Part shown: positions 1-64,000 of the stretch, piece by piece | How the letters are laid out: the number at the start of each line of letters is the position of its first letter | Numbering within the stretch: position 1 is the first letter of the stretch | From: Arthrobacter sp. FW306-2-2C-D06B | GTDB taxonomy: Bacteria; Actinomycetota; Actinomycetes; Actinomycetales; Micrococcaceae | DNA: 64,000 nt | Direction of reading: 5' to 3' | Assembly (NCBI RefSeq): GCF_021789175.1 | Contig: NZ_CP084560.1 | Coordinates: 4,092,001 to 4,156,000, forward strand | Made by a program: the position numbers and the translations under genes | Notes under the pieces: generated by a model | What the model saw: only the letters and a program-made list of their open reading frames with translations | What the model was told of the DNA's origin: nothing | Database searches by the model: none

Positions 1-117
1 GGCCCCGGATCGTGGCGGATCAATGTTGCCGATTCCCGGGAACGCGCCGTGACGAGTCCCGAGGGCCAACACGCCACCACGATCGACAGCGTGCTCCGGG
101 CCACCCGGACCTCCTAG
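1..117 (+). CDS. C-terminal end of an unidentified protein (5' end outside window)
   Basis: Frame 1 is open from the first base and ends at a TAG at 115-117, giving 38 C-terminal residues that finish in ...SVLRATRTS. Third codon positions are almost all G or C, which is what real genes here look like. The gene would converge on the MFS gene that ends at 129. Too little is visible to name a family. A chance open frame in high-GC DNA cannot be excluded. Confidence 0.4.
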   Translation, partial: GPGSWRINVADSRERAVTSPEGQHATTIDSVLRATRTS

Positions 118-157
118 GCCGGCACGTCCTAGGCCCGCACGTCCTGGGCCCGCACGT
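113..157. repeat. 15-bp tandem repeat spanning two convergent stop codons
   Basis: Three 15-bp units start at 113, 128 and 143, with consensus CCTAGGCCCGCACGT. The CCTAGG of unit 1 supplies the TAG of the plus-strand frame (115-117). The CCTAGG of unit 2 supplies the TAG of the minus-strand MFS gene (129-131). Unit 3 carries CCTGGG instead and is coding, so the MFS tail contains a repeated DVRA peptide. Confidence 0.8.
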
Positions 158-1613
158 CGTCCGCCTCGGCGGCGCGGTGCGGCTCGGCGTCGCCCGCACG
201 TCCCGCACCAGAAGGCCGCCGGGCCGCAACCCGCGGCGCAATGATGAGTCCGACGACGGCGATCACCGACGTCAGCGCGAACACCCCCGCGAAGGAGGCC
301 GCCGTCGTCGTCAGCGCACTGAAGACGAGACCCGTCACGGCGAGCGAGAGAGCTCCGCCAAGGGAATCGGAGATGGACATTGCCGAACTGTTGAAGCCTT
401 GGTCCTCCGGTTTGGAAAGGGCCAGGGTCATGACGCTCAGCCGCGGGTACATCAGGCCCATCCCGGCGCCCGCGAACAGCCAGCCCGCAATCGCCACCGC
501 GGCGGGCCACGAAAACACCGTGGTCACGAGGACAATGACCACCGAACCGAGCACTAGCGCCGACCCAATCCTGACCGCTGGGGCATTGCCAAGCCGGGAA
601 CCCATCCGCCCCTGTACGGCGGACGCCGCCGCCCAGGCAATCGCCGATCCCGTCAACGCAAGTCCGGCGAATGCCGGGGTGAACGAGTACCGCTCCGTGA
701 GGAGGTAGGGCACGTAAACCTCGGTACCGAAGAACGCGGCAGAAGCGACTCCGCGCATGAGGATGACGCTCGGCAGTCCGCGGTGCGCGCCGAGCGTGCC
801 GCGCGGAACCAGCGGCCGTACTGCCAGCATTGCGACGACCAGCGCGACGCCGGCAATCACCCAACCGACGCCAGGCACCTGGCCGGAGAGGTTCAGGCCG
901 AGAACCGCAAGGGCTGCGAGCGCGGCCCACCCCATGCGGCCGAAGGCCCAGGGAACGCCGGCGCCTTGGGGCTTTGCCTCGCCGGCGCCCGCCTTCGGGG
1001 AGCCTGTGTCCCGCGCGTCCGGTGAGGAACGCATGCCCCGCATCGCGGGGAGGATCATTGCCAAGGCCGGAATCACGAGGCCCACGACGCCGAGGAAAAC
1101 CCAGTGCCAGCTGCTCAACTGGGCAACCACGCCGGCGGCGAAGGGACCGATCATCGACGGAACGACCCATGCCGCCGAGAACGCGGCAAAGACTTGGGCA
1201 TGTAATCTCGCGGGGTACACCCGGGCGATCACCACATACAGCGCCACGGTCATTGCGCCGCCGCCGAGGCCTTGGACCAGCCTGCCGGCCACGAGAATCG
1301 GCATGGAAACCGCAGTACCGGCGATGAGGAGCCCCGCCGCGAACAGCGCCACGGAGGCGTACAGGGGGGCGGATGGACCACGCCTGTCGGCCCAGTTCCC
1401 TGCGGCCACCATCCCGATCACGCCAGTGGCGAGCGGCCCGGCGAACGCCAAAGCATAGAGTCCGGCACCGTCGAGCTCGCGGCTCACCAACGGCATGATG
1501 GTGGTGACGGCCATGGACTCGAAAGCTGCAAGGAAGACCAACGCGCAGGCACCCGCGGTCGCCAGGAGATAGGGGCGTTGCAGTATGCCTGCTGTTGCGT
1601 CGTGGCTTGTCAT
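129..1613 (-). CDS. MFS transporter (drug/metabolite exporter type)
   Basis: A 494-residue membrane protein of the major facilitator superfamily, probably a proton-coupled exporter in the cytoplasmic membrane. The N-terminal helix is followed by a loop with NWADRRG, the MFS motif A pattern between helices 2 and 3. GRLVQGLGGGAM and a later GPFAAGVV segment recall motif C of antiporters. Length and hydrophobic segments fit 12-14 helices. A GGAGG lies immediately before the ATG, unusually close, but no better in-frame start is visible. It is divergent from the phosphoesterase operon at 1766. The hydrophilic C-terminus was extended by a 15-bp DNA repeat. The substrate cannot be told from sequence. 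Confidence 0.85.
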   Translation of the reverse strand: MTSHDATAGILQRPYLLATAGACALVFLAAFESMAVTTIMPLVSRELDGAGLYALAFAGPLATGVIGMVAAGNWADRRGPSAPLYASVALFAAGLLIAGTAVSMPILVAGRLVQGLGGGAMTVALYVVIARVYPARLHAQVFAAFSAAWVVPSMIGPFAAGVVAQLSSWHWVFLGVVGLVIPALAMILPAMRGMRSSPDARDTGSPKAGAGEAKPQGAGVPWAFGRMGWAALAALAVLGLNLSGQVPGVGWVIAGVALVVAMLAVRPLVPRGTLGAHRGLPSVILMRGVASAAFFGTEVYVPYLLTERYSFTPAFAGLALTGSAIAWAAASAVQGRMGSRLGNAPAVRIGSALVLGSVVIVLVTTVFSWPAAVAIAGWLFAGAGMGLMYPRLSVMTLALSKPEDQGFNSSAMSISDSLGGALSLAVTGLVFSALTTTAASFAGVFALTSVIAVVGLIIAPRVAARRPSGAGRAGDAEPHRAAEADDVRAQDVRA

Positions 1614-1671
1614 CCTCCCAGCCTAGAAGGCCAAACGAGCTTGGGGCCACCCGTAAAATCCATTCAAGTGA

Positions 1672-1693
1672 TTAACGTTCACCTGAAATTAAC
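1672..1693 (+). promoter_or_regulatory. possible PHO-box-like direct repeat
   Basis: TTAAC (1672), TTCAC (1678) and TTAAC (1689) occur together. The last two are spaced 11 bp apart, the period of the GTTCACC-type direct repeats bound by actinobacterial PhoP. The site lies about 75-95 bp upstream of two secreted phosphoesterase genes, a typical phosphate-starvation target. The second unit matches the consensus poorly, so this is a weak call. Confidence 0.3.
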
Positions 1694-1765
1694 TCTCGGC
1701 AAACACTGAACTAAATAGCCAACTATCGGTTGTTCCCGTAATCATTCCGTGATGCACTGCTTGGC

Positions 1766-3031
1766 GTGAACTTCACAAGACGCAACTTCCTGTCAGTTGC
1801 CGGATCTGCCACGGCCGCGACGCTTATCAGCGGCGCCTCCGCGGGGACCGCGCCTGCCGTAACCGCCCTCCCCCAACCCGGCACCTCGGGCATAGACCAC
1901 ATCATTGTGGTGATGATGGAAAACCGCTCCTTCGACCACTTCCTTGGGTGGATGCCTGGCGCGGACGGAAAGCAGGCCGGGCTGACGTTCGTTGACCGCT
2001 ACGGGATCCCCCACACAACACACCACCTGACGGACTACCAGGGCTGCGGGCATCCCGACCCTGATCATTCCTATGAGGGCGGCCGGATCCAGTACAACAA
2101 CGGCAAGAACGATGGCTGGCTGCGGGCAGGCGAGAATGATGAATTCGCCGTCGGATACTACGATTCAAGCGACCTCGACTTTTGGCGCCAAGCTGGTCCC
2201 GACTGGACTGTCTGCGACCGTTATTTCGCAGCCACCCTGGCCGAAACGTATCCGAACCGCTTCTATCAGCACTCGGCGGCGACCGACAGGCTCCATAACT
2301 CGACCGTCACCAGCACCATGCCCACGATTTGGGACCGCTTGGCAGCGGCCGGGGTGCAGGGAAAGTACTACTACGGCGACATTCCCTTCACCGCCCTATG
2401 GGGAACCAAGTACCTCGGAATCTCCAGGCCCTACGCTGAGTTCCTCAGCGATTGCAGTTCCGGCAAACTCCCCTCGGTGTCCTTCGTGGATCCCCGCTTC
2501 ACGGATGAGTCCAGCGGAACCTCCGGCGATGACCACCCGCACGCCGACATCCGCTCGGGCGAGCTGTTCTTAGCGGAGGTCTACAACGCCGTGACCAAGA
2601 GCCCGAACTGGGCGAACACCATGCTGGTGGTCAACTACGACGAGTGGGGCGGGTTCTACGACCACGTGCCACCCGAAACAGCACCGGACAGCAATCCAGA
2701 CACCGCCCGGCGCGGTTTCCGCGTACCGTCCATGGTCATTTCTCCGCGCGCCCGAAGGCAATACGTGGCACACAATACCTACGACCACACCTCAATCTTG
2801 AAGGCCATCGAGTGGCGCTGGGGGCTTCAACCGCTGACGCCGCGGGACAACGCCGCCCGCAACATCGCCGAAGTGCTCGATTTCCAATCAGCGCCCAATC
2901 TGGCCGCACCGACGTACCTCGTGCCGCCCTATGTCGCCGGACCGGCATGCTCCCCGGTCGGACCGCCGGCGGAAGAAGAGTGGGCCGGCTTGAAACAGAA
3001 AGCACTCGCGGACGGATGGATCCTGCCATGA
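1766..3031 (+). CDS. secreted phospholipase C / phosphoesterase family protein
   Basis: A 421-residue member of the phosphoesterase family that includes non-specific phospholipase C and AcpA. The N-terminus carries a twin-arginine signal (TRRNFLSVAGSA) followed by a small hydrophobic stretch, so export of the folded protein is expected. Family motifs are present: MENRSFDHFLGWM near residue 50, the nucleophile region of the family, and DEWGGFYDHVPPE near residue 290, a metal-binding Asp/His region. The GTG start is the only in-frame start after an upstream stop at 1739. The stop overlaps the ATG of the next phosphoesterase, so the two are co-transcribed. Likely role is releasing phosphate from phospholipids or organic phosphates outside the cell. 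Confidence 0.85.
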   Translation: MNFTRRNFLSVAGSATAATLISGASAGTAPAVTALPQPGTSGIDHIIVVMMENRSFDHFLGWMPGADGKQAGLTFVDRYGIPHTTHHLTDYQGCGHPDPDHSYEGGRIQYNNGKNDGWLRAGENDEFAVGYYDSSDLDFWRQAGPDWTVCDRYFAATLAETYPNRFYQHSAATDRLHNSTVTSTMPTIWDRLAAAGVQGKYYYGDIPFTALWGTKYLGISRPYAEFLSDCSSGKLPSVSFVDPRFTDESSGTSGDDHPHADIRSGELFLAEVYNAVTKSPNWANTMLVVNYDEWGGFYDHVPPETAPDSNPDTARRGFRVPSMVISPRARRQYVAHNTYDHTSILKAIEWRWGLQPLTPRDNAARNIAEVLDFQSAPNLAAPTYLVPPYVAGPACSPVGPPAEEEWAGLKQKALADGWILP

Positions 3032-4179
3032 CCTTCAAAACCTTCGCCATTTCCAGGATGCGGCTCGGATTAGCAGCGCTGATGGTCGTCCTGCTCGGCG
3101 CCTCCTGCATCGCCTTCGGATTGCAGCAGACGGAAGCACAAGCCAGCGAACCCCAGACCGTCCAGAGCACCGGATATCTTCCGGGAGCCAAGCATGTGTT
3201 CGTGATCAATCTCGAAAACAAGGGCTACGACGCCACATGGGGACCGGGTTCGGCGGCACCGTATCTTTCCACGACGCTGCGCAACCAGGGCGTCCTGCTG
3301 AACCAGTACTTCGGCACGGCACACAACTCGCAGCCGAACTACGTCGCCCAGATCTCCGGTCAAGGCCCCAACCCTCAGATGCAGGCCGATTGCCAGACGT
3401 ACTCTCCGTTCGCCAAGACGGGAACGGCAGCTCCGGGCCAGGCCGTTGGGGACGGCTGTGTCTTCCCCGCCGATGTGCCCACGGTGGCCGGCCAATTGAC
3501 CGCAGCAGGGAAGACCTGGAAGGGCTACATGGAGGACATGGGCACGCCGTGCCGCCACCCGGCCCTCGGCGCACCGGATGACACCCAGAAGGCAAAGGTC
3601 GGGGACCAGTATGCAGCCCGCCACAACCCCTTTGTCTACTTCGCGGGGATCACGGGATCACCGGACTGTGCGAAGAACGATGTGGACCTCGGAGCCCTGA
3701 AGACCGATCTTGCTTCGGTCTCCACCACGCCCAACCTGTCCATGATCACGCCGAACCTTTGCCACGACGGGCACGATTCCCCTTGCGTTGACGGACAGCC
3801 CGGCGGTCTGAGCAGCGCGGATGCATGGCTGAAGCAGTACGTTCCGCTGATCACCTCGTCGCCCGCGTTCCGCCAGGACGGTGTTTTGGTGATCACCTTC
3901 GACGAATCCGACAGCCCCCAGTCGGATGCCTCGGCGTGCTGCGGCGAAGGTCCTGGACCCAATTCCCCGCTTCCCGGGATCGTTGGACAGGGCGGCGGCC
4001 GGGTCGGCGCTTTGGTCATCTCCCCCTTCACCAAGGGCGGCACGTGGTCTACCACGCCCTACAACCACTACAGCCTGCTTGCCAGCATTGAAGACACCTT
4101 CGGCCTCCCGTACCTCGGATACGCAGGCGCTCCGGGACTGAACCGCTTCGGACTCGACGTCTACAACGCCGGCCTCTAG
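3028..4179 (+). CDS. secreted phosphoesterase (acid-phosphatase-like)
   Basis: A 383-residue second phosphoesterase, translationally coupled to the first by an ATGA overlap. An in-frame extension back to 2644 exists but lies inside the upstream gene and has no support. Residues 1-40 form a Sec-type signal peptide (basic start, LGLAALMVVLLGASCIAFG core). The mature part begins GAKHVFVINLENKGYDATWG, the metal/nucleophile motif of the family with Asn in place of Arg, and includes NYVAQISGQGPN and later VLVITFDESD near residue 290. Cysteines in the mature protein could form disulfides. Function is inferred as extracellular phosphatase or phosphodiesterase; substrate unknown. Confidence 0.8.
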   Translation: MTFKTFAISRMRLGLAALMVVLLGASCIAFGLQQTEAQASEPQTVQSTGYLPGAKHVFVINLENKGYDATWGPGSAAPYLSTTLRNQGVLLNQYFGTAHNSQPNYVAQISGQGPNPQMQADCQTYSPFAKTGTAAPGQAVGDGCVFPADVPTVAGQLTAAGKTWKGYMEDMGTPCRHPALGAPDDTQKAKVGDQYAARHNPFVYFAGITGSPDCAKNDVDLGALKTDLASVSTTPNLSMITPNLCHDGHDSPCVDGQPGGLSSADAWLKQYVPLITSSPAFRQDGVLVITFDESDSPQSDASACCGEGPGPNSPLPGIVGQGGGRVGALVISPFTKGGTWSTTPYNHYSLLASIEDTFGLPYLGYAGAPGLNRFGLDVYNAGL

Positions 4180-5240
4180 GCCGGGCCCGCTGCCGCGGTC
4201 GGCACGACGGCGGCGGTCGGTACGACGGCGGCGGTCGGTACGACGGCGCCGGTCGCCGTCGAGTCGGGGTTCAGCATCCAGCCGACCCGCTTCGCCGTGC
4301 TGAGCATGACGACACTTTCGACGAGTTCGATCCCGGGAATGCGCTGCTGGATGGCGAGTTCCATCTCCATGACCTCGGCCAGCGAGCGCAGCCACATGAT
4401 GATCACAAAGTTGGTGCTCCCTGTGGTGGAGGCCGTGAACCTGACGTTCCTGACGGCCCGCAGTTCGGCGGCCGCGGCCTCGTGCTGGCCTGCTGGGACA
4501 TTCGCGAACCACTGGCACGTCATGGGGTAGCCGGAGAATTGTTGGGCGATTTCGCAGCGGAAGGACAGCATCCGGCTCGCGAGCACGCGTCCGAGCTGCC
4601 GCTGCACCGTAGCAGGGTGCCGGCCCAGGGCGCGTGCGATTTCCGCTGCGGACGCCCGCCCGTCCCGGGCCAGGAAGGGAAAGAGTGCCATATGGCTCTC
4701 CGGCAATGGGGTGACCTGCGCGTAAGCGGCGGACGGATTGAGCGCTTCCGGCCCGGCGAGGGCGCGCAGCGCCTGCTGCTCCGCCCGGCTGAGGACGTTG
4801 AGCCGCCACGCGTAGCCGCTTGTGTGGATGCGGGTGCAGAGCGAGGTCCGGTACTTGGTGAGTCCCCGGATTTCCTTGAGCTGGGGCAATAGCCGGCTGC
4901 TGAACTCACTCAGGTCTTGGGTGATCACGGTGAGCATGAGGTCACGATTGCTGGCCGCCTCCTCAACCGTGATGATCTCCGGAATCGCTGCGAGCGCGGC
5001 CGTGACCTCGGGCCTGAGGTGCATTTCGCAGTCCACGTCCAACAGGGCGAGGCAGGCATGTTTGGGGTCGCCCATGAGGTGCGCAGTGGTCCAGGCGGCT
5101 CCGGACTCGCGCAGGCGGTCCCAGCGAGAGGCCAACGTGGTGGCGTGAACGTCCAGGACCTGGGCGGCGTCGGACCAACTGATCCGTGGCGAGATCTGGA
5201 GGGCGTTGATCAGCCGAAGATCCTCTTCGCTGAGTTCCAT
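4176..5240 (-). CDS. Lrp/AsnC-family regulator, double-length
   Basis: At 354 residues this is about twice a normal Lrp/AsnC protein. It has two helix-turn-helix units, at about 1-50 (SEEDLRLINALQISPRISWSDAAQVLDVH) and near 175-220 (DGRASAAEIARALGRHPATVQRQLGR), each followed by a ligand-binding-like region. The ATG at 5240 has an AGGAGAG ribosome site. Upstream in-frame codons belong to the intergenic region. It is divergent from an M20 amidohydrolase and MHS transporter, which it probably regulates in response to their substrate. The C-terminus is a repeated AVVPTA tail encoded by an 18-bp DNA repeat. Its stop codon overlaps that of the convergent phosphoesterase in a shared CTAG. Confidence 0.85.
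   Translation of the reverse strand: MELSEEDLRLINALQISPRISWSDAAQVLDVHATTLASRWDRLRESGAAWTTAHLMGDPKHACLALLDVDCEMHLRPEVTAALAAIPEIITVEEAASNRDLMLTVITQDLSEFSSRLLPQLKEIRGLTKYRTSLCTRIHTSGYAWRLNVLSRAEQQALRALAGPEALNPSAAYAQVTPLPESHMALFPFLARDGRASAAEIARALGRHPATVQRQLGRVLASRMLSFRCEIAQQFSGYPMTCQWFANVPAGQHEAAAAELRAVRNVRFTASTTGSTNFVIIMWLRSLAEVMEMELAIQQRIPGIELVESVVMLSTAKRVGWMLNPDSTATGAVVPTAAVVPTAAVVPTAAAGPA
4201..4254. repeat. 18-bp in-frame tandem repeat (AVVPTA tail)
   Basis: Three consecutive 18-bp units starting at 4201, 4219 and 4237, consensus GGTACGACGGCGGCGGTC on the plus strand, encode a hexapeptide repeat at the C-terminus of the Lrp-type regulator. Units differ by only one or two bases, which suggests recent slippage. 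Confidence 0.85.
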
Positions 5241-5383
5241 CAGCGATCCTCTCCTAGGTGATGCATGATTCCTGTTAATTCTGGCATGGTCCTGAATTTT
5301 TTCATGGCTTTTGAAGATTGTGAGGCGAGTCACTTCACAATGGCTATGGATACCTACCAATCGTTCAGGAAACAGGAGAACAA

Positions 5384-6616
5384 ATGTCGATCGCTTCGGA
5401 CGCCAAAGAGATGCAAGGAGAAATCGCCCGGTTCCGTCACGAGCTCCACCAGGAACCGGAAATCGGCCTGGACCTCCCGCGCACCCAGGAAAAGGTGCTC
5501 AAGGCCCTCGACGGACTCCCGTACGAAATCACCCTTGGCGAGAGCACGACGTCGGTCACCGCGGTCTTGCGCGGCGGCGCGCCCGGTGCGCTTGGCGCGG
5601 AACCAGCCCGGAAGCCGGCTGTGTTGCTCCGCGCCGACATGGACGGCCTTCCCGTCCAGGAGCGCACCGGCGTCGAGTTCTCCTCGAAGATCGACGGCGC
5701 CATGCACGCCTGCGGCCACGACCTCCACACCTCCATGCTCGCCGGAGCTGCAACCCTGCTGGCCGAGCGACGCGATCAGCTAGCAGGCGACGTGGTGCTG
5801 ATGTTCCAGCCGGGCGAAGAAGGCTTCGACGGCGCGGGCCACATGATCCGCGAAGGCGTCCTGGACGCCGCAGGCCGCCGTGTTGACGCGGCGTACGGCA
5901 TGCATGTCTTCTCCTCCCTGGAGCCGTATGGCCAGTTCTGCACCAAGCCGGGCGTGATGATGAGCGCCTCCGACGGGCTCTTCGTCACGGTCCTCGGTGC
6001 CGGCGGTCACGGCTCGGCGCCGCATGCGGCCAAGGACCCCGTCACTGCGGCCGCGGAAATGGTGACAGCGCTGCAGGTCATGATCACGCGGCAGTTCAAC
6101 ATGTTCGATCCCGTAGTCCTGACCGTGGGCGTACTGCAGGCAGGTACCAAGCGCAACGTCATCCCCGAATCCGCGCGTTTCGAAGCCACCATCCGCACGT
6201 TCTCCGAAGCCTCCCGCGACCGGATGATGACCGCGATTCCCCAGCTCCTCAAGGGCATTGCCTTGGCGCACGGCCTGGAGGTGGACGTCGACTACCGCGG
6301 CGAATACCCCATGACCGTCACTGACGAGGACGAAACCCACACCGCCGAGAACGTCATCTCGGACATGTTCGGCGATTCCCGGCTCTCACGCTGGGCCACC
6401 CCGATCAGTGGCTCGGAAGATTTCTCCAGGGTCCTGGCCGAAGTTCCGGGAACCTTCGTGGGCCTCAGCGCCGTACCGCGGGGCGTGGACCACACCACCT
6501 CACCGTTCAACCACTCCCCGTACGCCACCTTCGACGACGGCGTACTGTCCGACGGCGCGGCGCTCTACGCAGAGCTCGCGGTTTCCCGCATCGCCATCCT
6601 TGCCGCCGGCAACTAA
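5384..6616 (+). CDS. M20D-family amidohydrolase (N-acyl amino acid / hippurate hydrolase type)
   Basis: A 410-residue zinc or cobalt amidohydrolase expected to cleave an N-acyl or amide bond to release an amino acid in the cytoplasm. Family motifs are clear: ELHQEPEIGLDLPRT near residue 20, LLRADMDGLPVQE near 85, the metal motif MHACGHDLHTSM near 107, and FQPGEEGFDGAG near 145. A dimerisation domain sits in the middle (GHGSAPHAAKDP). The start has an AGGAG site at 6-7 bp. It is followed 27 bp later by an MHS-family symporter and preceded by a divergent double Lrp regulator, the layout of a small uptake-and-hydrolysis operon for an acylated amino acid. Confidence 0.9.
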   Translation: MSIASDAKEMQGEIARFRHELHQEPEIGLDLPRTQEKVLKALDGLPYEITLGESTTSVTAVLRGGAPGALGAEPARKPAVLLRADMDGLPVQERTGVEFSSKIDGAMHACGHDLHTSMLAGAATLLAERRDQLAGDVVLMFQPGEEGFDGAGHMIREGVLDAAGRRVDAAYGMHVFSSLEPYGQFCTKPGVMMSASDGLFVTVLGAGGHGSAPHAAKDPVTAAAEMVTALQVMITRQFNMFDPVVLTVGVLQAGTKRNVIPESARFEATIRTFSEASRDRMMTAIPQLLKGIALAHGLEVDVDYRGEYPMTVTDEDETHTAENVISDMFGDSRLSRWATPISGSEDFSRVLAEVPGTFVGLSAVPRGVDHTTSPFNHSPYATFDDGVLSDGAALYAELAVSRIAILAAGN

Positions 6617-6643
6617 CCACCACCCCAAACCTTGGAGCACGAC

Positions 6644-7936
6644 ATGACCGCTACCGTAGGCTCTTCAGCCACAGTCCAGGTCCACAAGTCCCATCTGCGA
6701 ACCCTCATCGGCACCGGCATCGGCAACGCCGTCGAATGGTACGACTGGGCCATCTACGCCACGTTCTCGCCTTTCATTGCCAGCGCGCTCTTCAGCAGTG
6801 CCGACCCCACCTCCGCGGTCCTCTCCACACTGGCGATCTTCGCCGTCGGATTCGTGGCCCGGCCGTTCGGCGGCTTCGTCTTCGGCTGGATCGGCGACAG
6901 GATCGGCCGCAAGACGTCCATGACGTTCGCCGTCGGCCTCGCAGCCCTCGGCAGCCTGCTGATCGGTATCGCCCCGACATTCCAGGCTGTCGGGGCTTTT
7001 GCCTCCGTCATGCTCCTGGTGGCCCGCCTCATCCAGGGCCTCGCCCACGGTGGCGAGCTGCCGTCGTCGCAGACGTACCTGTCCGAAATGGCCCCCAAGG
7101 AAAAGCGCGGCTTCTGGGCAACCCTCATCTACACCTCCGGCACCGCCGGCATCCTCGCCGGAACTTTGCTGGGCGCCATCCTGACCGGGGTGCTGAGCAA
7201 GGCCGACATGAACGCCTGGGGCTGGCGCGTCCCCTTCCTGGTGGGCGGCGCCCTAGGCATCTACGCCCTGGTCATGCGGGCCAAGATGAAGGAGACCGAG
7301 GCGTTCGAAGCCGAAGCTCCGAAAGAAAAGCGTGAGCCGATGTGGCCGCAGATCGTCAAGTACCGCAAGCAGGCCCTACAGGTGATCGGGCTGACCGTCG
7401 GCCTCACCGTTGTCTACTACATCTGGGGCGTCGTGGCGCCGAGCTACGCGGCCAGCAGCCTCAAGATGGACCGCGGCGCGGCCCTGTGGGCCGGGGTCAT
7501 CGGCAACATCGCTTTCATTGCGTCGCTGCCGTTCTGGGGCAAGCTGTCCGACCGGATCGGCCGCAAGCCGGTGCTGATCGTGAGTTCCGCCGGCGCGGCG
7601 TTGCTGCACTTCCCCATGACGTGGCTCCTGAAGGATTCCCCGTGGCAGCTGGCCGTTTCGATGTCCGTGATGCTGTTCTTCATTGCCGGCAGCGCCTCGA
7701 TTGTCCCTGCCGTGTACGCCGAGCTCTTCCCGACCAAGATCCGCACCGTGGGCGTCGGCGTCCCGTATTCGATCTGCGTTGCGGTCTTCGGCGGCACGGC
7801 TCCGTACCTGCAGACCTGGCTCGGCAGCATCGGCCAGGCCAACATGTTCAACGTCTACGCCGTGATCCTGCTGGCCATCGGAATCGGGTTCGCCTTCATG
7901 ATCCCGGAAACCAAGGGCAAGGACCTGACACACTAA
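6644..7936 (+). CDS. MHS-family MFS transporter (metabolite:proton symporter)
   Basis: A 430-residue transporter of the metabolite:H+ symporter branch of MFS, which imports organic acids, betaines or shikimate-like compounds. The diagnostic start GTGIGNAVEWYDWAIYATF lies near residue 20, and GWIGDRIGRKTSM near 85 is motif A. Twelve helices are expected. The ATG at 6644 has GGAG seven bases upstream; an in-frame TTG at 6632 is less likely. It sits directly after the M20 amidohydrolase, so it probably imports the acyl-amino acid or related compound hydrolysed there. A large palindrome follows the stop. Confidence 0.88.
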   Translation: MTATVGSSATVQVHKSHLRTLIGTGIGNAVEWYDWAIYATFSPFIASALFSSADPTSAVLSTLAIFAVGFVARPFGGFVFGWIGDRIGRKTSMTFAVGLAALGSLLIGIAPTFQAVGAFASVMLLVARLIQGLAHGGELPSSQTYLSEMAPKEKRGFWATLIYTSGTAGILAGTLLGAILTGVLSKADMNAWGWRVPFLVGGALGIYALVMRAKMKETEAFEAEAPKEKREPMWPQIVKYRKQALQVIGLTVGLTVVYYIWGVVAPSYAASSLKMDRGAALWAGVIGNIAFIASLPFWGKLSDRIGRKPVLIVSSAGAALLHFPMTWLLKDSPWQLAVSMSVMLFFIAGSASIVPAVYAELFPTKIRTVGVGVPYSICVAVFGGTAPYLQTWLGSIGQANMFNVYAVILLAIGIGFAFMIPETKGKDLTH

Positions 7937-7950
7937 CTCCCCCGTTCGGA

Positions 7951-8016
7951 CCCAACTGGCTCGCATTTGTTGTCGTTTTGAGCCCTCATAACGACAACAA
8001 CTGCGAGTCAGTTGGG
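7951..8016. terminator. long palindrome between convergent genes (bidirectional terminator-like, repeat family A)
   Basis: Two 32-nt arms (7951-7982 and 7985-8016) match with three mismatches. They run from CCCAACT to a GTCGTTTTGAG core, then back through CTCATAACGAC to AGTTGGG. The element fills the gap between two convergent transporter genes and ends one base before the minus-strand stop codon. The core GTCGTTTTGAGCCCTCA recurs at 57838, so it belongs to a dispersed family. Confidence 0.85.
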
Positions 8017-9342
8017 CTAGCCGACGTAACGGTTCCGGCCGGCGCGGAAGCCGAAGAGCGCCGCCAAGGATCCCACCACGAGGAACAGGATGCCGGCGGC
8101 CGTGAAGCCACCAGTCACCTGGTGCAGCTGGCCCACCATGAGGGTTCCCGTGGAACCCAAGCCATAGCCGACGCCCTGCATCATGCCGGAAAGGTGCGCA
8201 GCGGTGTGGGAATCGCGGGTACGCAGCATGATCATGGTCAACGCGACGGCCGTGAGGCTCCCCTGGCCCAGGCCCAACAGCCCGGTCCACACCCAAATCA
8301 AACTCGTGGGGCCGAAAATACTCAAGGCGAAGCCGCCGCCGGTCATGAGCGCCACTACGGTGTTGATGACGCGCTGGTCTTTGAAACGTGCCGCGAGCCC
8401 GGGAGCGATGAACGAACCAAGCATCTGCAGCACAATCGACACGGACACGATCAAACCGGCCGTCCCGCCGTCGATCCCGCGATCGCGCAGAATCGGCGCC
8501 AACCAGGCGAACACGCTGAAGGACATCATCGCCTGCAACGCCATGAAGGTGGTGACCTGCCAGGCGACGGCGGAACGCCAGACCTTCGCGCCGCCGTCGG
8601 CCGCGTTGTGCCGGACGGGATGCTGGCGGATCGCGAGGGGCAGGAACAGCAAGAGTACGACGGCGGCGGGCAGCGCCCAGAACCACAGCGCCGAGGTCCA
8701 GTGCCCGGCCGCGACAAAGACGGGATAGGTGAATCCGGCGCCAAGCGCGGCAGACGCGCAAATCGCCGTCGTATACAGCCCGCCCATGAGCCCGAGCCGA
8801 TGCGGGAAGTCGCGCTTGACCACGCCAGGCAGCAGCACGTTGCACAGCGCGATCGCGGCGCCGCACGCCGCGGTGCCGGCGAGGAGGGCCGGTAAGTGCC
8901 CGGCGCCGGCGAGGTCCACAGGACGGAGCAGCAGCCCGGCTGTCAGCACTGCCATCGCGCCGAGCAATACTCTCTCGGCACCGAACCGGCGGGCCAGGAT
9001 CGGCGCCATCGGGGCGAAGACACCCAGCAACGTCACGGGCACAGTGGTGAGGACAACCACTGCCCAGCCCGGCAGCCCGGCGTCGGCGGTGACTTCCGGA
9101 AGGACTGCCGAAAAACTCGAAAAAACCGTCCGCAGATTCAGGCCTATCAGCACCAGGCAGATCCCCAGGAAGACGAGTCCGCCGCGTGTCTTGATCTGCG
9201 TGGGCTCGGCGGCGGGAAGCTCGTCGATCTCGGCGTCGACGAGGATCTCGGGGACGCCGGGGTGCGGCTCGGTGTTCTTTGGGGCGCTTGAAGCGGGGGT
9301 CACCAACCCATTCTGGCAGTCACGCTCATACGCGGCGTCCAT
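8017..9342 (-). CDS. CynX/NimT-type MFS transporter
   Basis: A 441-residue MFS protein resembling the CynX/NimT (cyanate permease-like) branch. Its first helix ends LVLIGLNLRTVFSSFSAVLPEV, a characteristic conserved start of that group, followed by TTVPVTLLGVFAPMAP. Twelve helices are expected. The start is uncertain: ATG 9342 gives a hydrophilic N-terminal region of about 55 residues, and a GTG at about 9306 is an alternative. The reading frame upstream of 9342 runs into the divergent trmB and is not used. CynX relatives export drugs or move small anions; substrate not assigned. Confidence 0.82.
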   Translation of the reverse strand: MDAAYERDCQNGLVTPASSAPKNTEPHPGVPEILVDAEIDELPAAEPTQIKTRGGLVFLGICLVLIGLNLRTVFSSFSAVLPEVTADAGLPGWAVVVLTTVPVTLLGVFAPMAPILARRFGAERVLLGAMAVLTAGLLLRPVDLAGAGHLPALLAGTAACGAAIALCNVLLPGVVKRDFPHRLGLMGGLYTTAICASAALGAGFTYPVFVAAGHWTSALWFWALPAAVVLLLFLPLAIRQHPVRHNAADGGAKVWRSAVAWQVTTFMALQAMMSFSVFAWLAPILRDRGIDGGTAGLIVSVSIVLQMLGSFIAPGLAARFKDQRVINTVVALMTGGGFALSIFGPTSLIWVWTGLLGLGQGSLTAVALTMIMLRTRDSHTAAHLSGMMQGVGYGLGSTGTLMVGQLHQVTGGFTAAGILFLVVGSLAALFGFRAGRNRYVG

Positions 9343-9403
9343 GACGGGAGCGTATGCAGGTTCCGCGGCGGGGCTTTGACCGTGCAACGGTATTCTGGAG
9401 GAG

Positions 9404-10327
9404 ATGAGTGAAACCCCAGAATCCCCCGAAACACCGCAGTCTTCGCGCCCCGTGACCCCAGGCAGCCAGGCCTCCTTCGGCACGTATGGCGGCCGGCCGG
9501 TGAGTTTCGTGCGCCGCGGGACGCGCCTTCAGGGTCGGCGCCAGGCCGCCTGGGAAGAGCACTCGGACCGCTGGGCCATCCAGGTTCCGCGGCATGTCGC
9601 CAACACTTCCGTACACCCGGACTACGTGTTCGACGCCGAAGCAGAGTTTGGGCGCAAGGCACCGCTGATCGTCGAAATCGGTTCGGGACTCGGCGACGCC
9701 GTATGCCACGCGGCGGAGGAGAACCCGGACAAGGACTTCCTCGCCGTGGAGGTCTACACCCCGGGCCTGGCCAACACGATGATCAAGATCAACAGCCGCG
9801 GACTCCGCAACGTCCGTGTCGTGGAAGCCAACGCCCCCGAGGTCCTGGCCACCATGCTCCCCGCGGGTTCTGTCAGCGAGCTCTGGGTCTTCTTCCCGGA
9901 CCCGTGGCACAAATCCCGGCACCATAAACGCCGCCTTATCCAGCCCGCGTTCGCCGAACTCGCTGCGCGGTCCCTCGAGAAGGGTGGCCTGTGGCGCATC
10001 GCCACCGACTGGTCCAACTACGCCATCCACGTCCGCGAGGTCCTCGCCGGCTCCACCGAGTTTGAGAACGTGCACGACGGCGAGCGGACCGGCGCTGACA
10101 GCCCCCTCACCCAAGTGTGGGAATCGGGAGTCGAATCGATGGTGGGCGGGGCGCCCGTCAAGGAAGGCCGCGCCCCGGTCAGCACCGAGCACACCGGCCC
10201 CAACGAGGGAGTGGACCACGTGGGCGGATGGGCTCCGCGCTTCGATGGCCGCATCCGCACCAGCTTCGAAAACAAGGCCCACGAGGCCGGACGCATGATC
10301 TTCGACCTTAGCTATCGCAGGATCTAG
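9404..10327 (+). CDS. trmB: tRNA (guanine-N7)-methyltransferase TrmB
   Basis: A 307-residue SAM-dependent enzyme that makes m7G46 in the tRNA variable loop. VEIGSGLGDAVCHAAEENPDKDF near residue 90 is the SAM-binding motif I region, and FPDPWHKSRHHKRRLIQPAF near 165 is the TrmB signature. The C-terminal segment FDGRIRTSFENKAHEAGR fits the family's T-x-(Y/F)-E-x-(K/R) motif. It is somewhat longer than the usual 220-250 residues because of an N-terminal extension rich in Pro and Ser. An upstream GGAGGAG gives a convincing ribosome site. A housekeeping gene divergent from the CynX-like transporter. Confidence 0.93.
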   Translation: MSETPESPETPQSSRPVTPGSQASFGTYGGRPVSFVRRGTRLQGRRQAAWEEHSDRWAIQVPRHVANTSVHPDYVFDAEAEFGRKAPLIVEIGSGLGDAVCHAAEENPDKDFLAVEVYTPGLANTMIKINSRGLRNVRVVEANAPEVLATMLPAGSVSELWVFFPDPWHKSRHHKRRLIQPAFAELAARSLEKGGLWRIATDWSNYAIHVREVLAGSTEFENVHDGERTGADSPLTQVWESGVESMVGGAPVKEGRAPVSTEHTGPNEGVDHVGGWAPRFDGRIRTSFENKAHEAGRMIFDLSYRRI

Positions 10328-10414
10328 CTTCACGATCGCGCCTAGGTTCTTTGCGCACCGCACAGGCACCGGATACCATGTGAGACGTGTCACCGAAAGG
10401 CGGCATGTGCTTAT

Positions 10415-10620
10415 GATCTGCGGCGGGAGAGCCCTGCCGGTACATTTTCAGCAGGCGCCGTAGGAGCAAATCCTCCCCAGGAATCTCTCAGGCCCATGTA
10501 CCGCCGCGGCAAGGCAACTCTGGAAAGCAGTCCGGGCTACCGGGCTCACCGACGGTGCAAGCGTCCAGCCACGAGGCGGGACGCGGAAACTCTCAGGTCC
10601 AATACAGAGCGGGGAGGAAC
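10415..10620 (+). ncRNA. tandem glycine riboswitch
   Basis: Two glycine aptamers lie head to tail. The first, about 10421-10515, shows GGGAGAG, the GCGCCGTAGGAGCAAAT block and GAATCTCTCAGG. The second starts at CTCTGGAAAGCAG (10518), carries CACCGACGGTGCAAG and GGAAACTCTCAGGTCC, and closes with CAGAG at 10605-10609. Conserved aptamer blocks and their order match the known family. It lies 50-60 nt upstream of lipA, so glycine should control lipA and the MetF-like gene that follows. Actinobacterial glycine riboswitches are normally ON switches; that is family knowledge, not shown here. Confidence 0.92.
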
Positions 10621-10666
10621 CGAATCATCGTGGTGCGTCCGCGCCACCTGAATTATGGAGTTCCTC

Positions 10667-11692
10667 ATGACCCTGGCACCTGAAGGCCGTAAGCTGCTGC
10701 GCGTTGAACAGCGCAACAAAGCCGTCCCGGTCGAACGCAAGCCCGAGTGGATCAAGGCCAAGGTCCAGATGGGCCCGGAATTCGTGGGCCTGAAGAACCT
10801 CGTGAAAAAAGAAGGCCTGCACACCGTCTGCGAGGAAGCCGGCTGCCCGAACATCTTCGAGTGCTGGGAAGACAAGGAAGCGACCTTCCTGATCGGCGGC
10901 TCCGAATGCACCCGCCGCTGCGACTTCTGCCAGATCGACACCGGCAAGCCCTCCCCCGTGGACATGTTCGAACCCACCAAGGTCGCCCGCTCCGTCCAAG
11001 CCATGCAGCTCCGCTACGCCACCGTCACCGGCGTCGCCCGCGACGACCTCGAAGACGAAGGCGTCTGGCTCTACGCCGAAACCGTCCGCAAGATCCACGA
11101 ACTGAACCCCGGCACCGGCGTCGAACTGCTCATCCCCGACTTCTCCGGCAAACCCGAACACATCCAAGCGATCTGCGACTCGAACCCGGAGGTCTTCGCT
11201 CACAACGTCGAAACCGTGCCCCGGATCTTCAAGCGCATCCGCCCCGCGTTCCGCTACGACCGCTCCCTGGACGTCATCACCCAGGGCCGGGCCGCCGGCA
11301 TGGTCACCAAATCCAACCTGATCCTGGGCATGGGCGAAACCCGGGAAGAGATCTCCGAAGCCCTGACCGACCTGCACGCCGCCGGCTGTGACCTGATCAC
11401 CATCACCCAGTACCTGCGCCCCTCCGAACGGCACCTGCCCGTGGACCGCTGGGTCAAACCCCAGGAATTCGTCGAGCTCGCCACCGAAGCCGAGGAAATC
11501 GGCTTCCTCGGCGTCATGTCCGGGCCCCTGGTCCGCTCCTCCTACCGCGCCGGACGCCTCTGGGCCACCGCGATGCGCAAGAAAGGCCGCGAAATCCCGG
11601 CCCACCTGGCCCACATCGCCGAAGGCATCCAGGACTCCGGCACCACCCGCCAGGAAGCCCGCACCCTCCTCGCACACCACGCCACGGCCTGA
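10667..11692 (+). CDS. lipA: lipoyl synthase LipA
   Basis: A 341-residue radical-SAM enzyme that inserts two sulfurs into protein-bound octanoyl groups to make lipoate. Both iron-sulfur clusters are visible: auxiliary cysteines C55, C60 and C66 ([13 protein letters not shown]) and the radical-SAM triad C81, C85, C88 (CTRRCDFC). The C-terminal RSSY motif that ligates the auxiliary cluster is present (VRSSYRAG). ATG 10667 has GGAG six bases upstream; an in-frame ATG at 10655 is the alternative. No lipB is adjacent. Sitting behind a glycine riboswitch suggests this copy serves glycine cleavage (lipoyl-H protein), possibly as a second LipA besides a housekeeping one. Confidence 0.95.
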
Positions 11693-11708
11693 TCCGCAAG
11701 GAGCCAGC

Positions 11709-12521
11709 ATGTTTCCCACCCGGATTGAAATCATTCCCTCAGACGGAATCGTTGAGAAAGTCCAGGCCGCAGTGCCGCTTTCCACAACGCTCACCGTCAC
11801 CTGCCTGCCCCATCACGGCATCGTGCGGACCATGGAGGCTTCCGTCAAGCTCAGCCTGCTCGGCTACAACGTGATTCCGCACATCTCAGCACGCGGGCTG
11901 GAGCACCGGTCGCAGCTTTCCGGCATCCTCCGGGACTGCGAGACCGCCGGGATCACGGAGGTCTTCGCCATTGGCGGAGACGGTGCGCAAGCTGCCGGCC
12001 CCTATCGATCGAGCCTTCCCCTCTTGGCGGACATCGCCGAGTACTCCGGCGGCAGCATCACCGCGGGCATCGCCGGTTACCCCGAGGGGCATCCTTCCGT
12101 GAGCGGGCTGGACTTGCTGGATGCCCTGTTGGCCAAACAACACCTGGCGACGCATGTTGTCACGCAGATGTGCTTCTCCACCCCGGCGATCCTCGACTAT
12201 GCAGCACTCCTGCGGCGGGAAGGCGTCGAGCTTCCGGTGTGGGCTGGAATTGCAGGGGCAGTTCCCCGAATCAAGCTGCTGGCCCTGGCAACCCAAATCG
12301 GCGTCGGGACATCCCTGAAGTTCCTCAGCAACAAAGGAACCCTTGCCCGCAAGCTTCTCGGCGGGGACAAGTACTCACCGGACGGCCTGGTTTCCGAACT
12401 CATGACGCACCCGGATGGTATCTCCGGAATCCATCTGTACAGTTTCAACCGACTGGACATGCCCAGCTGGGAGCGAAGCGATCTGCCCGATCCCGAGGCC
12501 AGCGAAGCAGCATCCGCGTAG
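11709..12521 (+). CDS. methylenetetrahydrofolate reductase-like protein (MetF family)
   Basis: A 270-residue TIM-barrel flavoprotein of the MetF family. Visible family features are TVTCLPHHGIVRTMEAS near 35, FAIGGDGAQAAGPY near 90 (counterpart of the RGD-containing loop), and GIAGYPEGHPS near 120, the conserved folate-binding segment. It is shorter than typical MetF (about 290-310). It starts 16 bp after lipA with an AAGGAGC site, so both are in the glycine-riboswitch transcript. Glycine cleavage produces 5,10-methylene-THF, and this enzyme would act on that pool. Exact reaction direction and electron donor are not evident. Confidence 0.8.
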   Translation: MFPTRIEIIPSDGIVEKVQAAVPLSTTLTVTCLPHHGIVRTMEASVKLSLLGYNVIPHISARGLEHRSQLSGILRDCETAGITEVFAIGGDGAQAAGPYRSSLPLLADIAEYSGGSITAGIAGYPEGHPSVSGLDLLDALLAKQHLATHVVTQMCFSTPAILDYAALLRREGVELPVWAGIAGAVPRIKLLALATQIGVGTSLKFLSNKGTLARKLLGGDKYSPDGLVSELMTHPDGISGIHLYSFNRLDMPSWERSDLPDPEASEAASA

Positions 12522-12544
12522 CCGCGCACCGCTATAACCGCGTA

Positions 12545-12574
12545 GGTCCCGGGGACCCCTAGCTCCCCGGGACC
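12545..12574. terminator. hairpin between convergent genes
   Basis: A perfect 11-bp stem (GGTCCCGGGGA at 12545-12555 and its complement at 12564-12574) encloses an 8-nt loop. It lies between the MetF-like gene and the convergent anti-sigma gene, and its right arm forms the last codons of the latter. No U-tract is present, as is common in high-GC actinobacteria. Confidence 0.7.
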
Positions 12575-13266
12575 GAAATCACCGCGACCGTCTTCTGGGC
12601 GTCATCGCGCAGTTCCACGCCCGAAATCCCGGCGAGCTGGACCGGCGTCGCGCCCGTGACCTTGATGTGGCCGCTGGGCGTCGCCGTCCAACCGCAAGCC
12701 ATTTCCTCCGTGCCGTCGCGGCCCTTGACCCACAGGTACATCGTGCCTTGCGCCGGCATGCTGCGGCCTTCGAGTTGCAGCTCGGTCCCCCACGCCTTCC
12801 TGACGAACCCCACAGTCAGCTGCAGGCCGTTGTCTGTCTGCAGCGAGTAGCTGGCGTCAGGCTTGGGTGGCTGGTTCAGCACCGGCCCCGCCAGTATGCC
12901 CAACCCCAGGCAAGCGGCGGCAACGGCACCCATCAAGGCCGCCCACCGGCGTCGGGACTTCCGCCGCCGTGCCGTCATCTTCACAAGAATCGGCTGCGGG
13001 AGCGTTTCTGGAAAAGCCCCCCAAAGTGAGCGGGCGTCGGATGGAGCTGCGGCGGAGGGCTCGACGGCGGGCCGCCCGGCGGCGAGCGCGACGGCGTCGG
13101 GCACGGGGACGGCGTCGAGGAGGGCAGGGAGGCTTTCCAACTCGCCCAGCTCGAGCCGGCAATCAGCGCAGCTTGCCAAGTGCCCTTCGAAAGCCCGGGC
13201 CTCGGCAGGCTCCAGGCCGCCGAGCAAGTAGGCGCCCAGCAATTGGTGAAGTCCGGTTTCGTTCAC
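12559..13266 (-). CDS. anti-sigma factor (RskA-like, zinc-binding ZAS domain)
   Basis: A 235-residue membrane anti-sigma factor. The cytoplasmic N-terminus has the ZAS zinc motif H29-x3-C33-x2-C36. A basic patch and one transmembrane helix follow near residues 108-130 (WAALMGAVAAACLGLGILAG), then an extracytoplasmic RskA-type domain with a QLEGRSMPAQGTMYLWVKG core. The GTG start overlaps the TGA of the sigma gene (GTGA), a typical coupled sigma/anti-sigma arrangement. It should hold the adjacent ECF sigma factor inactive until an envelope or redox signal triggers its release. Confidence 0.9.
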   Translation of the reverse strand: MNETGLHQLLGAYLLGGLEPAEARAFEGHLASCADCRLELGELESLPALLDAVPVPDAVALAAGRPAVEPSAAAPSDARSLWGAFPETLPQPILVKMTARRRKSRRRWAALMGAVAAACLGLGILAGPVLNQPPKPDASYSLQTDNGLQLTVGFVRKAWGTELQLEGRSMPAQGTMYLWVKGRDGTEEMACGWTATPSGHIKVTGATPVQLAGISGVELRDDAQKTVAVISVPGS

Positions 13267-13763
13267 CGCTGCACCCCCATTTCGTCGAGAATCGTGCGAA
13301 GCGCCCTGACGGCGTAGAAGGCCCGGGATTTCACCGTGCCGCTGGGGATGTTGAGCCTCAGCGCGGCCTCGTTCACCGTGAAACGTTCGTAATGCAGGGC
13401 TACCAGGACCTCCCGGTGTTCGGTGCTGAGCCGCAGGAGCGCCTCCTCCATAAGGACCCGATTGAGGAGCTCGTCCACCCGCTCGGTGGCCTCCTCCGGG
13501 TCCGCCATGTCGCGTTCGGCAGCCTCTGCCGGGCGCCGCTGGGCCTTGCGGTAGTTGTCGATGATGACATTGCGGGCAGTGCGGAACAAATAGCTGCGCA
13601 GGCTGCCGGTGATCTGAGGGGCGTGCTGCCACACCCGGAGGATGGTTTCCTGCACCACGTCTTCCGCCAAGTGCGCGTCCGGCGTGCAGCTCAGCACGAA
13701 GCGGCGCAGGGCTGTGCCGTGGTCGCGGTAGATCGCGGCCACCACATCCTCGTCGAGCGGCAT
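13263..13763 (-). CDS. ECF sigma-70 family factor (SigK/RskA type)
   Basis: A 166-residue ECF sigma factor. Region 2 is at about 8-75 (AEDVVQETILRVW and LFRTARNVIIDNYRK), and region 4 at about 110-160 (LSTEHREVLVALHYERFTVNEAALRLNIPSGTVKSR). The ATG at 13763 has a strong AAGGAGG site at 6 bp; an in-frame frame further upstream lacks support. It is coupled to the downstream anti-sigma gene. A putative own promoter (TGAACC-N16-CGTCGTA) lies at 13803-13831 and is matched by an identical element driving the divergent lipoprotein gene, so autoregulation is likely. Confidence 0.92.
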   Translation of the reverse strand: MPLDEDVVAAIYRDHGTALRRFVLSCTPDAHLAEDVVQETILRVWQHAPQITGSLRSYLFRTARNVIIDNYRKAQRRPAEAAERDMADPEEATERVDELLNRVLMEEALLRLSTEHREVLVALHYERFTVNEAALRLNIPSGTVKSRAFYAVRALRTILDEMGVQR

Positions 13764-13802
13764 CGGCGCCTCCTTGGTGCTCGGCTTCCCCTTCTCCTGC
13801 GA

Positions 13803-13831
13803 TACGACGTGCCCGCCACGAAAAAGGTTCA
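13803..13831 (-). promoter_or_regulatory. ECF-type promoter of the sigma/anti-sigma operon
   Basis: On the minus strand TGAACC (13831-13826) is followed after exactly 16 bp by CGTCGTA (13809-13803). This fits an ECF promoter with a GAAC-type -35 and CGT-type -10. The inferred 5' leader to the ATG at 13763 is about 30 nt and includes the AAGGAGG site. Confidence 0.65.
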
Positions 13832-13838
13832 CGCCCTG

Positions 13839-13867
13839 TGAACCATTCTTCACCCGGCGGCGTCGTA
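13839..13867 (+). promoter_or_regulatory. ECF-type promoter of the divergent lipoprotein gene
   Basis: TGAACC (13839-13844), 16 bp, then CGTCGTA (13861-13867): the same boxes and spacing as the oppositely oriented element 7 bp away. The ATG at 13918 lies about 45 nt after the predicted start of transcription. The duplication of both boxes with identical spacing makes chance unlikely. Confidence 0.65.
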
Positions 13868-13917
13868 CGGGTTAGCTTCCGGCACGTCCACGGCCGGTGC
13901 GAGCGAAGGAGCAAACC

Positions 13918-14499
13918 ATGAAGAAGCAACTCGGCACCGGGCTCGGCATTCTTGCGCTGGCCATCGCGCTCACTGCCTGCGGAGGAAGCCCCGGCGCGTC
14001 CTCCTCATCCTCGAGCGCCACCAGTCCCAGTCCTACGGCATCCAGCCCCGCGGCGTCGAGTACGCCTGCTGGCGCTGCGGAACTGAAGACGGCGTCGTCG
14101 AGCGTTGGCGAGCGAGTGGTTGCGGCGAACGGCAAGAGCGTCTACATCTTCGCGAAGGACGTCAAGGACTCCGGCAAGAGCGCCTGCACCGGCGGCTGCG
14201 CTACCAACTGGCCTGCCGTGACGACGACGTCGACCAAGCCGGCGGTTGACGGGGTGAGCGGAACCATCGGCACCATCCCCACAGCAGACGGCAAGATGCA
14301 GATCACCATCAACGGCATGCCCCTCTACTTCTACTCCAAAGACGAAGACTCCAGTGACACCTACGGCCAAGGCGTGGGCGGCGTCTGGTCCTTGGTCAGC
14401 CCGTCCGGTTCCATGCTGACCCCGAGCAGCAGCAGCCCGAGCGGGAGCAGCACCCCAAGCGGGAGCAGCACCCCAAGCGGGAGCAGCATGGGCTACTGA
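13918..14499 (+). CDS. COG4315-type repeat lipoprotein
   Basis: A 193-residue exported lipoprotein. The signal peptide (MKKQLGTGLGILALAIALTAC) ends in a lipobox with Cys21, followed by a Ser/Ala/Thr/Pro linker. The mature domain has two copies of the secreted-repeat motif: NGKSVYIFAKDVKDSGKSAC..CATNWPA and later GMPLYFYSKDEDSSDTYGQG. This family is predicted to be extracytoplasmic, with no defined activity. ATG 13918 has an AAGGAG site. The C-terminus is a Gly/Ser/Thr/Pro tail from an 18-bp DNA repeat. The gene shares a two-way ECF promoter region with the sigma/anti-sigma pair and is probably its regulon member. Confidence 0.85.
   Translation: MKKQLGTGLGILALAIALTACGGSPGASSSSSSATSPSPTASSPAASSTPAGAAELKTASSSVGERVVAANGKSVYIFAKDVKDSGKSACTGGCATNWPAVTTTSTKPAVDGVSGTIGTIPTADGKMQITINGMPLYFYSKDEDSSDTYGQGVGGVWSLVSPSGSMLTPSSSSPSGSSTPSGSSTPSGSSMGY
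14440..14487. repeat. 18-bp in-frame tandem repeat (lipoprotein tail)
   Basis: Units of AGCGGGAGCAGCACCCCA begin at 14440 and 14458, with a third partial unit at 14476. They encode the SGSSTP repeats that end the lipoprotein. Copies are identical, indicating recent expansion. Confidence 0.85.
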
Positions 14500-14528
14500 A
14501 ACCCTCGCTCACTTTTGCAGCCCAAAAC

Positions 14529-14584
14529 ACAAACGCTCGCTCAGATCTCTCCGGGCCTGCCGGAAGATCTGAGCGAGCGTTTGT
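14529..14584. terminator. perfect 20-bp hairpin between convergent genes (repeat family B)
   Basis: ACAAACGCTCGCTCAGATCT (14529-14548) is perfectly complementary to 14565-14584, with a 16-nt GC-rich loop that can pair further. It lies between the lipoprotein gene and the convergent DMP19-like gene. The embedded CGCTCGCTCA motif recurs nearby and at 50.1 kb. Confidence 0.85.
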
Positions 14585-14598
14585 CCTGGAGGCCTCAA

Positions 14599-14644
14599 AG
14601 GTGAGCGGGCGTCCGCCTTGGAAGCCCTATAGGTGAGCGGGCGT
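14599..14644. repeat. two direct copies of AGGTGAGCGGGCGT (repeat family B)
   Basis: AGGTGAGCGGGCGT occurs at 14599-14612 and 14631-14644, 32 bp apart, ending two bases before the stop of the minus-strand gene. The complement, ACGCCCGCTCACCT, matches the repeat units at 50082-50157, which have the same 32-bp period. Confidence 0.8.
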
Positions 14645-14645
14645 T

Positions 14646-15494
14646 TTAGGCGTCTTCGAACTCTTCAGCGTCCTCGAACTCGACGGCGGCGATGATTTCC
14701 TTCGTCTCCGGGTGGATCATGAAGGCTTCGTCGTCCTCTTCGATCATGATGTAGTTGCCGTGGTCCGTGGTGAAGTGCCAGGCGAGGATCGTCTCGCCGT
14801 CGTGCTCGTAGTTGGGATCGCCCATGGTGATCTTCTCCAGCTGGTAGCCGGCAACGTCGCACAGTTCACGGATGATGAGCTCGAATTCAGGGGCGTTCTC
14901 AAGTTCAGCTTCCGCCGCCTCGGCCTGGCGCTCTTCGAGGTTCGGGATGAGGGCTACGCGCTCGGCGATGTGGGCCTTCAGCTGCTCCTCGTCCAGGTAG
15001 AGCACTCCGTCCTGGCTGCGGAGCCACGCCGCGTTGAGTTCGATGATGTCTTCGGTCTCCAGGAGGGATTCGAATTCGCCGTCGAGGGCCTCGAGTTCGG
15101 CAACGGCTTCCGGTGCCACTTCGGACTCGTCAAGGTCGCCGTCCAGGTAGGCCTCGGCGTCTTCCTCGGACAGGGCGTCGAAAGCTGCGGCGGTGCGGTT
15201 GAACAGCTCAAGGTGGCCTTTGGCGCCCATTCCTTCGAGGCCTTCGCGGACAAACGCATCCACCTCTTCGCGTTCCGGGACCGTGAACACGTACTGGGCG
15301 AAACCGCCCGCGAGTGCTTGCGTCAGGTAGTAGTCCACAAAGTAGCTGCGCAGAGCATTGGTAGCGATTTCCTCATGGTTGAGGAGCTCCTCGTACATCT
15401 CGTTGACCACGGTGACGTTCGCGTCCACAACGTCGGCGCTGTCGGCCTCGATGCTGTCCTTCGTCAGAACGACGGGGTTCTCATTGCTGGTCAT
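14646..15494 (-). CDS. acidic DMP19-like (DUF4375) protein
   Basis: A 282-residue, very acidic protein with a Glu/Asp-rich second half. The N-terminal part (residues 45-115) resembles DUF4375/DMP19: YFVDYYLTQALAGGFAQYVF, then FVREGLEGMGAKGHLELFNRTAAAF, matching the family's GGFxQYF and aLexiGA blocks. DMP19 of Neisseria is a DNA-mimic protein; whether this one mimics DNA is inference. The C-terminus (from about 200) contains ITMGDPNYEHDGETILAWHFTTDHGNYIMIEE, with no function I can assign. No signal peptide or membrane segment. A standalone gene, probably monocistronic. Confidence 0.75.
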   Translation of the reverse strand: MTSNENPVVLTKDSIEADSADVVDANVTVVNEMYEELLNHEEIATNALRSYFVDYYLTQALAGGFAQYVFTVPEREEVDAFVREGLEGMGAKGHLELFNRTAAAFDALSEEDAEAYLDGDLDESEVAPEAVAELEALDGEFESLLETEDIIELNAAWLRSQDGVLYLDEEQLKAHIAERVALIPNLEERQAEAAEAELENAPEFELIIRELCDVAGYQLEKITMGDPNYEHDGETILAWHFTTDHGNYIMIEEDDEAFMIHPETKEIIAAVEFEDAEEFEDA

Positions 15495-15661
15495 GGGATT
15501 TCCTCACTGCTTGGAAGCTTGTGCTGCTCCGGACCCTTTCAACGTACGCGGGGGGGGTTGTCGGGCAAGCTAGGCAGAGGTGAACGTCCGGCAAAGTTTC
15601 AGGGCTGCTTCATGGGCCCTAGGATTCATAGATAGCCTCCTGCCGAAAGTAGCCCTAACGA

Positions 15662-18600
15662 ATGCCTTCCCACTCAGACGACTCCTGGGAACTGGCGATT
15701 CAGACACCCGCCATCAACGACCGCTCCCTGGCGGCCGGCCTCGCCTACGCCATGGGAAGTCGGGTCAGCAGCATCACTTTCGACTCCGCCACGGGATTGA
15801 TGATGGGCAAGGTCAGGGGCAGTGGCCCGTCAGCGTATTCGACGTCGGCCAAGCTGGTCCGCAAGCCCGGCGGCTGGAGCTGCACCGTCGGCGTGTGCAG
15901 CTGCCCGGTCCGCAAGGACTGCAAACACGTGGCCGCCCTTCTCTTCGCCGCCGAAGACCATCCCGCCGTGCGGGCGCAACTGCTGAGCGCGCCCGCGTTT
16001 GGGCAGACGGCCCAGCCTGGGGCAACCGTGCAGCGTCCGGCCTGGGAGCAGGCACTCAGCAAGCTCATCGCTACTCCGGGAACCGCAACGCAAGGCCAGG
16101 GTCTCCCCCTGGCGCTGGCGTTCGAGGTGGAAGAACCCGCCCCGCACTTCTCCTACACGGGCCGGCGCGATCCGCTCCGCAGCGTTCGCCAGCTCAAGGC
16201 CCGCCCGGTGATGATGGGCGCCAAGGGCAAGTGGATCCGGGGCGATGTTTCCTGGACCAACCTGAACTACCTCGGCTACAAGCGCGAGTTCAACGAAGCG
16301 CATATCGACTGGATGCAGAACTTCCTGGCCGCGCATTCCACTGCGGACTACAGACAGCTCACTTCGAGCATGTGGATGCTCCTCAACGAGTTCGCCGGGA
16401 AAAACCTCTGGAGCCTCCTTGTCGAGGCCGAGAAGATAGGGGTTTCCCTTATCCACTCCGGCGGGACCGAGCCGGTCCGCATTGCTGCGGAGCCCGCCGT
16501 CGTCGGGCTGGACCTTAGCCGGCCCGACGACGGACTGCAGCTCGCGCCGTCGGTGACCTTGGGCGGGGACGCCCTTGATCCGGCCACTTTGGGCCTGATC
16601 GGCCGCCCGGCGCATGGCTTGTTCTTCACGGGTCCCGGCGAGGGGCACTTGCCCGGCGTATCGGCACCCGAGAACCTCATCACGCTGGCTCCGTTGGAGG
16701 GCGGCGAGTCGCAGGAACTCCTCGATTTCGTCATGGGCGCATCCCGGCTCCAGATCCCGGCGAAGGACGAAGAGCGGTTCCTCACGGCGTTCTATCCGAA
16801 GCTCAAGCAGTCCACCCGGGTCACAGCAGCGGACCAATCGGTGGAGTTGCCGGTGCTCGCCGTGCCCACGCTGTCGCTGCTGGCAAACTACGGCGCTGAC
16901 CACCGGGTGCGGCTGCACTGGGAGTGGCACTACAAGGCCGGCAAGCTCGTGACCGCCCAGCCCCTCTGGCGGCACCCGGACGACCACGGCTACCGCGACG
17001 ACGCCGAGGAGGCCCGGATCCTTGAGTCCCTGGGCCGGCCTTGGGAAGTGGTTGCCGCGCTGGGCGAATCCTCGAGCGGAGGATGGGGGGCTCCACGGCT
17101 GGCCGCATCAGTAGCGCTGGACGGCCTGGACACCCTGGCCTTCACCGAGGAGGTACTGCCCCGGCTCAGCGAACTGCCCGACGTCGTCGTGGACACCTCG
17201 GGCGAGATCGCCGACTACCGCGAGGCCACCGAGGCCCCCGTCGTCTCCATCTCGACCAAGGCCACCGACAGCCGCGACTGGTTCGATCTCGGCATCGTCA
17301 TCACGCTAGAGGGTGAACCTGTGTCCTTCGCCGCAGTGTTTTCCGCCCTCGCGGCCGGCCAGAGCCGAATGTTGCTGCCCAGCGGCGCCTACTTCTCGCT
17401 GGATCTGCCCGAACTGCACCAGCTCCGCGCGCTGATCGACGAGGCCAGATCCTTGCAGGACAACCCGGACCGCCACGGCACCCTGCAGATCAGCCGCTTC
17501 CAGGCCGGCCTCTGGGATGAGCTCGCGCAATTGGGGATTGTGGACGAGCAAGCGGCCGCATGGCGCGAGGCCGTGGGCGGATTGCTCGACGACGGCGTGA
17601 CCGGGCTCCCGCTGCCGGGCTCGCTCGACGCCGAGCTCCGTCCCTATCAGCTGGAGGGCTTCAACTGGCTTAGTTTCCTGTACCGTCACAGCCTGGGCGG
17701 CGTCCTGGCCGACGACATGGGCCTCGGAAAGACAGTGCAGGCGATTGCCTTGATGTGCGCGGCGAAGGAGCAGGCTGAATCCGACGCCGGCGGCGCGGGC
17801 GGCACCGCGGGCGCGGGGGGCACCGCGGGCGCGGGGGGCACCGCCCCCTTTTTGGTGGTCGCGCCTACCAGCGTCGTGGGCAACTGGGCCGCCGAGGTCC
17901 AACGCTTCGCGCCCGGCCTGAGCATAAAGACCGTCGGGGAGACCTTCGCCAAGAGCGGCACGGATCCGCAGGAAGCCATGGCCGGAACCGACGTCGTCAT
18001 CACTTCCTACGCGCTATTCCGGATCGACTACGAGGCGTACGCAGCCAAGGAATGGGCCGGGCTCATACTCGACGAAGCCCAGTTCGTCAAGAACCACCAG
18101 TCGAAGGCGTACCAGTGCGCCCGGAAACTCCCGGCATCCTTCAAGCTGGCCATCACCGGCACGCCGCTCGAGAACAACCTCATGGAGTTCTGGGCGCTGA
18201 CCTCGATCGTCGCCCCCGGGTTGTTCTCCAGCCCGCGCCGCTTCGCGGAGTACTACCAAAAGCCGGTCGAAAAGAACGGCGACAAGGCCCAGCTCGCCAA
18301 GCTCCGCCGTCGGGTCCGTCCCCTCATGATGCGCCGCACCAAGGAGCAAGTCATCAAGGACCTGCCACCGAAGCAGGAACAGGTGCTGGAAGTGGTGCTG
18401 AACCCGCGGCACCAGAAGGTGTACCAGACGCATCTGCAGCGTGAGCGTCAGAAAATCCTGGGTCTCATCGACGACGTCAATAAGAACCGCTTCACCATTT
18501 TCCAGTCGCTCACCCTGCTGCGGCAGTTGAGCCTGGATGTCTCCCTGGTGGACGAGTCCCTGTCCGCAGTGCGCTCGTCCAAGCTGGATGTGCTGTTCGA

Positions 18601-19081
18601 ACAGTTGGAGGACATCGTTGCGGAGGGGCACAGGGCGCTCATCTTCAGCCAGTTCACGGGGTTCCTGGGCAAGGTCCGGGAGCGGCTCGACGCGGAGGAC
18701 ATCGAGTATTGCTACCTCGACGGCAGCACCCGGAACCGGGCCGACGTCGTGAGCGAATTCAAGAACGGCGCAGCGCCCGTGTTCCTCATTTCCTTGAAGG
18801 CCGGCGGCTTCGGCCTGAACCTGACCGAAGCCGATTATGTCTTCCTGCTGGACCCATGGTGGAACCCGGCGTCCGAAGCGCAGGCAGTAGACCGCACCCA
18901 CAGAATCGGGCAGGCGAGGAACGTGATGGTCTACCGGCTGGTGGCCAAGGACACCATCGAGGAAAAGGTCATGGCGCTCAAGACCAGGAAGTCGCAGCTG
19001 TTCGCGGACGTCATGGAAGGCGATGCCCTGACCGGTGGCGCCCTGACAGCGGAGGACCTGGCCGGCCTGTTCGCGGAGTAG
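15662..19081 (+). CDS. SWIM-domain SNF2-family DEAD/DEAH helicase
   Basis: An 1139-residue Swi2/Snf2-type ATPase. An N-terminal SWIM zinc finger lies at residues 79-89 (CSCPVRKDCKH, C-x-C-x5-C-x-H). A long middle region precedes the ATPase: motif I DDMGLGKT near 685, motif II DEAQ near 803, motif III TGTPLENN near 835, and motif VI DRTHRIGQARNV near 1078. It likely translocates on duplex DNA and remodels protein-DNA complexes; a nucleic-acid target via SWIM is inferred. A GGTAGA-type low-complexity insert from an 18-bp repeat lies between motifs I and Ia. No defence-gene partners are adjacent, so it is probably a housekeeping helicase of actinobacteria. Confidence 0.92.
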   Translation: MPSHSDDSWELAIQTPAINDRSLAAGLAYAMGSRVSSITFDSATGLMMGKVRGSGPSAYSTSAKLVRKPGGWSCTVGVCSCPVRKDCKHVAALLFAAEDHPAVRAQLLSAPAFGQTAQPGATVQRPAWEQALSKLIATPGTATQGQGLPLALAFEVEEPAPHFSYTGRRDPLRSVRQLKARPVMMGAKGKWIRGDVSWTNLNYLGYKREFNEAHIDWMQNFLAAHSTADYRQLTSSMWMLLNEFAGKNLWSLLVEAEKIGVSLIHSGGTEPVRIAAEPAVVGLDLSRPDDGLQLAPSVTLGGDALDPATLGLIGRPAHGLFFTGPGEGHLPGVSAPENLITLAPLEGGESQELLDFVMGASRLQIPAKDEERFLTAFYPKLKQSTRVTAADQSVELPVLAVPTLSLLANYGADHRVRLHWEWHYKAGKLVTAQPLWRHPDDHGYRDDAEEARILESLGRPWEVVAALGESSSGGWGAPRLAASVALDGLDTLAFTEEVLPRLSELPDVVVDTSGEIADYREATEAPVVSISTKATDSRDWFDLGIVITLEGEPVSFAAVFSALAAGQSRMLLPSGAYFSLDLPELHQLRALIDEARSLQDNPDRHGTLQISRFQAGLWDELAQLGIVDEQAAAWREAVGGLLDDGVTGLPLPGSLDAELRPYQLEGFNWLSFLYRHSLGGVLADDMGLGKTVQAIALMCAAKEQAESDAGGAGGTAGAGGTAGAGGTAPFLVVAPTSVVGNWAAEVQRFAPGLSIKTVGETFAKSGTDPQEAMAGTDVVITSYALFRIDYEAYAAKEWAGLILDEAQFVKNHQSKAYQCARKLPASFKLAITGTPLENNLMEFWALTSIVAPGLFSSPRRFAEYYQKPVEKNGDKAQLAKLRRRVRPLMMRRTKEQVIKDLPPKQEQVLEVVLNPRHQKVYQTHLQRERQKILGLIDDVNKNRFTIFQSLTLLRQLSLDVSLVDESLSAVRSSKLDVLFEQLEDIVAEGHRALIFSQFTGFLGKVRERLDAEDIEYCYLDGSTRNRADVVSEFKNGAAPVFLISLKAGGFGLNLTEADYVFLLDPWWNPASEAQAVDRTHRIGQARNVMVYRLVAKDTIEEKVMALKTRKSQLFADVMEGDALTGGALTAEDLAGLFAE
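17801..17845. repeat. 18-bp in-frame tandem repeat inside the helicase
   Basis: GGCACCGCGGGCGCGGGG occurs at 17801 and 17819, with a half unit at 17837. It encodes a GTAGAG repeat in the surface loop after helicase motif I. Identical copies indicate recent slippage that kept the frame. Confidence 0.8.
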
Positions 19082-19114
19082 GGATGCGCGCCTGAGGAAC
19101 GACCAGGACCGCCG

Positions 19115-19146
19115 CTATTCACTTTTGATCCCACAAATGTGAATAG
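19115..19146. terminator. hairpin after the SNF2 helicase
   Basis: CTATTCACTTTTG (19115-19127) pairs with CAAATGTGAATAG (19134-19146) with one mismatch, leaving a 6-nt loop. It lies 34 bp after the helicase stop and is a plausible transcription terminator, with the next gene on the same strand beginning at about 19308. Confidence 0.65.
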
Positions 19147-19307
19147 GGAGCGACTAACTCACCGTTCCAGGAGGCTATGTGGATGCCTCCGTGATTGGTT
19201 CCGTCCTGAGCCAACCCCTTTCGGCATATCGAGTTCCGAACGGCCGTCACTTGATGTATACAATTGAACGCGGCCTGAGCACTACAAACGTCGCCGAAGG
19301 GGGAACC

Positions 19308-19754
19308 GTGGAGGGCACCGAACCGCCATCAGGGATGCAGGCAAGCATCGACAGAACCGTGGAATGGGTGGACACCGATGCGTCGGGCCATCAGCACAAT
19401 TCGGCGATCATGCGCTGGGTGGAGGCTGCCGAGGCAGAGCTCTTCCGCAATCTGGTGCTTCCGGAGTATTTTCCGAGCGCTCCACGAGTGCAGCAAGTGG
19501 TCAATTACACCGCCAAGCTGTGGTTTGGCCAGCGGGTGACAGCGACCGTGCGGATCCAAAAAGTCGGCCGCTCATCCATGACCCTTGCCTTTGAGGTCTA
19601 CGGCCACGCCCATCCAAACTCGCCGGGCGGCCTCGCTGCCCATGGCACACTGACCACAGCCCACGTGCCCTCGGGCTCGGTTTCAGCCCAGCCGTGGCCG
19701 GAACGGATCCGGCAGGCGGCTGGCGTAGCGGTCCCGAACAGTCCGGGGCTCTGA
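19308..19754 (+). CDS. hotdog-fold acyl-CoA thioesterase (4-hydroxybenzoyl-CoA thioesterase type)
   Basis: A 148-residue single hotdog domain. DTDASGHQHNSAIMRWVEAAEAELFR near residue 20 matches the 4HBT/YbgC catalytic helix pattern (D-x-D-x-x-G-H-x-x-N-x-x-x). It would hydrolyse an acyl- or aroyl-CoA. The GTG start at 19308 has GGGGGAA just upstream. A longer frame from 19179 is rejected because a -10-like TACAAT sits at 19259. The stop is 6 bp before a PaaX-family regulator, so they form a pair. The PaaX link suggests phenylacetyl-CoA or another aryl-CoA as substrate, but this is inference. Confidence 0.8.
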   Translation: MEGTEPPSGMQASIDRTVEWVDTDASGHQHNSAIMRWVEAAEAELFRNLVLPEYFPSAPRVQQVVNYTAKLWFGQRVTATVRIQKVGRSSMTLAFEVYGHAHPNSPGGLAAHGTLTTAHVPSGSVSAQPWPERIRQAAGVAVPNSPGL

Positions 19755-19760
19755 ACCGTG

Positions 19761-20642
19761 ATGGACATGCCCGCACCGCCGGTACGCCACCAGCAGCTGA
19801 TCGTCACCATCTATGGGCTCTACGGCCGGAGTTCGGGCGATGCCCTCCCTGTCTCAGTGCTGATTTCCATGCTGGGCGACCTCGGCTACGACGCGCCCGG
19901 AGTCCGTTCCTCTGTCTCGCGGCTGAAGGCCAAGGGTGTCCTCAAAAGTGTCCGCCAGGACGGCGTCGCCAAATACGAACTATCCGACACTGTTCTGGAT
20001 GTTTTCCGCGAGGGCGACCGGAGGATCTTCGCCGCCGATCGCTCCACCGAGCTGGAATCCTGGGTGCTCGCCGTGTTTTCCGTCCCTGAATCAATGCGGA
20101 ACCGTCGGCACCAACTACGCTCCGAGCTCTCCGGGCTCGGTTTTGGATCCGTGGCCTCAGGGGTATGGATCGCACCGGCCCAAGTCCTTGACCAAGCCCG
20201 TGAGCGGCTTGCCTCGCGCGGGCTTGTTCAGTTTGTGGACTTCTTCCGCGGCGACTACTTGTTTGAGGGCCCCATGCGGCCGAAGGTGGCCGAATGGTGG
20301 GACCTGAAGGCCATCGACGAGCAATTCGCCGAATTCCTGGACCTCTATGAAGGGGCCGGAGATCTTTGGACCGGACTGGTCGGGGATGATCCCGGGGCCG
20401 CCTTGGCCAACTCGACTGCGGAGTTGCGCCGGGATGCTTTTCGCTACTACATCCCCATGCTGACCCTGTGGCGCCGCTTCCCGTACCGGGACCCGAACCT
20501 GCCGCTGGAATACCTCCCGAAGGGATGGCGCGGTCCGGCCGTTCGCGAGACGTTCCAGGCGGTTCATCGCCTTGCCGCGCCCCTCGCGGCCGCGCACGCG
20601 CACGAACTCATCCACGGCAGCATCGACCTGGTGGCACCCTAG
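19761..20642 (+). CDS. PaaX-family transcriptional regulator
   Basis: A 293-residue PaaX-type regulator. The N-terminal winged helix (IVTIYGLYGRSSGDALPVSVLISMLGDLGYDAPGVRSSVSRL) is followed by the middle domain with VLAVFSVPESMRNRRHQLRSELSGLGFGSVASGVWIAP, very typical of PaaX. The C-terminal domain has RYYIPMLTLWRRFPYRDPNLPLEYLPKGW. PaaX proteins sense phenylacetyl-CoA-like ligands and repress aryl-CoA catabolic genes. No paa operon is in the window; only the adjacent thioesterase. Start may be GTG 19758 or ATG 19761. Confidence 0.88.
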   Translation: MDMPAPPVRHQQLIVTIYGLYGRSSGDALPVSVLISMLGDLGYDAPGVRSSVSRLKAKGVLKSVRQDGVAKYELSDTVLDVFREGDRRIFAADRSTELESWVLAVFSVPESMRNRRHQLRSELSGLGFGSVASGVWIAPAQVLDQARERLASRGLVQFVDFFRGDYLFEGPMRPKVAEWWDLKAIDEQFAEFLDLYEGAGDLWTGLVGDDPGAALANSTAELRRDAFRYYIPMLTLWRRFPYRDPNLPLEYLPKGWRGPAVRETFQAVHRLAAPLAAAHAHELIHGSIDLVAP

Positions 20643-20782
20643 CGCGATCCAGCGGGGCAACATGGACGTTGACATACCGCCGAGTCGACTGTTAAGTTCG
20701 CGCACAGGTCTCGCGGCCAACGCCACGCGGGGTCGTCTCGTCCCGCCTCATCGGGAAGCAACCTTCAAATAGTCGGGGAATT

Positions 20783-21808
20783 GTGTACGAATCCATCGCT
20801 CCGGACGAGCTTGACTTGGCGTTGTTGGAGTCACTGCAGCGCGCGCCGCGCGCGCCATGGGCTCTGATCTCCCAGGCGCTGGACGTCGCGCCAATCACTT
20901 TAGCTCGCCGGTGGGACCGCTTGCGCGAAGCCGGGCTCGCTTGGGTCAGCGCTACGCCCGGTCCGGCTTTTCACACTGTTGGCGTGACCGCGTTCGTCTT
21001 GATGTGGTGCCGTCCACGGCTTAGGGAAAAATTGGTCGTAAGGCTGCAGAACGACCCTTCGGTGGCGACCTTGGAAATCACGGGGGGCGCGCCCGATCTT
21101 TCCATGACGGTGTTCTCGAGCAGCCTCTACTCGCTTCACGAAAGTGTATTGAGCCGGCTGGGGAGCTATCCCGGAGTTGACCGTGTCGAAGTATCGATTG
21201 TAACCACACTGTACGGAGAGGGTAGCCGCTGGCGGCTCCGCGCGATGGACGCCGGTCAGGTGGGCAGGCTCGCATCAGTAACTTCACGGGATACGCTCGA
21301 GCGCCGGGAGATGCCGCAGCTGGATCCAGTGGATCGTTCTCTGCTGGACGCGTTGGTGATTGACGGCCGAATGGCATTCCAGGATTTGGGGGCACAGGCG
21401 GGCGTGACCCCGGCGACCGCCCGGCGTCGCGTGGGCCGGCTTGTTGACAGTGGGGTTGTGCGAGTCAGGTGCGATCTTGCCGCGCCAGTGTTTGGCTGGC
21501 CCATCTCGGCAACAATCTGGGGCAAGGTTCCGGCGAACAGGCTTCAGGAGGTTTGTCGGAGCTTGGCAGGATCCTCTCAAGTTCGCGTCGCGGCGGCAAC
21601 GACAGGATCCAACAACCTCATGGCGACCTGTTGGCTCCACTCGCTGGGAGAGATCGAGGCGGTAGAGGCAACCCTGCTTGAGCGGTTTCCCTTTGTGGTT
21701 GTGTCTAACCGGGTTATCGATCTGCGGTCCGTCAAGCGAATGGGCAGGCTTCTCGGAGAAAATGGTCGGTCCGCGGGCGTCGTCCCGCTCCGACCGTGGA
21801 CGGACTGA
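20783..21808 (+). CDS. Lrp/AsnC-family regulator, double-length
   Basis: A 341-residue duplicated Lrp/AsnC protein. Helix-turn-helix units lie at about 8-45 (LDLALLESLQRAPRAPWALISQALDVAPITLARRWDRL) and about 175-225 (VDRSLLDALVIDGRMAFQDLGAQAGVTPATARRRVGRLVDSG), each followed by a sensor-like half. It starts at GTG with GGGGA just upstream. The architecture closely parallels the regulator at 4176. It precedes a CUT2 ABC transporter, deacylase and amidohydrolase on the same strand with a 155-bp gap, so it probably controls that operon. Confidence 0.86.
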   Translation: MYESIAPDELDLALLESLQRAPRAPWALISQALDVAPITLARRWDRLREAGLAWVSATPGPAFHTVGVTAFVLMWCRPRLREKLVVRLQNDPSVATLEITGGAPDLSMTVFSSSLYSLHESVLSRLGSYPGVDRVEVSIVTTLYGEGSRWRLRAMDAGQVGRLASVTSRDTLERREMPQLDPVDRSLLDALVIDGRMAFQDLGAQAGVTPATARRRVGRLVDSGVVRVRCDLAAPVFGWPISATIWGKVPANRLQEVCRSLAGSSQVRVAAATTGSNNLMATCWLHSLGEIEAVEATLLERFPFVVVSNRVIDLRSVKRMGRLLGENGRSAGVVPLRPWTD

Positions 21809-21963
21809 GCCCAACCAGACGGAGCGAGGATCGTTTTCCTACAATTTTGGCCGCGTTGTTGCTGAATTCAAACAAATTTCTGCCTCTTATGATCGTTGAC
21901 CTCAGACTCTTCTTAAAGCGCGACGACGCGCAAGCACTGAGTGAGATCCCTAGGAGTGACAAA

Positions 21964-23052
21964 ATGGCGCAAACGCGAACCGGACAAGACCCTGCGGCCT
22001 CCCCCGCGACGTCTCGCGGCGGCCTGGTTAAGGACGGACCATCCCGTCCCGCAAACGCGGCTGACATCCCCGTGGCCGAGCCGAGGTTGCGGGCTCACGA
22101 TTGGATCGCTCTGATCGGTTCGCGCTTCGGGCTGATTATCACCTGGGCCTTGATGATCGTGGCCTTTGGCGTGCTCCTGCCCGGAGTTTTCCTCTCGGGC
22201 TCGAACTTGGGTTACCTTCTCAGTTCGCAAGCCACGGTCCTGATCGTGGCAATCGCCGTGACGATTCCCATGGCCGCCGGGGAGTTCGATCTGTCGTCGA
22301 GCGGTGTAGTGGTGATCACTGTGGTCACGATGGGATATCTAAACGTCATCCAACGGTGGCCGCTGATGCCGACAGTGCTCGTGGCGCTGGCAATTGGGTT
22401 GGTGGTCGGATGCGTGAACGCCTTTTTCGTCGTCCGAATCGGGATCAGTTCACTCATTGTCACGCTCGCGATGACCTCGGTGCTCATCGGCTTCGCTCTG
22501 GGGCTGAATAACCTCACCGTCACCGGCATCTCTGTGGACCTGGTCGATGCCGCCCGAAGCACTGTGGGCGGGATCCAGCTCGTCTTTTTCTACGCCCTGG
22601 GTGTGGTGGTTGTGGCGTGGTACTTCTTCCAACACACGCCCGTCGGCCGCAGCCTGTACTTCACAGGTGCCGGGCGGGAGGTAGCTCGACTGTCCGGAGT
22701 TCGAGTGGACGCGATCCGTGCCGGGTCCCTTATCGTATCCAGCCTTCTTGGCGCGGTGGCCGCAGTTCTGCTTACCGGCGTGCTCGGCTCGGCTGACCCA
22801 AACGTTGGTACCAGCTACGCGCTCGCACCGTTCGCGGCCGCGATGCTCGGATCCACCAGTTTCACGCCCGGCCGTTTCAACATCTTAGGAACGGCGGTCG
22901 CGACATACTTCCTCGCAACCGGCATCACCGGGCTCCAACTCTTGGGACTGGCCGGCTGGGTGACGCAGGTGTTCTACGGCATGGCCCTGATCCTGGGAGT
23001 CGCCCTTTCAACGTTTGCGGCCCGCCGCAACGGCCGAACAATTCGCGCATAA
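21964..23052 (+). CDS. ABC transporter permease, CUT2/RbsC type
   Basis: A 362-residue inner-membrane permease of the ribose/monosaccharide (BPD_transp_2) family. About 45 hydrophilic residues are followed by 8-10 helices. ATVLIVAIAVTIPMAAGEFDLSSSGVVVI is the typical family segment, and GGREVARLSGV-like (GAGREVARLSGVRVDAIR) is the coupling loop to the ATPase. ATG 21964 has TAGGAG seven bases upstream; the longer frame from 21796 overlaps the regulator and is rejected. First gene of a five-gene run: permease, binding protein, ATPase, deacylase, amidohydrolase. Confidence 0.9.
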   Translation: MAQTRTGQDPAASPATSRGGLVKDGPSRPANAADIPVAEPRLRAHDWIALIGSRFGLIITWALMIVAFGVLLPGVFLSGSNLGYLLSSQATVLIVAIAVTIPMAAGEFDLSSSGVVVITVVTMGYLNVIQRWPLMPTVLVALAIGLVVGCVNAFFVVRIGISSLIVTLAMTSVLIGFALGLNNLTVTGISVDLVDAARSTVGGIQLVFFYALGVVVVAWYFFQHTPVGRSLYFTGAGREVARLSGVRVDAIRAGSLIVSSLLGAVAAVLLTGVLGSADPNVGTSYALAPFAAAMLGSTSFTPGRFNILGTAVATYFLATGITGLQLLGLAGWVTQVFYGMALILGVALSTFAARRNGRTIRA

Positions 23053-23103
23053 GCATCCAAGAACAATGTCGTTCTCGACCCAAACAAATTTAGGTGATTT
23101 CAA

Positions 23104-24255
23104 ATGATGAGACAGAAACGTGCAGCCATCCTGCCCATCGTGATTTCCGTTGCGCTCCTGGGCATGACGGGCTGTCAACGAGCGAGCGAGAGCACAAATG
23201 CCGCGGGGACCTCAAACCCCGAAAGCGCCGCCACCAAGGCGCTAGCCCTCGACATCGCGCCGGTGACCGCTAGCCCCAAGATCCAGTCGGTCAAGAACGG
23301 GACTTCCTTACGTGGCAAAAACATCAGGTTCATCGCGAGCGGCCTCAGTTTCCCGTTCAGCCAGGACGTTCTTGCCGGCGTCAAGGAGGGCGCCGCGGCT
23401 GCGGGTGCCACCGTCACTGTTTCGGACAGCGAGGGCGATCCTCCGAAGGCCGCTTCCCTCGTAGATCAGGCAGTCGCCCAATCCGTCGACGTCATCCTGC
23501 TTCAGGGCACGCCCCCGAAGAGCGTTGCATCGAGCATCACCGGGGCCAAAAGCCACGGGATCCCCGTGATCAGTGTCGGCAGTAACGCGCCGGGCAAGGT
23601 CTCCAAGGAACTTGCCGATATCGGTGTATTTGCCTACGCGTCGGCAACGAACGACGTGGGTACCCGGCAGGCCAACTTCGTGGCTGCGGACTCGTCGTGC
23701 CACGCAGGTGTGCTCTACCTGGGCTCTTCGAGCTTCGGAACCTCGAGTTCCGATGTGGTCGACCAGTTCACGAAACAGTTCGCCCAGTTGTGCCCCGATG
23801 CCAAGGTCGCCGTGCAGGATGCGCCTTTGGAAGCTTGGTCGTCTCTCCTGCAACCGCAGGTCAACGCGTTTCTGCAGCGCAATCCAGAAACCCGCTACGT
23901 TGTGAGCCTTGTCGACGACATGAATCTGGCGATCAAGCCGTCGATCACCGGGCTCGCCGGCCGAAACATCCGCTTGGTGGGCTCGAACGCCATTGTCGGG
24001 GCAATGAGCGGGCTCCAGGACAAGGCGGACCCGGAGGCGGCGACAGTAGGGACCAACCTCTACCAAATGGGGTGGGCGGCGGTTGACCAGGCGATGCGCG
24101 CGATCGCAGGCGAGGATGCGGTTGCAGACGAGCAGGTCCCGAACCGGACATTTACGCGGGCCAACATCGACACGATCGACCTCGCGAAGAAGTCCGGCGA
24201 CTGGTACGGCTCGTTCGATTTCCGAACCTTCTACACCCGGCTCTGGCAAGGGTGA
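23104..24255 (+). CDS. substrate-binding lipoprotein of a CUT2-type ABC importer
   Basis: A 383-residue periplasmic-binding-protein-like lipoprotein. The signal peptide ends in LLGMTGC, a lipobox. The body belongs to the sugar-binding (peripla_BP_4, RbsB) fold: GKNIRFIASGLSFPFSQDVLAGVKEGAAAAGATVTVSDSEGDPPKAASLVDQAVAQ fits, and VDVILLQGTPPKSV is the next strand-loop. Such proteins usually bind pentoses or purine nucleosides, but neighbouring deacylases suggest another ligand. It pairs with the permease upstream and the ATPase overlapping downstream. Confidence 0.88.
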   Translation: MMRQKRAAILPIVISVALLGMTGCQRASESTNAAGTSNPESAATKALALDIAPVTASPKIQSVKNGTSLRGKNIRFIASGLSFPFSQDVLAGVKEGAAAAGATVTVSDSEGDPPKAASLVDQAVAQSVDVILLQGTPPKSVASSITGAKSHGIPVISVGSNAPGKVSKELADIGVFAYASATNDVGTRQANFVAADSSCHAGVLYLGSSSFGTSSSDVVDQFTKQFAQLCPDAKVAVQDAPLEAWSSLLQPQVNAFLQRNPETRYVVSLVDDMNLAIKPSITGLAGRNIRLVGSNAIVGAMSGLQDKADPEAATVGTNLYQMGWAAVDQAMRAIAGEDAVADEQVPNRTFTRANIDTIDLAKKSGDWYGSFDFRTFYTRLWQG

Positions 24256-25817
24256 TCAGTACCATGAACTCAACGAACCGGGAGCCCCTGCTTCGGGCCG
24301 AGCACCTCACTAAGTCCTACGGGGCCCGTCCCGTCCTCAAGGAGGCATACCTCAACATCGTGTCCGGTGAGATCCATGCCCTCCTGGGCGAGAATGGCTC
24401 AGGCAAGTCCACACTGATCAAACTCCTCGCCGGCCAGATCTCCCCGGATGGGGGCTACACGGCAGACAATGCTCCCTGCGTCACGGTGTCCGGCCGGTCG
24501 GAGGGCCTCCCGATCGACCCCAAGACGGCAGAACGCCTGAAGCTTGGATTCGTGCACCAGGATCTCGGCCTGGTCCTTTCATCCACCGTCATTGAGACGC
24601 TCGGGTTAGGCCGTTACCGAACACAGTGGGGAAGGATCAGCTGGCGCGCCCAACGGTCCTATACCGAGGAGACCCTCCGACGGTATGGACTCGGGCTCTC
24701 GCCCGACGCGGTGGTCGGACGCCTGTCCGCAGTAGAGCGGGCCATGCTGTCGATCATCAGGGGCATCGAGTCCATAAGCGGCGAAGAAAGGGGTGTGCTC
24801 GTCCTGGACGAACCCACAGCCTACCTCCCGGCGGACGCGGTGCACCAGCTATTCGAGGTCCTCCGCAGGATCAAGGCCACGGGTAGCTCGGTGTTGTTTG
24901 TGACCCACCGACTCGACGAAGTAAAGGACGTTTGCGATCGGGCAACCATCCTGAGGTCAGGAGAAGTCGTGGCAACGATGGACGTCGCGTCAGCGACTAC
25001 CGACGACCTCATAACGGCCATCCTTGGGACGAAGCTCACCGACCTCTATCCGTCCGAACATACGACCGTGACTGAGCCCGTCCTACGGGCTACAAATCTC
25101 AGCGGAGCAGAAACGCGTGATGTCTCATTCGTGGCGTCCCGCGGAGAGATCGTCGGACTGACGGGCCTCGTGGGAGATGGTTTCGAGGAGATCATCGGTC
25201 TGTGCTTCGGTGCCAGCCACGGAGAAGGGAAAGTCGAAGTCAAAGGCACGGAAGTCGAGCAGAAGTGGCTTCGACCGCGCCGTGCCATGAGCATGGGGAT
25301 GGCGTATATCCCCGCAGATCGGGCGACCTCCAGCGGTCTCATGGCGGCTTCGGCGGCCGAGAACCTCACGATGGCCACCATGAGGCGTTACTGGCGCTCG
25401 GGTCGCATGGCCTACTCAGAGGAGCACAAGGATGCAATCGAGGCGATGCGCCGTGTTGGGTTGCGGCCGCTGGCGCCCGATCTGCCCCTGAGTTCGTTCA
25501 GCGGCGGCAACCAGCAGAAACTCATCCTTGCCAAGTGGCTGCTCACCCGTCCCCACGTTCTCTTCCTCCACGAACCGACCAACGGCGTGGACGTGGGAGC
25601 AAAGAAGACTCTCTTTGACCTGATCAACCGCGCAGCCCAAGATGGCTGCTGCGTCGTGATCGCGAGCAGTGAATACGAGGATCTCGCCCATCTTTGTCAT
25701 CGAGTCATCGTCATCAAGAACGGGGCCGTCTCCGGAGAGCTGACCGGGGATCAGCTAACCACCGATGCCATCACCCACCGCTGCCTCGCCTCCACCGCGA
25801 CGCCTGCCACATCGTGA
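24252..25817 (+). CDS. ABC transporter ATP-binding protein, two-domain RbsA type
   Basis: A 521-residue duplicated ATPase. The first domain has Walker A GENGSGKST near 45 and Walker B VLVLDEPTAYLP near 190; its signature region is degenerate (VGRLSAVERAM). The second domain lacks a normal Walker A (LTGLVGDGFEEII), which is usual for RbsA-type proteins, but keeps the signature FSGGNQQK near 420 and FLHEPTNGVDVG. The GTG start overlaps the previous stop (GTGA); ATG 24264 is an alternative. It powers the adjacent importer. Confidence 0.9.
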   Translation: MISTMNSTNREPLLRAEHLTKSYGARPVLKEAYLNIVSGEIHALLGENGSGKSTLIKLLAGQISPDGGYTADNAPCVTVSGRSEGLPIDPKTAERLKLGFVHQDLGLVLSSTVIETLGLGRYRTQWGRISWRAQRSYTEETLRRYGLGLSPDAVVGRLSAVERAMLSIIRGIESISGEERGVLVLDEPTAYLPADAVHQLFEVLRRIKATGSSVLFVTHRLDEVKDVCDRATILRSGEVVATMDVASATTDDLITAILGTKLTDLYPSEHTTVTEPVLRATNLSGAETRDVSFVASRGEIVGLTGLVGDGFEEIIGLCFGASHGEGKVEVKGTEVEQKWLRPRRAMSMGMAYIPADRATSSGLMAASAAENLTMATMRRYWRSGRMAYSEEHKDAIEAMRRVGLRPLAPDLPLSSFSGGNQQKLILAKWLLTRPHVLFLHEPTNGVDVGAKKTLFDLINRAAQDGCCVVIASSEYEDLAHLCHRVIVIKNGAVSGELTGDQLTTDAITHRCLASTATPATS

Positions 25818-25840
25818 AACCAACATTAAGGAATCCCGCA

Positions 25841-26860
25841 ATGAGCGTATTCGAGGTCGGGTCCCTCCACGTACCCGCAGGGGAACTGCGACACGGTCGC
25901 CTGACCGCCACCACATCCGCCTCCGGACAAATAGTCAGTGTGCCGGTGAGCATCATGCACGGGGCGGAGCCTGGTCCTGTCCTTCTTGTCACTGGAGCCA
26001 CGCATGGCACTGAAATCACGGGAACACGAACACTTCTCAAGCTCATCGCGCGCATTGACCCGGCGAGGCTGCGAGGAACATTGATCTCAGTTCCGGTGAC
26101 CAATCCCCTTGCTTTCGACCGTGCGACCTACGCCTCTCCCGAGGACGGCATCCACCTGGGAATGCCGTGCTACTGGCCCAGCGACCCAGCCGGATCACCA
26201 ACGCTGCGGATAGGGGCGCAAGTCCGGAGTCTCTTCGATGTCGCGACTCACTACATCGACTTGCACAACAACGCGGAGCCGGCGGTGCCCATGTCGATGG
26301 AGTTCGCGGCGCAGTGCTCCTCACCCGAGGTCCGCCAAGTCCAGCGCGCAATGGCGGAAGCTTTCGGAGTCACCCCGGTGCTGATGACCGACCCAGAGGA
26401 CGGCACCGCGGAGAAGGTGGGGTCCGTGGACGGCCAACCCGCTGCTGCCGCGTCAGCACATGGTATTCCGGGGCTGATGGTCGAGTTGCTCGACGAGCAT
26501 GGACACCAAGGATACGAAGCGGGTGTCCGAGGTGTCCTCAACATCATGTCCAAGCTAGGAATGTTGGAGGAACCAGTTGCACCCCAGTTGGTGGAAAGGC
26601 TCCACGGAAGTTTCACCTACCATGGGGTACTCACCTCCCGCGAGTCAGGTGTTCTATTCCCGGTTTGCGATCCAGGAACAGTTATGGAGCAAGGCAGCGT
26701 TGTTGCGCACATCGTGGGCATGGATGGGTCGATGTTGGAAGAGGTCAAGATGCCCGTCACGGGATTCGTGTGGGCTTTCCTGACGACGGCGCCAGGGGGC
26801 GGGTCCTTTGCCGTGCCCGAAGGCCATGCCGTCGGATTCGTTGCGGCGGCCGACGTATGA
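25841..26860 (+). CDS. succinylglutamate desuccinylase/aspartoacylase-family deacylase
   Basis: A 339-residue zinc hydrolase of the AstE/AspA group. GATHGTEITGTRTLLK near residue 50 gives the metal H-x-x-E motif, YIDLHNN near 145 gives the third ligand region, and GLMVELLDEHG near 215 gives the catalytic Glu region. The C-terminal beta domain (GVLFPVCDPGTVMEQGSVVAHI) is shared with the family. An AAGGA site precedes ATG 25841. It sits between the ABC importer and an M20 amidohydrolase, which it overlaps by ATGA. Expected to cleave an N-acyl amino acid or related amide brought in by the importer; the substrate is unproven. Confidence 0.85.
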   Translation: MSVFEVGSLHVPAGELRHGRLTATTSASGQIVSVPVSIMHGAEPGPVLLVTGATHGTEITGTRTLLKLIARIDPARLRGTLISVPVTNPLAFDRATYASPEDGIHLGMPCYWPSDPAGSPTLRIGAQVRSLFDVATHYIDLHNNAEPAVPMSMEFAAQCSSPEVRQVQRAMAEAFGVTPVLMTDPEDGTAEKVGSVDGQPAAAASAHGIPGLMVELLDEHGHQGYEAGVRGVLNIMSKLGMLEEPVAPQLVERLHGSFTYHGVLTSRESGVLFPVCDPGTVMEQGSVVAHIVGMDGSMLEEVKMPVTGFVWAFLTTAPGGGSFAVPEGHAVGFVAAADV

Positions 26861-28053
26861 GCGCCAACGCAGCCATCCCCGAGACCATGGGGGCATCTGC
26901 CACCAGGAATACCCAACTCCGAAACGCCATTAAAGGGGCAGTGCAGGCGGAGATAGAGGCTTTTCGCGACCAGGCGATCGATCTCAGCCATCGCATCCAC
27001 GGCATGCCCGAACTCGGTTTTGCCGAGTTTAAGTCCAGCAGGGAAGTCGCGAACGAGCTGCGCGCAGCCGGATTCACAGTGACAGAACGCGCCTTCGGGC
27101 TGGACACCGCGATCTCCGCAGTTGCCGGAGCAGGCTCCTTCAAAGCGATCGTGGTAGCGGAGTACGACGCATTGCCAGAGCTCGGCCACGCCTGCGGCCA
27201 CAACCTGATCGCAGCATGCGCAGTCGCTGCGGCTGTGGGACTGAAGGGCGTGGCTGAGCAGCTCGATCTCACGGTCGAAGTGTTGGGCACCCCGGCAGAG
27301 GAGACCGGCGGCGGCAAGATCCTCATGCTGGAACAAGGTGCATTCATCGGCGCCGACATGGCCATGATGATCCATCCTGCGCCATTCGAAGACGCCTCGC
27401 CAGGCTTCCTCGCCAGCACCGGTTTCTCCTTCGAGTTCTCAGGTAAGAGCTCGCACGCCGCCGCGTCGCCATGGGAGGCCGCGAACGCCGCCGACGCATC
27501 GACCATCGCGCAGGTCGCCGTCGGTTTGCTTCGGCAGCAGCTCCCCAACGACACCCGAGTCCATGGTGTTGTCACGAATGCCGGTTCTGCTGCCAACGTG
27601 ATCCCAGGAAGTTCCGCGGGTGTGTACGGGATCAGAGCCCAGACCCTTGCGGACCTTGAGGATATGGTCCCACGTGTCGAGGCCTGCTTCACGGGGGCAG
27701 CCCTCGCGGCCGGCTGCACAGTGGAATTGGAATGGGAACTGACATACCCGAATGTCGTGCAGTCGCCGCGGCTGGCCTCGCTGTATCAGCAGAATGCGGA
27801 GGCCCTAGGCCGAAGCTTTCCGAAGGATCCGGAAGCCCGCGCATTCCGTGCCTCCACCGACTTCGGCGCCGTCTCCCAAGTCGTCCCAAGCCTCCATCCG
27901 CACGTCAAGATTTGCGACTCGCCCGTGTCCAACCATCAGTCCGCGTTCACAGAAGCTGCAGCCTCGGAGCGAGCTGATCAGGCGCTCATCGAAGGCGCGA
28001 TCGCGATGGCTTGGACGGTTGTGGACGCCGCGCTATCACGAATTCGCCGGTGA
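26857..28053 (+). CDS. M20-family amidohydrolase, PM20D2/AbgB-like
   Basis: A 398-residue metallo-amidohydrolase. VVAEYDALPELGHACGHNLIAACAVAAAV near residue 105 and GTPAEETGGGKI near 148 are the signature of the PM20D2/AbgA-AbgB branch, which acts on beta-alanyl dipeptides or p-aminobenzoyl-glutamate. A SSHAAASPWEAANAADA block marks the dimerisation domain. The start overlaps the upstream deacylase (ATGA); the long open frame back to 26167 is a shadow of that gene. Last gene of the importer operon, followed by a strong hairpin at 28109. Together with the deacylase it suggests stepwise hydrolysis of a conjugate bearing two amide bonds. Confidence 0.87.
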   Translation: MSANAAIPETMGASATRNTQLRNAIKGAVQAEIEAFRDQAIDLSHRIHGMPELGFAEFKSSREVANELRAAGFTVTERAFGLDTAISAVAGAGSFKAIVVAEYDALPELGHACGHNLIAACAVAAAVGLKGVAEQLDLTVEVLGTPAEETGGGKILMLEQGAFIGADMAMMIHPAPFEDASPGFLASTGFSFEFSGKSSHAAASPWEAANAADASTIAQVAVGLLRQQLPNDTRVHGVVTNAGSAANVIPGSSAGVYGIRAQTLADLEDMVPRVEACFTGAALAAGCTVELEWELTYPNVVQSPRLASLYQQNAEALGRSFPKDPEARAFRASTDFGAVSQVVPSLHPHVKICDSPVSNHQSAFTEAAASERADQALIEGAIAMAWTVVDAALSRIRR

Positions 28054-28108
28054 CTCACTGGAATTCTGCGGCAACACAGTTCTCGCGGGCAAGTCCAGGC
28101 AGCACGCA

Positions 28109-28139
28109 GGTGGGCCGGCCGCAATGCGGTCGGCCCACC
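28109..28139. terminator. bidirectional terminator hairpin
   Basis: GGTGGGCCGGCCGC (28109-28122) pairs with GCGGTCGGCCCACC (28126-28139) with one mismatch and a 3-nt loop. It lies between the convergent amidohydrolase and permease genes. Confidence 0.8.
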
Positions 28140-28146
28140 CAACACC

Positions 28147-29637
28147 CTAAGAGTTCGCGGCCCCCTCCAGTTTCCGGTCGCCGTCGAAATCGGAGCCGAC
28201 GACGGCGGATCCGCCGGCGGTGCCGGTTGCAGAACCGTCGGCGTCGGACTCCGCGGTTCCCGAAGCGGAGCCTCTGCGGCCCTTCTTCAGGACAAAGTAG
28301 AGGATGACGATGCCGAGGGCGAACGGAACCCCGAAGATCAGTGTCATCCGGAAGGCCTCGACGAAGAGGGTCGTGACCATGATGGCAACCATGAGGATGG
28401 CCCCGGCCCATGACGCCGCCGGGTAGAGACGCAGCTTGTATGACAGAGCCGTTCCGTCTCGCTTCGCCGCGCGTCGGAACGCCAGGTGGGTCACGAAGAT
28501 CATGAGCCAGGTGGCCATGGCCCCGAACATGGACAGCGCCATCATGAAGGTGAAGCCCGACTCCGGGTTCAAGGCGTATACGCAGGCCGCGACCGCGATC
28601 CCGCCTGTGCAAAGAATCAGGGCGTTGACCGGGGATCCGTTCTTGTGGAGCCTTCCGAACACGGCGGGCGCCTGCCCTGCACGGGACAGGCTGAACATCA
28701 TGCGTGTGGAGATGTAGAGCTGCGAATTCATGGCTGAAAGAGCAGCCACAATCACCACGACGTTGATGACGGAGTCTGCGAACGGGATGCCGATGACCTG
28801 CATGACGGTGACGAAGGGGCTGTTTCCGGCAAGGATCTGGCTGACGGGTGCAATGGCCAGGATCAGCGCCAGGGTCAGGATGTAGAAGAGGAAGAGCCGG
28901 AATACCGTGACCTTGAAAGCCTTCTTGACGGCCGTTCCCGGATCCTTCGCTTCGCCCGCAGCGATGGCGATCATCTCCACCGAGAGGTAGCTGAAGATCG
29001 CCACAATCACGGCCACCCACATGCCGGACACGCCGTTGGGGAAGAACCCGCCCTCGGCAGTGTAGTTGTGGATTCCGTATCCAGCCTCTCGCTTTCCAAA
29101 GACCAGGATGGCGGCGAGCAGGATGAATCCGAGGATGGCGAACACCTTGATGCTGGAGAACCAGTATTCCAGGGTGCCGAAGGCCTTGACGTTGAACATG
29201 TTGACCGCGATGAGGACACCGGCAAACAACAGGATCCAGACCAGCGGAGGAACTCCGGGGAACCACAGCTTCATGTAGTCCCCGATCGCAAGCACTTCGG
29301 TGCCCACGGCCAGCACAACGCAGGACCAGTAGAGGTACTTCACCAGGAATCCGGCGAGGGGCGAAATGTAGTACTCGGCGAAGGCCCCGAAGGACCCGGT
29401 GGTCGAATGGGCCACGGTCATCTCAGCCAGCGCGCCCATCAGCATCACGGCGATCAGGCCACCGATCGCATAACTCAGCAGGACGCTGGGTCCGGCGAAA
29501 GATATGGCGAACTTGCTTCCGAGGAAAAGCCCAGTGCCGATCGCGCCGCCCAGCGCGATCATGGTCAACTGTGGGCTGGTGAGTTCGCGCTTGAGTCCGC
29601 GTTCGCGGTTTTTAATCAGGTCGAAGCTGTGTGACAT
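28147..29637 (-). CDS. amino acid permease (APC superfamily)
   Basis: A 496-residue permease of the amino acid-polyamine-organocation superfamily with about 12 helices. LKRELTSPQLTMIALGGAIGTGLFLGSKFAISFAGPSVLLSYAIGG near the N-terminus is the classical substrate-binding unwound helix 1 region (GGxIGTGLFLG) of the GabP/AnsP/LysP group. The C-terminus is a hydrophilic tail. ATG 29637 has AAGGAG. It follows ridA on the minus strand with a 46-bp gap, and both are divergent from the ring-degradation operon. It could import an amino-aromatic acid used by that operon, but normal amino acids are equally possible. Confidence 0.9.
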   Translation of the reverse strand: MSHSFDLIKNRERGLKRELTSPQLTMIALGGAIGTGLFLGSKFAISFAGPSVLLSYAIGGLIAVMLMGALAEMTVAHSTTGSFGAFAEYYISPLAGFLVKYLYWSCVVLAVGTEVLAIGDYMKLWFPGVPPLVWILLFAGVLIAVNMFNVKAFGTLEYWFSSIKVFAILGFILLAAILVFGKREAGYGIHNYTAEGGFFPNGVSGMWVAVIVAIFSYLSVEMIAIAAGEAKDPGTAVKKAFKVTVFRLFLFYILTLALILAIAPVSQILAGNSPFVTVMQVIGIPFADSVINVVVIVAALSAMNSQLYISTRMMFSLSRAGQAPAVFGRLHKNGSPVNALILCTGGIAVAACVYALNPESGFTFMMALSMFGAMATWLMIFVTHLAFRRAAKRDGTALSYKLRLYPAASWAGAILMVAIMVTTLFVEAFRMTLIFGVPFALGIVILYFVLKKGRRGSASGTAESDADGSATGTAGGSAVVGSDFDGDRKLEGAANS

Positions 29638-29683
29638 CGTTGTCTCCTTGCTCGAAAGTTCTTGGGGAGTTGTGCCGCAGGGG

Positions 29684-30082
29684 CTAGCGCTCCGGAATGA
29701 CGGCGATGCCTTGGATCTCGATGAGGGCTTCCTTCTGCCACAGCCGGGTGACACCGATTCCGGCCATCGCGGGATACTCAGAACCGGCCATTTCGCGCCA
29801 GATCCGACCAATCTCGCGGCCGTTGGCCATGTAGTCGTCCACGTCGGTGAGGTAAATGGTCACGCTGACCAGGTCCTCAGGTAGTCCGCCGGCTTCGCGC
29901 AGGGTGGTCAGCACATTGGAAAACGCCTGCGTGAACTGTTCCACGATCCCGCCGGGAACGATGTTCATGTCCTTGTCCAGGGCCGTCTGGCCACCCAAGA
30001 ACAGCGTGTTTCCGGCAAGCATTCCGTGCGCAAAGCCCGACGGCTTCGGGAGCGAACCTGGATTGACGGTCTTGTGGCTCAT
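29684..30082 (-). CDS. ridA: RidA-family enamine/imine deaminase
   Basis: A 132-residue RidA/YER057c/UK114 protein. GFAHGMLAGNTLFLGGQTALDKD near residue 20, VTIYLTDVDDYMANG near 85, and a C-terminal RLWQKEALIEIQGIAVI fit the trimeric family; Arg near 108 (TRLW) corresponds to the catalytic Arg. RidA proteins hydrolyse reactive enamines and imines to ketones plus ammonia. AGGAGG precedes the start. Position next to an aryl-CoA monooxygenase cluster suggests it handles an amino-dienoate or imine intermediate there. Confidence 0.9.
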   Translation of the reverse strand: MSHKTVNPGSLPKPSGFAHGMLAGNTLFLGGQTALDKDMNIVPGGIVEQFTQAFSNVLTTLREAGGLPEDLVSVTIYLTDVDDYMANGREIGRIWREMAGSEYPAMAGIGVTRLWQKEALIEIQGIAVIPER

Positions 30083-30165
30083 GTTGTTCCTCCTCTTGGT
30101 GGCGGCTGCGACATGTTCGAAAAATCCCTGTGCAGATCATTCCCCGCCGTGCTACGTTGAGCATA

Positions 30166-30192
30166 TGTGACGATCGTAAAAAAGTCGACACA
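30166..30192. promoter_or_regulatory. possible operator in the divergent promoter region
   Basis: TGTGACGA (30166-30173) and TCGACACA (30185-30192) form a 7-of-8 inverted repeat in the 167-bp gap between ridA and the FAH gene. No regulator gene is in this cluster. Weak evidence. Confidence 0.3.
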
Positions 30193-30249
30193 TCAGAAGA
30201 CGCATCGGAATGAATGTAGGAATCGACAGCATACGAAGGGACAACACGC

Positions 30250-31107
30250 ATGAAGCTGGCCACCTTACGGACAGCCGACGGGGGCACGACGGCGGCGCTC
30301 GCTTTGGGCGGGAACAGTTACGTACCGCTGCCGGCCAACGACGTCGGAGCACTTCTCGCCGTCCCGGACTGGCGCGCCCTGGCGGAAGCAGCGTTTGTTG
30401 CAGCGTCTGGACCGGGAGTCGTTTTCGCACCTGCCGGCGAGCTGGCACCTCTGCTTCCACGGGCCGGAAAAGTCATCTGCTGCGGGTTGAACTACGGCGA
30501 CCACATTCAGGAGATGGGCCGCGAACTGCCGGAATACCCCACGCTCTTCGCGAAGTACGCGGACACCCTAATCGGGCCGGCTGAGACGATCCATGTCCAC
30601 GGCAGCGCGAAGGTCGACTGGGAAGCCGAGCTGGCCGTCGTGGTCGGCTCCGTGCTGTTCCGCGCGGACGAGGACCAAGCCCGCGCGGCAATTGCCGGGT
30701 ACACAATCGCCAACGACGTTTCCATGCGCGACTGGCAGAACCGCACGCTGCAGTGGTTTCAGGGCAAGGCGTTCGACGGAACCACCCCGGTAGGCCCAGT
30801 CATGGTGACCGCGGACGAGGTCGACGGCGACTTCGAGGTCCGCGGTTATGTCAACGGCGAGCTGGTGCAGCACGGGAACACCAGCACCTTGGTGTTCGAA
30901 CCGGCGAAACTCCTTTCCTACATCTCCCAGTTCACTATCCTGCGCCCCGGAGACCTTGTCCTGACCGGTACGCCCGGCGGAGTCGGCATGGGTATGACAC
31001 CGCCGCGCTTCCTGAACGACGGCGATGTCCTCACCACCGAAATCGACGGGATCGGAAGGCTGGAAAACCAATTCAGAATCCACGCACCCGTCCCCGCCAA
31101 CGCCTAG
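30250..31107 (+). CDS. fumarylacetoacetate hydrolase-family protein
   Basis: A 285-residue FAH-fold enzyme. The N-terminal cap is followed by the catalytic domain from about 75 (KVICCGLNYGDHIQEMG). VDWEAELAVVVG near 120 gives the metal-binding E-x-E, and IANDVSMRDWQ near 155 the Asp and RDWQ block. LTGTPGGVGMGMTPP near 240 closes the site. Family members hydrolyse fumarylpyruvate, maleylpyruvate or fumarylacetoacetate, or hydrate/decarboxylate related keto acids. First gene of a five-gene plus-strand operon with cupin, thioesterase, ligase and monooxygenase; likely the last step, after ring opening. Confidence 0.9.
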   Translation: MKLATLRTADGGTTAALALGGNSYVPLPANDVGALLAVPDWRALAEAAFVAASGPGVVFAPAGELAPLLPRAGKVICCGLNYGDHIQEMGRELPEYPTLFAKYADTLIGPAETIHVHGSAKVDWEAELAVVVGSVLFRADEDQARAAIAGYTIANDVSMRDWQNRTLQWFQGKAFDGTTPVGPVMVTADEVDGDFEVRGYVNGELVQHGNTSTLVFEPAKLLSYISQFTILRPGDLVLTGTPGGVGMGMTPPRFLNDGDVLTTEIDGIGRLENQFRIHAPVPANA

Positions 31108-31140
31108 ACCAATACCAACCACTTCAAAGGAGTGAGCATC

Positions 31141-31623
31141 ATGAGCGAAACCGCCACCGAATACCGAACCGAAGGCGACAACTCCACCTACGCCCAGCCC
31201 GACGGCAAAGTGATTCCGGTCGTCACGCGCGCCGGCGAAGAGGATACCAACACGGCCCAGTCCGGCGATTGCGTTCGCGTCTCGGGCGTCAGCATCCAGC
31301 ACACGCCGGCCACCAAGATCTGGTTCGGGCAGGTCTCCAACGTTCCCGGCTATCGTTCCTTGCCGCACCACCATGGCGAAGCGGAAACCGGCGGCTACGT
31401 GCTCCGCGGCCACGGACGCATCTATTTCGGCGAGAACTACTCCGAATTCCTGGACATGAAGACCGGCGACTGGGTATTCGTCCCGCCGTTCATGCCACAC
31501 GTCGAGGCCAACATGTCCGTCACCGAAGAACTCGTGTGGCTGACCGCGCGCACCCCGGAGAACCTCGTGGTCAACCTCGAAGACGTTGCCGACGAGACCC
31601 TAGCAGACTTCCGCAGGGCCTGA
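31141..31623 (+). CDS. small cupin-domain protein (possible ring-cleavage or isomerase role)
   Basis: A 160-residue single cupin. Motif 1, HHHGEAETGGYVLRG near residue 78, has metal His residues and Glu; motif 2, GDWVFVPPFMPHVEAN near 110, has the second-motif His. It is far smaller than bicupin gentisate dioxygenases (about 350 residues), so if it cleaves a ring it is a different type. An AAAGGAG site precedes ATG 31141. It lies between FAH hydrolase and thioesterase; the stop overlaps the next start (TGATG). A role on a thioester or free ring product is inferred. Confidence 0.8.
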   Translation: MSETATEYRTEGDNSTYAQPDGKVIPVVTRAGEEDTNTAQSGDCVRVSGVSIQHTPATKIWFGQVSNVPGYRSLPHHHGEAETGGYVLRGHGRIYFGENYSEFLDMKTGDWVFVPPFMPHVEANMSVTEELVWLTARTPENLVVNLEDVADETLADFRRA

Positions 31624-32519
31624 TGGACATGTCCACTGGAATCCTGACCTCGGAGACGTTCCTCAAGGCCATCGAACTGACGGCCGTCCCCGCCCAGATC
31701 CACGACGAAGCCTACGAAGCCACGTCGCAGTACGTTCCGTGGCCCAAGGCTTACGGCGGAGACATGGTGGCCCAGGCCGCCGCAGCGATGATGCGCTCGG
31801 TGGACGCCGACCGCTCGCTGCATTCCATGCACAGCTACTTCATGCGCCCAGTGGAGATCGGGGCAACGGTCCGCTACGAGGTTGAACGCCTCCGCGACGG
31901 CCGCGGATACTCGACCCGAAGCGTGCGGGGCCACCAGAACGGCAAGACCGTGTACGCCGCGATGGGCTCCTTCCAAGTGCCCGAAGACGGCCCGGACTTC
32001 CAGCCGGAGGCGCCTACCGCCGTCGAACCCGAATCCCTGCGCAGCGCCGCCGAGGTGCTACAGGGGGTCGAGGGGCCGGCTGCCGAGTACTGGTCCTCGA
32101 AGCGCAGCTTCGACATGCGACATATTCCCGGACCGGTATATCTGCAGGTCGAAGGCGATTCTGTGCCGCATCAGGCAATCTGGGTGAAAGCCTTCGAGCA
32201 ATTGCCCGACGCCGGTGACGATCACGCGACGGCAGATCTGCACCGGGCCGCGCTGGCATACGTCTGCGACTACACCATCCTTGAGCCTCTGCTCCGGGTG
32301 AACGGGCTCCACTGGTCCAGCCCCGGACTTGCCACGGCCAGCCTGGACCACTCCATGTGGTTCCACCGGGACGGCCGCGCGGATGACTGGGTCCTGTACG
32401 CCCAGGAGGCCGTGTCCGGACAAAGCAACAGGGGGCTGGCCACGGGCCGTTTCTTTGACAGGCAAGGACGCCTGCTGGCAACGGTTGCCCAGGAAGGCAT
32501 GATCCGCGCCGGCTCCTGA
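31623..32519 (+). CDS. acyl-CoA thioesterase II (TesB family)
   Basis: A 298-residue double-hotdog thioesterase. The first hotdog has AYGGDMVAQAAAAMMRSV near residue 40 and LHSMHSYFMRPVEIGATVRYEVERLRDGRGYSTRSV; the second has SLDHSMWFHRDGRADDWVLYAQEAVSGQSNRGLATGRFFDRQGRLLATVAQEG, the family's catalytic Asp and Gln/Thr region. ATG 31623 overlaps the cupin stop; ATG 31629 is possible. In this operon it would free the acid from its CoA ester after the monooxygenase has acted. Confidence 0.88.
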   Translation: MDMSTGILTSETFLKAIELTAVPAQIHDEAYEATSQYVPWPKAYGGDMVAQAAAAMMRSVDADRSLHSMHSYFMRPVEIGATVRYEVERLRDGRGYSTRSVRGHQNGKTVYAAMGSFQVPEDGPDFQPEAPTAVEPESLRSAAEVLQGVEGPAAEYWSSKRSFDMRHIPGPVYLQVEGDSVPHQAIWVKAFEQLPDAGDDHATADLHRAALAYVCDYTILEPLLRVNGLHWSSPGLATASLDHSMWFHRDGRADDWVLYAQEAVSGQSNRGLATGRFFDRQGRLLATVAQEGMIRAGS

Positions 32520-32560
32520 ACACCTTCGACTTATCCGCCGTATTACTGAAAGGAGTGGCC

Positions 32561-34219
32561 ATGACAATGTTGAGATCAGCCCACGTGGACACCTTCACCC
32601 GCGACCATTTGCCACCGGCCGGCACGTGGCCGACCCTCGAATTCACCCTGCCGGAACTCCAGTACCCGGCGACGCTCAACGCAGCAGCGGCGCTCATTGA
32701 CGACGCCGTCGCAAACCATGGTGCCGGACGCCCCGCGCTGCGAACCCCCGACGGCGCGGTCTGGACTTACGGTGAACTGCAGCAGCGGGCCAACCAAGTC
32801 GCCCAGGTCCTCACCGAAGACCTCGCAGTGGTACCCGGCAACCGCGTCATGCTGCGCGGACCGAACAATCCCTGGATTGTCGCGGCCTGGCTTGGCGTGC
32901 TCAAAGCCGGAGCCGTCGTTGTCACCACCATGCCGATGCTGCGTTCCAGCGAAGTCGGCACGCTTATCAGCCTCACACGTCCCACCGTAGCCATCTCCGA
33001 CCACCGGTTCATGGACGAACTGCTCACGGCCGTAGGAGAGGACACCATTGTCCTCTCCTACGGATCCGACGACGCCGGCGACCTCGCGTCCCGCTGTGCC
33101 GCCAAGAGCGGCGAGTTCGCTGCCGTGCCGACCTCCGCCGACGACGTCGCGCTGCTCGGCCCGACGTCGGGCACCACGGGCACGCCCAAGATCACCATGC
33201 ATTTCCACCGGGACATCCTCGCGAACGCCGACACTTTTGCCCGCCATATTCTGCAGCCAACCGCCGACGACGTGTTTGCCGGTTCACCACCCCTCGCCTT
33301 CACGTTCGGTCTCGGTGGGCTGGTGGTCTTCCCCCTGCGCTTCGGCGCATCCTCGCTGCTGACAGAACGGGCCACCCCCGTGGAACTTGCCGAGAGTGCT
33401 GCAGCTGCCGGGGCCACCATCCTGTTCACCGCGCCCACTGCGTACCGGGCCATCCTCAAGGAAGGCCGCGGATCGTTGCTCCGCAAGCTCCGGGTAGCGG
33501 TCTCGGCGGGCGAACACTTGCCCAAGGAAACGTGGGAGGCAGTTCAAGCAGCCACAGGGCTCCGGCTCGTCAATGGCATCGGAGCCACCGAATTGTTGCA
33601 TGTGTTCATTTCCGCGTCCGGGGACGACATCCGGCCCGGCACCACCGGACGGGCCGTGCCCGGGTACAGGGCAGCCATCCTCGACGACGAGGGCCTGGAA
33701 CTAGGACCCGGGCAGCTTGGGCGGCTCGCCGTCATCGGCCCTACCGGATGCCGCTACCTGGACGACCCGCGGCAAGCGAATTATGTGGTCAACGGCTGGA
33801 ACGTCACCGGCGATACCTTCACGAAAGACGAGGACGGGTACTTCACGTATCAGGCCCGGTCGGACAACATGATCGTTTCCTCCGGCTACAACATCGGCGC
33901 CCCCGAGGTGGAAACCGCCATCGACCTGCACCCGGACGTGGTGGAGAATGCCGTCATCGGCCGGCCCGACGAGGCACGCGGCAGTGTCGTCTGCGCGTTC
34001 ATCGTCCTGAGCGAAGGCGTCAGGGGCGATGACGCGAAGCGCAAGGAAATCCAGGACTTCGTCAAACGGACGATCGCCCCCTACAAGTACCCGCGGGACA
34101 TCCGGTTCGTCGATGAACTTCCCCGCAATCCCAGCGGCAAGCTGCAGCATTTCAAGCTGCGCGACCGTATCAACAACGACCCCGAACAGCTTGCCGGCGC
34201 AGGCCTGGGCCAGGCCTGA
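32561..34219 (+). CDS. aryl-CoA ligase (2-aminobenzoate/benzoate-CoA ligase type)
   Basis: A 552-residue acyl-adenylate-forming enzyme. The phosphate loop PTSGTTGTPKI lies near 205, GIGATELLHVFISA near 345 is the A5 motif, and GDTFTKDEDGYFTYQARSDNMIVSSGYNIGAPEVE near 420 covers A7-A8. The catalytic Lys is in NPSGKLQHFKL near 525. LLHVFISA after A5 is seen in benzoate- and aminobenzoate-CoA ligases. An AAAGGAG site precedes ATG 32561. Next to the fused monooxygenase it should activate an aromatic acid such as anthranilate or salicylate; which one is not determined. Confidence 0.9.
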   Translation: MTMLRSAHVDTFTRDHLPPAGTWPTLEFTLPELQYPATLNAAAALIDDAVANHGAGRPALRTPDGAVWTYGELQQRANQVAQVLTEDLAVVPGNRVMLRGPNNPWIVAAWLGVLKAGAVVVTTMPMLRSSEVGTLISLTRPTVAISDHRFMDELLTAVGEDTIVLSYGSDDAGDLASRCAAKSGEFAAVPTSADDVALLGPTSGTTGTPKITMHFHRDILANADTFARHILQPTADDVFAGSPPLAFTFGLGGLVVFPLRFGASSLLTERATPVELAESAAAAGATILFTAPTAYRAILKEGRGSLLRKLRVAVSAGEHLPKETWEAVQAATGLRLVNGIGATELLHVFISASGDDIRPGTTGRAVPGYRAAILDDEGLELGPGQLGRLAVIGPTGCRYLDDPRQANYVVNGWNVTGDTFTKDEDGYFTYQARSDNMIVSSGYNIGAPEVETAIDLHPDVVENAVIGRPDEARGSVVCAFIVLSEGVRGDDAKRKEIQDFVKRTIAPYKYPRDIRFVDELPRNPSGKLQHFKLRDRINNDPEQLAGAGLGQA

Positions 34220-34233
34220 GAAGGAGCAAAAGC

Positions 34234-36624
34234 ATGAAAATCGCAATCGTAGGAGGCGGCCCCGGCGGCCTGTACTTCGCGGCATTGATGAAGCAACTCG
34301 ACCCGTCACACAAGATCACCCTCTGGGAACGCAACGCCGCCAGCGACACTTTCGGTTTCGGCGTCGTATTCTCCGATGAGACGCTCGGCGGCATAGGCAA
34401 CGCCGACGCGGTGGTGGCCGAGTACATGGGCCGGCGCTTCGCCCGCTGGTCCGACATCGACATCCATTTCGGCGGGGAAACGGTGACGGTGGGCGGCCAG
34501 GGCTTTGCGGCCATGAGTCGCAAGGAACTGTTGGAACTGCTTCAGCGCCGGTGCGCCGAGCTCGGCGTCGACCTGCGTTTCCAGACCGTTGCGCCGCCGG
34601 TTGAGGAGCTTGAGGCCAACTATGACCTGGTCCTCGCAGCGGATGGCATCAACTCCCAGATCCGCGCGAAGTACGCGGACTCCTTCACTCCAAGCCTGGA
34701 TCTGCGGCCCAACAAGTTCATGTGGCTGGGTACGGACCAGGTGTTCGAGGCGTTCAAGTTCTTCGTCAAGGAAACCGAATGGGGAGTCATGCAGATCCAT
34801 GGCTACCCGTATTCCGACGAAGGATCCACGTTCATTGTCGAGATGCACGAGGACGTGTGGCGGGCTGCCGGCTTCGACGAGACCGCTTCCGACGTGTTAC
34901 CTCCCGGGGTCTCGGATGAAAAGGCGATTGCCAAGATCCGCACGATCTTTGAGGAGGAACTCGACGGCTACGAGGTCCTGTCCAACAACTCCAAATGGAT
35001 CAACTTCACCACCGTGCGTAACGAGAGCTGGCGCCACAACAATGTCGTGTTGCTCGGCGACGCGGCTCATACCGCACACTTCTCCATCGGTTCCGGAACC
35101 AAACTGGCCATGGAGGACTCCCTGGCACTCGCCGCGTGCCTGCACGAGCACCCGGACGTGGAGTCGGCGTTGTCTGCCTATGAAGCGGAGCGTCGTCCGG
35201 TTGTCGCATCCACCCAGCGCGCCGCCCAGGCTTCGCTTGAATGGTTCGAACGGATCGCCCAATACAAGGAGCAGGATCCGACGCAGTTCGCCTTCAACCT
35301 CCTCACGCGGAGCCGCCGCATCACACAGGAAAACCTGCGGCTGCGCGACCCGGAATTCGCCGACGCCGTGGACCGCAACTTCGCCGAGTCCCAAGGACTG
35401 ACGGAGACTGCCCCGGCCATGTTCCAACCGTTCCGGATCGGTGGACTGGAGCTCAAGAACCGCATTGTGGTCTCCCCCATGGACATGTACTCCGCGGTGG
35501 ATGGTGTCCCGGGCGACTTCCACAAAGTGCACCTCGGTTCCAAGGCACTTGGCGGCGCCGGATTGGTCATGACCGAAATGGTGTGTGTTTCCAAGAGCGG
35601 GCGGATCACCCCAGGATGCACCGGCCTGTACACGGACACACAGCGAGACAGCTGGAAGGAAATCGTGGACTTCGTCCACGCCAACTCGACGGCCAAGATC
35701 GGTGCGCAGCTGGGTCATTCCGGCCGCAAGGGCTCCACCAAGCTCATGTGGGAAGGCATCGACGAACCGCTCGCATCCGGCAACTGGCAGGCCGTTGGAC
35801 CGACGGCCCTGCCATACGGTCCCGGCAACAAGACGCCGGTGGAACTCGACCACGCAGGAATGGCCGCCATCAAGGCTGAGTTCGTCGCCGCGACCCTCCG
35901 TGCCGAAGAGGCAGGCTTCGACCTCCTTGAGGTCCATGCCGCCCACGGCTACCTGCTTTCCTCGTTCCTCTCGCCGGTGTCCAACCGCCGGACGGACGCG
36001 TACGGTGGCAGCATGGAGAACCGCCTGCGGTTCCCCCTGGAAGTGTTCGACGCCGTCCGTGCGGCGTGGCCTGCCAGCAAGCCTGTGACAGTACGCATCT
36101 CGGCGACGGACTGGATCGAAGGCGGCAACACCTCAGACGACTCGCTCGACATCGCGCGGGCATTCGTGGCTCATGGCGCCGCGGGCATCGACGTCTCCAC
36201 CGGCCAGGTCGCCAAGGAAGAACAACCGGCTTTCGGCCGAAGCTACCAGACGCCGTTCGCCGACCGAATCCGCCAGGAGGTCGCCGCACCCGCCGGAGCA
36301 GCCGTCATCGCCGTCGGTGCCATCTCCAGCTACGACGACGTCAACTCCATCCTCCTCGCAGGACGGGCCGACCTCGTGGCCCTGGGCCGGACGCACCTGT
36401 ACGACGCTCAGTGGACCCTCCACGCCGCAGCCGAGCAGGAATACCAAGGCCCCGGGGCGCAGTGGGTGCCGCAGTTCCGGGCGGGCCGACGCAAACCGCC
36501 AAGTTCCCGCACGGATGCCGTTAGGCCCAGGCTTTCACTCTTGAAAGAGCGCGAGTCCGACGCCGACAACACGCACCTGCGATGGACCCCGAGAGCAGTC
36601 TCCGCGCCCGCACTGGCCAACTAG
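34234..36624 (+). CDS. fused FAD monooxygenase / Old Yellow Enzyme acting on an aryl-CoA
   Basis: A 796-residue natural fusion. Residues 1-390 are a PHBH-type flavin monooxygenase: GGGPGGLYFAALM at the start, DG motif VLAADGINSQIR near 135, and VVLLGDAAHTAHFSIGSG near 270. Residues 395-750 are an Old Yellow Enzyme barrel: FQPFRIGGLELKNRIVVSPMDMYS, HSGRKG, HAAHGYLLSSFLSP and DAYGGSMENRLRFPLEVF. This is the layout of 2-aminobenzoyl-CoA monooxygenase/reductase and of proteins annotated as bifunctional salicylyl-CoA 5-hydroxylase. It would hydroxylate the aryl-CoA at C5 and then reduce the ring. Last gene of the operon, 14 bp after the ligase with an AAGGAG site. Confidence 0.92.
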   Translation: MKIAIVGGGPGGLYFAALMKQLDPSHKITLWERNAASDTFGFGVVFSDETLGGIGNADAVVAEYMGRRFARWSDIDIHFGGETVTVGGQGFAAMSRKELLELLQRRCAELGVDLRFQTVAPPVEELEANYDLVLAADGINSQIRAKYADSFTPSLDLRPNKFMWLGTDQVFEAFKFFVKETEWGVMQIHGYPYSDEGSTFIVEMHEDVWRAAGFDETASDVLPPGVSDEKAIAKIRTIFEEELDGYEVLSNNSKWINFTTVRNESWRHNNVVLLGDAAHTAHFSIGSGTKLAMEDSLALAACLHEHPDVESALSAYEAERRPVVASTQRAAQASLEWFERIAQYKEQDPTQFAFNLLTRSRRITQENLRLRDPEFADAVDRNFAESQGLTETAPAMFQPFRIGGLELKNRIVVSPMDMYSAVDGVPGDFHKVHLGSKALGGAGLVMTEMVCVSKSGRITPGCTGLYTDTQRDSWKEIVDFVHANSTAKIGAQLGHSGRKGSTKLMWEGIDEPLASGNWQAVGPTALPYGPGNKTPVELDHAGMAAIKAEFVAATLRAEEAGFDLLEVHAAHGYLLSSFLSPVSNRRTDAYGGSMENRLRFPLEVFDAVRAAWPASKPVTVRISATDWIEGGNTSDDSLDIARAFVAHGAAGIDVSTGQVAKEEQPAFGRSYQTPFADRIRQEVAAPAGAAVIAVGAISSYDDVNSILLAGRADLVALGRTHLYDAQWTLHAAAEQEYQGPGAQWVPQFRAGRRKPPSSRTDAVRPRLSLLKERESDADNTHLRWTPRAVSAPALAN

Positions 36625-36634
36625 GCTGGACCGC

Positions 36635-37270
36635 ATGGCTATCATCCATCGAGCAACCCTGAGTCCCAGCAAACTTGAACTCATCGAAAAGTTCTTGCCC
36701 GTCCAGCAGTGGTTCACCAAGGATGGCTCCGCGCCGCCCGAGCTGCTCGGCGCGTACCGCTTCGATGATCCGGACGGCGAAGTCGGCCTCGAGACCCACC
36801 TGGTCTCCCACGGCGGCAAGGTCTACCAGGTTGCCCTGAGCTACCGGGGTTCGGAATTGCACGGCGGGAGGGACTCGCTGCTCGGCACCATGGAACACTC
36901 GGTGCTGGGCACGAGGTGGGTGTACGACGCCTGCGCCGATCCCGTCTACGTCGCTGCCCTGGCCACCGCCATCCTCACGGGACAGCAGGAAGCAGAAGAG
37001 TTCGTGGACGTGGACGGTGCCATGGTGCCGCGCAAGAGTTCGGTCAACGTCAAAGGCAGCGGAACGCCCGGTGGCGAAGTCCCGGAGCTGAGCCCGGCAG
37101 CCCCGATCACCGGAGACGGCGTCACCAGCATCGAAGCCGGCGAGCTCACACTGCTGGTGAACCGTGTCCTCGATCTGGGCACACAGGGTTCGGAAGATTC
37201 GGCTTCCCTGAGGGGTACGTGGGCCGGTCAGGAAGCGCCCGTGCTGCTGGCGTCCCTCTTGCGACCCTAG
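36635..37270 (+). CDS. maltokinase N-terminal cap-like domain protein
   Basis: A 211-residue protein resembling the N-terminal cap of maltokinase and its actinobacterial relatives (CG0192 type): LELIEKFLPVQQWFTKDG, GEVGLETHLVSHGGKVYQVALSYRG and an HSVLGTRWVYDACADPVYV block. The kinase domain itself is absent, so it is not a kinase. It begins 10 bp after the monooxygenase stop but is functionally unrelated and converges on hspR. Role unknown. Confidence 0.75.
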   Translation: MAIIHRATLSPSKLELIEKFLPVQQWFTKDGSAPPELLGAYRFDDPDGEVGLETHLVSHGGKVYQVALSYRGSELHGGRDSLLGTMEHSVLGTRWVYDACADPVYVAALATAILTGQQEAEEFVDVDGAMVPRKSSVNVKGSGTPGGEVPELSPAAPITGDGVTSIEAGELTLLVNRVLDLGTQGSEDSASLRGTWAGQEAPVLLASLLRP

Positions 37271-37274
37271 AGAA

Positions 37275-37697
37275 TTACTCCCCCGGACGCGGCCGCCAGA
37301 CAACAACTGCCTGGGACCGCGCCCGGGGGCGCTGCCCGCGGGCCAGACTGACGACGTCGCCCGCTGCTCCCGCAGCAAAAATACGGGCCTCCATCGGGCT
37401 CCGCCGGCGCTGCAGTTCCTCGCTCAACTCGGCCACGCGGAACTGCAGCGCGGCCACCTGGTTTTCGAGATCGAGGATGCGCTTGATGCCCTCGAGGGAC
37501 ACGCCCTCCTGGGAGAGCCGCTGGACCTCGCGCAAGCGGTCGATGTCCCGTTGGGAGTAACGCCGGGACTTGCCCGGGGCACGGCTCGGCGACACGATGC
37601 CGAGGCGGTCGTACTGGCGCAGGGTCTGCGGGTGCATGTCAGCCAGTTCGGCCGCGACGGAGATGACGAAGATCGGCTGGTTGATGTCGATGCCCAT
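37275..37697 (-). CDS. hspR: heat-shock repressor HspR (MerR family)
   Basis: A 140-residue MerR-type repressor. The helix-turn-helix VISVAAELADMHPQTLRQYDRLGIVSPSR lies at about 12-40, followed by YSQRDIDRLREVQRLSQEGVSLEGIKRILDLE and a coiled-coil segment. ATG 37697 is preferred because GGGAGGGGAC lies upstream; the ATG at 37715 has no ribosome site. Last gene of dnaK-grpE-dnaJ-hspR. HspR with DnaK as co-repressor binds HAIR operators; two are visible upstream of dnaK. Confidence 0.93.
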   Translation of the reverse strand: MGIDINQPIFVISVAAELADMHPQTLRQYDRLGIVSPSRAPGKSRRYSQRDIDRLREVQRLSQEGVSLEGIKRILDLENQVAALQFRVAELSEELQRRRSPMEARIFAAGAAGDVVSLARGQRPRARSQAVVVWRPRPGE

Positions 37698-37726
37698 GCC
37701 TACGTCCCCTCCCATGTGTTCTGCCG

Positions 37727-38689
37727 CTACAAGCGGGCCTTGGCGGCCAGGTCGTGGCGAGGATCGGCGTCGGCGGTGGCCGCGGCGAATGCCTTGACGG
37801 CCTCCTCGGCCTCTTTGTTGAGGTTCTGCGGGACGGAGACGTCGATCGTCACCAGCAGGTCCCCAGTGCCCTTCGATGTCTTGACGCCGCGGCCCTTGAC
37901 CCGGAGCGTTCGCCCGGAAGGCGTGCCGGCCGGGACGCGGACGGTGACAGTGTCGCCGTCGAGCGTTGGCACGTGGATGTTCGAACCCAAGGCTGCCTCC
38001 GCGAAGGTGACCGGCACGTGGATGCGGATGTTGTCGCCGTCGCGGTTGAAGAAATCATGGGGCTTGACGTTCACCGTGATGATGAGGTCCCCGTTGCCAG
38101 CTGCGCCGGGGTTGCCCTTGCCGCGCTGGCGGACCTTCTGGCCGTCCCTGATCCCCGCGGGAATCTTCACGTCGATGACGTTGCCGTTGCTTTCGCGCAG
38201 GCTCACCGTGGTGCCGTGAATGGAGCCGGCAAAGGAAATTGAGGTCGACGCCGTGCGGTCGCTGCCCTTTTGGGGGGCGCGCTGGAAACCGGTCTGTCCG
38301 CCGCCGAAGCCGCCGCCGAACAGGTCAGCGAACTCGGGAGGGATGCCGCCGGCACCGGCAGGCTGGCGTCCGCCGCCGAAAAGCCCGCCGAACAGGTCCT
38401 CGAAGCCGCCATTGGCCGGCCCGCCGCGAGCTGCGCCCGGAGCGAAGCGTGCCCCGCCCATGGCGCGAATGGCATCGTATTGCTGGCGCTCCTCGGCATC
38501 CGAGAGCACCGAATAGGCCTCCGAGATGTCCTTGAACTTCTTCTCCGCAGTAGCATCCCCGGAATTGGTATCCGGATGGTACTTCCGCGCAAGCTTGCGG
38601 TACGCCTTCTTAATATCAGCGTCAGAGGCGTCCTTGGCGACACCAAGGATGGCGTAAAAATCCTTCTCAACCCAGTCCTGGCTGGCCAC
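37727..38689 (-). CDS. dnaJ: DnaJ-type co-chaperone (no zinc finger)
   Basis: A 320-residue J-domain protein. The J-domain (1-70) has HPD at 38-40, followed by a Gly/Phe-rich linker ([16 protein letters not shown]) and two C-terminal substrate-binding domains. The CxxCxGxG zinc repeats are missing, making it a class II/CbpA-like DnaJ, usual for the dnaK-operon copy in actinobacteria. Start choice is GTG 38689 ([16 protein letters not shown] is the usual N-terminus); ATG 38734, which has AAGGTG upstream, would add 15 residues. A 235-bp gap with a large hairpin separates it from grpE. Confidence 0.92.
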
Positions 38690-38772
38690 TCGGCTTCTCT
38701 CTTTCGTTTCTGGTTCAGTTTGCGCTCCGCTCATCCCACCTTAGGCGAGACGACCGCCTGAGCGGAGCGAGG

Positions 38773-38864
38773 CAAGGGGCCCGGGAGTGGCATCGGGCCT
38801 GCCGAAGCCGGGTGGCCAAGGATCGCAGATCCTGGGCCACCCGGCGAAGGGGCGGGGCCCCTTG
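38773..38864. terminator. nested hairpin between grpE and dnaJ
   Basis: An inner 18-bp stem (38807-38824 with 38828-38845, one mismatch, 3-nt loop) sits inside an outer stem, CAAGGGGCCC (38773-38782) with GGGCCCCTTG (38855-38864). Such a structure inside an operon may attenuate transcription or mark an RNA processing site that sets the GrpE/DnaJ ratio. Confidence 0.75.
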
Positions 38865-38923
38865 TCTCGTTTCGCGATGCTGCCCCCCTCATCCGCGAAG
38901 GCACGGTGAGGCGGTAACTCCGT

Positions 38924-39607
38924 CTAAGCCGGCACAGCCACAATCACCTGTGCCGCGCGCAGCACGCGGTCGCCGGAGCGGTAGCCGGAGCGCAGCACCT
39001 GGCTGACGGTGTCTACTTCGATGTCCTCGCCCGGTTGCTGGATGAGGGCCTCGTGGATCGTGGGGTCGAAGTCGACTCCGGTTTCCGCGATGCGCTCCAA
39101 GCCGTACGTCTTCAGCGCGTTCTCCAGCTTGGCGGCGATCGCGGCGAACGGGCCGTCCACGAGGTCGCCGTGCTGGCGGGCGGCATCGACGTCGTCCAGC
39201 ACCGGCAGCAGGGAGTTCAGGACGCCAATGACGGCCATTTCCCCTGCGACGGCGCGGTCGCGTTCGACGCGCTTGCGGTAGTTGACGTACTCGGCCTGCA
39301 GGCGCAGGAGGTCGTTGCGGAGTTCCGCGGCCTCTGCTTCTGCAGCGGCACCGGGGGCCACCGACTCTTCAGCCGGAACCTCCATGCCGTTGAGGATTTC
39401 CTCAGCCTGGGACAGCGCGTCGCCCTCGGTGGCAGCGGCGTTGGAATCAGCTGCCGATCCTTGGGGGTGGCGGGCGGCCCCGGTCTCCGGGTCAACCTTG
39501 CGGTTGTCCCGGATGACCGGCTTCTGCTGGCCGGCTCCTTCACGCTCGTCGTGCTTGCCCTCGTTGCTGGAAGGTGAGTGCTCTGCGTCGTTGCCGTGGT
39601 GAGGCAT
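38924..39607 (-). CDS. grpE: nucleotide exchange factor GrpE
   Basis: A 227-residue GrpE. A disordered, charged N-terminus (about 80 residues) is followed by the long coiled coil (AAELRNDLLRLQAEYVNYRKRVERDR), then LLPVLDDVDAARQHGD and the C-terminal beta domain FDPTIHEALIQQPGEDIEVDTVSQVLRSGYRSGDRVLRAAQVIVA. It speeds ADP release from DnaK. It starts two bases after the dnaK stop, so it is translationally linked. Confidence 0.95.
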   Translation of the reverse strand: MPHHGNDAEHSPSSNEGKHDEREGAGQQKPVIRDNRKVDPETGAARHPQGSAADSNAAATEGDALSQAEEILNGMEVPAEESVAPGAAAEAEAAELRNDLLRLQAEYVNYRKRVERDRAVAGEMAVIGVLNSLLPVLDDVDAARQHGDLVDGPFAAIAAKLENALKTYGLERIAETGVDFDPTIHEALIQQPGEDIEVDTVSQVLRSGYRSGDRVLRAAQVIVAVPA

Positions 39608-39609
39608 GC

Positions 39610-41478
39610 TTACTTCTTCTTTTCGTCTTCGTCGATGATCTCGGCGTCGACAATGTCCTCATCGGCAGCCTTGGCACCGGGCTGAGCGCCCTCAGCACCG
39701 GCGGCGCTGCTTGCGCCATCCGGGGAACCTGCTTGCGAGTAGATCGCTTCGCCGAGCTTCGACTGCGAGTGCTGCAGCTTCTCGAAAGCGGTCTTCACCG
39801 CTGCGTCATCGGTGCCTTCGAGGGCCTTCTTGAGGGCGTCGACGTCGGCCTTGACCTCGGTCTTGACCTCTTCCGGCAGCTTCTCGTCGTTTTCGGCGAT
39901 GAGCTTGTCCACGGAGTAGGCGAGCTGCTCGGCAGTGTTGCGGGTGTCGGTAGCCTCGCGGCGGGCCTTGTCCTCGGCTGCGTGTTCCTCGGCTTCACGG
40001 ACCATGCGGTCGATGTCTTCCTTGGACAGCGCGGTGCCGCCGGTGATGGTCATCGACTGCTCCTTGCCGGTGCCCTTGTCCTTTGCGGAGACGTGGACAA
40101 TGCCGTTGGCGTCGATGTCGAAGGTGACCTCGACCTGGGGGACGCCACGCGGTGCCGGAGCGATGCCGGTCAGTTCGAACGTGCCCAGCGGCTTGTTGTC
40201 GCGGGTGAATTCACGCTCGCCCTGGAAGACCTGGATGGCCACGGACGGCTGGTTGTCGTCAGCGGTGGTGAATGTCTCGGAACGCTTGGTGGGGATGGCC
40301 GTGTTGCGCTCGATCAGGTGCGTCATGACGCCGCCCTTGGTTTCGATACCGAGGGACAGCGGGGTGACGTCGATCAGCAGGACGTCCTTGCGCTCGCCCT
40401 TCAGCACACCGGCCTGCAGGGCTGCGCCAACGGCGACGACTTCATCCGGGTTGACGCCTTTGTTGGGCTCCTTGCCACCGGCGAGTTCCTTGACGAGGTC
40501 GTAGACGGCGGGCATGCGGGTGGAACCGCCCACGAGTACGATGTGGTCGATTTCGGAGAGCTTGATGCCGGTCTCGGCGATGACGTCGTGGAACGGCTTC
40601 TTGGTGCGCTCAAGCAGGTCCTTGGTGAGGTCCTGGAACTTGGCGCGGGTCAGCTGCTCGTCCAGGTGGACCGGGCCGTCGGGGGTGACGGAGAGGTACT
40701 GGAGGGAGACGTTGGTGCTGGTAGAGGAAGAGAGTTCCTTCTTGGCCTGCTCCGAAGCCTCGCGCAGACGCTGGAGGGCGATCTTGTCCTTGGAAAGGTC
40801 GATGCCCTTGATCTTGAGCTGGTTCAGCAGGTAGTCAACAACGCGCTGGTCCCAGTCGTCGCCGCCGAGGCGGTTGTCGCCGGCGGTGGCGCGGACCTGG
40901 ATGGTGGAGAAGCCGTCTTCGTCCTTGCCGACTTCCAGCAGGGAGACGTCGAACGTTCCGCCACCAAGGTCGAAGACCAGGATGAGTTCGTCTTCCTTGC
41001 CCTTGTCCAAGCCGTAGGCAAGTGCAGCCGCGGTGGGCTCGTTGACAATGCGGAGAACGTTCATGCCGGCGATTTCGCCGGCTTCCTTGGTGGCCTGGCG
41101 CTCGGCGTCGTTGAAGTAGGCCGGGACGGTGATGACAGCGTCGGTGACCTTTTCGCCGAGGTAGCTCTCGGCGTCGTTCTTCAGCTTCATGAGGATACGC
41201 GCGGAGATTTCCTGCGGCGTGTACTTCTTGTCGTCAATGGCGACCGACCAGTCGGTGCCCATGTGGCGCTTCACCGAAGCGATGGTGCGGTCGATGTTGT
41301 TGACGGCCTGGCGCTTGGCAATTTCGCCGACCAGGACTTCACCGGACTTGGAGAATGCAACGACCGACGGCGTGGTGCGGCCACCCTCGGCGTTGGCAAT
41401 GACGGTGGGCTCGCCACCTTCGAGAACAGAGACGACGGAGTTAGTGGTTCCGAGGTCGATACCTACAGCGCGTGACAT
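39610..41478 (-). CDS. dnaK: chaperone DnaK (Hsp70)
   Basis: A 622-residue Hsp70. The ATPase domain begins [19 protein letters not shown], with [17 protein letters not shown] near 140 and [14 protein letters not shown] near 165. The substrate-binding domain follows from about 365 ([18 protein letters not shown]), then an acidic lid ending in DEDEKKK. ATG 41478 has GGAAGC upstream; the extension to 41559 runs into the promoter. First gene of the heat-shock operon. Upstream are a TTGACA/TACAGT promoter and two HAIR sites bound by HspR. Confidence 0.97.
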
Positions 41479-41573
41479 ATGTTGCTTCCTTTCAATGGCC
41501 GACGATGGAGATTTCACCCGATTCCGATACCCACGGAGGGCTTGGAGGGCGGGGAGCACTCAACCTTCGGCTA

Positions 41574-41594
41574 GTTGAGCGTTCTGCACTCAAC
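41574..41594. promoter_or_regulatory. HAIR operator 1 (HspR site)
   Basis: GTTGAGC-N7-ACTCAAC matches the HspR inverted repeat CTTGAGT-N7-ACTCAAG. It overlaps the predicted dnaK -10 and lies about 100 bp before the start codon, well placed for repression. Confidence 0.85.
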
Positions 41595-41620
41595 TGTACT
41601 CAGCCCTCATTCAATGTCAA
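41593..41620 (-). promoter_or_regulatory. dnaK promoter
   Basis: On the minus strand TTGACA (41620-41615) and TACAGT (41598-41593) are separated by 16 bp, a good sigma-70 type promoter. It lies between two HAIR sites. Confidence 0.75.
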
Positions 41621-41626
41621 TCCAAA

Positions 41627-41647
41627 GTTGAGTCTAGTACGCTCAAC
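41627..41647. promoter_or_regulatory. HAIR operator 2 (HspR site)
   Basis: GTTGAGT-N7-GCTCAAC, a second HAIR-type inverted repeat, placed just upstream of the -35. Its centre is 53 bp from that of operator 1, about five helical turns, allowing cooperative binding. From here to 41809 I see no gene or further signal. Confidence 0.85.
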
Positions 41648-41809
41648 TATGCTCCCTGAGCGTCAAGAAACGCCGGAACCACGGGGATTTATTGCCGATT
41701 TCGCCGTGGGAGAACGCCCGGGCCCGACGTCGAACTCGCGGGAACAGTGCCGGCTCGCCGGTACACCCCGGCGACTCCGCAGCATTCCGGCGATGTCGAC
41801 GGCGGGTGT

Positions 41810-42658
41810 TCAGTCAGGCGGCATCGGCTTGTACACCCATGCCACCAGCACCACGGAGATGATCATCAGGAGGAACCACGAGACAAGTTTGTCCGGGGAC
41901 ACCAAATGCCAGCCATCCAGTTGGCTCGGATACAGCCAGGCGTGCGACCAGGTGGCGATGTTCTCGGCAATCCAGATGAAGAGCGCCACGAGCAGGAATG
42001 CCAGGACCAGCGGCATCCGGAGTCGACGCCGAAACACCCGGAAGTACATGACGCACCGGCCATAGATCACGACGACGGCGGCCAGCAGGACCCAGCGGGC
42101 GTCAACGACGTAGTGGTGGGAAAAGAAATTCACATAGATGGCCGCAGCCAGGACCGCAGTGATCCAACGCCGTGGATACCTGCCGAAGCGCAGGTCGAAA
42201 ACCCGGTAAACCCGCACCATGTACGAGCCCACCGCTGCGTACATGAAGCCACTGAAGAGCGGAACGGCGCCGACGCGGAGCACACCCTCGGCTTCATAGG
42301 ACCACGAGCCGACGTCGGTCTTGAACAACTCCATGACCGTTCCCACCAGGTGGAAGAGCACGATGACCCTGAGCTCGCGCAAGGTTTCCAGCCTCGTGGC
42401 CACCATCAGGATTTGGATCACGACGGCGGCGATCGTCAGGAAATCGTTCCTCGCGAGGCCAGCGTTGGCCGGATACCAGAGGTGGGCACCGAAAATAACG
42501 GCAAGGAGCGAAGCGCCGAAGATGCACGCCCACGCCTGCTTGAGGCCGAAGACGGTGAACTCCGTGAGCCTGGATCGAAGCCCTTGGACCGGGGCACTCC
42601 CCAGGAAGCGGCTCGCGCTCCCGTCGATAAGTTCCTCTACCGCGGTGAGCTCACGCAT
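41810..42658 (-). CDS. DUF817 integral membrane protein
   Basis: A 282-residue polytopic membrane protein with about 8 helices. The family pattern is clear: FTVFGLKQAWACIFGASLLAVIF, VGSWSYEAEGVLRVGAVPLFSGFMYAAVGSYMVRVYRVFDLRF and IAENIATWSHAWLYPSQLDGWHLVSPDKLVSWFLLMIISVVLVAW. The family has no established activity. ATG 42658 lies 7 bp after the MpaB stop, so it is in the TetR-MpaB-DUF817 operon. Confidence 0.85.
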   Translation of the reverse strand: MRELTAVEELIDGSASRFLGSAPVQGLRSRLTEFTVFGLKQAWACIFGASLLAVIFGAHLWYPANAGLARNDFLTIAAVVIQILMVATRLETLRELRVIVLFHLVGTVMELFKTDVGSWSYEAEGVLRVGAVPLFSGFMYAAVGSYMVRVYRVFDLRFGRYPRRWITAVLAAAIYVNFFSHHYVVDARWVLLAAVVVIYGRCVMYFRVFRRRLRMPLVLAFLLVALFIWIAENIATWSHAWLYPSQLDGWHLVSPDKLVSWFLLMIISVVLVAWVYKPMPPD

Positions 42659-42665
42659 CGGAGCC

Positions 42666-43457
42666 CTACTCGCCTGGCCCGAGCTCGCCCGGTCCAAGCC
42701 GGCCAAGGTAATAGTTCTTCGGCCAATGCCTGGCTTTTTCCGGCAGCCTTGGATAAGCCGCTGCCAGGAGTCGCATGGTGCGGTCGAAGCTGCGCCGATC
42801 CCGGGCGTTCCAAGGAAGTCCGAAACCCGCACGAAGCCGCTCCGGCAGCAGGCCCGCGGTAAGCAACCGGACCAACGGCATGCTCAAGCGCATCAAGAAC
42901 GGCCCACTCGCGGGGTACAAGAGTTCGTGAGCCACTCGCAATGCAGCCGCGTCCGGGTCGAGGTTCCGCATGGACTCCTCCCAATAGCTGGCGAAGGCCG
43001 CGCGGTCGGCGGGCCAGAGTTCGGCCGGCAGCTGCAAGGCTGTCCCGATCCGGGCATACTCACGGTAGACCCGATCGGCCGTGTCGTCGTCGAGGGCTCC
43101 ATGGACCTTTTCGTAAACGGTGACGGCGGTGTCATAGAGGGTTGCCACGACCCAGAGCTGGGATTGCGCGTCGAAGGCGTTGTATCCCGGGGCGGAATCG
43201 TCCGCCGACCGGCGAACCGGGGCGTGCGCACGATTCACGGCCCGGCGCACCGCGGCCAACTGCTCGTCCGAGCCATAGACCACGGCGTAGACGTACGTCA
43301 TGGTCGCGCGCAGCCGGTCCAGTGGCCGCTCGGCGAAATTGCTGTGTTCGGCGACGCCGTGACCGACCGCGGGATTGGCGATCTGCATCAGGATGGCGCG
43401 GCCTGCTCCGGCGAGCAAAACGCCCTCCGCGCCGATGTCAACAAGTCCGCGAGCCAT
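42666..43457 (-). CDS. MpaB-like oxygenase (DUF2236)
   Basis: A 263-residue protein of the latex-clearing/MpaB (DUF2236) family: GAGRAILMQIANPAVGHGVAEHSNF near the N-terminus, then ATMTYVYAVVYGSDEQ and QSQLWVVATLYDTAVTVYEKVHG. Related proteins are heme- or dioxygen-dependent oxygenases; the haem-ligand His could be in NPAVGHGVAEHS. It starts 21 bp after the TetR regulator stop and precedes DUF817, so the three are co-transcribed. Substrate unknown. Confidence 0.8.
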   Translation of the reverse strand: MARGLVDIGAEGVLLAGAGRAILMQIANPAVGHGVAEHSNFAERPLDRLRATMTYVYAVVYGSDEQLAAVRRAVNRAHAPVRRSADDSAPGYNAFDAQSQLWVVATLYDTAVTVYEKVHGALDDDTADRVYREYARIGTALQLPAELWPADRAAFASYWEESMRNLDPDAAALRVAHELLYPASGPFLMRLSMPLVRLLTAGLLPERLRAGFGLPWNARDRRSFDRTMRLLAAAYPRLPEKARHWPKNYYLGRLGPGELGPGE

Positions 43458-43478
43458 GCAGTTACTGTACCTTCGCGG

Positions 43479-44204
43479 CTACAGCCCCACGACCCCCCGC
43501 AGCACCTCGAGCTGGTGGTCAAACAACTCGTCGCGCGAGGCGAAGGTATCAGCCCCGTACTGGCCGAATACCTCGAAGCTGACCGCACCGAAAACCGACG
43601 TCCAGACCAACACGCCCCTGGCCAACGCAGGCTCGGGAACGGCCACGCCCAGTTCGGCCCGGATGGCCGCCAGGTCCGCGGCAAGGGCTGGAGGAACGAC
43701 GACGGCGGGCGCAACGTCGGCGGCCAAGGCACCTGCGCGGTAGGCGGCGTCGAAGATCCCCACCATCCGGTAGATCACCCGCGTTCCGGGTTCGGTGGTG
43801 CGCTCGGCGGGTGCTTGGTATCCGGGCACAGGGCTGCCGAACAGGAGCGCGTACCTCGCCGGCTCGCGCAGGGCCCACTGACGAACGGCCCGCCCAAGCG
43901 CCAGGAACCTGCCGCGGTAGTCGTCCTCCGGGAGGGCGTCGACGGCGGCATCCACCTCGTCGCCCAGCTCGCCGTAAGCGTCAATCAGCAAGAGGGTCAG
44001 CAGTTCGTCGCGGCTTTCCACATAGCGGTACACAGCAGAGGACACCACGCCGAGATCGCGCGCGACCGCCCTCAGGGACAAACCTGCGGCGCCATGCAAG
44101 GCAAGATGCTGGCGGCCCAGCCGGATGATGTCCGCCACGGTCTGGGCCCGGGCCCGCTCGCGGGGCGTCGATTGTTTGGCCGCTGCGGCTAAGGGATGTT
44201 CCAT
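43479..44204 (-). CDS. TetR-family repressor
   Basis: A 241-residue TetR regulator. The helix-turn-helix IIRLGRQHLALHGAAGLSLRAVARDLGVVSSAVYRYVESRDELLTLL lies at about 25-70, followed by a helical ligand domain of the TetR_C_13/WHG type (ALREPARYALLFGSPVPGYQAP). ATG 44204 is chosen; the frame upstream crosses the operator region. Divergent from an NAD-dependent epimerase, with two perfect palindromes between them that are likely its operators, so it controls both directions. Confidence 0.9.
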   Translation of the reverse strand: MEHPLAAAAKQSTPRERARAQTVADIIRLGRQHLALHGAAGLSLRAVARDLGVVSSAVYRYVESRDELLTLLLIDAYGELGDEVDAAVDALPEDDYRGRFLALGRAVRQWALREPARYALLFGSPVPGYQAPAERTTEPGTRVIYRMVGIFDAAYRAGALAADVAPAVVVPPALAADLAAIRAELGVAVPEPALARGVLVWTSVFGAVSFEVFGQYGADTFASRDELFDHQLEVLRGVVGL

Positions 44205-44245
44205 CCATCCAGCATGCCACAAAAGAGAGCAGTGGAAACAAATGT

Positions 44246-44256
44246 GAGCAGTGCTC
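44246..44256. promoter_or_regulatory. TetR operator 1
   Basis: GAGCAGTGCTC is a perfect 11-bp palindrome in the divergent TetR/epimerase region, directly followed by a TTGACA (44257-44262) that may be the -35 of the epimerase gene. Confidence 0.7.
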
Positions 44257-44292
44257 TTGACATGGAATTCGAAAGGGATCATCCTGATTTCA

Positions 44293-44307
44293 GAGAGCAC
44301 TGCTCTC
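44293..44307. promoter_or_regulatory. TetR operator 2
   Basis: GAGAGCACTGCTCTC is a perfect 15-bp palindrome with the same core as operator 1, about 49 bp away, 44 bp upstream of the epimerase start. Confidence 0.75.
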
Positions 44308-44350
44308 GAACTAGGTCTCCAACCCAAGAACAAGATCCCCCAGCCAGAAA

Positions 44351-45298
44351 GTGAGCAACACCATGTACGTCGTCACAGGAGCAGGCCCCGTCGGATGGAC
44401 CATTGCCGAGCAACTCGCGGACCGCGGAGAACACGTGCGCGTCCTGACGCGCTCAGGCAGCGGACCGGACCACCCGCTGGTCGAAAAGCTTCGCGTCGAC
44501 GTTTCGGACCCGGCCAAGTTGGCGCAAGCCTTCGACGGCGCCGCAGCCGTCTTCCACTGCATCCACGGTTCCGCCTACCGCGCCAAAGCCTGGGCGGCCG
44601 AACTTCCCCGGGCAGAGCAAGCGGTGATGGATGCCGCTGCCGCGGCGGGCGCCGTCGTCGTCTTCCCTGAGAGCCTCTACGCCTACAGCGAGCCGGACAA
44701 GACGATCACTGAAATCAGCCCGCGTGAAGCTGCCGGTGGCAAGCGCGGGATCCGCTCCGCCTTGCTGAAGGCCCGGCAAGCCCACCCGGCGAATACCGTC
44801 AGCGTCGTTGCGGGCGATTTCTTCGGGCCACGGGCCCGCATGGCGCACGCCGGCGAGCGCATGGTCCCCCTCGTCCTCAAAGGCAAGACGGTCCAGGTTC
44901 TCGGAAGCGCCGAGCAACCGCACTCTTTCACGTACGTCCCGGATCTTGCCGCAGCCATGATCGCCGCGGCTCGGAAGCCTGAACTCTGGAACTCGGTACT
45001 GCACGCCCCCACGGGTCCGGCAATGACGATGCGGGAAATTGCGGGAAACTTCGCACGTTCGGCCGGCGTTCCCGAACCGAAGCTGAGTGTCGTCCCAGGC
45101 TGGCTGCTCCGGACCCTCGGCCTGTTTTCAACCGACATGCGGGAGCTGGCCGAAATGTTGTACCAGTTCGAGCGGCCATTCGTCATGGACTCCACAACGA
45201 GCCAGGCCAAGCTCGGGCTGGAACCGACGCCGCTTGCGGACGCGATGGCTGCGACCGTGGCCTGGTGGCGGAATCAGGAAGCCGTGGCTGCCCGTTGA
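44351..45298 (+). CDS. NAD-dependent epimerase/dehydratase-family protein
   Basis: A 315-residue extended short-chain dehydrogenase-like protein. MYVVTGAGPVGWTIAEQLADRG is the Rossmann glycine motif, HCIHGSAYRAKAWAAELPRAEQAVMDAAAAAG follows, and the usual Tyr-x-x-x-Lys is degenerate (FPESLYAYSEPDK), so catalysis by the classic mechanism is doubtful. The GTG start at 44351 is used; ATG 44363 is possible. Controlled by the divergent TetR. The 3' end overlaps the MMPL gene by 25 bp tail to tail. Confidence 0.85.
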   Translation: MSNTMYVVTGAGPVGWTIAEQLADRGEHVRVLTRSGSGPDHPLVEKLRVDVSDPAKLAQAFDGAAAVFHCIHGSAYRAKAWAAELPRAEQAVMDAAAAAGAVVVFPESLYAYSEPDKTITEISPREAAGGKRGIRSALLKARQAHPANTVSVVAGDFFGPRARMAHAGERMVPLVLKGKTVQVLGSAEQPHSFTYVPDLAAAMIAAARKPELWNSVLHAPTGPAMTMREIAGNFARSAGVPEPKLSVVPGWLLRTLGLFSTDMRELAEMLYQFERPFVMDSTTSQAKLGLEPTPLADAMAATVAWWRNQEAVAAR

Positions 45299-47454
45299 AT
45301 CTCCTTCGGCGCCGGATTGCGTGCCAGGCGTCCCGGCCACCAGATGCGCCGGCCAATGTCGTAAGCCAAGGCAGGCACCAACAGCGAGCGCACGATCGTG
45401 GTGTCGAGCAGCACTCCGAACGCGACAATAAAGGAGATCTGTGCAAGGAAGAGGATCGGGATGACCCCCAAGGCGGCAAAAGTGGCGGCAAGAACGACGC
45501 CCGCCGAGGTAATCACCCCGCCAGTTGCACCCAGGCCTTTCAAGATACCGGCGCGGGTTCCGTCGAGCTTCGACTCTTCCCGGACACGGGTCATGAGGAA
45601 GATGTTGTAGTCGACGCCGAGGGCCACGAGGAAGACAAAACCGAAAAGCGGAACCGAGGCATCCGCTCCGGGGAATCCAAACACATGGTTGAACGCCCAG
45701 GCCGACACGCCCAACGCTGCCGCAAAGGACAGCACCACGGTGCCGATCAGCAATAGTGACGCCAAAACGGACCGCAGCAATGCCATGAGCACCAACAGGA
45801 TGACCGCCAAGACGATCGGGATGATGCGCCACAAATCAGACTGCGCGCTGGCGTTGGTGTCCACCGCGGTGGCGGTGATTCCTCCCACCAGGGTCCCGGG
45901 GGCCTTGTCATGAAGCTTCAGCCGGAGCGTGGCGATGGTCTGCTCGGCCTTCGCCGAATCGGCCTCGGAGGACAGGGGGGCGTTGATCAGCACCCGGCCG
46001 TCCCGCACCAAAGGGGCAGTGTCCATCGCGGCTTCCGCCGGCGGGCGGACGCTTGGGCCGCCTTGGGCGCCAACCACGGATGCGTCCGAGATGCCTTCCT
46101 GCGCTTTGACTTCGGCAAGTACCGCGGCCGCCGCCTTTTCCTCGGCCACAACCACCACCGGGCTTCCCGCACCAGCGGGATAGTGCCGGCCCAATGCCGC
46201 CTGGCCGGCCACTGCCTCGGATTTGCTCAATATGAGTGCCGACTGTGGAACGCCGCTGGCCTGGAGTTGCAACAGGCCCGTGGCACAGACCACCAAAACG
46301 GCAGCTGCGCCCAGCCATACGGCCCTGGGCCGCCTGGCAATAATGCTTGCCAGAAGCCCCCATCCGCCGGAAATGCCGGAGTTGGCCGGCCCTTTCCTCG
46401 GGGTACGCGGCCAAAATGCGGACCTGCCGAGCAAGCCAAGCGCAGCAGGAAGCAGTGTCAGGCTGGCCAACATTGAAAAGCCGATTCCAATTGCGCCGAT
46501 GGGGCCGAGTCCACGGTTTGAATTCAGTTCCGAGAAGAGCAGGCAAAGCAGCGCCAAGGCGACAGTTGTCCCCGATGCCAGGATCGCCTCAAAGCTGCCC
46601 TTGTATGCGCGGCCCACAGCCGACCATTTGTTCGTCATGTGACCCAAGGCCTCACGGTATCGGGCCACGAAGAGGAGGGCATAGTCAGTGGCTGAGCCGA
46701 CCACCAGGATGGACAGGATGCCTTGGCTTTGTCCCGTCAGTTGGATTGCGCCCGCCTTCGCCAAGGCAAAGACCACCAGAATGGACCCGCAAAGGGCGAA
46801 AACGGCAGTAAGGAGCACCACAAAGGGCAGCACCACGGATCGGTAGACGGCTAGCAGGATCACCAAGACGGCTCCGAGTGCCGCGAAAAGCAGTATCCCG
46901 TCAATGCCCCCAAAAGCGCTGACCAGATCGGCGAGGAAGCCCGCCGGTCCCGTCACGTAGGTGGTTGTTCCAGCGGGAAGTGCCGCCCCGGCCGCAAAAT
47001 CCGCCGCCTTCGCACGAAGCGATTGGATGCTCCCTTTGACTCCGCTTCCTTCCTCCACCGGGACGATGAACTGCGCCGCCTTGCCATCCGCGGACGGAAT
47101 CGGCCCAATCGGCGACGTCGAGTGGCTGACCCCGTTGGCGGCAGACAGTCGGGTGCCAAGCGATGCCAATCCGGCCAGTTGAACGGGTGAAAGCTTCTCA
47201 GGAGACTCGATCAGCACCACCGCGGGAACACTGCCGCTGGAAGTGAACCTGCTTTGCCATGCACGGGCTTCGGTGGATTCGGCGCTCGCTGGCAGGAAGG
47301 ACGATTGGTCGTTACTGGACACCTCGCTGAGCCTTCCAAAGGTTGGGCCGCCGATTCCGCCGACCACCATCCACGCCACCAGCGATAGCACCGCAGCCGC
47401 CAGCCACCACCGCGAACCGCTGCGTCGGCCGGTTCCAGCCCACTTGTCCGTCAT
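45274..47454 (-). CDS. MMPL-family RND transporter
   Basis: A 726-residue MmpL/RND-like exporter. Helix 1 (WWLAAAVLSLVAWMVVGGIGG) is followed by an extracytoplasmic loop, a block of five helices with GSATDYALLFVARYREAL near residue 265, a second loop, and a second block with FVFLVALGVDYNIFLMTRVREES. The two GxxxDY(A/N) motifs carry the proton-relay Asp-Tyr pairs. ATG 47454 has AAAGGTG. Divergent from a MarR regulator with a palindromic operator between, suggesting inducible export of a lipid or toxic compound. Confidence 0.9.
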   Translation of the reverse strand: MTDKWAGTGRRSGSRWWLAAAVLSLVAWMVVGGIGGPTFGRLSEVSSNDQSSFLPASAESTEARAWQSRFTSSGSVPAVVLIESPEKLSPVQLAGLASLGTRLSAANGVSHSTSPIGPIPSADGKAAQFIVPVEEGSGVKGSIQSLRAKAADFAAGAALPAGTTTYVTGPAGFLADLVSAFGGIDGILLFAALGAVLVILLAVYRSVVLPFVVLLTAVFALCGSILVVFALAKAGAIQLTGQSQGILSILVVGSATDYALLFVARYREALGHMTNKWSAVGRAYKGSFEAILASGTTVALALLCLLFSELNSNRGLGPIGAIGIGFSMLASLTLLPAALGLLGRSAFWPRTPRKGPANSGISGGWGLLASIIARRPRAVWLGAAAVLVVCATGLLQLQASGVPQSALILSKSEAVAGQAALGRHYPAGAGSPVVVVAEEKAAAAVLAEVKAQEGISDASVVGAQGGPSVRPPAEAAMDTAPLVRDGRVLINAPLSSEADSAKAEQTIATLRLKLHDKAPGTLVGGITATAVDTNASAQSDLWRIIPIVLAVILLVLMALLRSVLASLLLIGTVVLSFAAALGVSAWAFNHVFGFPGADASVPLFGFVFLVALGVDYNIFLMTRVREESKLDGTRAGILKGLGATGGVITSAGVVLAATFAALGVIPILFLAQISFIVAFGVLLDTTIVRSLLVPALAYDIGRRIWWPGRLARNPAPKEIQRAATAS

Positions 47455-47485
47455 GCCCGCACCTTTCCTAACTACTTCCATGACG

Positions 47486-47510
47486 AAATATATCCATCAT
47501 GGAGATAATT
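47486..47510. promoter_or_regulatory. MarR operator
   Basis: A 25-bp imperfect palindrome centred on C47498 (core CCATCATGG) has 10 of 12 paired positions. It lies between the divergent MMPL and MarR genes. Confidence 0.65.
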
Positions 47511-47556
47511 GGTCAATGACATCCCGGTGGGATAATTTGGGGCTGAAGGAGGCCTC

Positions 47557-48069
47557 ATGGATGACAAACAGCACGTCCGGTCCGCGGCCGTACTCCTCGG
47601 GCTACTCCAGCAGTTCACGGTCGAAACGGAGCGGTATGTGGAGGCCATCAGCAACCGCCACCACCTCCATCGAACGGACCTGAATGCCTTGGCTGCCATG
47701 GTGGCTGCCGCGCGGGAGGGCAAAACCATGACTCCCGGAGCGCTCAGGGCTGCACTCAACCTGAGTTCGCCGGCAACAACGGCGCTTGTGGACCGGCTCG
47801 ACCGGGCAGGCCACTTGGAGCGACGCCGCAGCGAAAAGGACCGTCGGCAGGTTCATCTGGAGATGACTGATACCGCACGCGCTACCGGCAGCGAATTGTT
47901 TTCTCCCCTGGCAGGCGCCATCGCCCCGGTCATTGACGCACTTTCGCCGGAAGAACTCCACATAGTCATGACTTTCATGCAGGGCGTCATCGAGGCAACC
48001 ATGACGGCCCGCAAGGATGTAGAGCCTACGAGCCAGCCATCGAATGGAGTTATCCCTGAACCCCGGTGA
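47557..48069 (+). CDS. MarR-family regulator
   Basis: A 170-residue winged-helix MarR protein. MTPGALRAALNLSSPATTALVDRLDRAGHLERRRSEKDRRQVHLEMTDTARATG is the recognition helix and wing with the conserved D-x-R. ATG 47557 has AAGGAGG. It likely represses the divergent MMPL exporter and itself through the palindrome at 47486-47510. Confidence 0.9.
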   Translation: MDDKQHVRSAAVLLGLLQQFTVETERYVEAISNRHHLHRTDLNALAAMVAAAREGKTMTPGALRAALNLSSPATTALVDRLDRAGHLERRRSEKDRRQVHLEMTDTARATGSELFSPLAGAIAPVIDALSPEELHIVMTFMQGVIEATMTARKDVEPTSQPSNGVIPEPR

Positions 48070-48141
48070 CTCGTGGACCAGTGCGGGAGTAACGTAGAGC
48101 ACAACGGCTAGCTGGACCACTTTGTGGACTGGAGTGTCACC

Positions 48142-48804
48142 GTGGGTGTTGTGCGATCATCCCTGACCGAGCTCCTCGGGATACTTTCCGACGCCGTCTC
48201 GCCCGTACGGGTCCGCTTCGACGATGGTTCCGAACCACCCACAGGTCAATCCGCCGATGCTCCTGTCACGGTCCATGCCGTCGCCATGAACAGGGTAGGC
48301 CGTTCCCGGCGGGAAGGGCCGCTGCTGGACCTTGAGCTCAAGGTGGCCGTGGAATGCCATGGCCCCACGCAACTGGACAACATGGAGAAGCTCCTCGTTG
48401 CAATCGAACAAAACACCCAATACTCAGTGGTCTCCAGCGGTGAATTCCAGCCGGACGAATACGACGCCGGCATCCGCCAAGGCCTCGGTTTCCTCGTTCG
48501 CGTCCCCATCGGCATAAGCCTCGAGGAACCTTCCGGGCCTCCTGTCGCTGAACCTTTGCTTGCCGCCACCCGGCTAGTCCGCCTCATCCACGGCAGGTTG
48601 GTCGACGTCCACAACAAAGGCATCCCTGAGGCGTATATCCGCCCACATTCGTCCGGAACCGCCGTCGTGAGCGATCCCACCGGCCATTTCGAGGTCCCGG
48701 CCTCGGCGGACGATCTCCAGCATTTTGTCGTGGCAGTCCGCGGCACTGAACGTGAAGTATCGGCCAATACGAGCAGCCTGCCCGTCATTATCCGGTGGGA
48801 ATGA
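48142..48804 (+). CDS. unknown two-domain protein (Pvc16/DUF4255-like N-terminus, carboxypeptidase-regulatory-like C-terminus)
   Basis: A 220-residue protein I cannot name firmly. Residues 1-130 (VRSSLTELLGILSDAVSPVRVRF, then LLDLELKVAVECHGPTQLDNMEKLLVAIEQNTQY, then GFLVRVPIGISLEE) recall DUF4255/Pvc16 proteins of contractile tails. Residues 145-210 (HGRLVDVHNKGIPEAYIRPHSSGTAVVSDPTGHFEVP) look like a carboxypeptidase-regulatory/transthyretin-like beta sandwich. GTG 48142 has GGAG seven bases upstream; GTG 48124 has no site. No tail, sheath or baseplate genes are nearby, so an injection-system role is speculative. Confidence 0.6.
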   Translation: MGVVRSSLTELLGILSDAVSPVRVRFDDGSEPPTGQSADAPVTVHAVAMNRVGRSRREGPLLDLELKVAVECHGPTQLDNMEKLLVAIEQNTQYSVVSSGEFQPDEYDAGIRQGLGFLVRVPIGISLEEPSGPPVAEPLLAATRLVRLIHGRLVDVHNKGIPEAYIRPHSSGTAVVSDPTGHFEVPASADDLQHFVVAVRGTEREVSANTSSLPVIIRWE

Positions 48805-48839
48805 GCGAGAACGGGCACCAGGACATGAAATGATCAACC

Positions 48840-50066
48840 ATGCGTCCGATGCAGCACTCCAGCAAACTTCAGAACGTCCGTTATGAACTCCGCGGGCCCA
48901 TCCTCCAAGCGGCCAAGACCATGGAGGCCGAAGGGCACCGCATCCTCAAGATGAATCTTGGGGACACCGCACCGTTCGGACTGGAAGCTCCGGAGTCGGT
49001 CGTGGTGGACATGATCCACCACCTCCGCGGAGCCCAAGGGTACAGCGATTCCAAAGGCATCTTCACGGCGCGGACAGCGATTTCGCAGTACTACCAGACC
49101 AAGAACCTGATGAATATCGGCGTCGAGGATATCTTCATCGGGAACGGCGTCAGTGAACTGATTTCCATGACGCTGCAGGCCTTCCTGGAAAACGGCGACG
49201 AGGTCCTTATCCCCGCGCCGGACTATCCACTGTGGACGGCCACAGTGACCCTCACGGGCGGCAACCCGGTGCACTATCTCTGCGACGAGAGCCAGAATTG
49301 GTGGCCGGACATGTCCGACGTCGAAGCCAAAATCACCAAGCGCACCAAGGCCATTGTCATCATCAACCCGAACAACCCCACGGGTGCGGTATATCCCCGC
49401 CACATCCTGGAGCAGTTCGCGGCGCTGGCCCGCAAGCATGATCTTGTCCTCTTCTCGGACGAGATCTACGAGAAGATCCGGTACGAGGACGCCCAGCACA
49501 TCCACATGGCTTCCGTGGCAGACGACATCTGCGTCCTGACCTTCAGTGGCCTCTCCAAGGCTTACCGCATGCCCGGTTACCGTGCCGGCTGGGTTGCCCT
49601 GACCGGCCCGCATGCGGCAACCGCCGAATACCGCGAAGCATTGGAGCTTTTGGCGTCCCTCCGGTTGTGCTCCAACGTTCCGGCGCAGCACGCCATCCAG
49701 ACCTGCCTGGGCGGCTACCAGAGCATCGAAGAACTCATCAGGCCAGGTGGCCGGCTCCGCGAACAACGGGATCTGGCCTTGAAGCTCCTGACTGCGATTC
49801 CCGGCGTGAGCTGTGTTCCCGCCGCCGGGGCAATGTACTTGTTCCCGCGGCTGGATCCTGACGTCTACCCGTTCGAGAGCGACGAGAAGTTTGTCCTCGA
49901 TCTCCTACAGGACCAGAAAATCCTTGTCTCCCACGGCTCGGCCTTCAACTGGCCCGCCCCAGACCATTTCCGCTTCGTCATCCTGCCATCCGTCCGCGAG
50001 ATCGAAGAGGCGGTGCGCAGGATCGCCACGTTCCTGGCGGCCTATCGGAACCGACCCCAGGAGTAA
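48840..50066 (+). CDS. class I/II PLP aminotransferase (alanine transaminase-like)
   Basis: A 408-residue fold-type I aminotransferase. KGIFTARTAISQYYQ and NGVSELISMTLQAFLENGDEVLIPAPDYPLW place the phosphate pocket near 100-130. NPNNPTGAVYP has the Asn, DEIYEKI the Asp-x-x-Tyr, and SGLSKAYRMPGYRAGW near 245 the catalytic Lys. FRFVILP includes the substrate Arg. The pattern is closest to AlaA/Ala-Glu transaminases. It starts 36 bp after the preceding gene and is followed by three 32-bp repeats. Confidence 0.93.
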   Translation: MRPMQHSSKLQNVRYELRGPILQAAKTMEAEGHRILKMNLGDTAPFGLEAPESVVVDMIHHLRGAQGYSDSKGIFTARTAISQYYQTKNLMNIGVEDIFIGNGVSELISMTLQAFLENGDEVLIPAPDYPLWTATVTLTGGNPVHYLCDESQNWWPDMSDVEAKITKRTKAIVIINPNNPTGAVYPRHILEQFAALARKHDLVLFSDEIYEKIRYEDAQHIHMASVADDICVLTFSGLSKAYRMPGYRAGWVALTGPHAATAEYREALELLASLRLCSNVPAQHAIQTCLGGYQSIEELIRPGGRLREQRDLALKLLTAIPGVSCVPAAGAMYLFPRLDPDVYPFESDEKFVLDLLQDQKILVSHGSAFNWPAPDHFRFVILPSVREIEEAVRRIATFLAAYRNRPQE

Positions 50067-50081
50067 GCGTCTTTTTTCCAC

Positions 50082-50157
50082 ACGCTCGCTCACCTATCGC
50101 CGGATTTCCCCCAACGCTCGCTCACGAATCGCCGGGTTTCCCCCAACGCCCGCTCAC
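50082..50157. repeat. three direct 32-bp repeats (repeat family B)
   Basis: ACGCTCGCTCAC begins at 50082 and 50114, and ACGCCCGCTCAC at 50146, each followed by a similar CGCCGG(G/A)TTTCCCCC spacer, giving an exact 32-bp period. It lies between convergent aminotransferase and permease genes. The same motif is inverted at 14599 and 14631. Confidence 0.85.
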
Positions 50158-50174
50158 GAAGCAATGCCCAGGGG

Positions 50175-51659
50175 TCAATAAGGCACCGGGGTCGTTGCTT
50201 CTTCCTCGCGGCCGAGTTTTTGATCGCTGCTTAGCTGTGCGGCCTGTTCGGCAGCCACGTTGAGTGAGCGGCTGAGCAGGATGTAGGCGATGGAAGTGAC
50301 AAGCAGCCCGACGAGCCAAGCGATGTCGACGCCGCCCAGTGCCTGGGCAAGGGGTCCCGTGTAGCTCCAGGAACCGATCTGGGGCAGCACCATGAAGGGA
50401 ATTTCAGCGACGAGGCCGATAGCGAAGGAGAGCAAGCCCCGCGACCCCCAAGCACCGTAGATACCCTTGGGAGTGAACAGGTCCGTGATGGCGTAGTGGC
50501 CCTTCCGGACCAGGAAGTAATCGACCAGGTTCGTCGCCGTCCAGGGAACCAGAAGGTACAGCATGAGGGTCAGTGAGGAGAACACCGTGCTGACAGCCCC
50601 GGAGGTAATAGTGCTGGCGATGAGGTACCACACCGCTGTCAGCACGAGGATGGTGATGACCCGGGCTTTGCGGGTCGGCTTGATCGGCCGGATGGAATCG
50701 ACCGTAGTCAACACGGTAAGCATCCCGCCGTAGGCGTTCATTCCCATGGTGGCGGCCAGAGCCATGGCTGAAAGCAGCGCGGTCGCATCACCGAGGTGCA
50801 CGAAAACAGTGTTTCCTGCCAGCTGGAGTCCGGCGAGGCCGTCGGTGGCGCCAAGCCGGATCGCCAGCCACGCCCCAAGGACGATCAGCCAGATCGCAGA
50901 CGACGATGCGCCGAAGAACACAGCAGCGATGACGGACCGGCTTTTGGTTCTGGACGGCAGGTACCGCGAATAGTCGGAGACGTAGGGGGCATACGTGATG
51001 TTGTATGCCGCTGCCGCGGCGAACTGTGCCATGAACGCGCCCCAGTTGAAGCCGTACTGCGTGGCGCTTTCGGCTCCGCCGGCGTTTCCGGTGATGACTC
51101 CGATGGTCAGAATCAGCATCAGCGGCAGGGAAACGTAGAGCAGCACGCGGAAGGCCTTGTGCAGCCAGTCATGGCCGAAGATCGCAAGGGCCGCCGCGCC
51201 CGCCGCAGCGACAACGGCAATGAGTGCCGGGTTCCAGCCGAAAGCGCTGCCGAGGCCGTCACCGAGGAGCACGGTATCAACGACATTGAAGGCCACATAG
51301 GTGAAAAGGGTGGCGATCAAGGGAACGACCACGCCCCGGTACCCGAATTGGGCCCGCGACTGGATCATCTGCGGTAGGCCCATGGTTGGACCCTGGGAGG
51401 CGTGGAAGGCCATGAAAATGGTTCCCACTCCGATGCCCAGAACGCTGGCCACCACCGTCCACCCGAGGGACAGGCCCATCGATGGGCCGATGAAGCCGAT
51501 CGGGATGGAGAAGTATTGGAAATTGCCCAGGAACCAAAGCGGCGCTTGGTGCCACAGGCGGCCGTGCCGTTCGTTATCGGGAACCCAGTCGATTGAACGG
51601 ACCTCGATCAGTGGTGCGCCGGGCCGCGCCCTGGGCCGGTCGGATGCTTCTGTCGTCAT
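50175..51659 (-). CDS. NCS1-family nucleobase/cytosine permease
   Basis: A 494-residue permease of the purine-cytosine (NCS1) group. PLWFLGNFQYFSIPIGFIGPSMGLSLGWTVVASVLGIGVGTIFMAFHASQGPTMGLPQMIQSRAQFGYRG covers helices 1-3 and the family's P-Q-x-x-x-S-R-x-x-F motif. Twelve helices are expected. GGAG precedes the ATG. It follows an NTF2-like gene by 15 bp, so both are in one transcript, probably for uptake of a nucleobase or hydantoin-like compound. Confidence 0.92.
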   Translation of the reverse strand: MTTEASDRPRARPGAPLIEVRSIDWVPDNERHGRLWHQAPLWFLGNFQYFSIPIGFIGPSMGLSLGWTVVASVLGIGVGTIFMAFHASQGPTMGLPQMIQSRAQFGYRGVVVPLIATLFTYVAFNVVDTVLLGDGLGSAFGWNPALIAVVAAAGAAALAIFGHDWLHKAFRVLLYVSLPLMLILTIGVITGNAGGAESATQYGFNWGAFMAQFAAAAAYNITYAPYVSDYSRYLPSRTKSRSVIAAVFFGASSSAIWLIVLGAWLAIRLGATDGLAGLQLAGNTVFVHLGDATALLSAMALAATMGMNAYGGMLTVLTTVDSIRPIKPTRKARVITILVLTAVWYLIASTITSGAVSTVFSSLTLMLYLLVPWTATNLVDYFLVRKGHYAITDLFTPKGIYGAWGSRGLLSFAIGLVAEIPFMVLPQIGSWSYTGPLAQALGGVDIAWLVGLLVTSIAYILLSRSLNVAAEQAAQLSSDQKLGREEEATTPVPY

Positions 51660-51674
51660 TGCTGGACTCCGTGA

Positions 51675-52073
51675 TCAGAAAGTGTTGAGTGATAGGTGCT
51701 CGTGCACGGCCTTGATGCCGCCGGAGCCGGCGCGGGTAAACACGATGGTTTCCCGTTCCTCGGTGATTGCCCGCTGCCCCTGCTCTTCCGTGGTGGTAGC
51801 CACGCTGTGGGAAAAAACCGCGGTTGTGCCGTAGATCTGGATGAATGGATCGCTGCTGTGGCAGCCGATCACTTTCCAGCCTTCGGACACCCAGGTGCGC
51901 CACTGCTCTTCGTAGTCGTCCCGGCTGTTGAGCCGTTCGGGGGTCCCGTGGAACAAGAAGGTCGCCTGCGGATCGAATGAGCCGAAATATGCTTCCTCGT
52001 CCATGGCCGAATAGGCCGCAACGATCCGTTCCGCTGCCGACGTGACTTCTTCCGGCGTTAGCTGCGGGCTCAT
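51675..52073 (-). CDS. NTF2-like (SnoaL/DUF4440-type) protein
   Basis: A 132-residue cone-fold protein: VTSAAERIVAAYSAMDEEAYFGSFDPQATFLFHG near the start and an ITEERETIVFTRAGSGGIKAVHEHLSL end. Such domains are small enzymes or binding proteins; the activity is unknown. It has a GGAGAC ribosome site and heads the NCS1 permease operon. A CRP-like palindrome lies about 75 bp upstream. Confidence 0.78.
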   Translation of the reverse strand: MSPQLTPEEVTSAAERIVAAYSAMDEEAYFGSFDPQATFLFHGTPERLNSRDDYEEQWRTWVSEGWKVIGCHSSDPFIQIYGTTAVFSHSVATTTEEQGQRAITEERETIVFTRAGSGGIKAVHEHLSLNTF

Positions 52074-52145
52074 CTAGTCTCCATTTCTGGCTTGGAATGC
52101 CCTGCTTGCGGGCTTATGTCGCCGCCGGACGGGCGCGTGCTCTGA

Positions 52146-52159
52146 GTGATGTGGATCAC
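52146..52159. promoter_or_regulatory. CRP/GlxR-like palindrome
   Basis: GTGATGTGGATCAC (GTGA-N6-TCAC) fits the CRP-family consensus TGTGA-N6-TCACA at its core. It sits in the 200-bp divergent gap between the NTF2-like/permease operon and the methyltransferase gene. A duplicated 11-mer, CGTCGAAGAGT, lies at 52203-52224. Confidence 0.45.
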
Positions 52160-52273
52160 TTTTCCATCATGCAACGACTGATGCCTTTTAGGCAACACGT
52201 TTCGTCGAAGAGTCGTCGAAGAGTCATTGGGCAGTTCCGCCCGCTTTCCACTCCCTCGGGGTAGCGTTTCCCT

Positions 52274-53089
52274 ATGAACGAGCAGAAGCCTGAAGACGTC
52301 TACACACACGGCCACCACGAGTCCGTCGTACGCGCCCACGCCTCCCGCACAGCCGAGAACTCTGCCGCGTTTGTCATCCCGCACCTCACCGCCGGGACAT
52401 CAGTGCTCGACGTCGGATGCGGACCTGGGAGCATCACCTGCGACTTCGCGGAGCTGGTGGCTCCCGCGAAGGTTGTCGGGCTCGACCGTTCCGCCGACAT
52501 CGTGGCCCAGGCTGCCTCGCTCGCGGCCGAACGTGGCATGGAAAACGTGGAATTCGTGACCGGTAACATCTACGATCTGGACTTCGAGGACGAGACCTTC
52601 GACCTCGTCCACGCCCACCAGGTCCTGCAGCACTTGACCGACCCCGTTGCTGCGCTGCGCGAGATGCGGCGCGTGGCCAAGCCCGGCGCCATCGTGGCAG
52701 TGCGCGACGCCGATTTCCACGGCATGAGCTGGTACCCGGAGGTCCGCGAGCTCGACGACTGGATGGAGCTCTACCAGAAGATCGCCCGACGGAACGGGGC
52801 GGAGCCCGACGCCGGGCGGCGGCTTGTGTCGTGGGCACAGCAGGCGGGCTTCACCGACGTCGCGCCCTCCAGCAGCAACTGGCTTTACGCCACCGCGCAG
52901 CAGCGCCGTTGGCAGTCGCGGGTGTGGAGCGAGCGCGTCCTGCACTCCGCCTTTGCGGAGCAGGCCCTGGAATACGGGCTGGCCAACGAGGCTGACCTGG
53001 CCCGGATCGCCGCCGGTTGGCACCGTTGGGGCTCCACGGATGATGGCTACTTCCTGATCCCGAACGGGGAAGTCATCGCACGGGCGTAG
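52274..53089 (+). CDS. SAM-dependent methyltransferase (class I)
   Basis: A 271-residue class I methyltransferase. TSVLDVGCGPGSITCDFAELV near residue 43 is motif I, VVGLDRSADIVAQAASLA motif II, and DLVHAHQVLQHLTDPVAALREMRRVAKPGA motif III/post-III as in UbiE/Methyltransf_11. Substrate not identifiable. Start ATG 52274. Divergent from the NTF2-like gene and unlinked to the ECF42 pair that follows. Confidence 0.87.
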   Translation: MNEQKPEDVYTHGHHESVVRAHASRTAENSAAFVIPHLTAGTSVLDVGCGPGSITCDFAELVAPAKVVGLDRSADIVAQAASLAAERGMENVEFVTGNIYDLDFEDETFDLVHAHQVLQHLTDPVAALREMRRVAKPGAIVAVRDADFHGMSWYPEVRELDDWMELYQKIARRNGAEPDAGRRLVSWAQQAGFTDVAPSSSNWLYATAQQRRWQSRVWSERVLHSAFAEQALEYGLANEADLARIAAGWHRWGSTDDGYFLIPNGEVIARA

Positions 53090-53128
53090 CCGGCCGCCAA
53101 AAGTTTCTTGGGATTTTCCATCAACCCA

Positions 53129-53155
53129 TGTCGAAAACCGTCCCGTAGTTCCGAC
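53129..53155 (+). promoter_or_regulatory. putative ECF42 promoter
   Basis: TGTCGA (53129-53134), 17 bp, then CGAC (53152-53155), upstream of the DGPF gene. ECF42 sigma factors in Streptomyces recognise TGTCGA/CGA-type boxes before DGPF genes, and an ECF42-like gene follows here. Confidence 0.6.
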
Positions 53156-53203
53156 CTATGAACGAAAGCGCCCACACGGAGCGCCCCTGATAAGGAGTTC
53201 GAG

Positions 53204-53563
53204 ATGAAGTACATGATCATGATGTTTGGTTCCGCCGAGGGCATGATGGAAACCGCCGATCCCGAGTGGATCAGGGAAATGATCGGGTTCATGATCCAGA
53301 TCGACAAGGATCTCAGCGATTCAGGCGAAATGGTTTTCAACGCGGGACTGGCTGACCCCGGGACTGCCAAGCTGGTCAAGCAGACGGACAGCGGGGTCAT
53401 CACCACCGATGGACCTTTCGCCGAAGCCAAGGAATCCCTCATCGGCTACTGGGTGGTGGACGTCGCCAGCGAGGAACGGGCAGTGGAAATCTGCTCCAGC
53501 ATCGTGAAATACGCACCGGTTGTGGAGCTGCGCCGCGTCCAGGACGCACCGCCGGAGGTCTAA
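53204..53563 (+). CDS. YciI/DGPF-family protein
   Basis: A 119-residue ferredoxin-like YciI-family protein with the DGPF motif at residues 69-72 (ITTDGPFAEAKE). KYMIMMFGS at the N-terminus is typical. These proteins are the standard partners and targets of ECF42 sigma factors; biochemical function is not established. AAGGAG precedes the ATG. The downstream sigma gene starts 3 bp after the stop, using the GGAGG inside this gene's end as ribosome site. Confidence 0.9.
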   Translation: MKYMIMMFGSAEGMMETADPEWIREMIGFMIQIDKDLSDSGEMVFNAGLADPGTAKLVKQTDSGVITTDGPFAEAKESLIGYWVVDVASEERAVEICSSIVKYAPVVELRRVQDAPPEV

Positions 53564-53566
53564 CGC

Positions 53567-54820
53567 TTGGCCGAGCCTTCCGGGGAATCCACGGTGGAGG
53601 ACCTGCTGCGCACGCTTGCGCCGCAGGTCCTTGGCGCGCTCGTCCGCAGGCACGGCCAATTTGCCGAGTGCGAGGATGCCGTCCAGGAAGCGCTGCTCGA
53701 GGCAGCATTGCAATGGCCGGTCTCCGGCGTCCCGGACAACCCCAGATCCTGGCTACTCACGGTCGCCACACGGCGGTTGGTGGACTACTGGCGCAGCGAA
53801 AGTGCCAGACAGGCACGCGAACAACGTGCGGCATCCATGGAACCGCCGGCCCCCGAGGAGCCTTCTTCGCTCAGTGAAACGGACGGGTTTGCGGAAGATA
53901 CCCTCACCCTCCTTTTCCTGTGCTGCCACCCTGCCCTCTCAGCACCCTCGCAGCTGGCACTGACATTGCGGGCAGTCGGAGGGCTCACGACGGCGGAAAT
54001 CGCCAGCGCGTTCTTTGTCCCGGAAGCCACCATGGGCCAGAGGATCAGCCGGGCCAAGCAGAGCATCAAGAAGGCCGGAGCCCATTTCGAGCTCCCGGAA
54101 ACGGGCGAGCGAAAGGCGCGGCTCGGCGTCGTACTCCACGTCCTGTACCTGATCTTCAATGAGGGTTACGCGGCGAGTTCCGGGCCGTCCATGCAGCGCG
54201 AAGACCTCACAGCGGAGGCCATCCGCCTTACGCGGCTCCTGCGCGGCCTGCTCCCGGGCGAGCTTGAGGTGGGCGGACTGCTGGCCCTCATGCTCCTTAC
54301 AGATGCACGACGCCGGGCGAGGTCCCTTCCGGACGGGATGCTGGTGCCGCTAGCCGAGCAGGATCGCCGGCAGTGGGACACGACGCAGATCGCCGAGGGC
54401 CTTGGACTCTTGTCGGCCGTGCTGGGGGTTGGGCGTCCGGGACCCTACCAACTGCAGGCCGCGATCGCGGCGGTCCATGCCGAGGCGGCCTCCGCGGAGC
54501 AGACCGACTGGCCACAGATCCTGGCGTTGTACACGGTCCTCGAAGCCATGGCCCCAAGCCCGGTGGTGGCATTGAACCGGGCAGTTGCCGTGGCAATGGT
54601 TGAAGGGCCGCAGGTGGCCCTTGAGCTGCTGGACGGGATTGATGTCGAGTTGAAAAGGTGGCACAGGCTCGACGCCGTTCGCGGGCACTTGCTCGAAATG
54701 TCCGGTGACCTTGCGGGCGCCCGGGAGTGCTTTCTCGCCGCGGCAAGGAAAACGGGGAGCCTGCAGGAACGGCAGTATCTCCTGGTGAAGGCGGCCAAGC
54801 TGGGGCAGTTGTCCACATAG
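53567..54820 (+). CDS. ECF42-type RNA polymerase sigma factor
   Basis: A 417-residue sigma factor with a long C-terminal extension. Region 2 is at about 15-80 (CEDAVQEALLEAALQWPVSGVPDNPRSWLLTVATRRLVDYWRSE) and region 4 at about 110-170 (LRAVGGLTTAEIASAFFVPEATMGQRISRAKQSIK). The extension (HVLYLIFNEGYAASSG.. and DWPQILALYTVLEAMAPSPVVALNRAVAVAMVEGP) is the TPR-like domain of ECF42, needed for activity in that group. The TTG start has GGAGG at 9 bp. No anti-sigma gene is adjacent, as is usual for ECF42. Confidence 0.93.
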   Translation: MAEPSGESTVEDLLRTLAPQVLGALVRRHGQFAECEDAVQEALLEAALQWPVSGVPDNPRSWLLTVATRRLVDYWRSESARQAREQRAASMEPPAPEEPSSLSETDGFAEDTLTLLFLCCHPALSAPSQLALTLRAVGGLTTAEIASAFFVPEATMGQRISRAKQSIKKAGAHFELPETGERKARLGVVLHVLYLIFNEGYAASSGPSMQREDLTAEAIRLTRLLRGLLPGELEVGGLLALMLLTDARRRARSLPDGMLVPLAEQDRRQWDTTQIAEGLGLLSAVLGVGRPGPYQLQAAIAAVHAEAASAEQTDWPQILALYTVLEAMAPSPVVALNRAVAVAMVEGPQVALELLDGIDVELKRWHRLDAVRGHLLEMSGDLAGARECFLAAARKTGSLQERQYLLVKAAKLGQLST

Positions 54821-54868
54821 GCAAAGTGGTCTCTGTCGGCGGCCCGCGGTGGTGAATAGCCTCAAACC

Positions 54869-55330
54869 ATGATCATTCAAGCAGGCTTTGACCTACAGAT
54901 TCTCGCCCGTCCTCTCATCGACCAGGAAGAAAAGCTTTACCCAAGACTCGTCGTGATCGGCCTCGACGCCGAGATGCAGCTGGAAAGCATCCGGGTAGTC
55001 ACGGAGTCCTTTGAAGGCAGCCTGAATCCATTCCAGGACGCCATCCTGGAAGATCTGGATCTCGAGGGCTCAACGTATTTTGCGATCGCGCACGCCGGAA
55101 TCTGGGCCGAGGACGATTATTACGATGAGCAGCCAATCCTCCAGGAAGCGAAGAAACTCAAGGGTATTGCCGAAGAGCGCGGGTTTCACATGATCGGTCA
55201 TTTTGGCATCGACGAAACCGGATACATGTCCAATGGCCCGCACTCCTACTTCGACCAATATCCATCCGGGGACGATCTCCCGGACACGATGCTTCACTGG
55301 GTGCATTCGAGGTTTGGCCATTGTGAGTAG
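54869..55330 (+). CDS. degenerate RadC/JAB-domain-like protein
   Basis: A 153-residue protein. The order LVVIGLDAEMQLESIRVVTESFEGSL, then AIAHA, then LQEAKKLKGIAEERGFHMIGHFGIDETGYMSNGPHSYF follows the RadC/JAB (MPN) fold: a leading strand pair, the metal region, a helix, and D-H-x-I-x-x-x-x-G-Y-x-S. The metal motif HNHPSG-D is replaced by AHAGIWAEDDYYDE, so metalloprotease activity is unlikely. Family assignment is by pattern only. It sits upstream of a toxin-antitoxin pair. Confidence 0.6.
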   Translation: MIIQAGFDLQILARPLIDQEEKLYPRLVVIGLDAEMQLESIRVVTESFEGSLNPFQDAILEDLDLEGSTYFAIAHAGIWAEDDYYDEQPILQEAKKLKGIAEERGFHMIGHFGIDETGYMSNGPHSYFDQYPSGDDLPDTMLHWVHSRFGHCE

Positions 55331-55389
55331 GCGTCGGAGCACAACGGCTAAAAGCGTCCACGGCCGTTCTGAGTCTTACGCCACAAGGA

Positions 55390-55411
55390 TTGACCAAGTA
55401 CGCTTGGTCAA
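55390..55411. promoter_or_regulatory. perfect inverted repeat abutting the antitoxin start
   Basis: TTGACCAAG (55390-55398) and CTTGGTCAA (55403-55411) are perfect complements around a 4-bp centre. The repeat ends one base before the antitoxin ATG. A -10-like TACGCT is at 55399-55404. It is very likely the autoregulatory operator; transcripts may be leaderless. Confidence 0.8.
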
Positions 55412-55412
55412 C

Positions 55413-55637
55413 ATGGGCCAGTACAACATCCAGGAAGCGAAAACGCGGCTCTCTGAACTTCTCCATATGGTTGAACGAGGCGAAGAGGTGATTATTGCCA
55501 AGGCCGGCAAGCCCGTCGCACGAATAGTTCGTATTGAGCACCCTCGAAAGCGCGAGTTGGGCTTCCTGGGTCAGATCAATCTTCCTGACAACCTGTTCGA
55601 CCCTCTGACGGAGCAAGAACTGGCGGAGTGGGAATGA
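55413..55637 (+). CDS. Phd/YefM-family antitoxin
   Basis: A 74-residue antitoxin: YNIQEAKTRLSELLHMVERGEEVIIAKAGKPVARIVRI is the Phd/YefM DNA-binding fold, followed by a toxin-binding tail (LPDNLFDPLTEQELAEWE). No ribosome site precedes the ATG because the operator occupies the space. The stop overlaps the PIN toxin start (ATGA). It should neutralise that toxin and repress the operon. Confidence 0.9.
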   Translation: MGQYNIQEAKTRLSELLHMVERGEEVIIAKAGKPVARIVRIEHPRKRELGFLGQINLPDNLFDPLTEQELAEWE

Positions 55638-56026
55638 CTGCGTTTCTCTTGGATTCCAACGCGTTGGTGCTCGCGATGACCAGGCCAGAACAATTGTCCA
55701 GCACGGCCCGGTCGATCATCGAAGATCTCGAAAATCGAACTTTTGCCTCAGCTGCCTCGGCCTATGAACTGGCTTACAAGTACTCACGCGGTCGCCTCGC
55801 TGCATTGGATCCGATCATGACCGGGTACCGTCAGCACGTAAGACGTGTAGTCACCGAGGAACTGAGCCTTACCGCGGAGCATGCCCTGGCTGCGGCATCG
55901 TTTGACTGGCCGCACAGGGACCCTTTCGATCGGATGATTGCTGCGCAGGCCGCCGTCGAGGGCTTGACGCTTGTGACGTCCGATCGGGCGCTCCAGGAAT
56001 TCCGACTCGTCAGCACGATCTGGTAG
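55634..56026 (+). CDS. PIN-domain ribonuclease toxin (VapC-like)
   Basis: A 130-residue PIN domain. The acidic site is visible: D7 in FLLDSNALV, Glu near 46 in YELAYK, Asp near 98 in HRDPFDRMIAAQA and Asp near 115 in VTSDRAL. Such toxins cleave tRNA or rRNA when the antitoxin is lost. GGAGTGGGA precedes the ATG, which overlaps the antitoxin stop, so the pair is translationally coupled. Confidence 0.9.
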   Translation: MTAFLLDSNALVLAMTRPEQLSSTARSIIEDLENRTFASAASAYELAYKYSRGRLAALDPIMTGYRQHVRRVVTEELSLTAEHALAAASFDWPHRDPFDRMIAAQAAVEGLTLVTSDRALQEFRLVSTIW

Positions 56027-56061
56027 CGATTCGTCCCGTCCTGCGGGCATAAGCTGGATTG

Positions 56062-56685
56062 GTGCAAATTTCGCTTTGGCTGGCCCTGGTAGGCGCCGGC
56101 ACCCTGATCAGTTTCACTCCCGGCGCAGGCGCCATCTCCACTATGAGCAACTCGCTCAACTCCGGATTCCGCCGCTCCATCTGGGGAGTGCTGGGCCAAC
56201 AGGCGGCACTGATCATCCATATCCTGATCGTGGCTCTCGGGGTAGGTGTTCTGGTCTCGAGCTCACCCGTGGTTTTCAACGTCATCCGCTACACGGGGGC
56301 CGCATACCTGGTGTACATGGGCATCCGGCAGTTCCTTCACCGGCCGGATCTGGACAAGGAAAAAGTGGAGGCCCGGCGCAACGAGCCAGCGTGGTCCATG
56401 TTCCAGCGAGGCGTTTGGGTCAACTTGCTCAATCCCAAGGCGATCGTCTTCTTCCTGGCCTTCATGCCGCAGTTCATCCGCCCCGAGCAGCCCCTGATTC
56501 CGCAGTATCTGGTCCTCAGCAGCACGATCGTCTTCATCGACATCTGCGTCATGTGGTTCTTCTTCGCTTTGGCCGCCCGGTCATTCCAACGGTTCACCCA
56601 CAACGAGCACGGGCAAAAGGTCTTGAACCGCACTTTCGGCGTGCTGTTCGTGTCCGTGGGCGTTCTACTCGCCGCCATCCACTAA
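56062..56685 (+). CDS. LysE-family translocator
   Basis: A 207-residue amino-acid exporter of the LysE/RhtB family with about six helices. The family start LVGAGTLISFTPGAGAISTMSNSLNSGFRRSIWGVLGQQAAL includes the F-x-P-G-P-like motif (FTPGAG). WVNLLNPKAIVFFLAFMPQFI near 120 is the second signature. The GTG 56062 start is chosen; TTG 56059 is possible. It lies 35 bp after the toxin gene. Confidence 0.88.
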   Translation: MQISLWLALVGAGTLISFTPGAGAISTMSNSLNSGFRRSIWGVLGQQAALIIHILIVALGVGVLVSSSPVVFNVIRYTGAAYLVYMGIRQFLHRPDLDKEKVEARRNEPAWSMFQRGVWVNLLNPKAIVFFLAFMPQFIRPEQPLIPQYLVLSSTIVFIDICVMWFFFALAARSFQRFTHNEHGQKVLNRTFGVLFVSVGVLLAAIH

Positions 56686-56705
56686 AACAAATCGATTGCT
56701 CCCCA

Positions 56706-56768
56706 CCGGCGTGGGCCCAAACTGCCGTTTTGAACCTTCAGAACGGCGGTTACGTGGGGCCACGCCGG
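56706..56768. terminator. palindrome after LysE, overlapping the end of the AbiEi-like gene (repeat family A)
   Basis: Outer CCGGCGTGG (56706-56714) pairs with CCACGCCGG (56760-56768), and inner GCCGTTTTGAA (56724-56734) with TTCAGAACGGC (56737-56747). The stop codon of the minus-strand gene (56750) lies inside. It is preceded at 56691 by ATCGATTGCTCC, which also begins the palindrome at 57820. Confidence 0.75.
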
Positions 56769-57766
56769 CGAGGGCCCCGGCCTGAGCTTGCGAAGGCTGG
56801 GAGCCGGTGGGGAGCACTCGTTTGTTGTCGGGCGGGCCGCCAGCCGGCCTGGACCAGCGCGCTTCGGACCTTGGCTACGGCAGCTTTCGCATCGTTGAAC
56901 ATGTGGCGCTTTGAGATCCGGACCTCCGTCCAGCCCAGCGCCTCATACCGCTCCGAGGGGCTAATGTCCCGCACCACTTGTGCTTCGTTGCCGTGGCCCT
57001 CGCCCTCGTACTCGATGCCGATCCTGTACTTCTTGTATGACAAGTCAGGCTGCAGGAACCTCCCGCCGTCCCTGGCCTCAACCGGCACGTTGAGTTCGGG
57101 TTCCGGTAATCCTGCTCTCGCGATGGCCAACCGGAGCAAGGATTCCTGCGGGGAATCGGAGCCCACACGAATCAGCCGGATGGCCTCCTTGGCTTTGCGC
57201 AGGCCGCGCTTGCCCTTGTGGCGATCGATCATCCGCTGAAGATCCGCGAGAGTGCACAACGGCGTGTCTCGCCCTTCGAATTCAACCCGCGGCCTCCGCA
57301 CACAGCTGTCCCCCATGACCACCAATTCGTCCACGGTCAGCATCTCGGCCATGTCCAGCCAAGTGCGCTCCACGGTGGTGACAGCGACGCCGTCAACCGT
57401 CGTGACCTCGTCCTCATAGAGCTTCATGCGGTGGACGACGACATGTGGACGGTTGAGATGGGCTGCACCCTCCGGTCTAATCACGTGGAACATCTGTGTT
57501 GGCTCCTTCTGGCGACGCCGCGGCAGATCAAGAAGCTCTGCCGCGGTGAGGTGGGATGCCGCGCATCGCTCATTGACCTCGACGAAAGGGCGCACACGGA
57601 CGCACAAGGGGAGCTCCGCCGTCGGGCGCTCCGAACGGATCCCCTTACCGAGTCTCTTCAGAGAGCCGTGCCGCAGACGCCTGGCACTGACACCCTCCCG
57701 GGCCGCCTCGGCGATAGTGAACGGCCGCGTCTCGAGGCTCACGGGGAGGCGACGCGGGGTTTTCAT
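56750..57766 (-). CDS. AbiEi-like / Vsr-fold (DUF559) protein
   Basis: A 338-residue protein. The N-terminus (FTIAEAAREGVSARRLRHGSLKRLGKGIRSE) is an AbiEi-type winged helix. The C-terminus (QPDLSYKKYRIGIEYEGEGHGNEAQVVRDISPSERYEALGWTEVRISKRHMFND) is a very-short-patch-repair-like nuclease fold with Asp, Glu and a G-x-x-H, matching DUF559/Vsr. This fusion is common in actinobacteria, but no AbiEii toxin is adjacent. ATG 57766 is chosen. It could be a defence or regulatory protein. Flanked on both sides by repeat-family-A palindromes sharing ATCGATTGCTCC. Confidence 0.8.
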   Translation of the reverse strand: MKTPRRLPVSLETRPFTIAEAAREGVSARRLRHGSLKRLGKGIRSERPTAELPLCVRVRPFVEVNERCAASHLTAAELLDLPRRRQKEPTQMFHVIRPEGAAHLNRPHVVVHRMKLYEDEVTTVDGVAVTTVERTWLDMAEMLTVDELVVMGDSCVRRPRVEFEGRDTPLCTLADLQRMIDRHKGKRGLRKAKEAIRLIRVGSDSPQESLLRLAIARAGLPEPELNVPVEARDGGRFLQPDLSYKKYRIGIEYEGEGHGNEAQVVRDISPSERYEALGWTEVRISKRHMFNDAKAAVAKVRSALVQAGWRPARQQTSAPHRLPAFASSGRGPRRRGPT

Positions 57767-57819
57767 GACCCCATCAGAGCAGAAAACGACCAACCTCGCA
57801 GAAGTTATCCACAGCCTCC

Positions 57820-57879
57820 ATCGATTGCTCCAGAACGGTCGTTTTGAGCCCTCAAAACGACAATTACTCAGCAATCGAT
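57820..57879. terminator. palindrome overlapping the LacI gene end (repeat family A)
   Basis: ATCGATTGCT at 57820 pairs with AGCAATCGAT ending at 57879, with an inner CGTTTTGAGCCCTCAAAACG stem. The stop codon of the LacI-type gene (57864) is inside. It shares its core with the element at 7951 and its first 12 bases with 56691. Confidence 0.85.
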
Positions 57880-58910
57880 GTGGAGCCGCGCACCACCAAC
57901 GAGCTCTCGAGGGTCAGTTGCGGTTGGTCCAGCTCACGGCCTTCCATCAGCCCCCGGAGTTGTTCGCCGGCCTTGAGTCCCAGGGACGTGGCCGGCAGAT
58001 GCACACTGGTCAGGCTCGGGTTGCTCGTGGCCGAATATGGCAGGTCATCGAAGCCGGCGACCGCGAGCTCCTCAGGAATCCGGACACCGGCCACGCGGGC
58101 CTCCTGCAACACACCGTAGGCGTGGGTGTCCGTTCCGCAAACGACGGCGGTGACCCCGGCGCGCTGCCAGTCCGGCCACGCGGCAGCGAAGGCAGCCGCG
58201 GCAGCGCCGACGTCGATGGTGGTGCTGATGATGTGCGCGTCCGCAATGGAAATACCGGAGGAATTTGCCTCATCCAGGAACGCCGCCCGGCGCACCTCGA
58301 ACGTGGCTGTGCCCGTCACACTGTCCACGTAGGCAACCCGCTTGTGCCCGGAGGCCGCAAGATGCGCGGCCAATTGACGGGCGCCGTGGGCAACATCGAG
58401 GTTCACGGATGGGGCATAGGCTTCGAGGCCGGGGGCATCGAGAAGGACCAGCGGCCCGCCCACGGACAGCTCCTCCAGGAAGCTTGCGTTGGGCGCATCC
58501 ACCAGCAGGCCGGCGGGACGAAGGGCCAGTAGCTTTCGGACGTCCTCCGCACGGGGAAACTCACCGGCGTCGGTCACGGAGAGCAGCAGCTGGTACTCCG
58601 AGCCGAGCGATTCCCGGACTCCCGCGATGACCTTGGCGAAAAAGGGGTTGGAAATGTCCGGTGCCACAAGGATCACAATCGAGCTCACGCCCTTGGCCAA
58701 CGAACTGCCGATGCCATCCACCACGTAGCCGAGTTCGGCGATAGCCTGGCGGACTCGTGAAATGTTGTCTTCGGAGACCCTGCCCTGGGTTTTGCCGTTG
58801 GCAACCAGGGACACCGTCGCAGTCGAGACCCCTGCCAGGGAGGCCACCATCGCCGCGGTGACGCGCTGCGTACGGCCTAGGGCCCGATGCACTGGTTCCG
58901 CGGATTCCAT
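57864..58910 (-). CDS. LacI-family repressor of nucleoside utilisation
   Basis: A 348-residue LacI regulator. The N-terminal helix-turn-helix TAAMVASLAGVSTATVSLVANGKTQGRVSEDNISRVRQAIAELGYV is followed by a periplasmic-binding-like sensor (SIVILVAPDISNPFFAKVIAGVRESL). ATG 58910 is chosen over the ORF extension to 58973, which crosses the operators. It is divergent from a nucleoside hydrolase/transporter/ribokinase operon and should repress it until a nucleoside or ribose-type inducer binds. Confidence 0.92.
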   Translation of the reverse strand: MESAEPVHRALGRTQRVTAAMVASLAGVSTATVSLVANGKTQGRVSEDNISRVRQAIAELGYVVDGIGSSLAKGVSSIVILVAPDISNPFFAKVIAGVRESLGSEYQLLLSVTDAGEFPRAEDVRKLLALRPAGLLVDAPNASFLEELSVGGPLVLLDAPGLEAYAPSVNLDVAHGARQLAAHLAASGHKRVAYVDSVTGTATFEVRRAAFLDEANSSGISIADAHIISTTIDVGAAAAAFAAAWPDWQRAGVTAVVCGTDTHAYGVLQEARVAGVRIPEELAVAGFDDLPYSATSNPSLTSVHLPATSLGLKAGEQLRGLMEGRELDQPQLTLESSLVVRGSTSIAE

Positions 58911-58956
58911 ACAACGATCGTAGCGGGGAATCAGCCATCTCCCATTCCGCAAGGCA

Positions 58957-58968
58957 TCAAGCGCTTGA
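58957..58968. promoter_or_regulatory. LacI operator 1
   Basis: TCAAGCGCTTGA is a perfect 12-bp palindrome of the LacI/GalR type, 47 bp upstream of the repressor start. Confidence 0.8.
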
Positions 58969-58979
58969 CGCAATGGGCG

Positions 58980-58991
58980 TTAAGCGCTTGA
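58980..58991. promoter_or_regulatory. LacI operator 2
   Basis: TTAAGCGCTTGA has the same AAGCGCTT core, with its centre 23 bp from that of operator 1. It overlaps a TTGACG -35 (58988-58993) that, with a CAGAAT 18 bp on (59012-59017), could drive the nucleoside operon. Confidence 0.8.
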
Positions 58992-59073
58992 CGTAAGACG
59001 TAACCCAGTGCCAGAATTCCCCTGAATGCTTTAGCGCCCTGCCTCGGCAGGCCCCAATGACGTGGAGATGAAC

Positions 59074-60087
59074 ATGGATCCCAACACCATGACCCGTGAA
59101 CGCAAGAAGATCATCCTGGATTGTGATCCCGGGCACGACGACGCCGTAGCCCTGCTGCTGGCCCACGGCAACCCGGACATCGAACTGCTCGCCGTTACCA
59201 CGGTGGTGGGGAACCAAACCCTGGAAAAGGTCACCCGAAACGCCCTGTCCGTGGGCACCATCGCCGGCATCACCGGCGTTCCCTTTGCCGCCGGCTGCGA
59301 CCGCCCACTCGTCCGCTCCATAGAAACCGCGCCGGACATCCACGGCGAAACCGGCATGGACGGGCCCGAACAGCCCCAGTCCGCCATCGAGCTGGACCCG
59401 CGCCACGCCGTCGACCTCATCATCGAAACGATCATGGCGCTCGAGCCGGGCACCGTTACCCTCGTCCCCACAGCGGGACTCACAAACATCGCCATGGCCG
59501 CCCGCAAGGAGCCGCGCATCGTTGAACGCGTCAAGGAAGTTGTCCTCATGGGCGGCGGCTACCACGTTGGCAATTGGAGCGCCGTGGCGGAATTCAACAT
59601 CATCATTGACCCCGAGGCCGCACACATCGTCTTCAACGAAAAGTGGCCCGTGGTGATGGTCGGTCTGGACCTCACGCACCAAGCGCTGGCCACTCCCGAG
59701 GTCGTCGAGAAGATCGCCGCCGTGGGCACCAAGCCGGCCAAGTTCGTCATGGAACTGATGGAGTTCTTCACCAAGACCTACAAGGATGCACAGGGCTTCG
59801 ACTATCCCCCGGTGCACGATCCTTGCGCCGTGGCCTACGTCATCGACCCCACTGTGATGACTACCCGCAAAGTCCCCGTTGACATCGAACTGCAGGGCAA
59901 GCTCACCCTTGGCATGACCGTAGCCGATTTCCGCGCCCCCGCACCGGCCGACTGCCACACCTCCGTCGCCGTCGACCTTGACCACGAGAAGTTCTGGAAC
60001 CTCGTCACCGACGCGATCATCCGCATCGGCGAGCCCGACGCCGGCGAACCCGCCGTCGCCAGCAGCATCGCAGGAGAGGCCAAGTAA
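59074..60087 (+). CDS. inosine-uridine-preferring nucleoside hydrolase
   Basis: A 337-residue IunH/Rih-family enzyme that splits ribonucleosides into base and ribose. The calcium and catalytic Asp motif DCDPGHDDAVALLLAHGNPDIEL starts near residue 12, GLTNIAMAARKEP near 130, MGGGYHVGNWSAVAEFNIIIDPEAA near 160, and the late HDPCAVAYVIDP has the His-Asp pair. GGAG is 6 bp before ATG 59074. Followed directly by an MFS transporter and ribokinase: uptake, cleavage and phosphorylation of ribose in one operon. Confidence 0.93.
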   Translation: MDPNTMTRERKKIILDCDPGHDDAVALLLAHGNPDIELLAVTTVVGNQTLEKVTRNALSVGTIAGITGVPFAAGCDRPLVRSIETAPDIHGETGMDGPEQPQSAIELDPRHAVDLIIETIMALEPGTVTLVPTAGLTNIAMAARKEPRIVERVKEVVLMGGGYHVGNWSAVAEFNIIIDPEAAHIVFNEKWPVVMVGLDLTHQALATPEVVEKIAAVGTKPAKFVMELMEFFTKTYKDAQGFDYPPVHDPCAVAYVIDPTVMTTRKVPVDIELQGKLTLGMTVADFRAPAPADCHTSVAVDLDHEKFWNLVTDAIIRIGEPDAGEPAVASSIAGEAK

Positions 60088-61515
60088 ATGACCACCCTCA
60101 TCAACGAAACCAAGACCAGCCGCGGCAATGTCGCGGCCCTCATGGTCGCCCTGTTGGCCGCCTGCGTAGCCTTCCAGCTCAACGCGTCGATGCTCAGCCC
60201 GGCCCTGGTCACCATGGGCAACGAGCTCCACACGGACCAGGCGGTCATCGGCCTCTCCCAGACCTGGTTCTTCACGGCAGCAGCTTTGTTCTCGCTCTTC
60301 CTGCCGCGCCTGAGCGACATCGTCGGCCGCAAGAAGATCCTCCTCGGCATGATGCTGCTGATGGCCGTAGGCTCGGTCATCGCAGCCATGGCACCCGACG
60401 TTACATGGCTCTTCGTGGGCCGCATCGTCCAAGGCGTCAGCGGCCCCACCGTGCCGCTGTGCCTCATCATGCTGCGCTCCGCGGTCAACAACCCGCGCAA
60501 GTATGGAGCCTTGATGGGCCTCATCACGGCAGTCAACGGCGGCGTTGCCGGCGTCGACTCCTTCGTGGGCGGTTACTTCGCCGAGCACTTCGGATTCCGC
60601 AGCATTTTCTGGCTCATGGTTGGCCTCGCCATCGTGGCCACGGCCCTGGTCGCCATCCTTGCCGGTGAGAGCAAGCCCGCCGCCGGCACCACCATGGATT
60701 GGCTCGGCGTGTTCTTCATTGTCATCGCGGCGGGCGCACTCCTGACGGCCCTTAACGAGGGATCCAAGCTGGTTGGCGCCTTCTCTTCCGGAACTCTGAT
60801 GCTGGCCATCGGGCTGATTGTGGTCGCTGCTGCCGCGTTCGCCGCGTTCTGGACAGTCGAGAAGCGATCCAAGGAACCGATGGTGGAAACCGTCCACCTG
60901 CGCCAGCGATCCACCTGGGCGCCGCTGCTGACCACCACCCTCGCCATGACCGGCATCTTCGCAGTCATCAACGGCATCGTCCCGGCCTACGTCCAGGCCG
61001 CGGCACCGGGATTCGGGGTTGGCCCCACCGAGATGTCCCTCATGATCCTCACCCCGTACGCCCTGCTCGGCTGGGTATTCGGACCCATCAGCGGCCGGCT
61101 CGCCCCGGTGCTCGGCTACACCAAAGTCCTCCGCATCGGCATGCTGGGAAGCATCGCGGCCCTGGCCGTCATCGCGTTCTTCGGACTCAGCAGCCTACCC
61201 CTCATGATCGTGGGAACGGCCTTACTCGGCATCATGTACGCCGGTACGGTCAACATCATGCTCAACGGACTCGGAGTTGTCCTCTCCCCCGCCGGCAACC
61301 CCGGCTTCCTGCCCGGCATGAACGCCGGAGCATTCAACCTCGGCGCAGGCCTGAGCTTCCTGGTGTTGCCGGCCGTCCTTGTGGCGACCTCGGCCCTCGG
61401 CGACGCCAGGGCCTCGTACTTGACGGTCGTCGTCGTCGGCCTCGCCATCACGGTCGCCGCCTTCGCTGCCTCGCTGCTCATCCCGAAGCCGCTCGAAGCC
61501 GAGGTTGAAAAGTGA
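60088..61515 (+). CDS. MFS transporter (probable nucleoside uptake)
   Basis: A 475-residue MFS protein with about 14 helices. RLSDIVGRKKILLGMMLLMAVGSVIAAMA is motif A, and VGRIVQGVSGPTVPLCLIMLRSAV near 110 fits the DHA2-like branch. It starts on the base after the nucleoside hydrolase stop and overlaps the ribokinase start (GTGA). The operon argues for nucleoside or ribose import, although this branch is better known for export. Confidence 0.88.
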   Translation: MTTLINETKTSRGNVAALMVALLAACVAFQLNASMLSPALVTMGNELHTDQAVIGLSQTWFFTAAALFSLFLPRLSDIVGRKKILLGMMLLMAVGSVIAAMAPDVTWLFVGRIVQGVSGPTVPLCLIMLRSAVNNPRKYGALMGLITAVNGGVAGVDSFVGGYFAEHFGFRSIFWLMVGLAIVATALVAILAGESKPAAGTTMDWLGVFFIVIAAGALLTALNEGSKLVGAFSSGTLMLAIGLIVVAAAAFAAFWTVEKRSKEPMVETVHLRQRSTWAPLLTTTLAMTGIFAVINGIVPAYVQAAAPGFGVGPTEMSLMILTPYALLGWVFGPISGRLAPVLGYTKVLRIGMLGSIAALAVIAFFGLSSLPLMIVGTALLGIMYAGTVNIMLNGLGVVLSPAGNPGFLPGMNAGAFNLGAGLSFLVLPAVLVATSALGDARASYLTVVVVGLAITVAAFAASLLIPKPLEAEVEK

Positions 61516-62456
61516 ACCGCCGGATCGTCGTCGTCGGGTCCCTGAATGCGGACCTGACCATCTATTGCGAGCGGCTCCCGCTCCCGGGAGAAACCGTCCA
61601 CGGCAACGGTTTCGCGGTCAATCCCGGCGGCAAGAGCGCCAACCAGGCCGTCGCGGCGAGCAGGCTGGGTGGAACGGTGAGCCTGATCGGCGCGGTCGGA
61701 AACGACTCCAACGGTGACATGCTCCTTGCCTCCACGCAAGGGGCCGGCGTGGACGTTTCGCGCGTCCGGCGTTCCGCGGATGTCGCCACCGGCGTCGCGG
61801 TCATCGCGGTAGACGCGAACGGTGAGAACAACATCATCATTTCGGCAGGCGCCAACGGAACGCTCGCCCCGGCGGATGTGTCGGCGGACGCCTTCGACGA
61901 CGCCGCGGTGCTCTGCCTCTGCCTGGAGGTCAGCCTCGAGACGGTGGAGGCTGCCGCCAAAACAGCGCACGACGCCGGCGCAACCGTTCTGTTGAACCTC
62001 TCGCCGTACGCCGAGATCCCGCAAAGCCTGGCCGCCTTGAGCGATGTACTGCTGGTGAACGCCCATGAAGCGTCAATGTTCCTGGGCGACGCCGAAATGC
62101 CGCACCCGGGGGCCCATGCAAGCGCCTGGGAGTCGGTCCGAAGCCAGTTCGCCGAGCGCGGATTGCAACGGGTATTGGTTACCCTCGGCTCCCACGGCTC
62201 GGTGGTGTTGGATTCACTCGCCGCATCCGGGGAACAGATCTCCCGGATCGCACCCACCAAGGTCAATGCCGTGGATACGACCGGCGCAGGGGACGCCTTC
62301 ACCGGTGCCGTCGCTGCCCGCCTCGCCGCGGGCGAAACCCTGGCCGAAGCCGCGGCGTTCGCATCGGTGGCCGCAGCGCTCGCCACCACCAAGAAGGGCA
62401 CCCAGGCCGCCTACCCCGGGGCCGAGGAAGTCCTGGAGCACTTGCGGATTTCCTGA
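61512..62456 (+). CDS. rbsK: ribokinase (PfkB family)
   Basis: A 314-residue PfkB sugar kinase. The N-terminal substrate site is NPGGKSANQAVAASRLGG near residue 40, and the C-terminal active-site motif DTTGAGDAFTGAVAARLA near 255 carries the catalytic Asp. The GTG start overlaps the transporter stop. It makes ribose-5-phosphate from ribose released by the nucleoside hydrolase. A related PfkB specificity (e.g. nucleoside kinase) cannot be excluded. Confidence 0.88.
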   Translation: MNRRIVVVGSLNADLTIYCERLPLPGETVHGNGFAVNPGGKSANQAVAASRLGGTVSLIGAVGNDSNGDMLLASTQGAGVDVSRVRRSADVATGVAVIAVDANGENNIIISAGANGTLAPADVSADAFDDAAVLCLCLEVSLETVEAAAKTAHDAGATVLLNLSPYAEIPQSLAALSDVLLVNAHEASMFLGDAEMPHPGAHASAWESVRSQFAERGLQRVLVTLGSHGSVVLDSLAASGEQISRIAPTKVNAVDTTGAGDAFTGAVAARLAAGETLAEAAAFASVAAALATTKKGTQAAYPGAEEVLEHLRIS

Positions 62457-62559
62457 CTCGGCCTGCCCTTTTACGCCCCCACCAGCGACTTTACAAATCC
62501 TGTAATCTCTCTTTCCTTTTGACTAGCCAAGACAGGGTGGCATCCCCCATGCTTGCTCC

Positions 62560-63120
62560 ATGTACTCAGCGTTGAGCCCATACCGCATCATCACCGTCTG
62601 CACGGGAAACATCTGCCGCTCACCCATGGCGCAACTGATGCTGACTGAAGCGTTCGACGCCGGAGGGATGGGTGAAGCGGTTGTTGTGGACTCCGCGGGA
62701 ACTACGTCCTACGAGGCCGGGCACCCCATCGATCCACGCGCAGCCCGGGTCCTTTCGTCCCATCGGATCCGCTCCGAGGGTCACATTGCCAGGATCTGGC
62801 GCCCGGAGTGGTTCCGGGAGCGGGACCTGATTTTGGCCCTCGACGTGGATCACTATGGCTGGCTGCACGAGGCCGCCCCGGATTCGGAAACACTCGCCAA
62901 GATCCGGATGCTGCGCAGTTTCGACCCAGCCGTTGTTGGCCGGAGCACCCTGGACCTGGGCATCGAGGATCCTTGGTATGGGGGCCACCATGACTTCGAC
63001 GTGACCTGGGACCTCATTCGCGCGGCCGTCCCTGGCATCGTCGCGCACACGCGGGAAACCCTTGCCGCGAGGCAGCACGCACAGCAGCACGACCCGCAGC
63101 AGGTACGCTCTATTTCATGA
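62560..63120 (+). CDS. low-molecular-weight protein-tyrosine-phosphatase
   Basis: A 186-residue LMW-PTP. The P-loop VCTGNICRSPMAQ has nucleophile Cys14 and Arg20 (C-x5-R), and the general-acid Asp is in EDPWYGG near 127. It removes phosphate from tyrosine or arginine side chains of target proteins. The stop overlaps the following kinase-fusion start (ATGA). A hydrophobic gap is absent, so it is cytoplasmic. Confidence 0.92.
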   Translation: MYSALSPYRIITVCTGNICRSPMAQLMLTEAFDAGGMGEAVVVDSAGTTSYEAGHPIDPRAARVLSSHRIRSEGHIARIWRPEWFRERDLILALDVDHYGWLHEAAPDSETLAKIRMLRSFDPAVVGRSTLDLGIEDPWYGGHHDFDVTWDLIRAAVPGIVAHTRETLAARQHAQQHDPQQVRSIS

Positions 63121-64000
63121 CCCCAGCACCCGTGATCATCGCCATCGATGGCCGGTCCGGCGCGGGAAAGACTACTCTCGCCGTCGAACTTGCCGCCCGC
63201 CTACGCATGCATCACAAGGTGTCGTTGTTCCATCTTGAGGACATCTATCCGGGCTGGAACGGCCTTGCGGCGGGCGTCGAGCGGTACGTCACCACGGTCC
63301 TGGCCCCGCTGCGGCACGGCGACGCCGCCGCGTGGGTCAGTTGGGATTGGGAGAAACACTACGACGGCCGCAGCCACGTGACGCTGCCTGCCGAAATCGT
63401 CATCGTTGAGGGCGTCGGCGCCGCCGCGAGTGCGGCCCGCCCCATGCTGGACGCCGTGGTCTGGGTAGACGCTCCCGACGACGACCGCCGGCACCGTGCA
63501 ATGGCCCGGGACGGCAGCAGCTACGAACCGTTCTGGGACAGCTGGGCCGCGCAGGAGGACGAGTGGCTGGAGACGGACGACGTCCTCGACCACATCGATG
63601 TCCGGGTGCTGAACCGGGCGGACGGCAAGGCCCCGGATGACGCCCTGCAGGCGCTGAACTATCTCCCGTCGCTCTCCCCTATGCTGGCCCCCGAGCTCTC
63701 GGCACGCCGCGGCTTGCAGCTCAAGGCCGAACGGATCGACGCCACGCCGGACGCCGCGGCGCTATTCCACTCGCTCTACGCCGAGTCCGCCAACGCCGTC
63801 TGGCTCGATTCCTCCAACACGTCCTCCAACAGGGACACAGTCGTCGCCGCCGGATCCTCGAATGCGGCGACCGAGCGCAGCCGCTTCAGTATCCTCGCGG
63901 ACGACGGCGGCTCCTTCGGTCAAGCTGTAATGCATAGTTCCGGAGCCACCCGGCTAAGCGCCGGATGCGCCACCGTGGAGACCACGGGTCCCTTTTTCCG
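63117..64000 (+). CDS. P-loop kinase fused to PabB-like domain (3' end outside window)
   Basis: Open from ATG 63117 to the window edge (294 codons). Residues 1-190 are a uridine-kinase-like P-loop domain: IDGRSGAGKTTLAVELAARL with Walker A at 12-20, EDIYPGWNGLAAGVERYV, and a VWVDAPDDDRRHRAMARDG lid region. From about residue 200 the sequence changes to the start of a chorismate-binding PabB/TrpE-type enzyme (AALFHSLYAESANAVWLDSSNTS, then SRFSILADDGG). The expected chorismate core lies beyond the window. The domain joining is read directly; its function in folate synthesis is inferred. Confidence 0.75.
   Translation, partial: MTPAPVIIAIDGRSGAGKTTLAVELAARLRMHHKVSLFHLEDIYPGWNGLAAGVERYVTTVLAPLRHGDAAAWVSWDWEKHYDGRSHVTLPAEIVIVEGVGAAASAARPMLDAVVWVDAPDDDRRHRAMARDGSSYEPFWDSWAAQEDEWLETDDVLDHIDVRVLNRADGKAPDDALQALNYLPSLSPMLAPELSARRGLQLKAERIDATPDAAALFHSLYAESANAVWLDSSNTSSNRDTVVAAGSSNAATERSRFSILADDGGSFGQAVMHSSGATRLSAGCATVETTGPFF

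Follow-up and report, generated by a model that had tools for sequence, protein, structure and literature searches.

The window analysed here, a 64,000-nucleotide stretch of DNA from the soil bacterium Arthrobacter sp. FW306-2-2C-D06B, carries an operon assigned, with a probability slightly better than even, to anthranilate catabolism through an aerobic 2-aminobenzoyl-CoA pathway of the cupin/FAH type, following the steps proposed below. The early steps of this pathway are known, while its ring-opening half is a proposal, and no description of this second half was found in the literature searched. The substrate of the operon is likely to be anthranilate and unlikely to be salicylate.

The operon lies on the plus strand and comprises five genes. 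They code for a FAH-family hydrolase, probably a 2,4-dioxo-acid (acylpyruvate) hydrolase (30250-31107; Pfam PF01557, 228 bits), a small monocupin with a GTG start, proposed to be a ring-opening dioxygenase (31132-31623; Pfam Cupin_2/Cupin_1), a TesB-type acyl-CoA thioesterase (31623-32519; Pfam Acyl_CoA_thio and 4HBT_3), an AMP-forming ligase designated anthranilate-CoA ligase by homology (32561-34219; TIGR02262, the benzoate-CoA ligase family, 328 bits, under the cut-off of 375), and a 796-residue 2-aminobenzoyl-CoA monooxygenase/reductase, a FAD monooxygenase fused to an OYE domain (34234-36624; NF006101; Pfam FAD_binding_3 and Oxidored_FMN), referred to as the fusion. The FAH and cupin genes are separated by 24 nt, the cupin stop and TesB start codons share one nucleotide (TGATG), and gaps of 41 and 14 nt precede the ligase and fusion genes, respectively. 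The gene of a RidA-family enamine/imine deaminase (29684-30082, minus strand; Pfam PF01042) is divergent, and the 167-nt region between it and the FAH gene (30083-30249) likely contains the promoters. It is followed, also on the minus strand, by a lineage-specific neighbour, an amino-acid permease gene of the APC family (28147-29637; Pfam AA_permease), which lies outside the interval covered by the first-pass annotation (29684-36624). All these genes are present as that annotation had named them, in one plus-strand operon with RidA and the permease divergent. By inspection, no maleylpyruvate isomerase was noticed among the module genes.

The first-pass annotation had also described a CoA-thioester route lacking enoyl-CoA hydratase and dehydrogenase, possibly a variant. 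The route is supported, and tblastn across the 64 kb with pathway seeds (enoyl-CoA hydratase, acyl-CoA dehydrogenase, HADH, and SDR of Paracoccus/Paroceanicella) gave no match at 1e-5; the variant without beta-oxidation genes is recurrent and not peculiar to this genome. Among 128 loci coding for the fusion, a sample biased towards the closest relatives (80 of the 128; the phylum draw gave just two cupin-type loci out of 34), 91 carry the cupin, 29 an enoyl-CoA hydratase or acyl-CoA dehydrogenase (beta-oxidation type), none both, and eight neither. Crotonase and acyl-CoA dehydrogenase seeds had no match near any of the 91 cupin-type loci. Neighbours were counted by tblastn, which replaced ORF-based counts disturbed by overlapping frames. 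Left out of the 128 were L097-L116 (short stretches for which longer versions were used, L097 being the window itself), L117-L119 (loci of the same genome without the fusion), the plasmid loci L085, L091, and L096 (without the fusion), a partial match in G267, shorter single-domain matches, and L154 and later. The cupins found alongside beta-oxidation genes in L089 and L095 gave no BLAST match to that of the window, and these seeds were removed before the count.

Comparison of the neighbourhoods revealed the exact order RidA (minus strand), FAH, cupin, TesB, ligase, fusion in 60 of 80 related loci; 14 more keep this order without FAH in place, and the remaining six deviate. The arrangement is therefore not accidental. 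Of 121 genomes of the genus, 42 carry the fusion, the cupin form is also found in named Streptomyces, Rhodococcus, Rhizobium, and Rhodobacterales loci, and the cupin type appears at three separate places in the fusion tree. Upstream of the module, on the plus strand, lie two genes absent from the first-pass annotation, one for a 4HBT-type (hotdog) thioesterase, probably an accessory gene of the module (19179-19754; Pfam 4HBT_2/4HBT), and the other for a PaaX-type repressor, its probable regulator (19758-20642; Pfam PaaX domains; TIGR02277, 126 bits, under the cut-off of 265). The thioesterase is ca. 61% identical to one adjoining the same module in Arthrobacter ERGS1:01 and has homologues near 58 of the 91 cupin-type loci, while PaaX homologues are found near 70; PaaX is likely the repressor of the module, perhaps sensing anthraniloyl-CoA.

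The preference for anthranilate over salicylate, expressed already in the first-pass annotation, is supported by ligase homology, the growth of strain Rue61a, RidA, and neighbour genes elsewhere. The ligase is 80.4% identical to that of plasmid pAL1 (pARUE113) of Arthrobacter sp. Rue61a, on which the lower quinaldine/anthranilate genes comprise the same genes in the same order and orientation, with RidA divergent (82.7% identity of the fusion and 87.5% of the cupin). The pAL1 module has adjoining PaaX regulators as well, but it lies on a quinaldine plasmid with other upstream neighbours, whereas that of the window is chromosomal. By our gene mapping, the pAL1 ligase corresponds to the assayed ARUE_113p00220. 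In the passages of the Rue61a paper used here (PMC3534580), ARUE_113p00220 and ARUE_c41730 expressed in E. coli gave anthranilate-CoA ligase activity, pAL1 also codes for the upper quinaldine pathway, which ends in anthranilate, and roles are assigned to the ligase and fusion only. According to the same passages, none of 5-hydroxyanthranilate, gentisate, and salicylate supports growth of Rue61a, which converts the first of these cometabolically. At separate loci, homologous modules adjoin kynU, a tryptophan dioxygenase gene with a KynU-like gene, the PQS dioxygenase gene aqdC1, or indole-type genes, and the genome under study itself has a tryptophan dioxygenase gene followed by a kynureninase-like one. 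The earlier argument from RidA and the permease holds in its first part, RidA being found near 90 of the 91 cupin-type and 27 of the 29 beta-oxidation-type loci. The permease was rejected as an argument for anthranilate and is weak evidence because its block of four genes (permease, ABC-ATPase, aspartoacylase (AspA)-like, and M20) is shared with L001-L004 only, the closest of the 80 related loci.

Degradation of salicylate via salicylyl-CoA and gentisyl-CoA, as the family name of NF006101 (bifunctional salicylyl-CoA 5-hydroxylase/oxidoreductase) implies, is very improbable. The fusion does score 1225 bits on this family, above the cut-off of 1078, and near 1.18 Mb the genome carries a gentisate dioxygenase-like gene (TIGR02272, 272 bits, under the cut-off of 442) together with a FAH gene and, in the same region, a 3-hydroxybenzoate 6-monooxygenase-like gene (345 bits, cut-off 459). 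Salicylate was nevertheless rejected, mainly on ligase homology, RidA, and neighbour genes: the 80%-identical ligase maps to an anthranilate-CoA ligase, RidA is hard to account for without nitrogen, and the neighbour genes at other loci make anthranilate; moreover, salicylate is not used by Rue61a according to the passages cited (PMC3534580), and a gentisate dioxygenase seed matched near none of the 91 cupin-type loci. This suggests that the NCBI label 'salicylyl-CoA 5-hydroxylase' is misleading for these loci. A classical gentisate pathway inside the operon was likewise rejected, the gentisate dioxygenase-like gene being located separately.

In the proposed anthranilate pathway the ligase would form anthraniloyl-CoA, as shown, through the inferred gene mapping, for its 80%-identical homologue. 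The Azoarcus enzyme is known to combine C5 hydroxylation with ring reduction to 2-amino-5-oxocyclohex-1-ene-carbonyl-CoA, and the fusion may act in the same way, its monooxygenase hydroxylating anthraniloyl-CoA at C5 and its OYE half reducing the ring. RidA would then hydrolyse the ring enamine, giving ammonia and 2,5-dioxocyclohexane-carbonyl-CoA. The His/His/Tyr triad of OYE is conserved in the window's fusion (H568, H571, and Y573) and is complete at 91 of 91 cupin-type loci, 20 of 29 beta-oxidation-type loci, and three of the eight with neither. Within the nearer part of the tree all 17 beta-oxidation-type fusions have it; the losses among fusions of this type are all in a distant clade (L137-L153, 36-47% identity), where the triad is kept in three of 12, and none is found in cupin-type loci. 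The intact triad at all 91 loci, together with the retention of RidA, argues for a reduced, deaminated intermediate, while the distant fusions devoid of the triad make a single product for the entire fusion family less credible. Three alphaproteobacterial cupin clusters carry an extra SDR, whose best NCBIfam match is trans-4-hydroxycyclohexanecarboxylate dehydrogenase (232-240 bits, cut-off 400), which may be counted toward alicyclic chemistry. In anthranilate-grown Rue61a, and under no other condition, CoA esters of C7H7NO3 and C7H8O4 were found, for the second of which the authors propose cyclohexanedione-carboxyl-CoA (passages cited, PMC3534580). The first is presumably hydroxyanthraniloyl-CoA; the formula of the second agrees with the predicted RidA product, 2,5-dioxocyclohexane-carboxyl-CoA. 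This second ester could instead have arisen as a by-product when deamination took place chemically.

From the gene order the first-pass annotation had read a sequence of activation, hydroxylation, release, and cleavage. In such a scheme the fusion would only hydroxylate, TesB would free 5-hydroxyanthranilate, the cupin would cleave the aromatic ring in the manner of gentisate dioxygenase, nitrogen would be removed by RidA or spontaneously, and FAH would cut a product of the fumaryl- or maleylpyruvate type. This alternative, unlikely yet of some weight, has in its favour TesB, whose gene sits between those of the cupin and ligase and is found near 87 of the 91 cupin-type and none of the 29 beta-oxidation-type loci, and the 48.5% identity of FAH to that of the genome's own gentisate cluster. 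The C7H7NO3 ester of anthranilate-grown Rue61a (passages cited, PMC3534580) agrees with it, and the distant fusions lacking the triad indicate that some members of the family may hydroxylate without reducing the ring. A gentisate-type breakdown of anthranilate was reported in Nocardia opaca (review PMC4539516), the genes for which had not been found according to the passages used of a 2018 review (PMC6221969). This order is less likely, however, since the triad, complete in all 91 cupin-type fusions, would be idle, and RidA is equally kept in beta-oxidation-type clusters, in which aromatic ring cleavage is not expected. Also, BLAST gave no match between the cupin and the gentisate dioxygenase-like protein, the cupin motif differs from the 3-His type, no isomerase was noticed among the module genes, and Rue61a did not grow on 5-hydroxyanthranilate, gentisate, or salicylate in the passages cited, which uptake could explain (PMC3534580).

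Under the preferred reading with a reduced, deaminated intermediate, the cupin would act as an iron-type dioxygenase cutting the C1-C2 bond of the beta-keto ring, a step modelled on the cleavage of beta-dicarbonyls by acetylacetone dioxygenase (Dke1) and taking the place of crotonase and acyl-CoA dehydrogenase of the classical pathway; its product after thioester release would be succinylpyruvate (2,4-dioxopimelate). Cleavage might come before or after TesB, this order being uncertain because a free beta-keto acid is prone to CO2 loss. FAH would then split succinylpyruvate into succinate and pyruvate. The best solved relative of FAH is 6j57, with which residues H85, E88, and K173 align, and its best NCBIfam match, at 185 bits against a cut-off of 500, is the 2,4-dioxo-acid hydrolase 2,4-didehydro-3-deoxy-L-rhamnonate hydrolase.

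The role of ring-opening dioxygenase is proposed for the cupin as a candidate. Its conserved motifs are PHHHGEAETGG and PHxExN, and the arrangement H79-x-H81-x3-E85 ... H123 predicts a 3-His-1-Glu metal site, whereas Dke1 and gentisate dioxygenase have a 3-His site. No BLAST match at 1e-3 links the cupin to the gentisate dioxygenase-like protein of this genome, NCBIfam gave none at 0.001, and a sequence search of solved structures returned weak matches, with neither Dke1 nor gentisate dioxygenase among those listed. An AF2 model (mean pLDDT 77) predicts a generic cupin fold fitting many other cupins (among them auxin-binding protein, DddK, RemF, and a hydroxynitrile lyase) as well as dioxygenases, Dke1 being absent from the fold matches listed; a first model from close homologues only (mean pLDDT 63) was discarded as poor.

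Since non-oxygenases are among the best fold matches, the cupin might instead be an isomerase, tautomerase, or accessory deaminase, FAH or TesB hydrolysing the beta-keto ring to 4-oxopimelate, free or as the CoA ester, and general beta-oxidation elsewhere in the genome finishing the degradation. Enzymes of the FAH fold act on several keto acids, and no FAH gene lies within about 9.5 kb at 11 of the 91 cupin-type loci, so that linkage between the cupin and FAH is not strict; these 11 loci also count against the preferred reading. This explanation is rather improbable, as the best-matching FAH groups use 2,4-dioxo acids, formed only by oxidation at C1, the cupin and FAH genes adjoin each other also in stretches without the fusion, and the crotonase and dehydrogenase seeds match near none of the 91 loci.

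With the Azoarcus evansii-type pathway (ligase, monooxygenase/reductase, beta-oxidation) the proposed dioxygenase route has in common CoA activation, the fused monooxygenase/OYE, and RidA (27 of the 29 loci compared). Loci of that type, e.g., in Paracoccus, Ruegeria, Paroceanicella, and Caballeronia, carry enoyl-CoA hydratase (28/29), acyl-CoA dehydrogenase (27/29), and SDR (14/29), whereas in the window these are replaced by the cupin, FAH, and TesB. The gentisate pathway (gentisate 1,2-dioxygenase, maleylpyruvate isomerase, and fumarylpyruvate hydrolase) has the same logic as the proposal, an oxygenase opening the ring between C1 and C2 to an acylpyruvate on which FAH then acts, but here the small cupin is different, the cluster has no gentisate dioxygenase, and the proposed substrate is a ring-reduced analogue. 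The scheme would be a dihydro version of the gentisate pathway, in which maleylpyruvate isomerase and beta-oxidation are dispensable because reduction has already taken away the double bond of the ring. The likeness to Dke1 lies in the small monocupin and in the proposal that a beta-dicarbonyl undergoes oxidative C-C cleavage, and the difference in the predicted metal site; Dke1 accepts 2-acetylcyclohexanone and ethyl acetoacetate (PMC7226712). That this 'dihydrogentisate' route (activation, hydroxylation, ring reduction, hydrolytic deamination, cupin opening to succinylpyruvate, and FAH split), which would be a new aerobic mode of ring cleavage, operates and that swaps between its cupin/FAH cassette and the beta-oxidation cassette took place on at least three fusion-tree branches is put forward tentatively, at somewhat less than an even chance.

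Anthranilate is a product of tryptophan breakdown and stands at the junction of tryptophan, indole, quinaldine, and quinolone-signal degradation. The parts of the literature used here leave open how actinobacteria process 2-amino-5-oxocyclohex-1-ene-carbonyl-CoA further. A recurrent cupin/FAH cassette replacing beta-oxidation provides candidate enzymes for the missing steps and allows the question to be tested on few proteins. If the proposal is true, it would assign a function to a cupin family which, among the matches listed, bears generic names only.

Five plus-strand genes encode, in order, an FAH hydrolase, a small cupin, a TesB thioesterase, an aryl-CoA ligase, and a 796-residue protein in which an FAD monooxygenase is fused to an OYE reductase (34234–36624), while the genes for RidA (29684–30082) and an APC-type permease (28147–29637) are transcribed divergently from the minus strand. 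The genes from FAH to the fusion are separated by 24 nt, a 1-nt overlap, 41 nt, and 14 nt, and therefore likely form one operon; the gene set and arrangement reported in the first-pass annotation are confirmed. Seeds for crotonase, acyl-CoA dehydrogenase, HADH, and SDR gave no tblastn match at 1e-5 within the 64-kb window, so that the beta-oxidation genes noted as missing are indeed not detected there. The host genome comprises one contig of 4.56 Mb, 100% complete by the tool's estimate.

Upstream of the operon lies a hotdog thioesterase gene with a PaaX-type regulator gene (19179–20642); MeqR2, a PaaX-type repressor of Arthrobacter sp. Rue61a, is said to respond to anthraniloyl-CoA. The intervening block (20783–29637) codes for an AsnC-type regulator, a sugar-type ABC transporter with its binding protein, an aspartoacylase-like protein (AstE/AspA), and an M20 amidohydrolase, and ends with the APC permease; the block perhaps takes up an N-acyl or conjugated compound and hydrolyzes it. 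The set of ABC-ATPase, aspartoacylase, M20 protein, and permease was found only in L001–L004, the closest of the compared loci. Another set of AsnC-type regulator, M20 peptidase, and MFS transporter is located at 4176–7936, and at 10655–12521 a radical-SAM protein with a lipoyl-synthase-like N-terminal domain adjoins a short MTHFR-family protein. Elsewhere in the genome (1176000–1194000) there is a separate gentisate-type cluster comprising a 3-hydroxybenzoate 6-monooxygenase-like gene, a bicupin gentisate dioxygenase-like gene, and FAH, with two ORFs in between resembling by eye an MFS transporter and an IclR-type regulator.

The neighborhood comparison proposed earlier covered 128 loci with a full-length fusion, i.e., the window, the best 80 of 494 relatives found, 13 of 16 hand-picked plasmid loci, and 34 loci found among 296 genomes drawn from the phylum, with neighboring genes counted by tblastn in about 9.5 kb around the fusion. 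In this sample, weighted toward close relatives of the window, the cupin is present at 91 loci, together with FAH at 80 of them, and crotonase or acyl-CoA dehydrogenase at 29, while eight loci, several on short contigs, have neither. The cupin was never found together with crotonase or acyl-CoA dehydrogenase in these stretches (0/128), in agreement with the earlier suggestion that the operon may be a variant. The 2-aminobenzoyl-CoA pathway with beta-oxidation and the window's operon share the fusion and RidA (the latter at 90/91 cupin-type and 27/29 beta-oxidation-type loci), but differ in that the window has cupin and TesB in place of crotonase and acyl-CoA dehydrogenase; TesB occurs at 87/91 cupin-type versus 0/29 beta-oxidation-type loci. 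The phylum draw alone (34 loci) comprises two cupin-type loci, 25 of the beta-oxidation type, and seven with neither; the cupin (E up to 1e-30) was found in three of the 296 genomes, each time with the fusion at the same locus. Among the best 80 of the 494 relatives, the loci closest to the window come from Arthrobacter, and the fusion was found in 42 of 121 genomes of the genus. At L009, L014, and L041 extra cupin and ligase copies flank one fusion, as if the operon were partly duplicated. Two Rhodobacterales anthraniloyl-CoA clusters of the beta-oxidation type have a cupin of another family inside them or close by (L089, 18713–19165; L095, 7533–7985); these two cupins are 51% identical to each other, with no BLAST match to that of the window.

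Plasmid pAL1 of Rue61a carries genes for RidA, FAH, cupin, thioesterase, ligase, and fusion in the window's order, with 87.5%, 80.4%, and 82.7% identity of the cupin, ligase, and fusion, respectively. In the Rue61a study (PMC3534580), ARUE_113p00220 and ARUE_113p00230 are named as the plasmid-borne ligase and monooxygenase/reductase, and ARUE_113p00220 and ARUE_c41730 are described as anthranilate-CoA ligases when expressed in E. coli. By our own mapping, the pAL1 operon's ligase and fusion correspond to ARUE_113p00220 and ARUE_113p00230, since the fusion matches a single place in the pAL1 record and the names agree. According to the same study, Rue61a grows on anthranilate, whereas salicylate, gentisate, and 5-hydroxyanthranilate do not support its growth. 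Related modules adjoin genes for kynureninase, tryptophan dioxygenase with a KynU-like gene, the PQS dioxygenase aqdC1, or indole-type genes. Homology to pAL1, the growth of Rue61a, and these neighbors make anthranilate the likely substrate, and the initial preference for anthranilate over salicylate was a good one. Tryptophan dioxygenase is encoded at two loci of the genome; one is followed by a gene, incomplete because the stretch ends there, that reaches 232 bits against the kynureninase model (cut-off 246). The fusion scores 1225 bits against NF006101, whose name, salicylyl-CoA 5-hydroxylase, is a family label.

The OYE triad H568, H571, and Y573 is invariant in all 91 cupin-type fusions among the 128 compared, as are Q492, H495, K499, R621, and W627. 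The triad is complete in 20/29 beta-oxidation-type fusions, namely in 17/17 from the nearer part of the tree, where the cupin types nest, and in 3/12 from a distant clade (L137–L153, 36–47% identical to the window), and also in 3/8 fusions with neither neighbor. Thus, judging by these residues, reduction should be within reach of all cupin-type fusions, but perhaps not of some distant relatives. Most loci of L137–L153, where the triad is altered in 9/12 beta-oxidation-type rows, have RidA and beta-oxidation genes nearby; they may perhaps be a sub-family hydroxylating without reducing. Position 417, Cys in many OYEs, is Asp in the window, in 86/91 cupin-type, and in 10/29 beta-oxidation-type rows; the aligned solved chain 5nux, which we take to be an engineered Cys-to-Asp ene-reductase, reads SPMD there. 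Since RidA occurs in both forms, the simplest reading is that its substrate is what the fusion produces. The Azoarcus enzyme converts 2-aminobenzoyl-CoA to the non-aromatic 2-amino-5-oxocyclohex-1-ene-carbonyl-CoA (review PMC4539516), and RidA would hydrolyze this ring enamine to 2,5-dioxocyclohexane-carbonyl-CoA (acid formula C7H8O4). CoA esters of C7H7NO3 and C7H8O4 are described for anthranilate-grown Rue61a and for no other condition, and the authors suggested hydroxyanthraniloyl-CoA and cyclohexanedione-carboxyl-CoA, respectively (PMC3534580). The Azoarcus chemistry, the OYE residues, RidA in both forms, and the C7H8O4-CoA ester argue for a reduced INTERMEDIATE. The order first put forward, in which hydroxylation is followed by release and ring cleavage, is revised on account of the triad intact in 91/91 cupin-type fusions and RidA in both forms.

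The crotonase of the beta-oxidation form plausibly opens the beta-keto ring hydrolytically; the enzyme that opens 2-ketocyclohexanecarboxyl-CoA, BadI, belongs to the crotonases. The cupin would stand in for the crotonase as a ring opener: oxidative C1–C2 cleavage followed by thioester release would yield succinylpyruvate (2,4-dioxopimelate), which FAH, as an acylpyruvate hydrolase, would cut to succinate and pyruvate (seven carbons to four plus three), with need for neither an isomerase nor beta-oxidation. Dke1, likewise a small cupin, accepts 2-acetylcyclohexanone and ethyl acetoacetate (PMC7226712). FAH fits the acylpyruvate hydrolase role in its 48.5% identity to FAH of the host's gentisate cluster, in its best NCBIfam match, the 2,4-dioxo-acid hydrolase from rhamnose catabolism (185 bits against a cut-off of 500; also the best match of Alloyangia FAH, at 419 bits), and in its best solved relative, 6j57, presumably a fumarylpyruvate hydrolase of Corynebacterium glutamicum. 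The cupin stretches of Rhizobium (L086), Rhodobacterales (L092), and fusion-less Alloyangia (L085) contain an extra SDR best matching trans-4-hydroxycyclohexanecarboxylate dehydrogenase (240, 233, and 232 bits, cut-off 400), a hint of alicyclic substrates that is weak because the SDR superfamily is large. In fetched stretches with no fusion, cupin and FAH genes are accompanied by SDRs or by an alkene reductase that stands alone, FAH being known in one from its annotated name alone, and shorter and farther from the cupin in Pacificitalea.

A tree built by a quick method from 81 fusions (44 cupin, 29 beta-oxidation, and eight neither; near-copies removed at 90%) has the cupin label in three places, some long branches being unsure: a large actinobacterial clade with 40 cupin rows; two Rhizobium rows beside one of the beta-oxidation type from Caballeronia; and two Rhodobacterales rows (L092, L093) beside one of the beta-oxidation type from Paroceanicella. 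Strongly supported branches force four label changes, each of which may have run either way (mean of 27 after shuffling, as low in 0/500), one of them presumably L035, the sole row with neither neighbor in the actinobacterial clade. The sister of that clade is formed by eight genomes of 7–10 Mb from the same class (L122–L129, family f5), with beta-oxidation-type clusters and a fusion 59–64% identical. Cupins of Arthrobacter and alphaproteobacteria are 75–81% identical, whereas the Rhizobium fusion is 49% and the alphaproteobacterial FAH proteins 42–45% identical; therefore, by sequence, the cupin seems to have spread independently of the fusion.

No role for the cupin or FAH of the operon was found in the available parts of the open-access literature, and subscription papers may say more. 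The 2-aminobenzoyl-CoA pathway is already known; what is new is a variant of it with a cupin/FAH ring-opening half, the latter a chemically coherent, as yet unproven, proposal.
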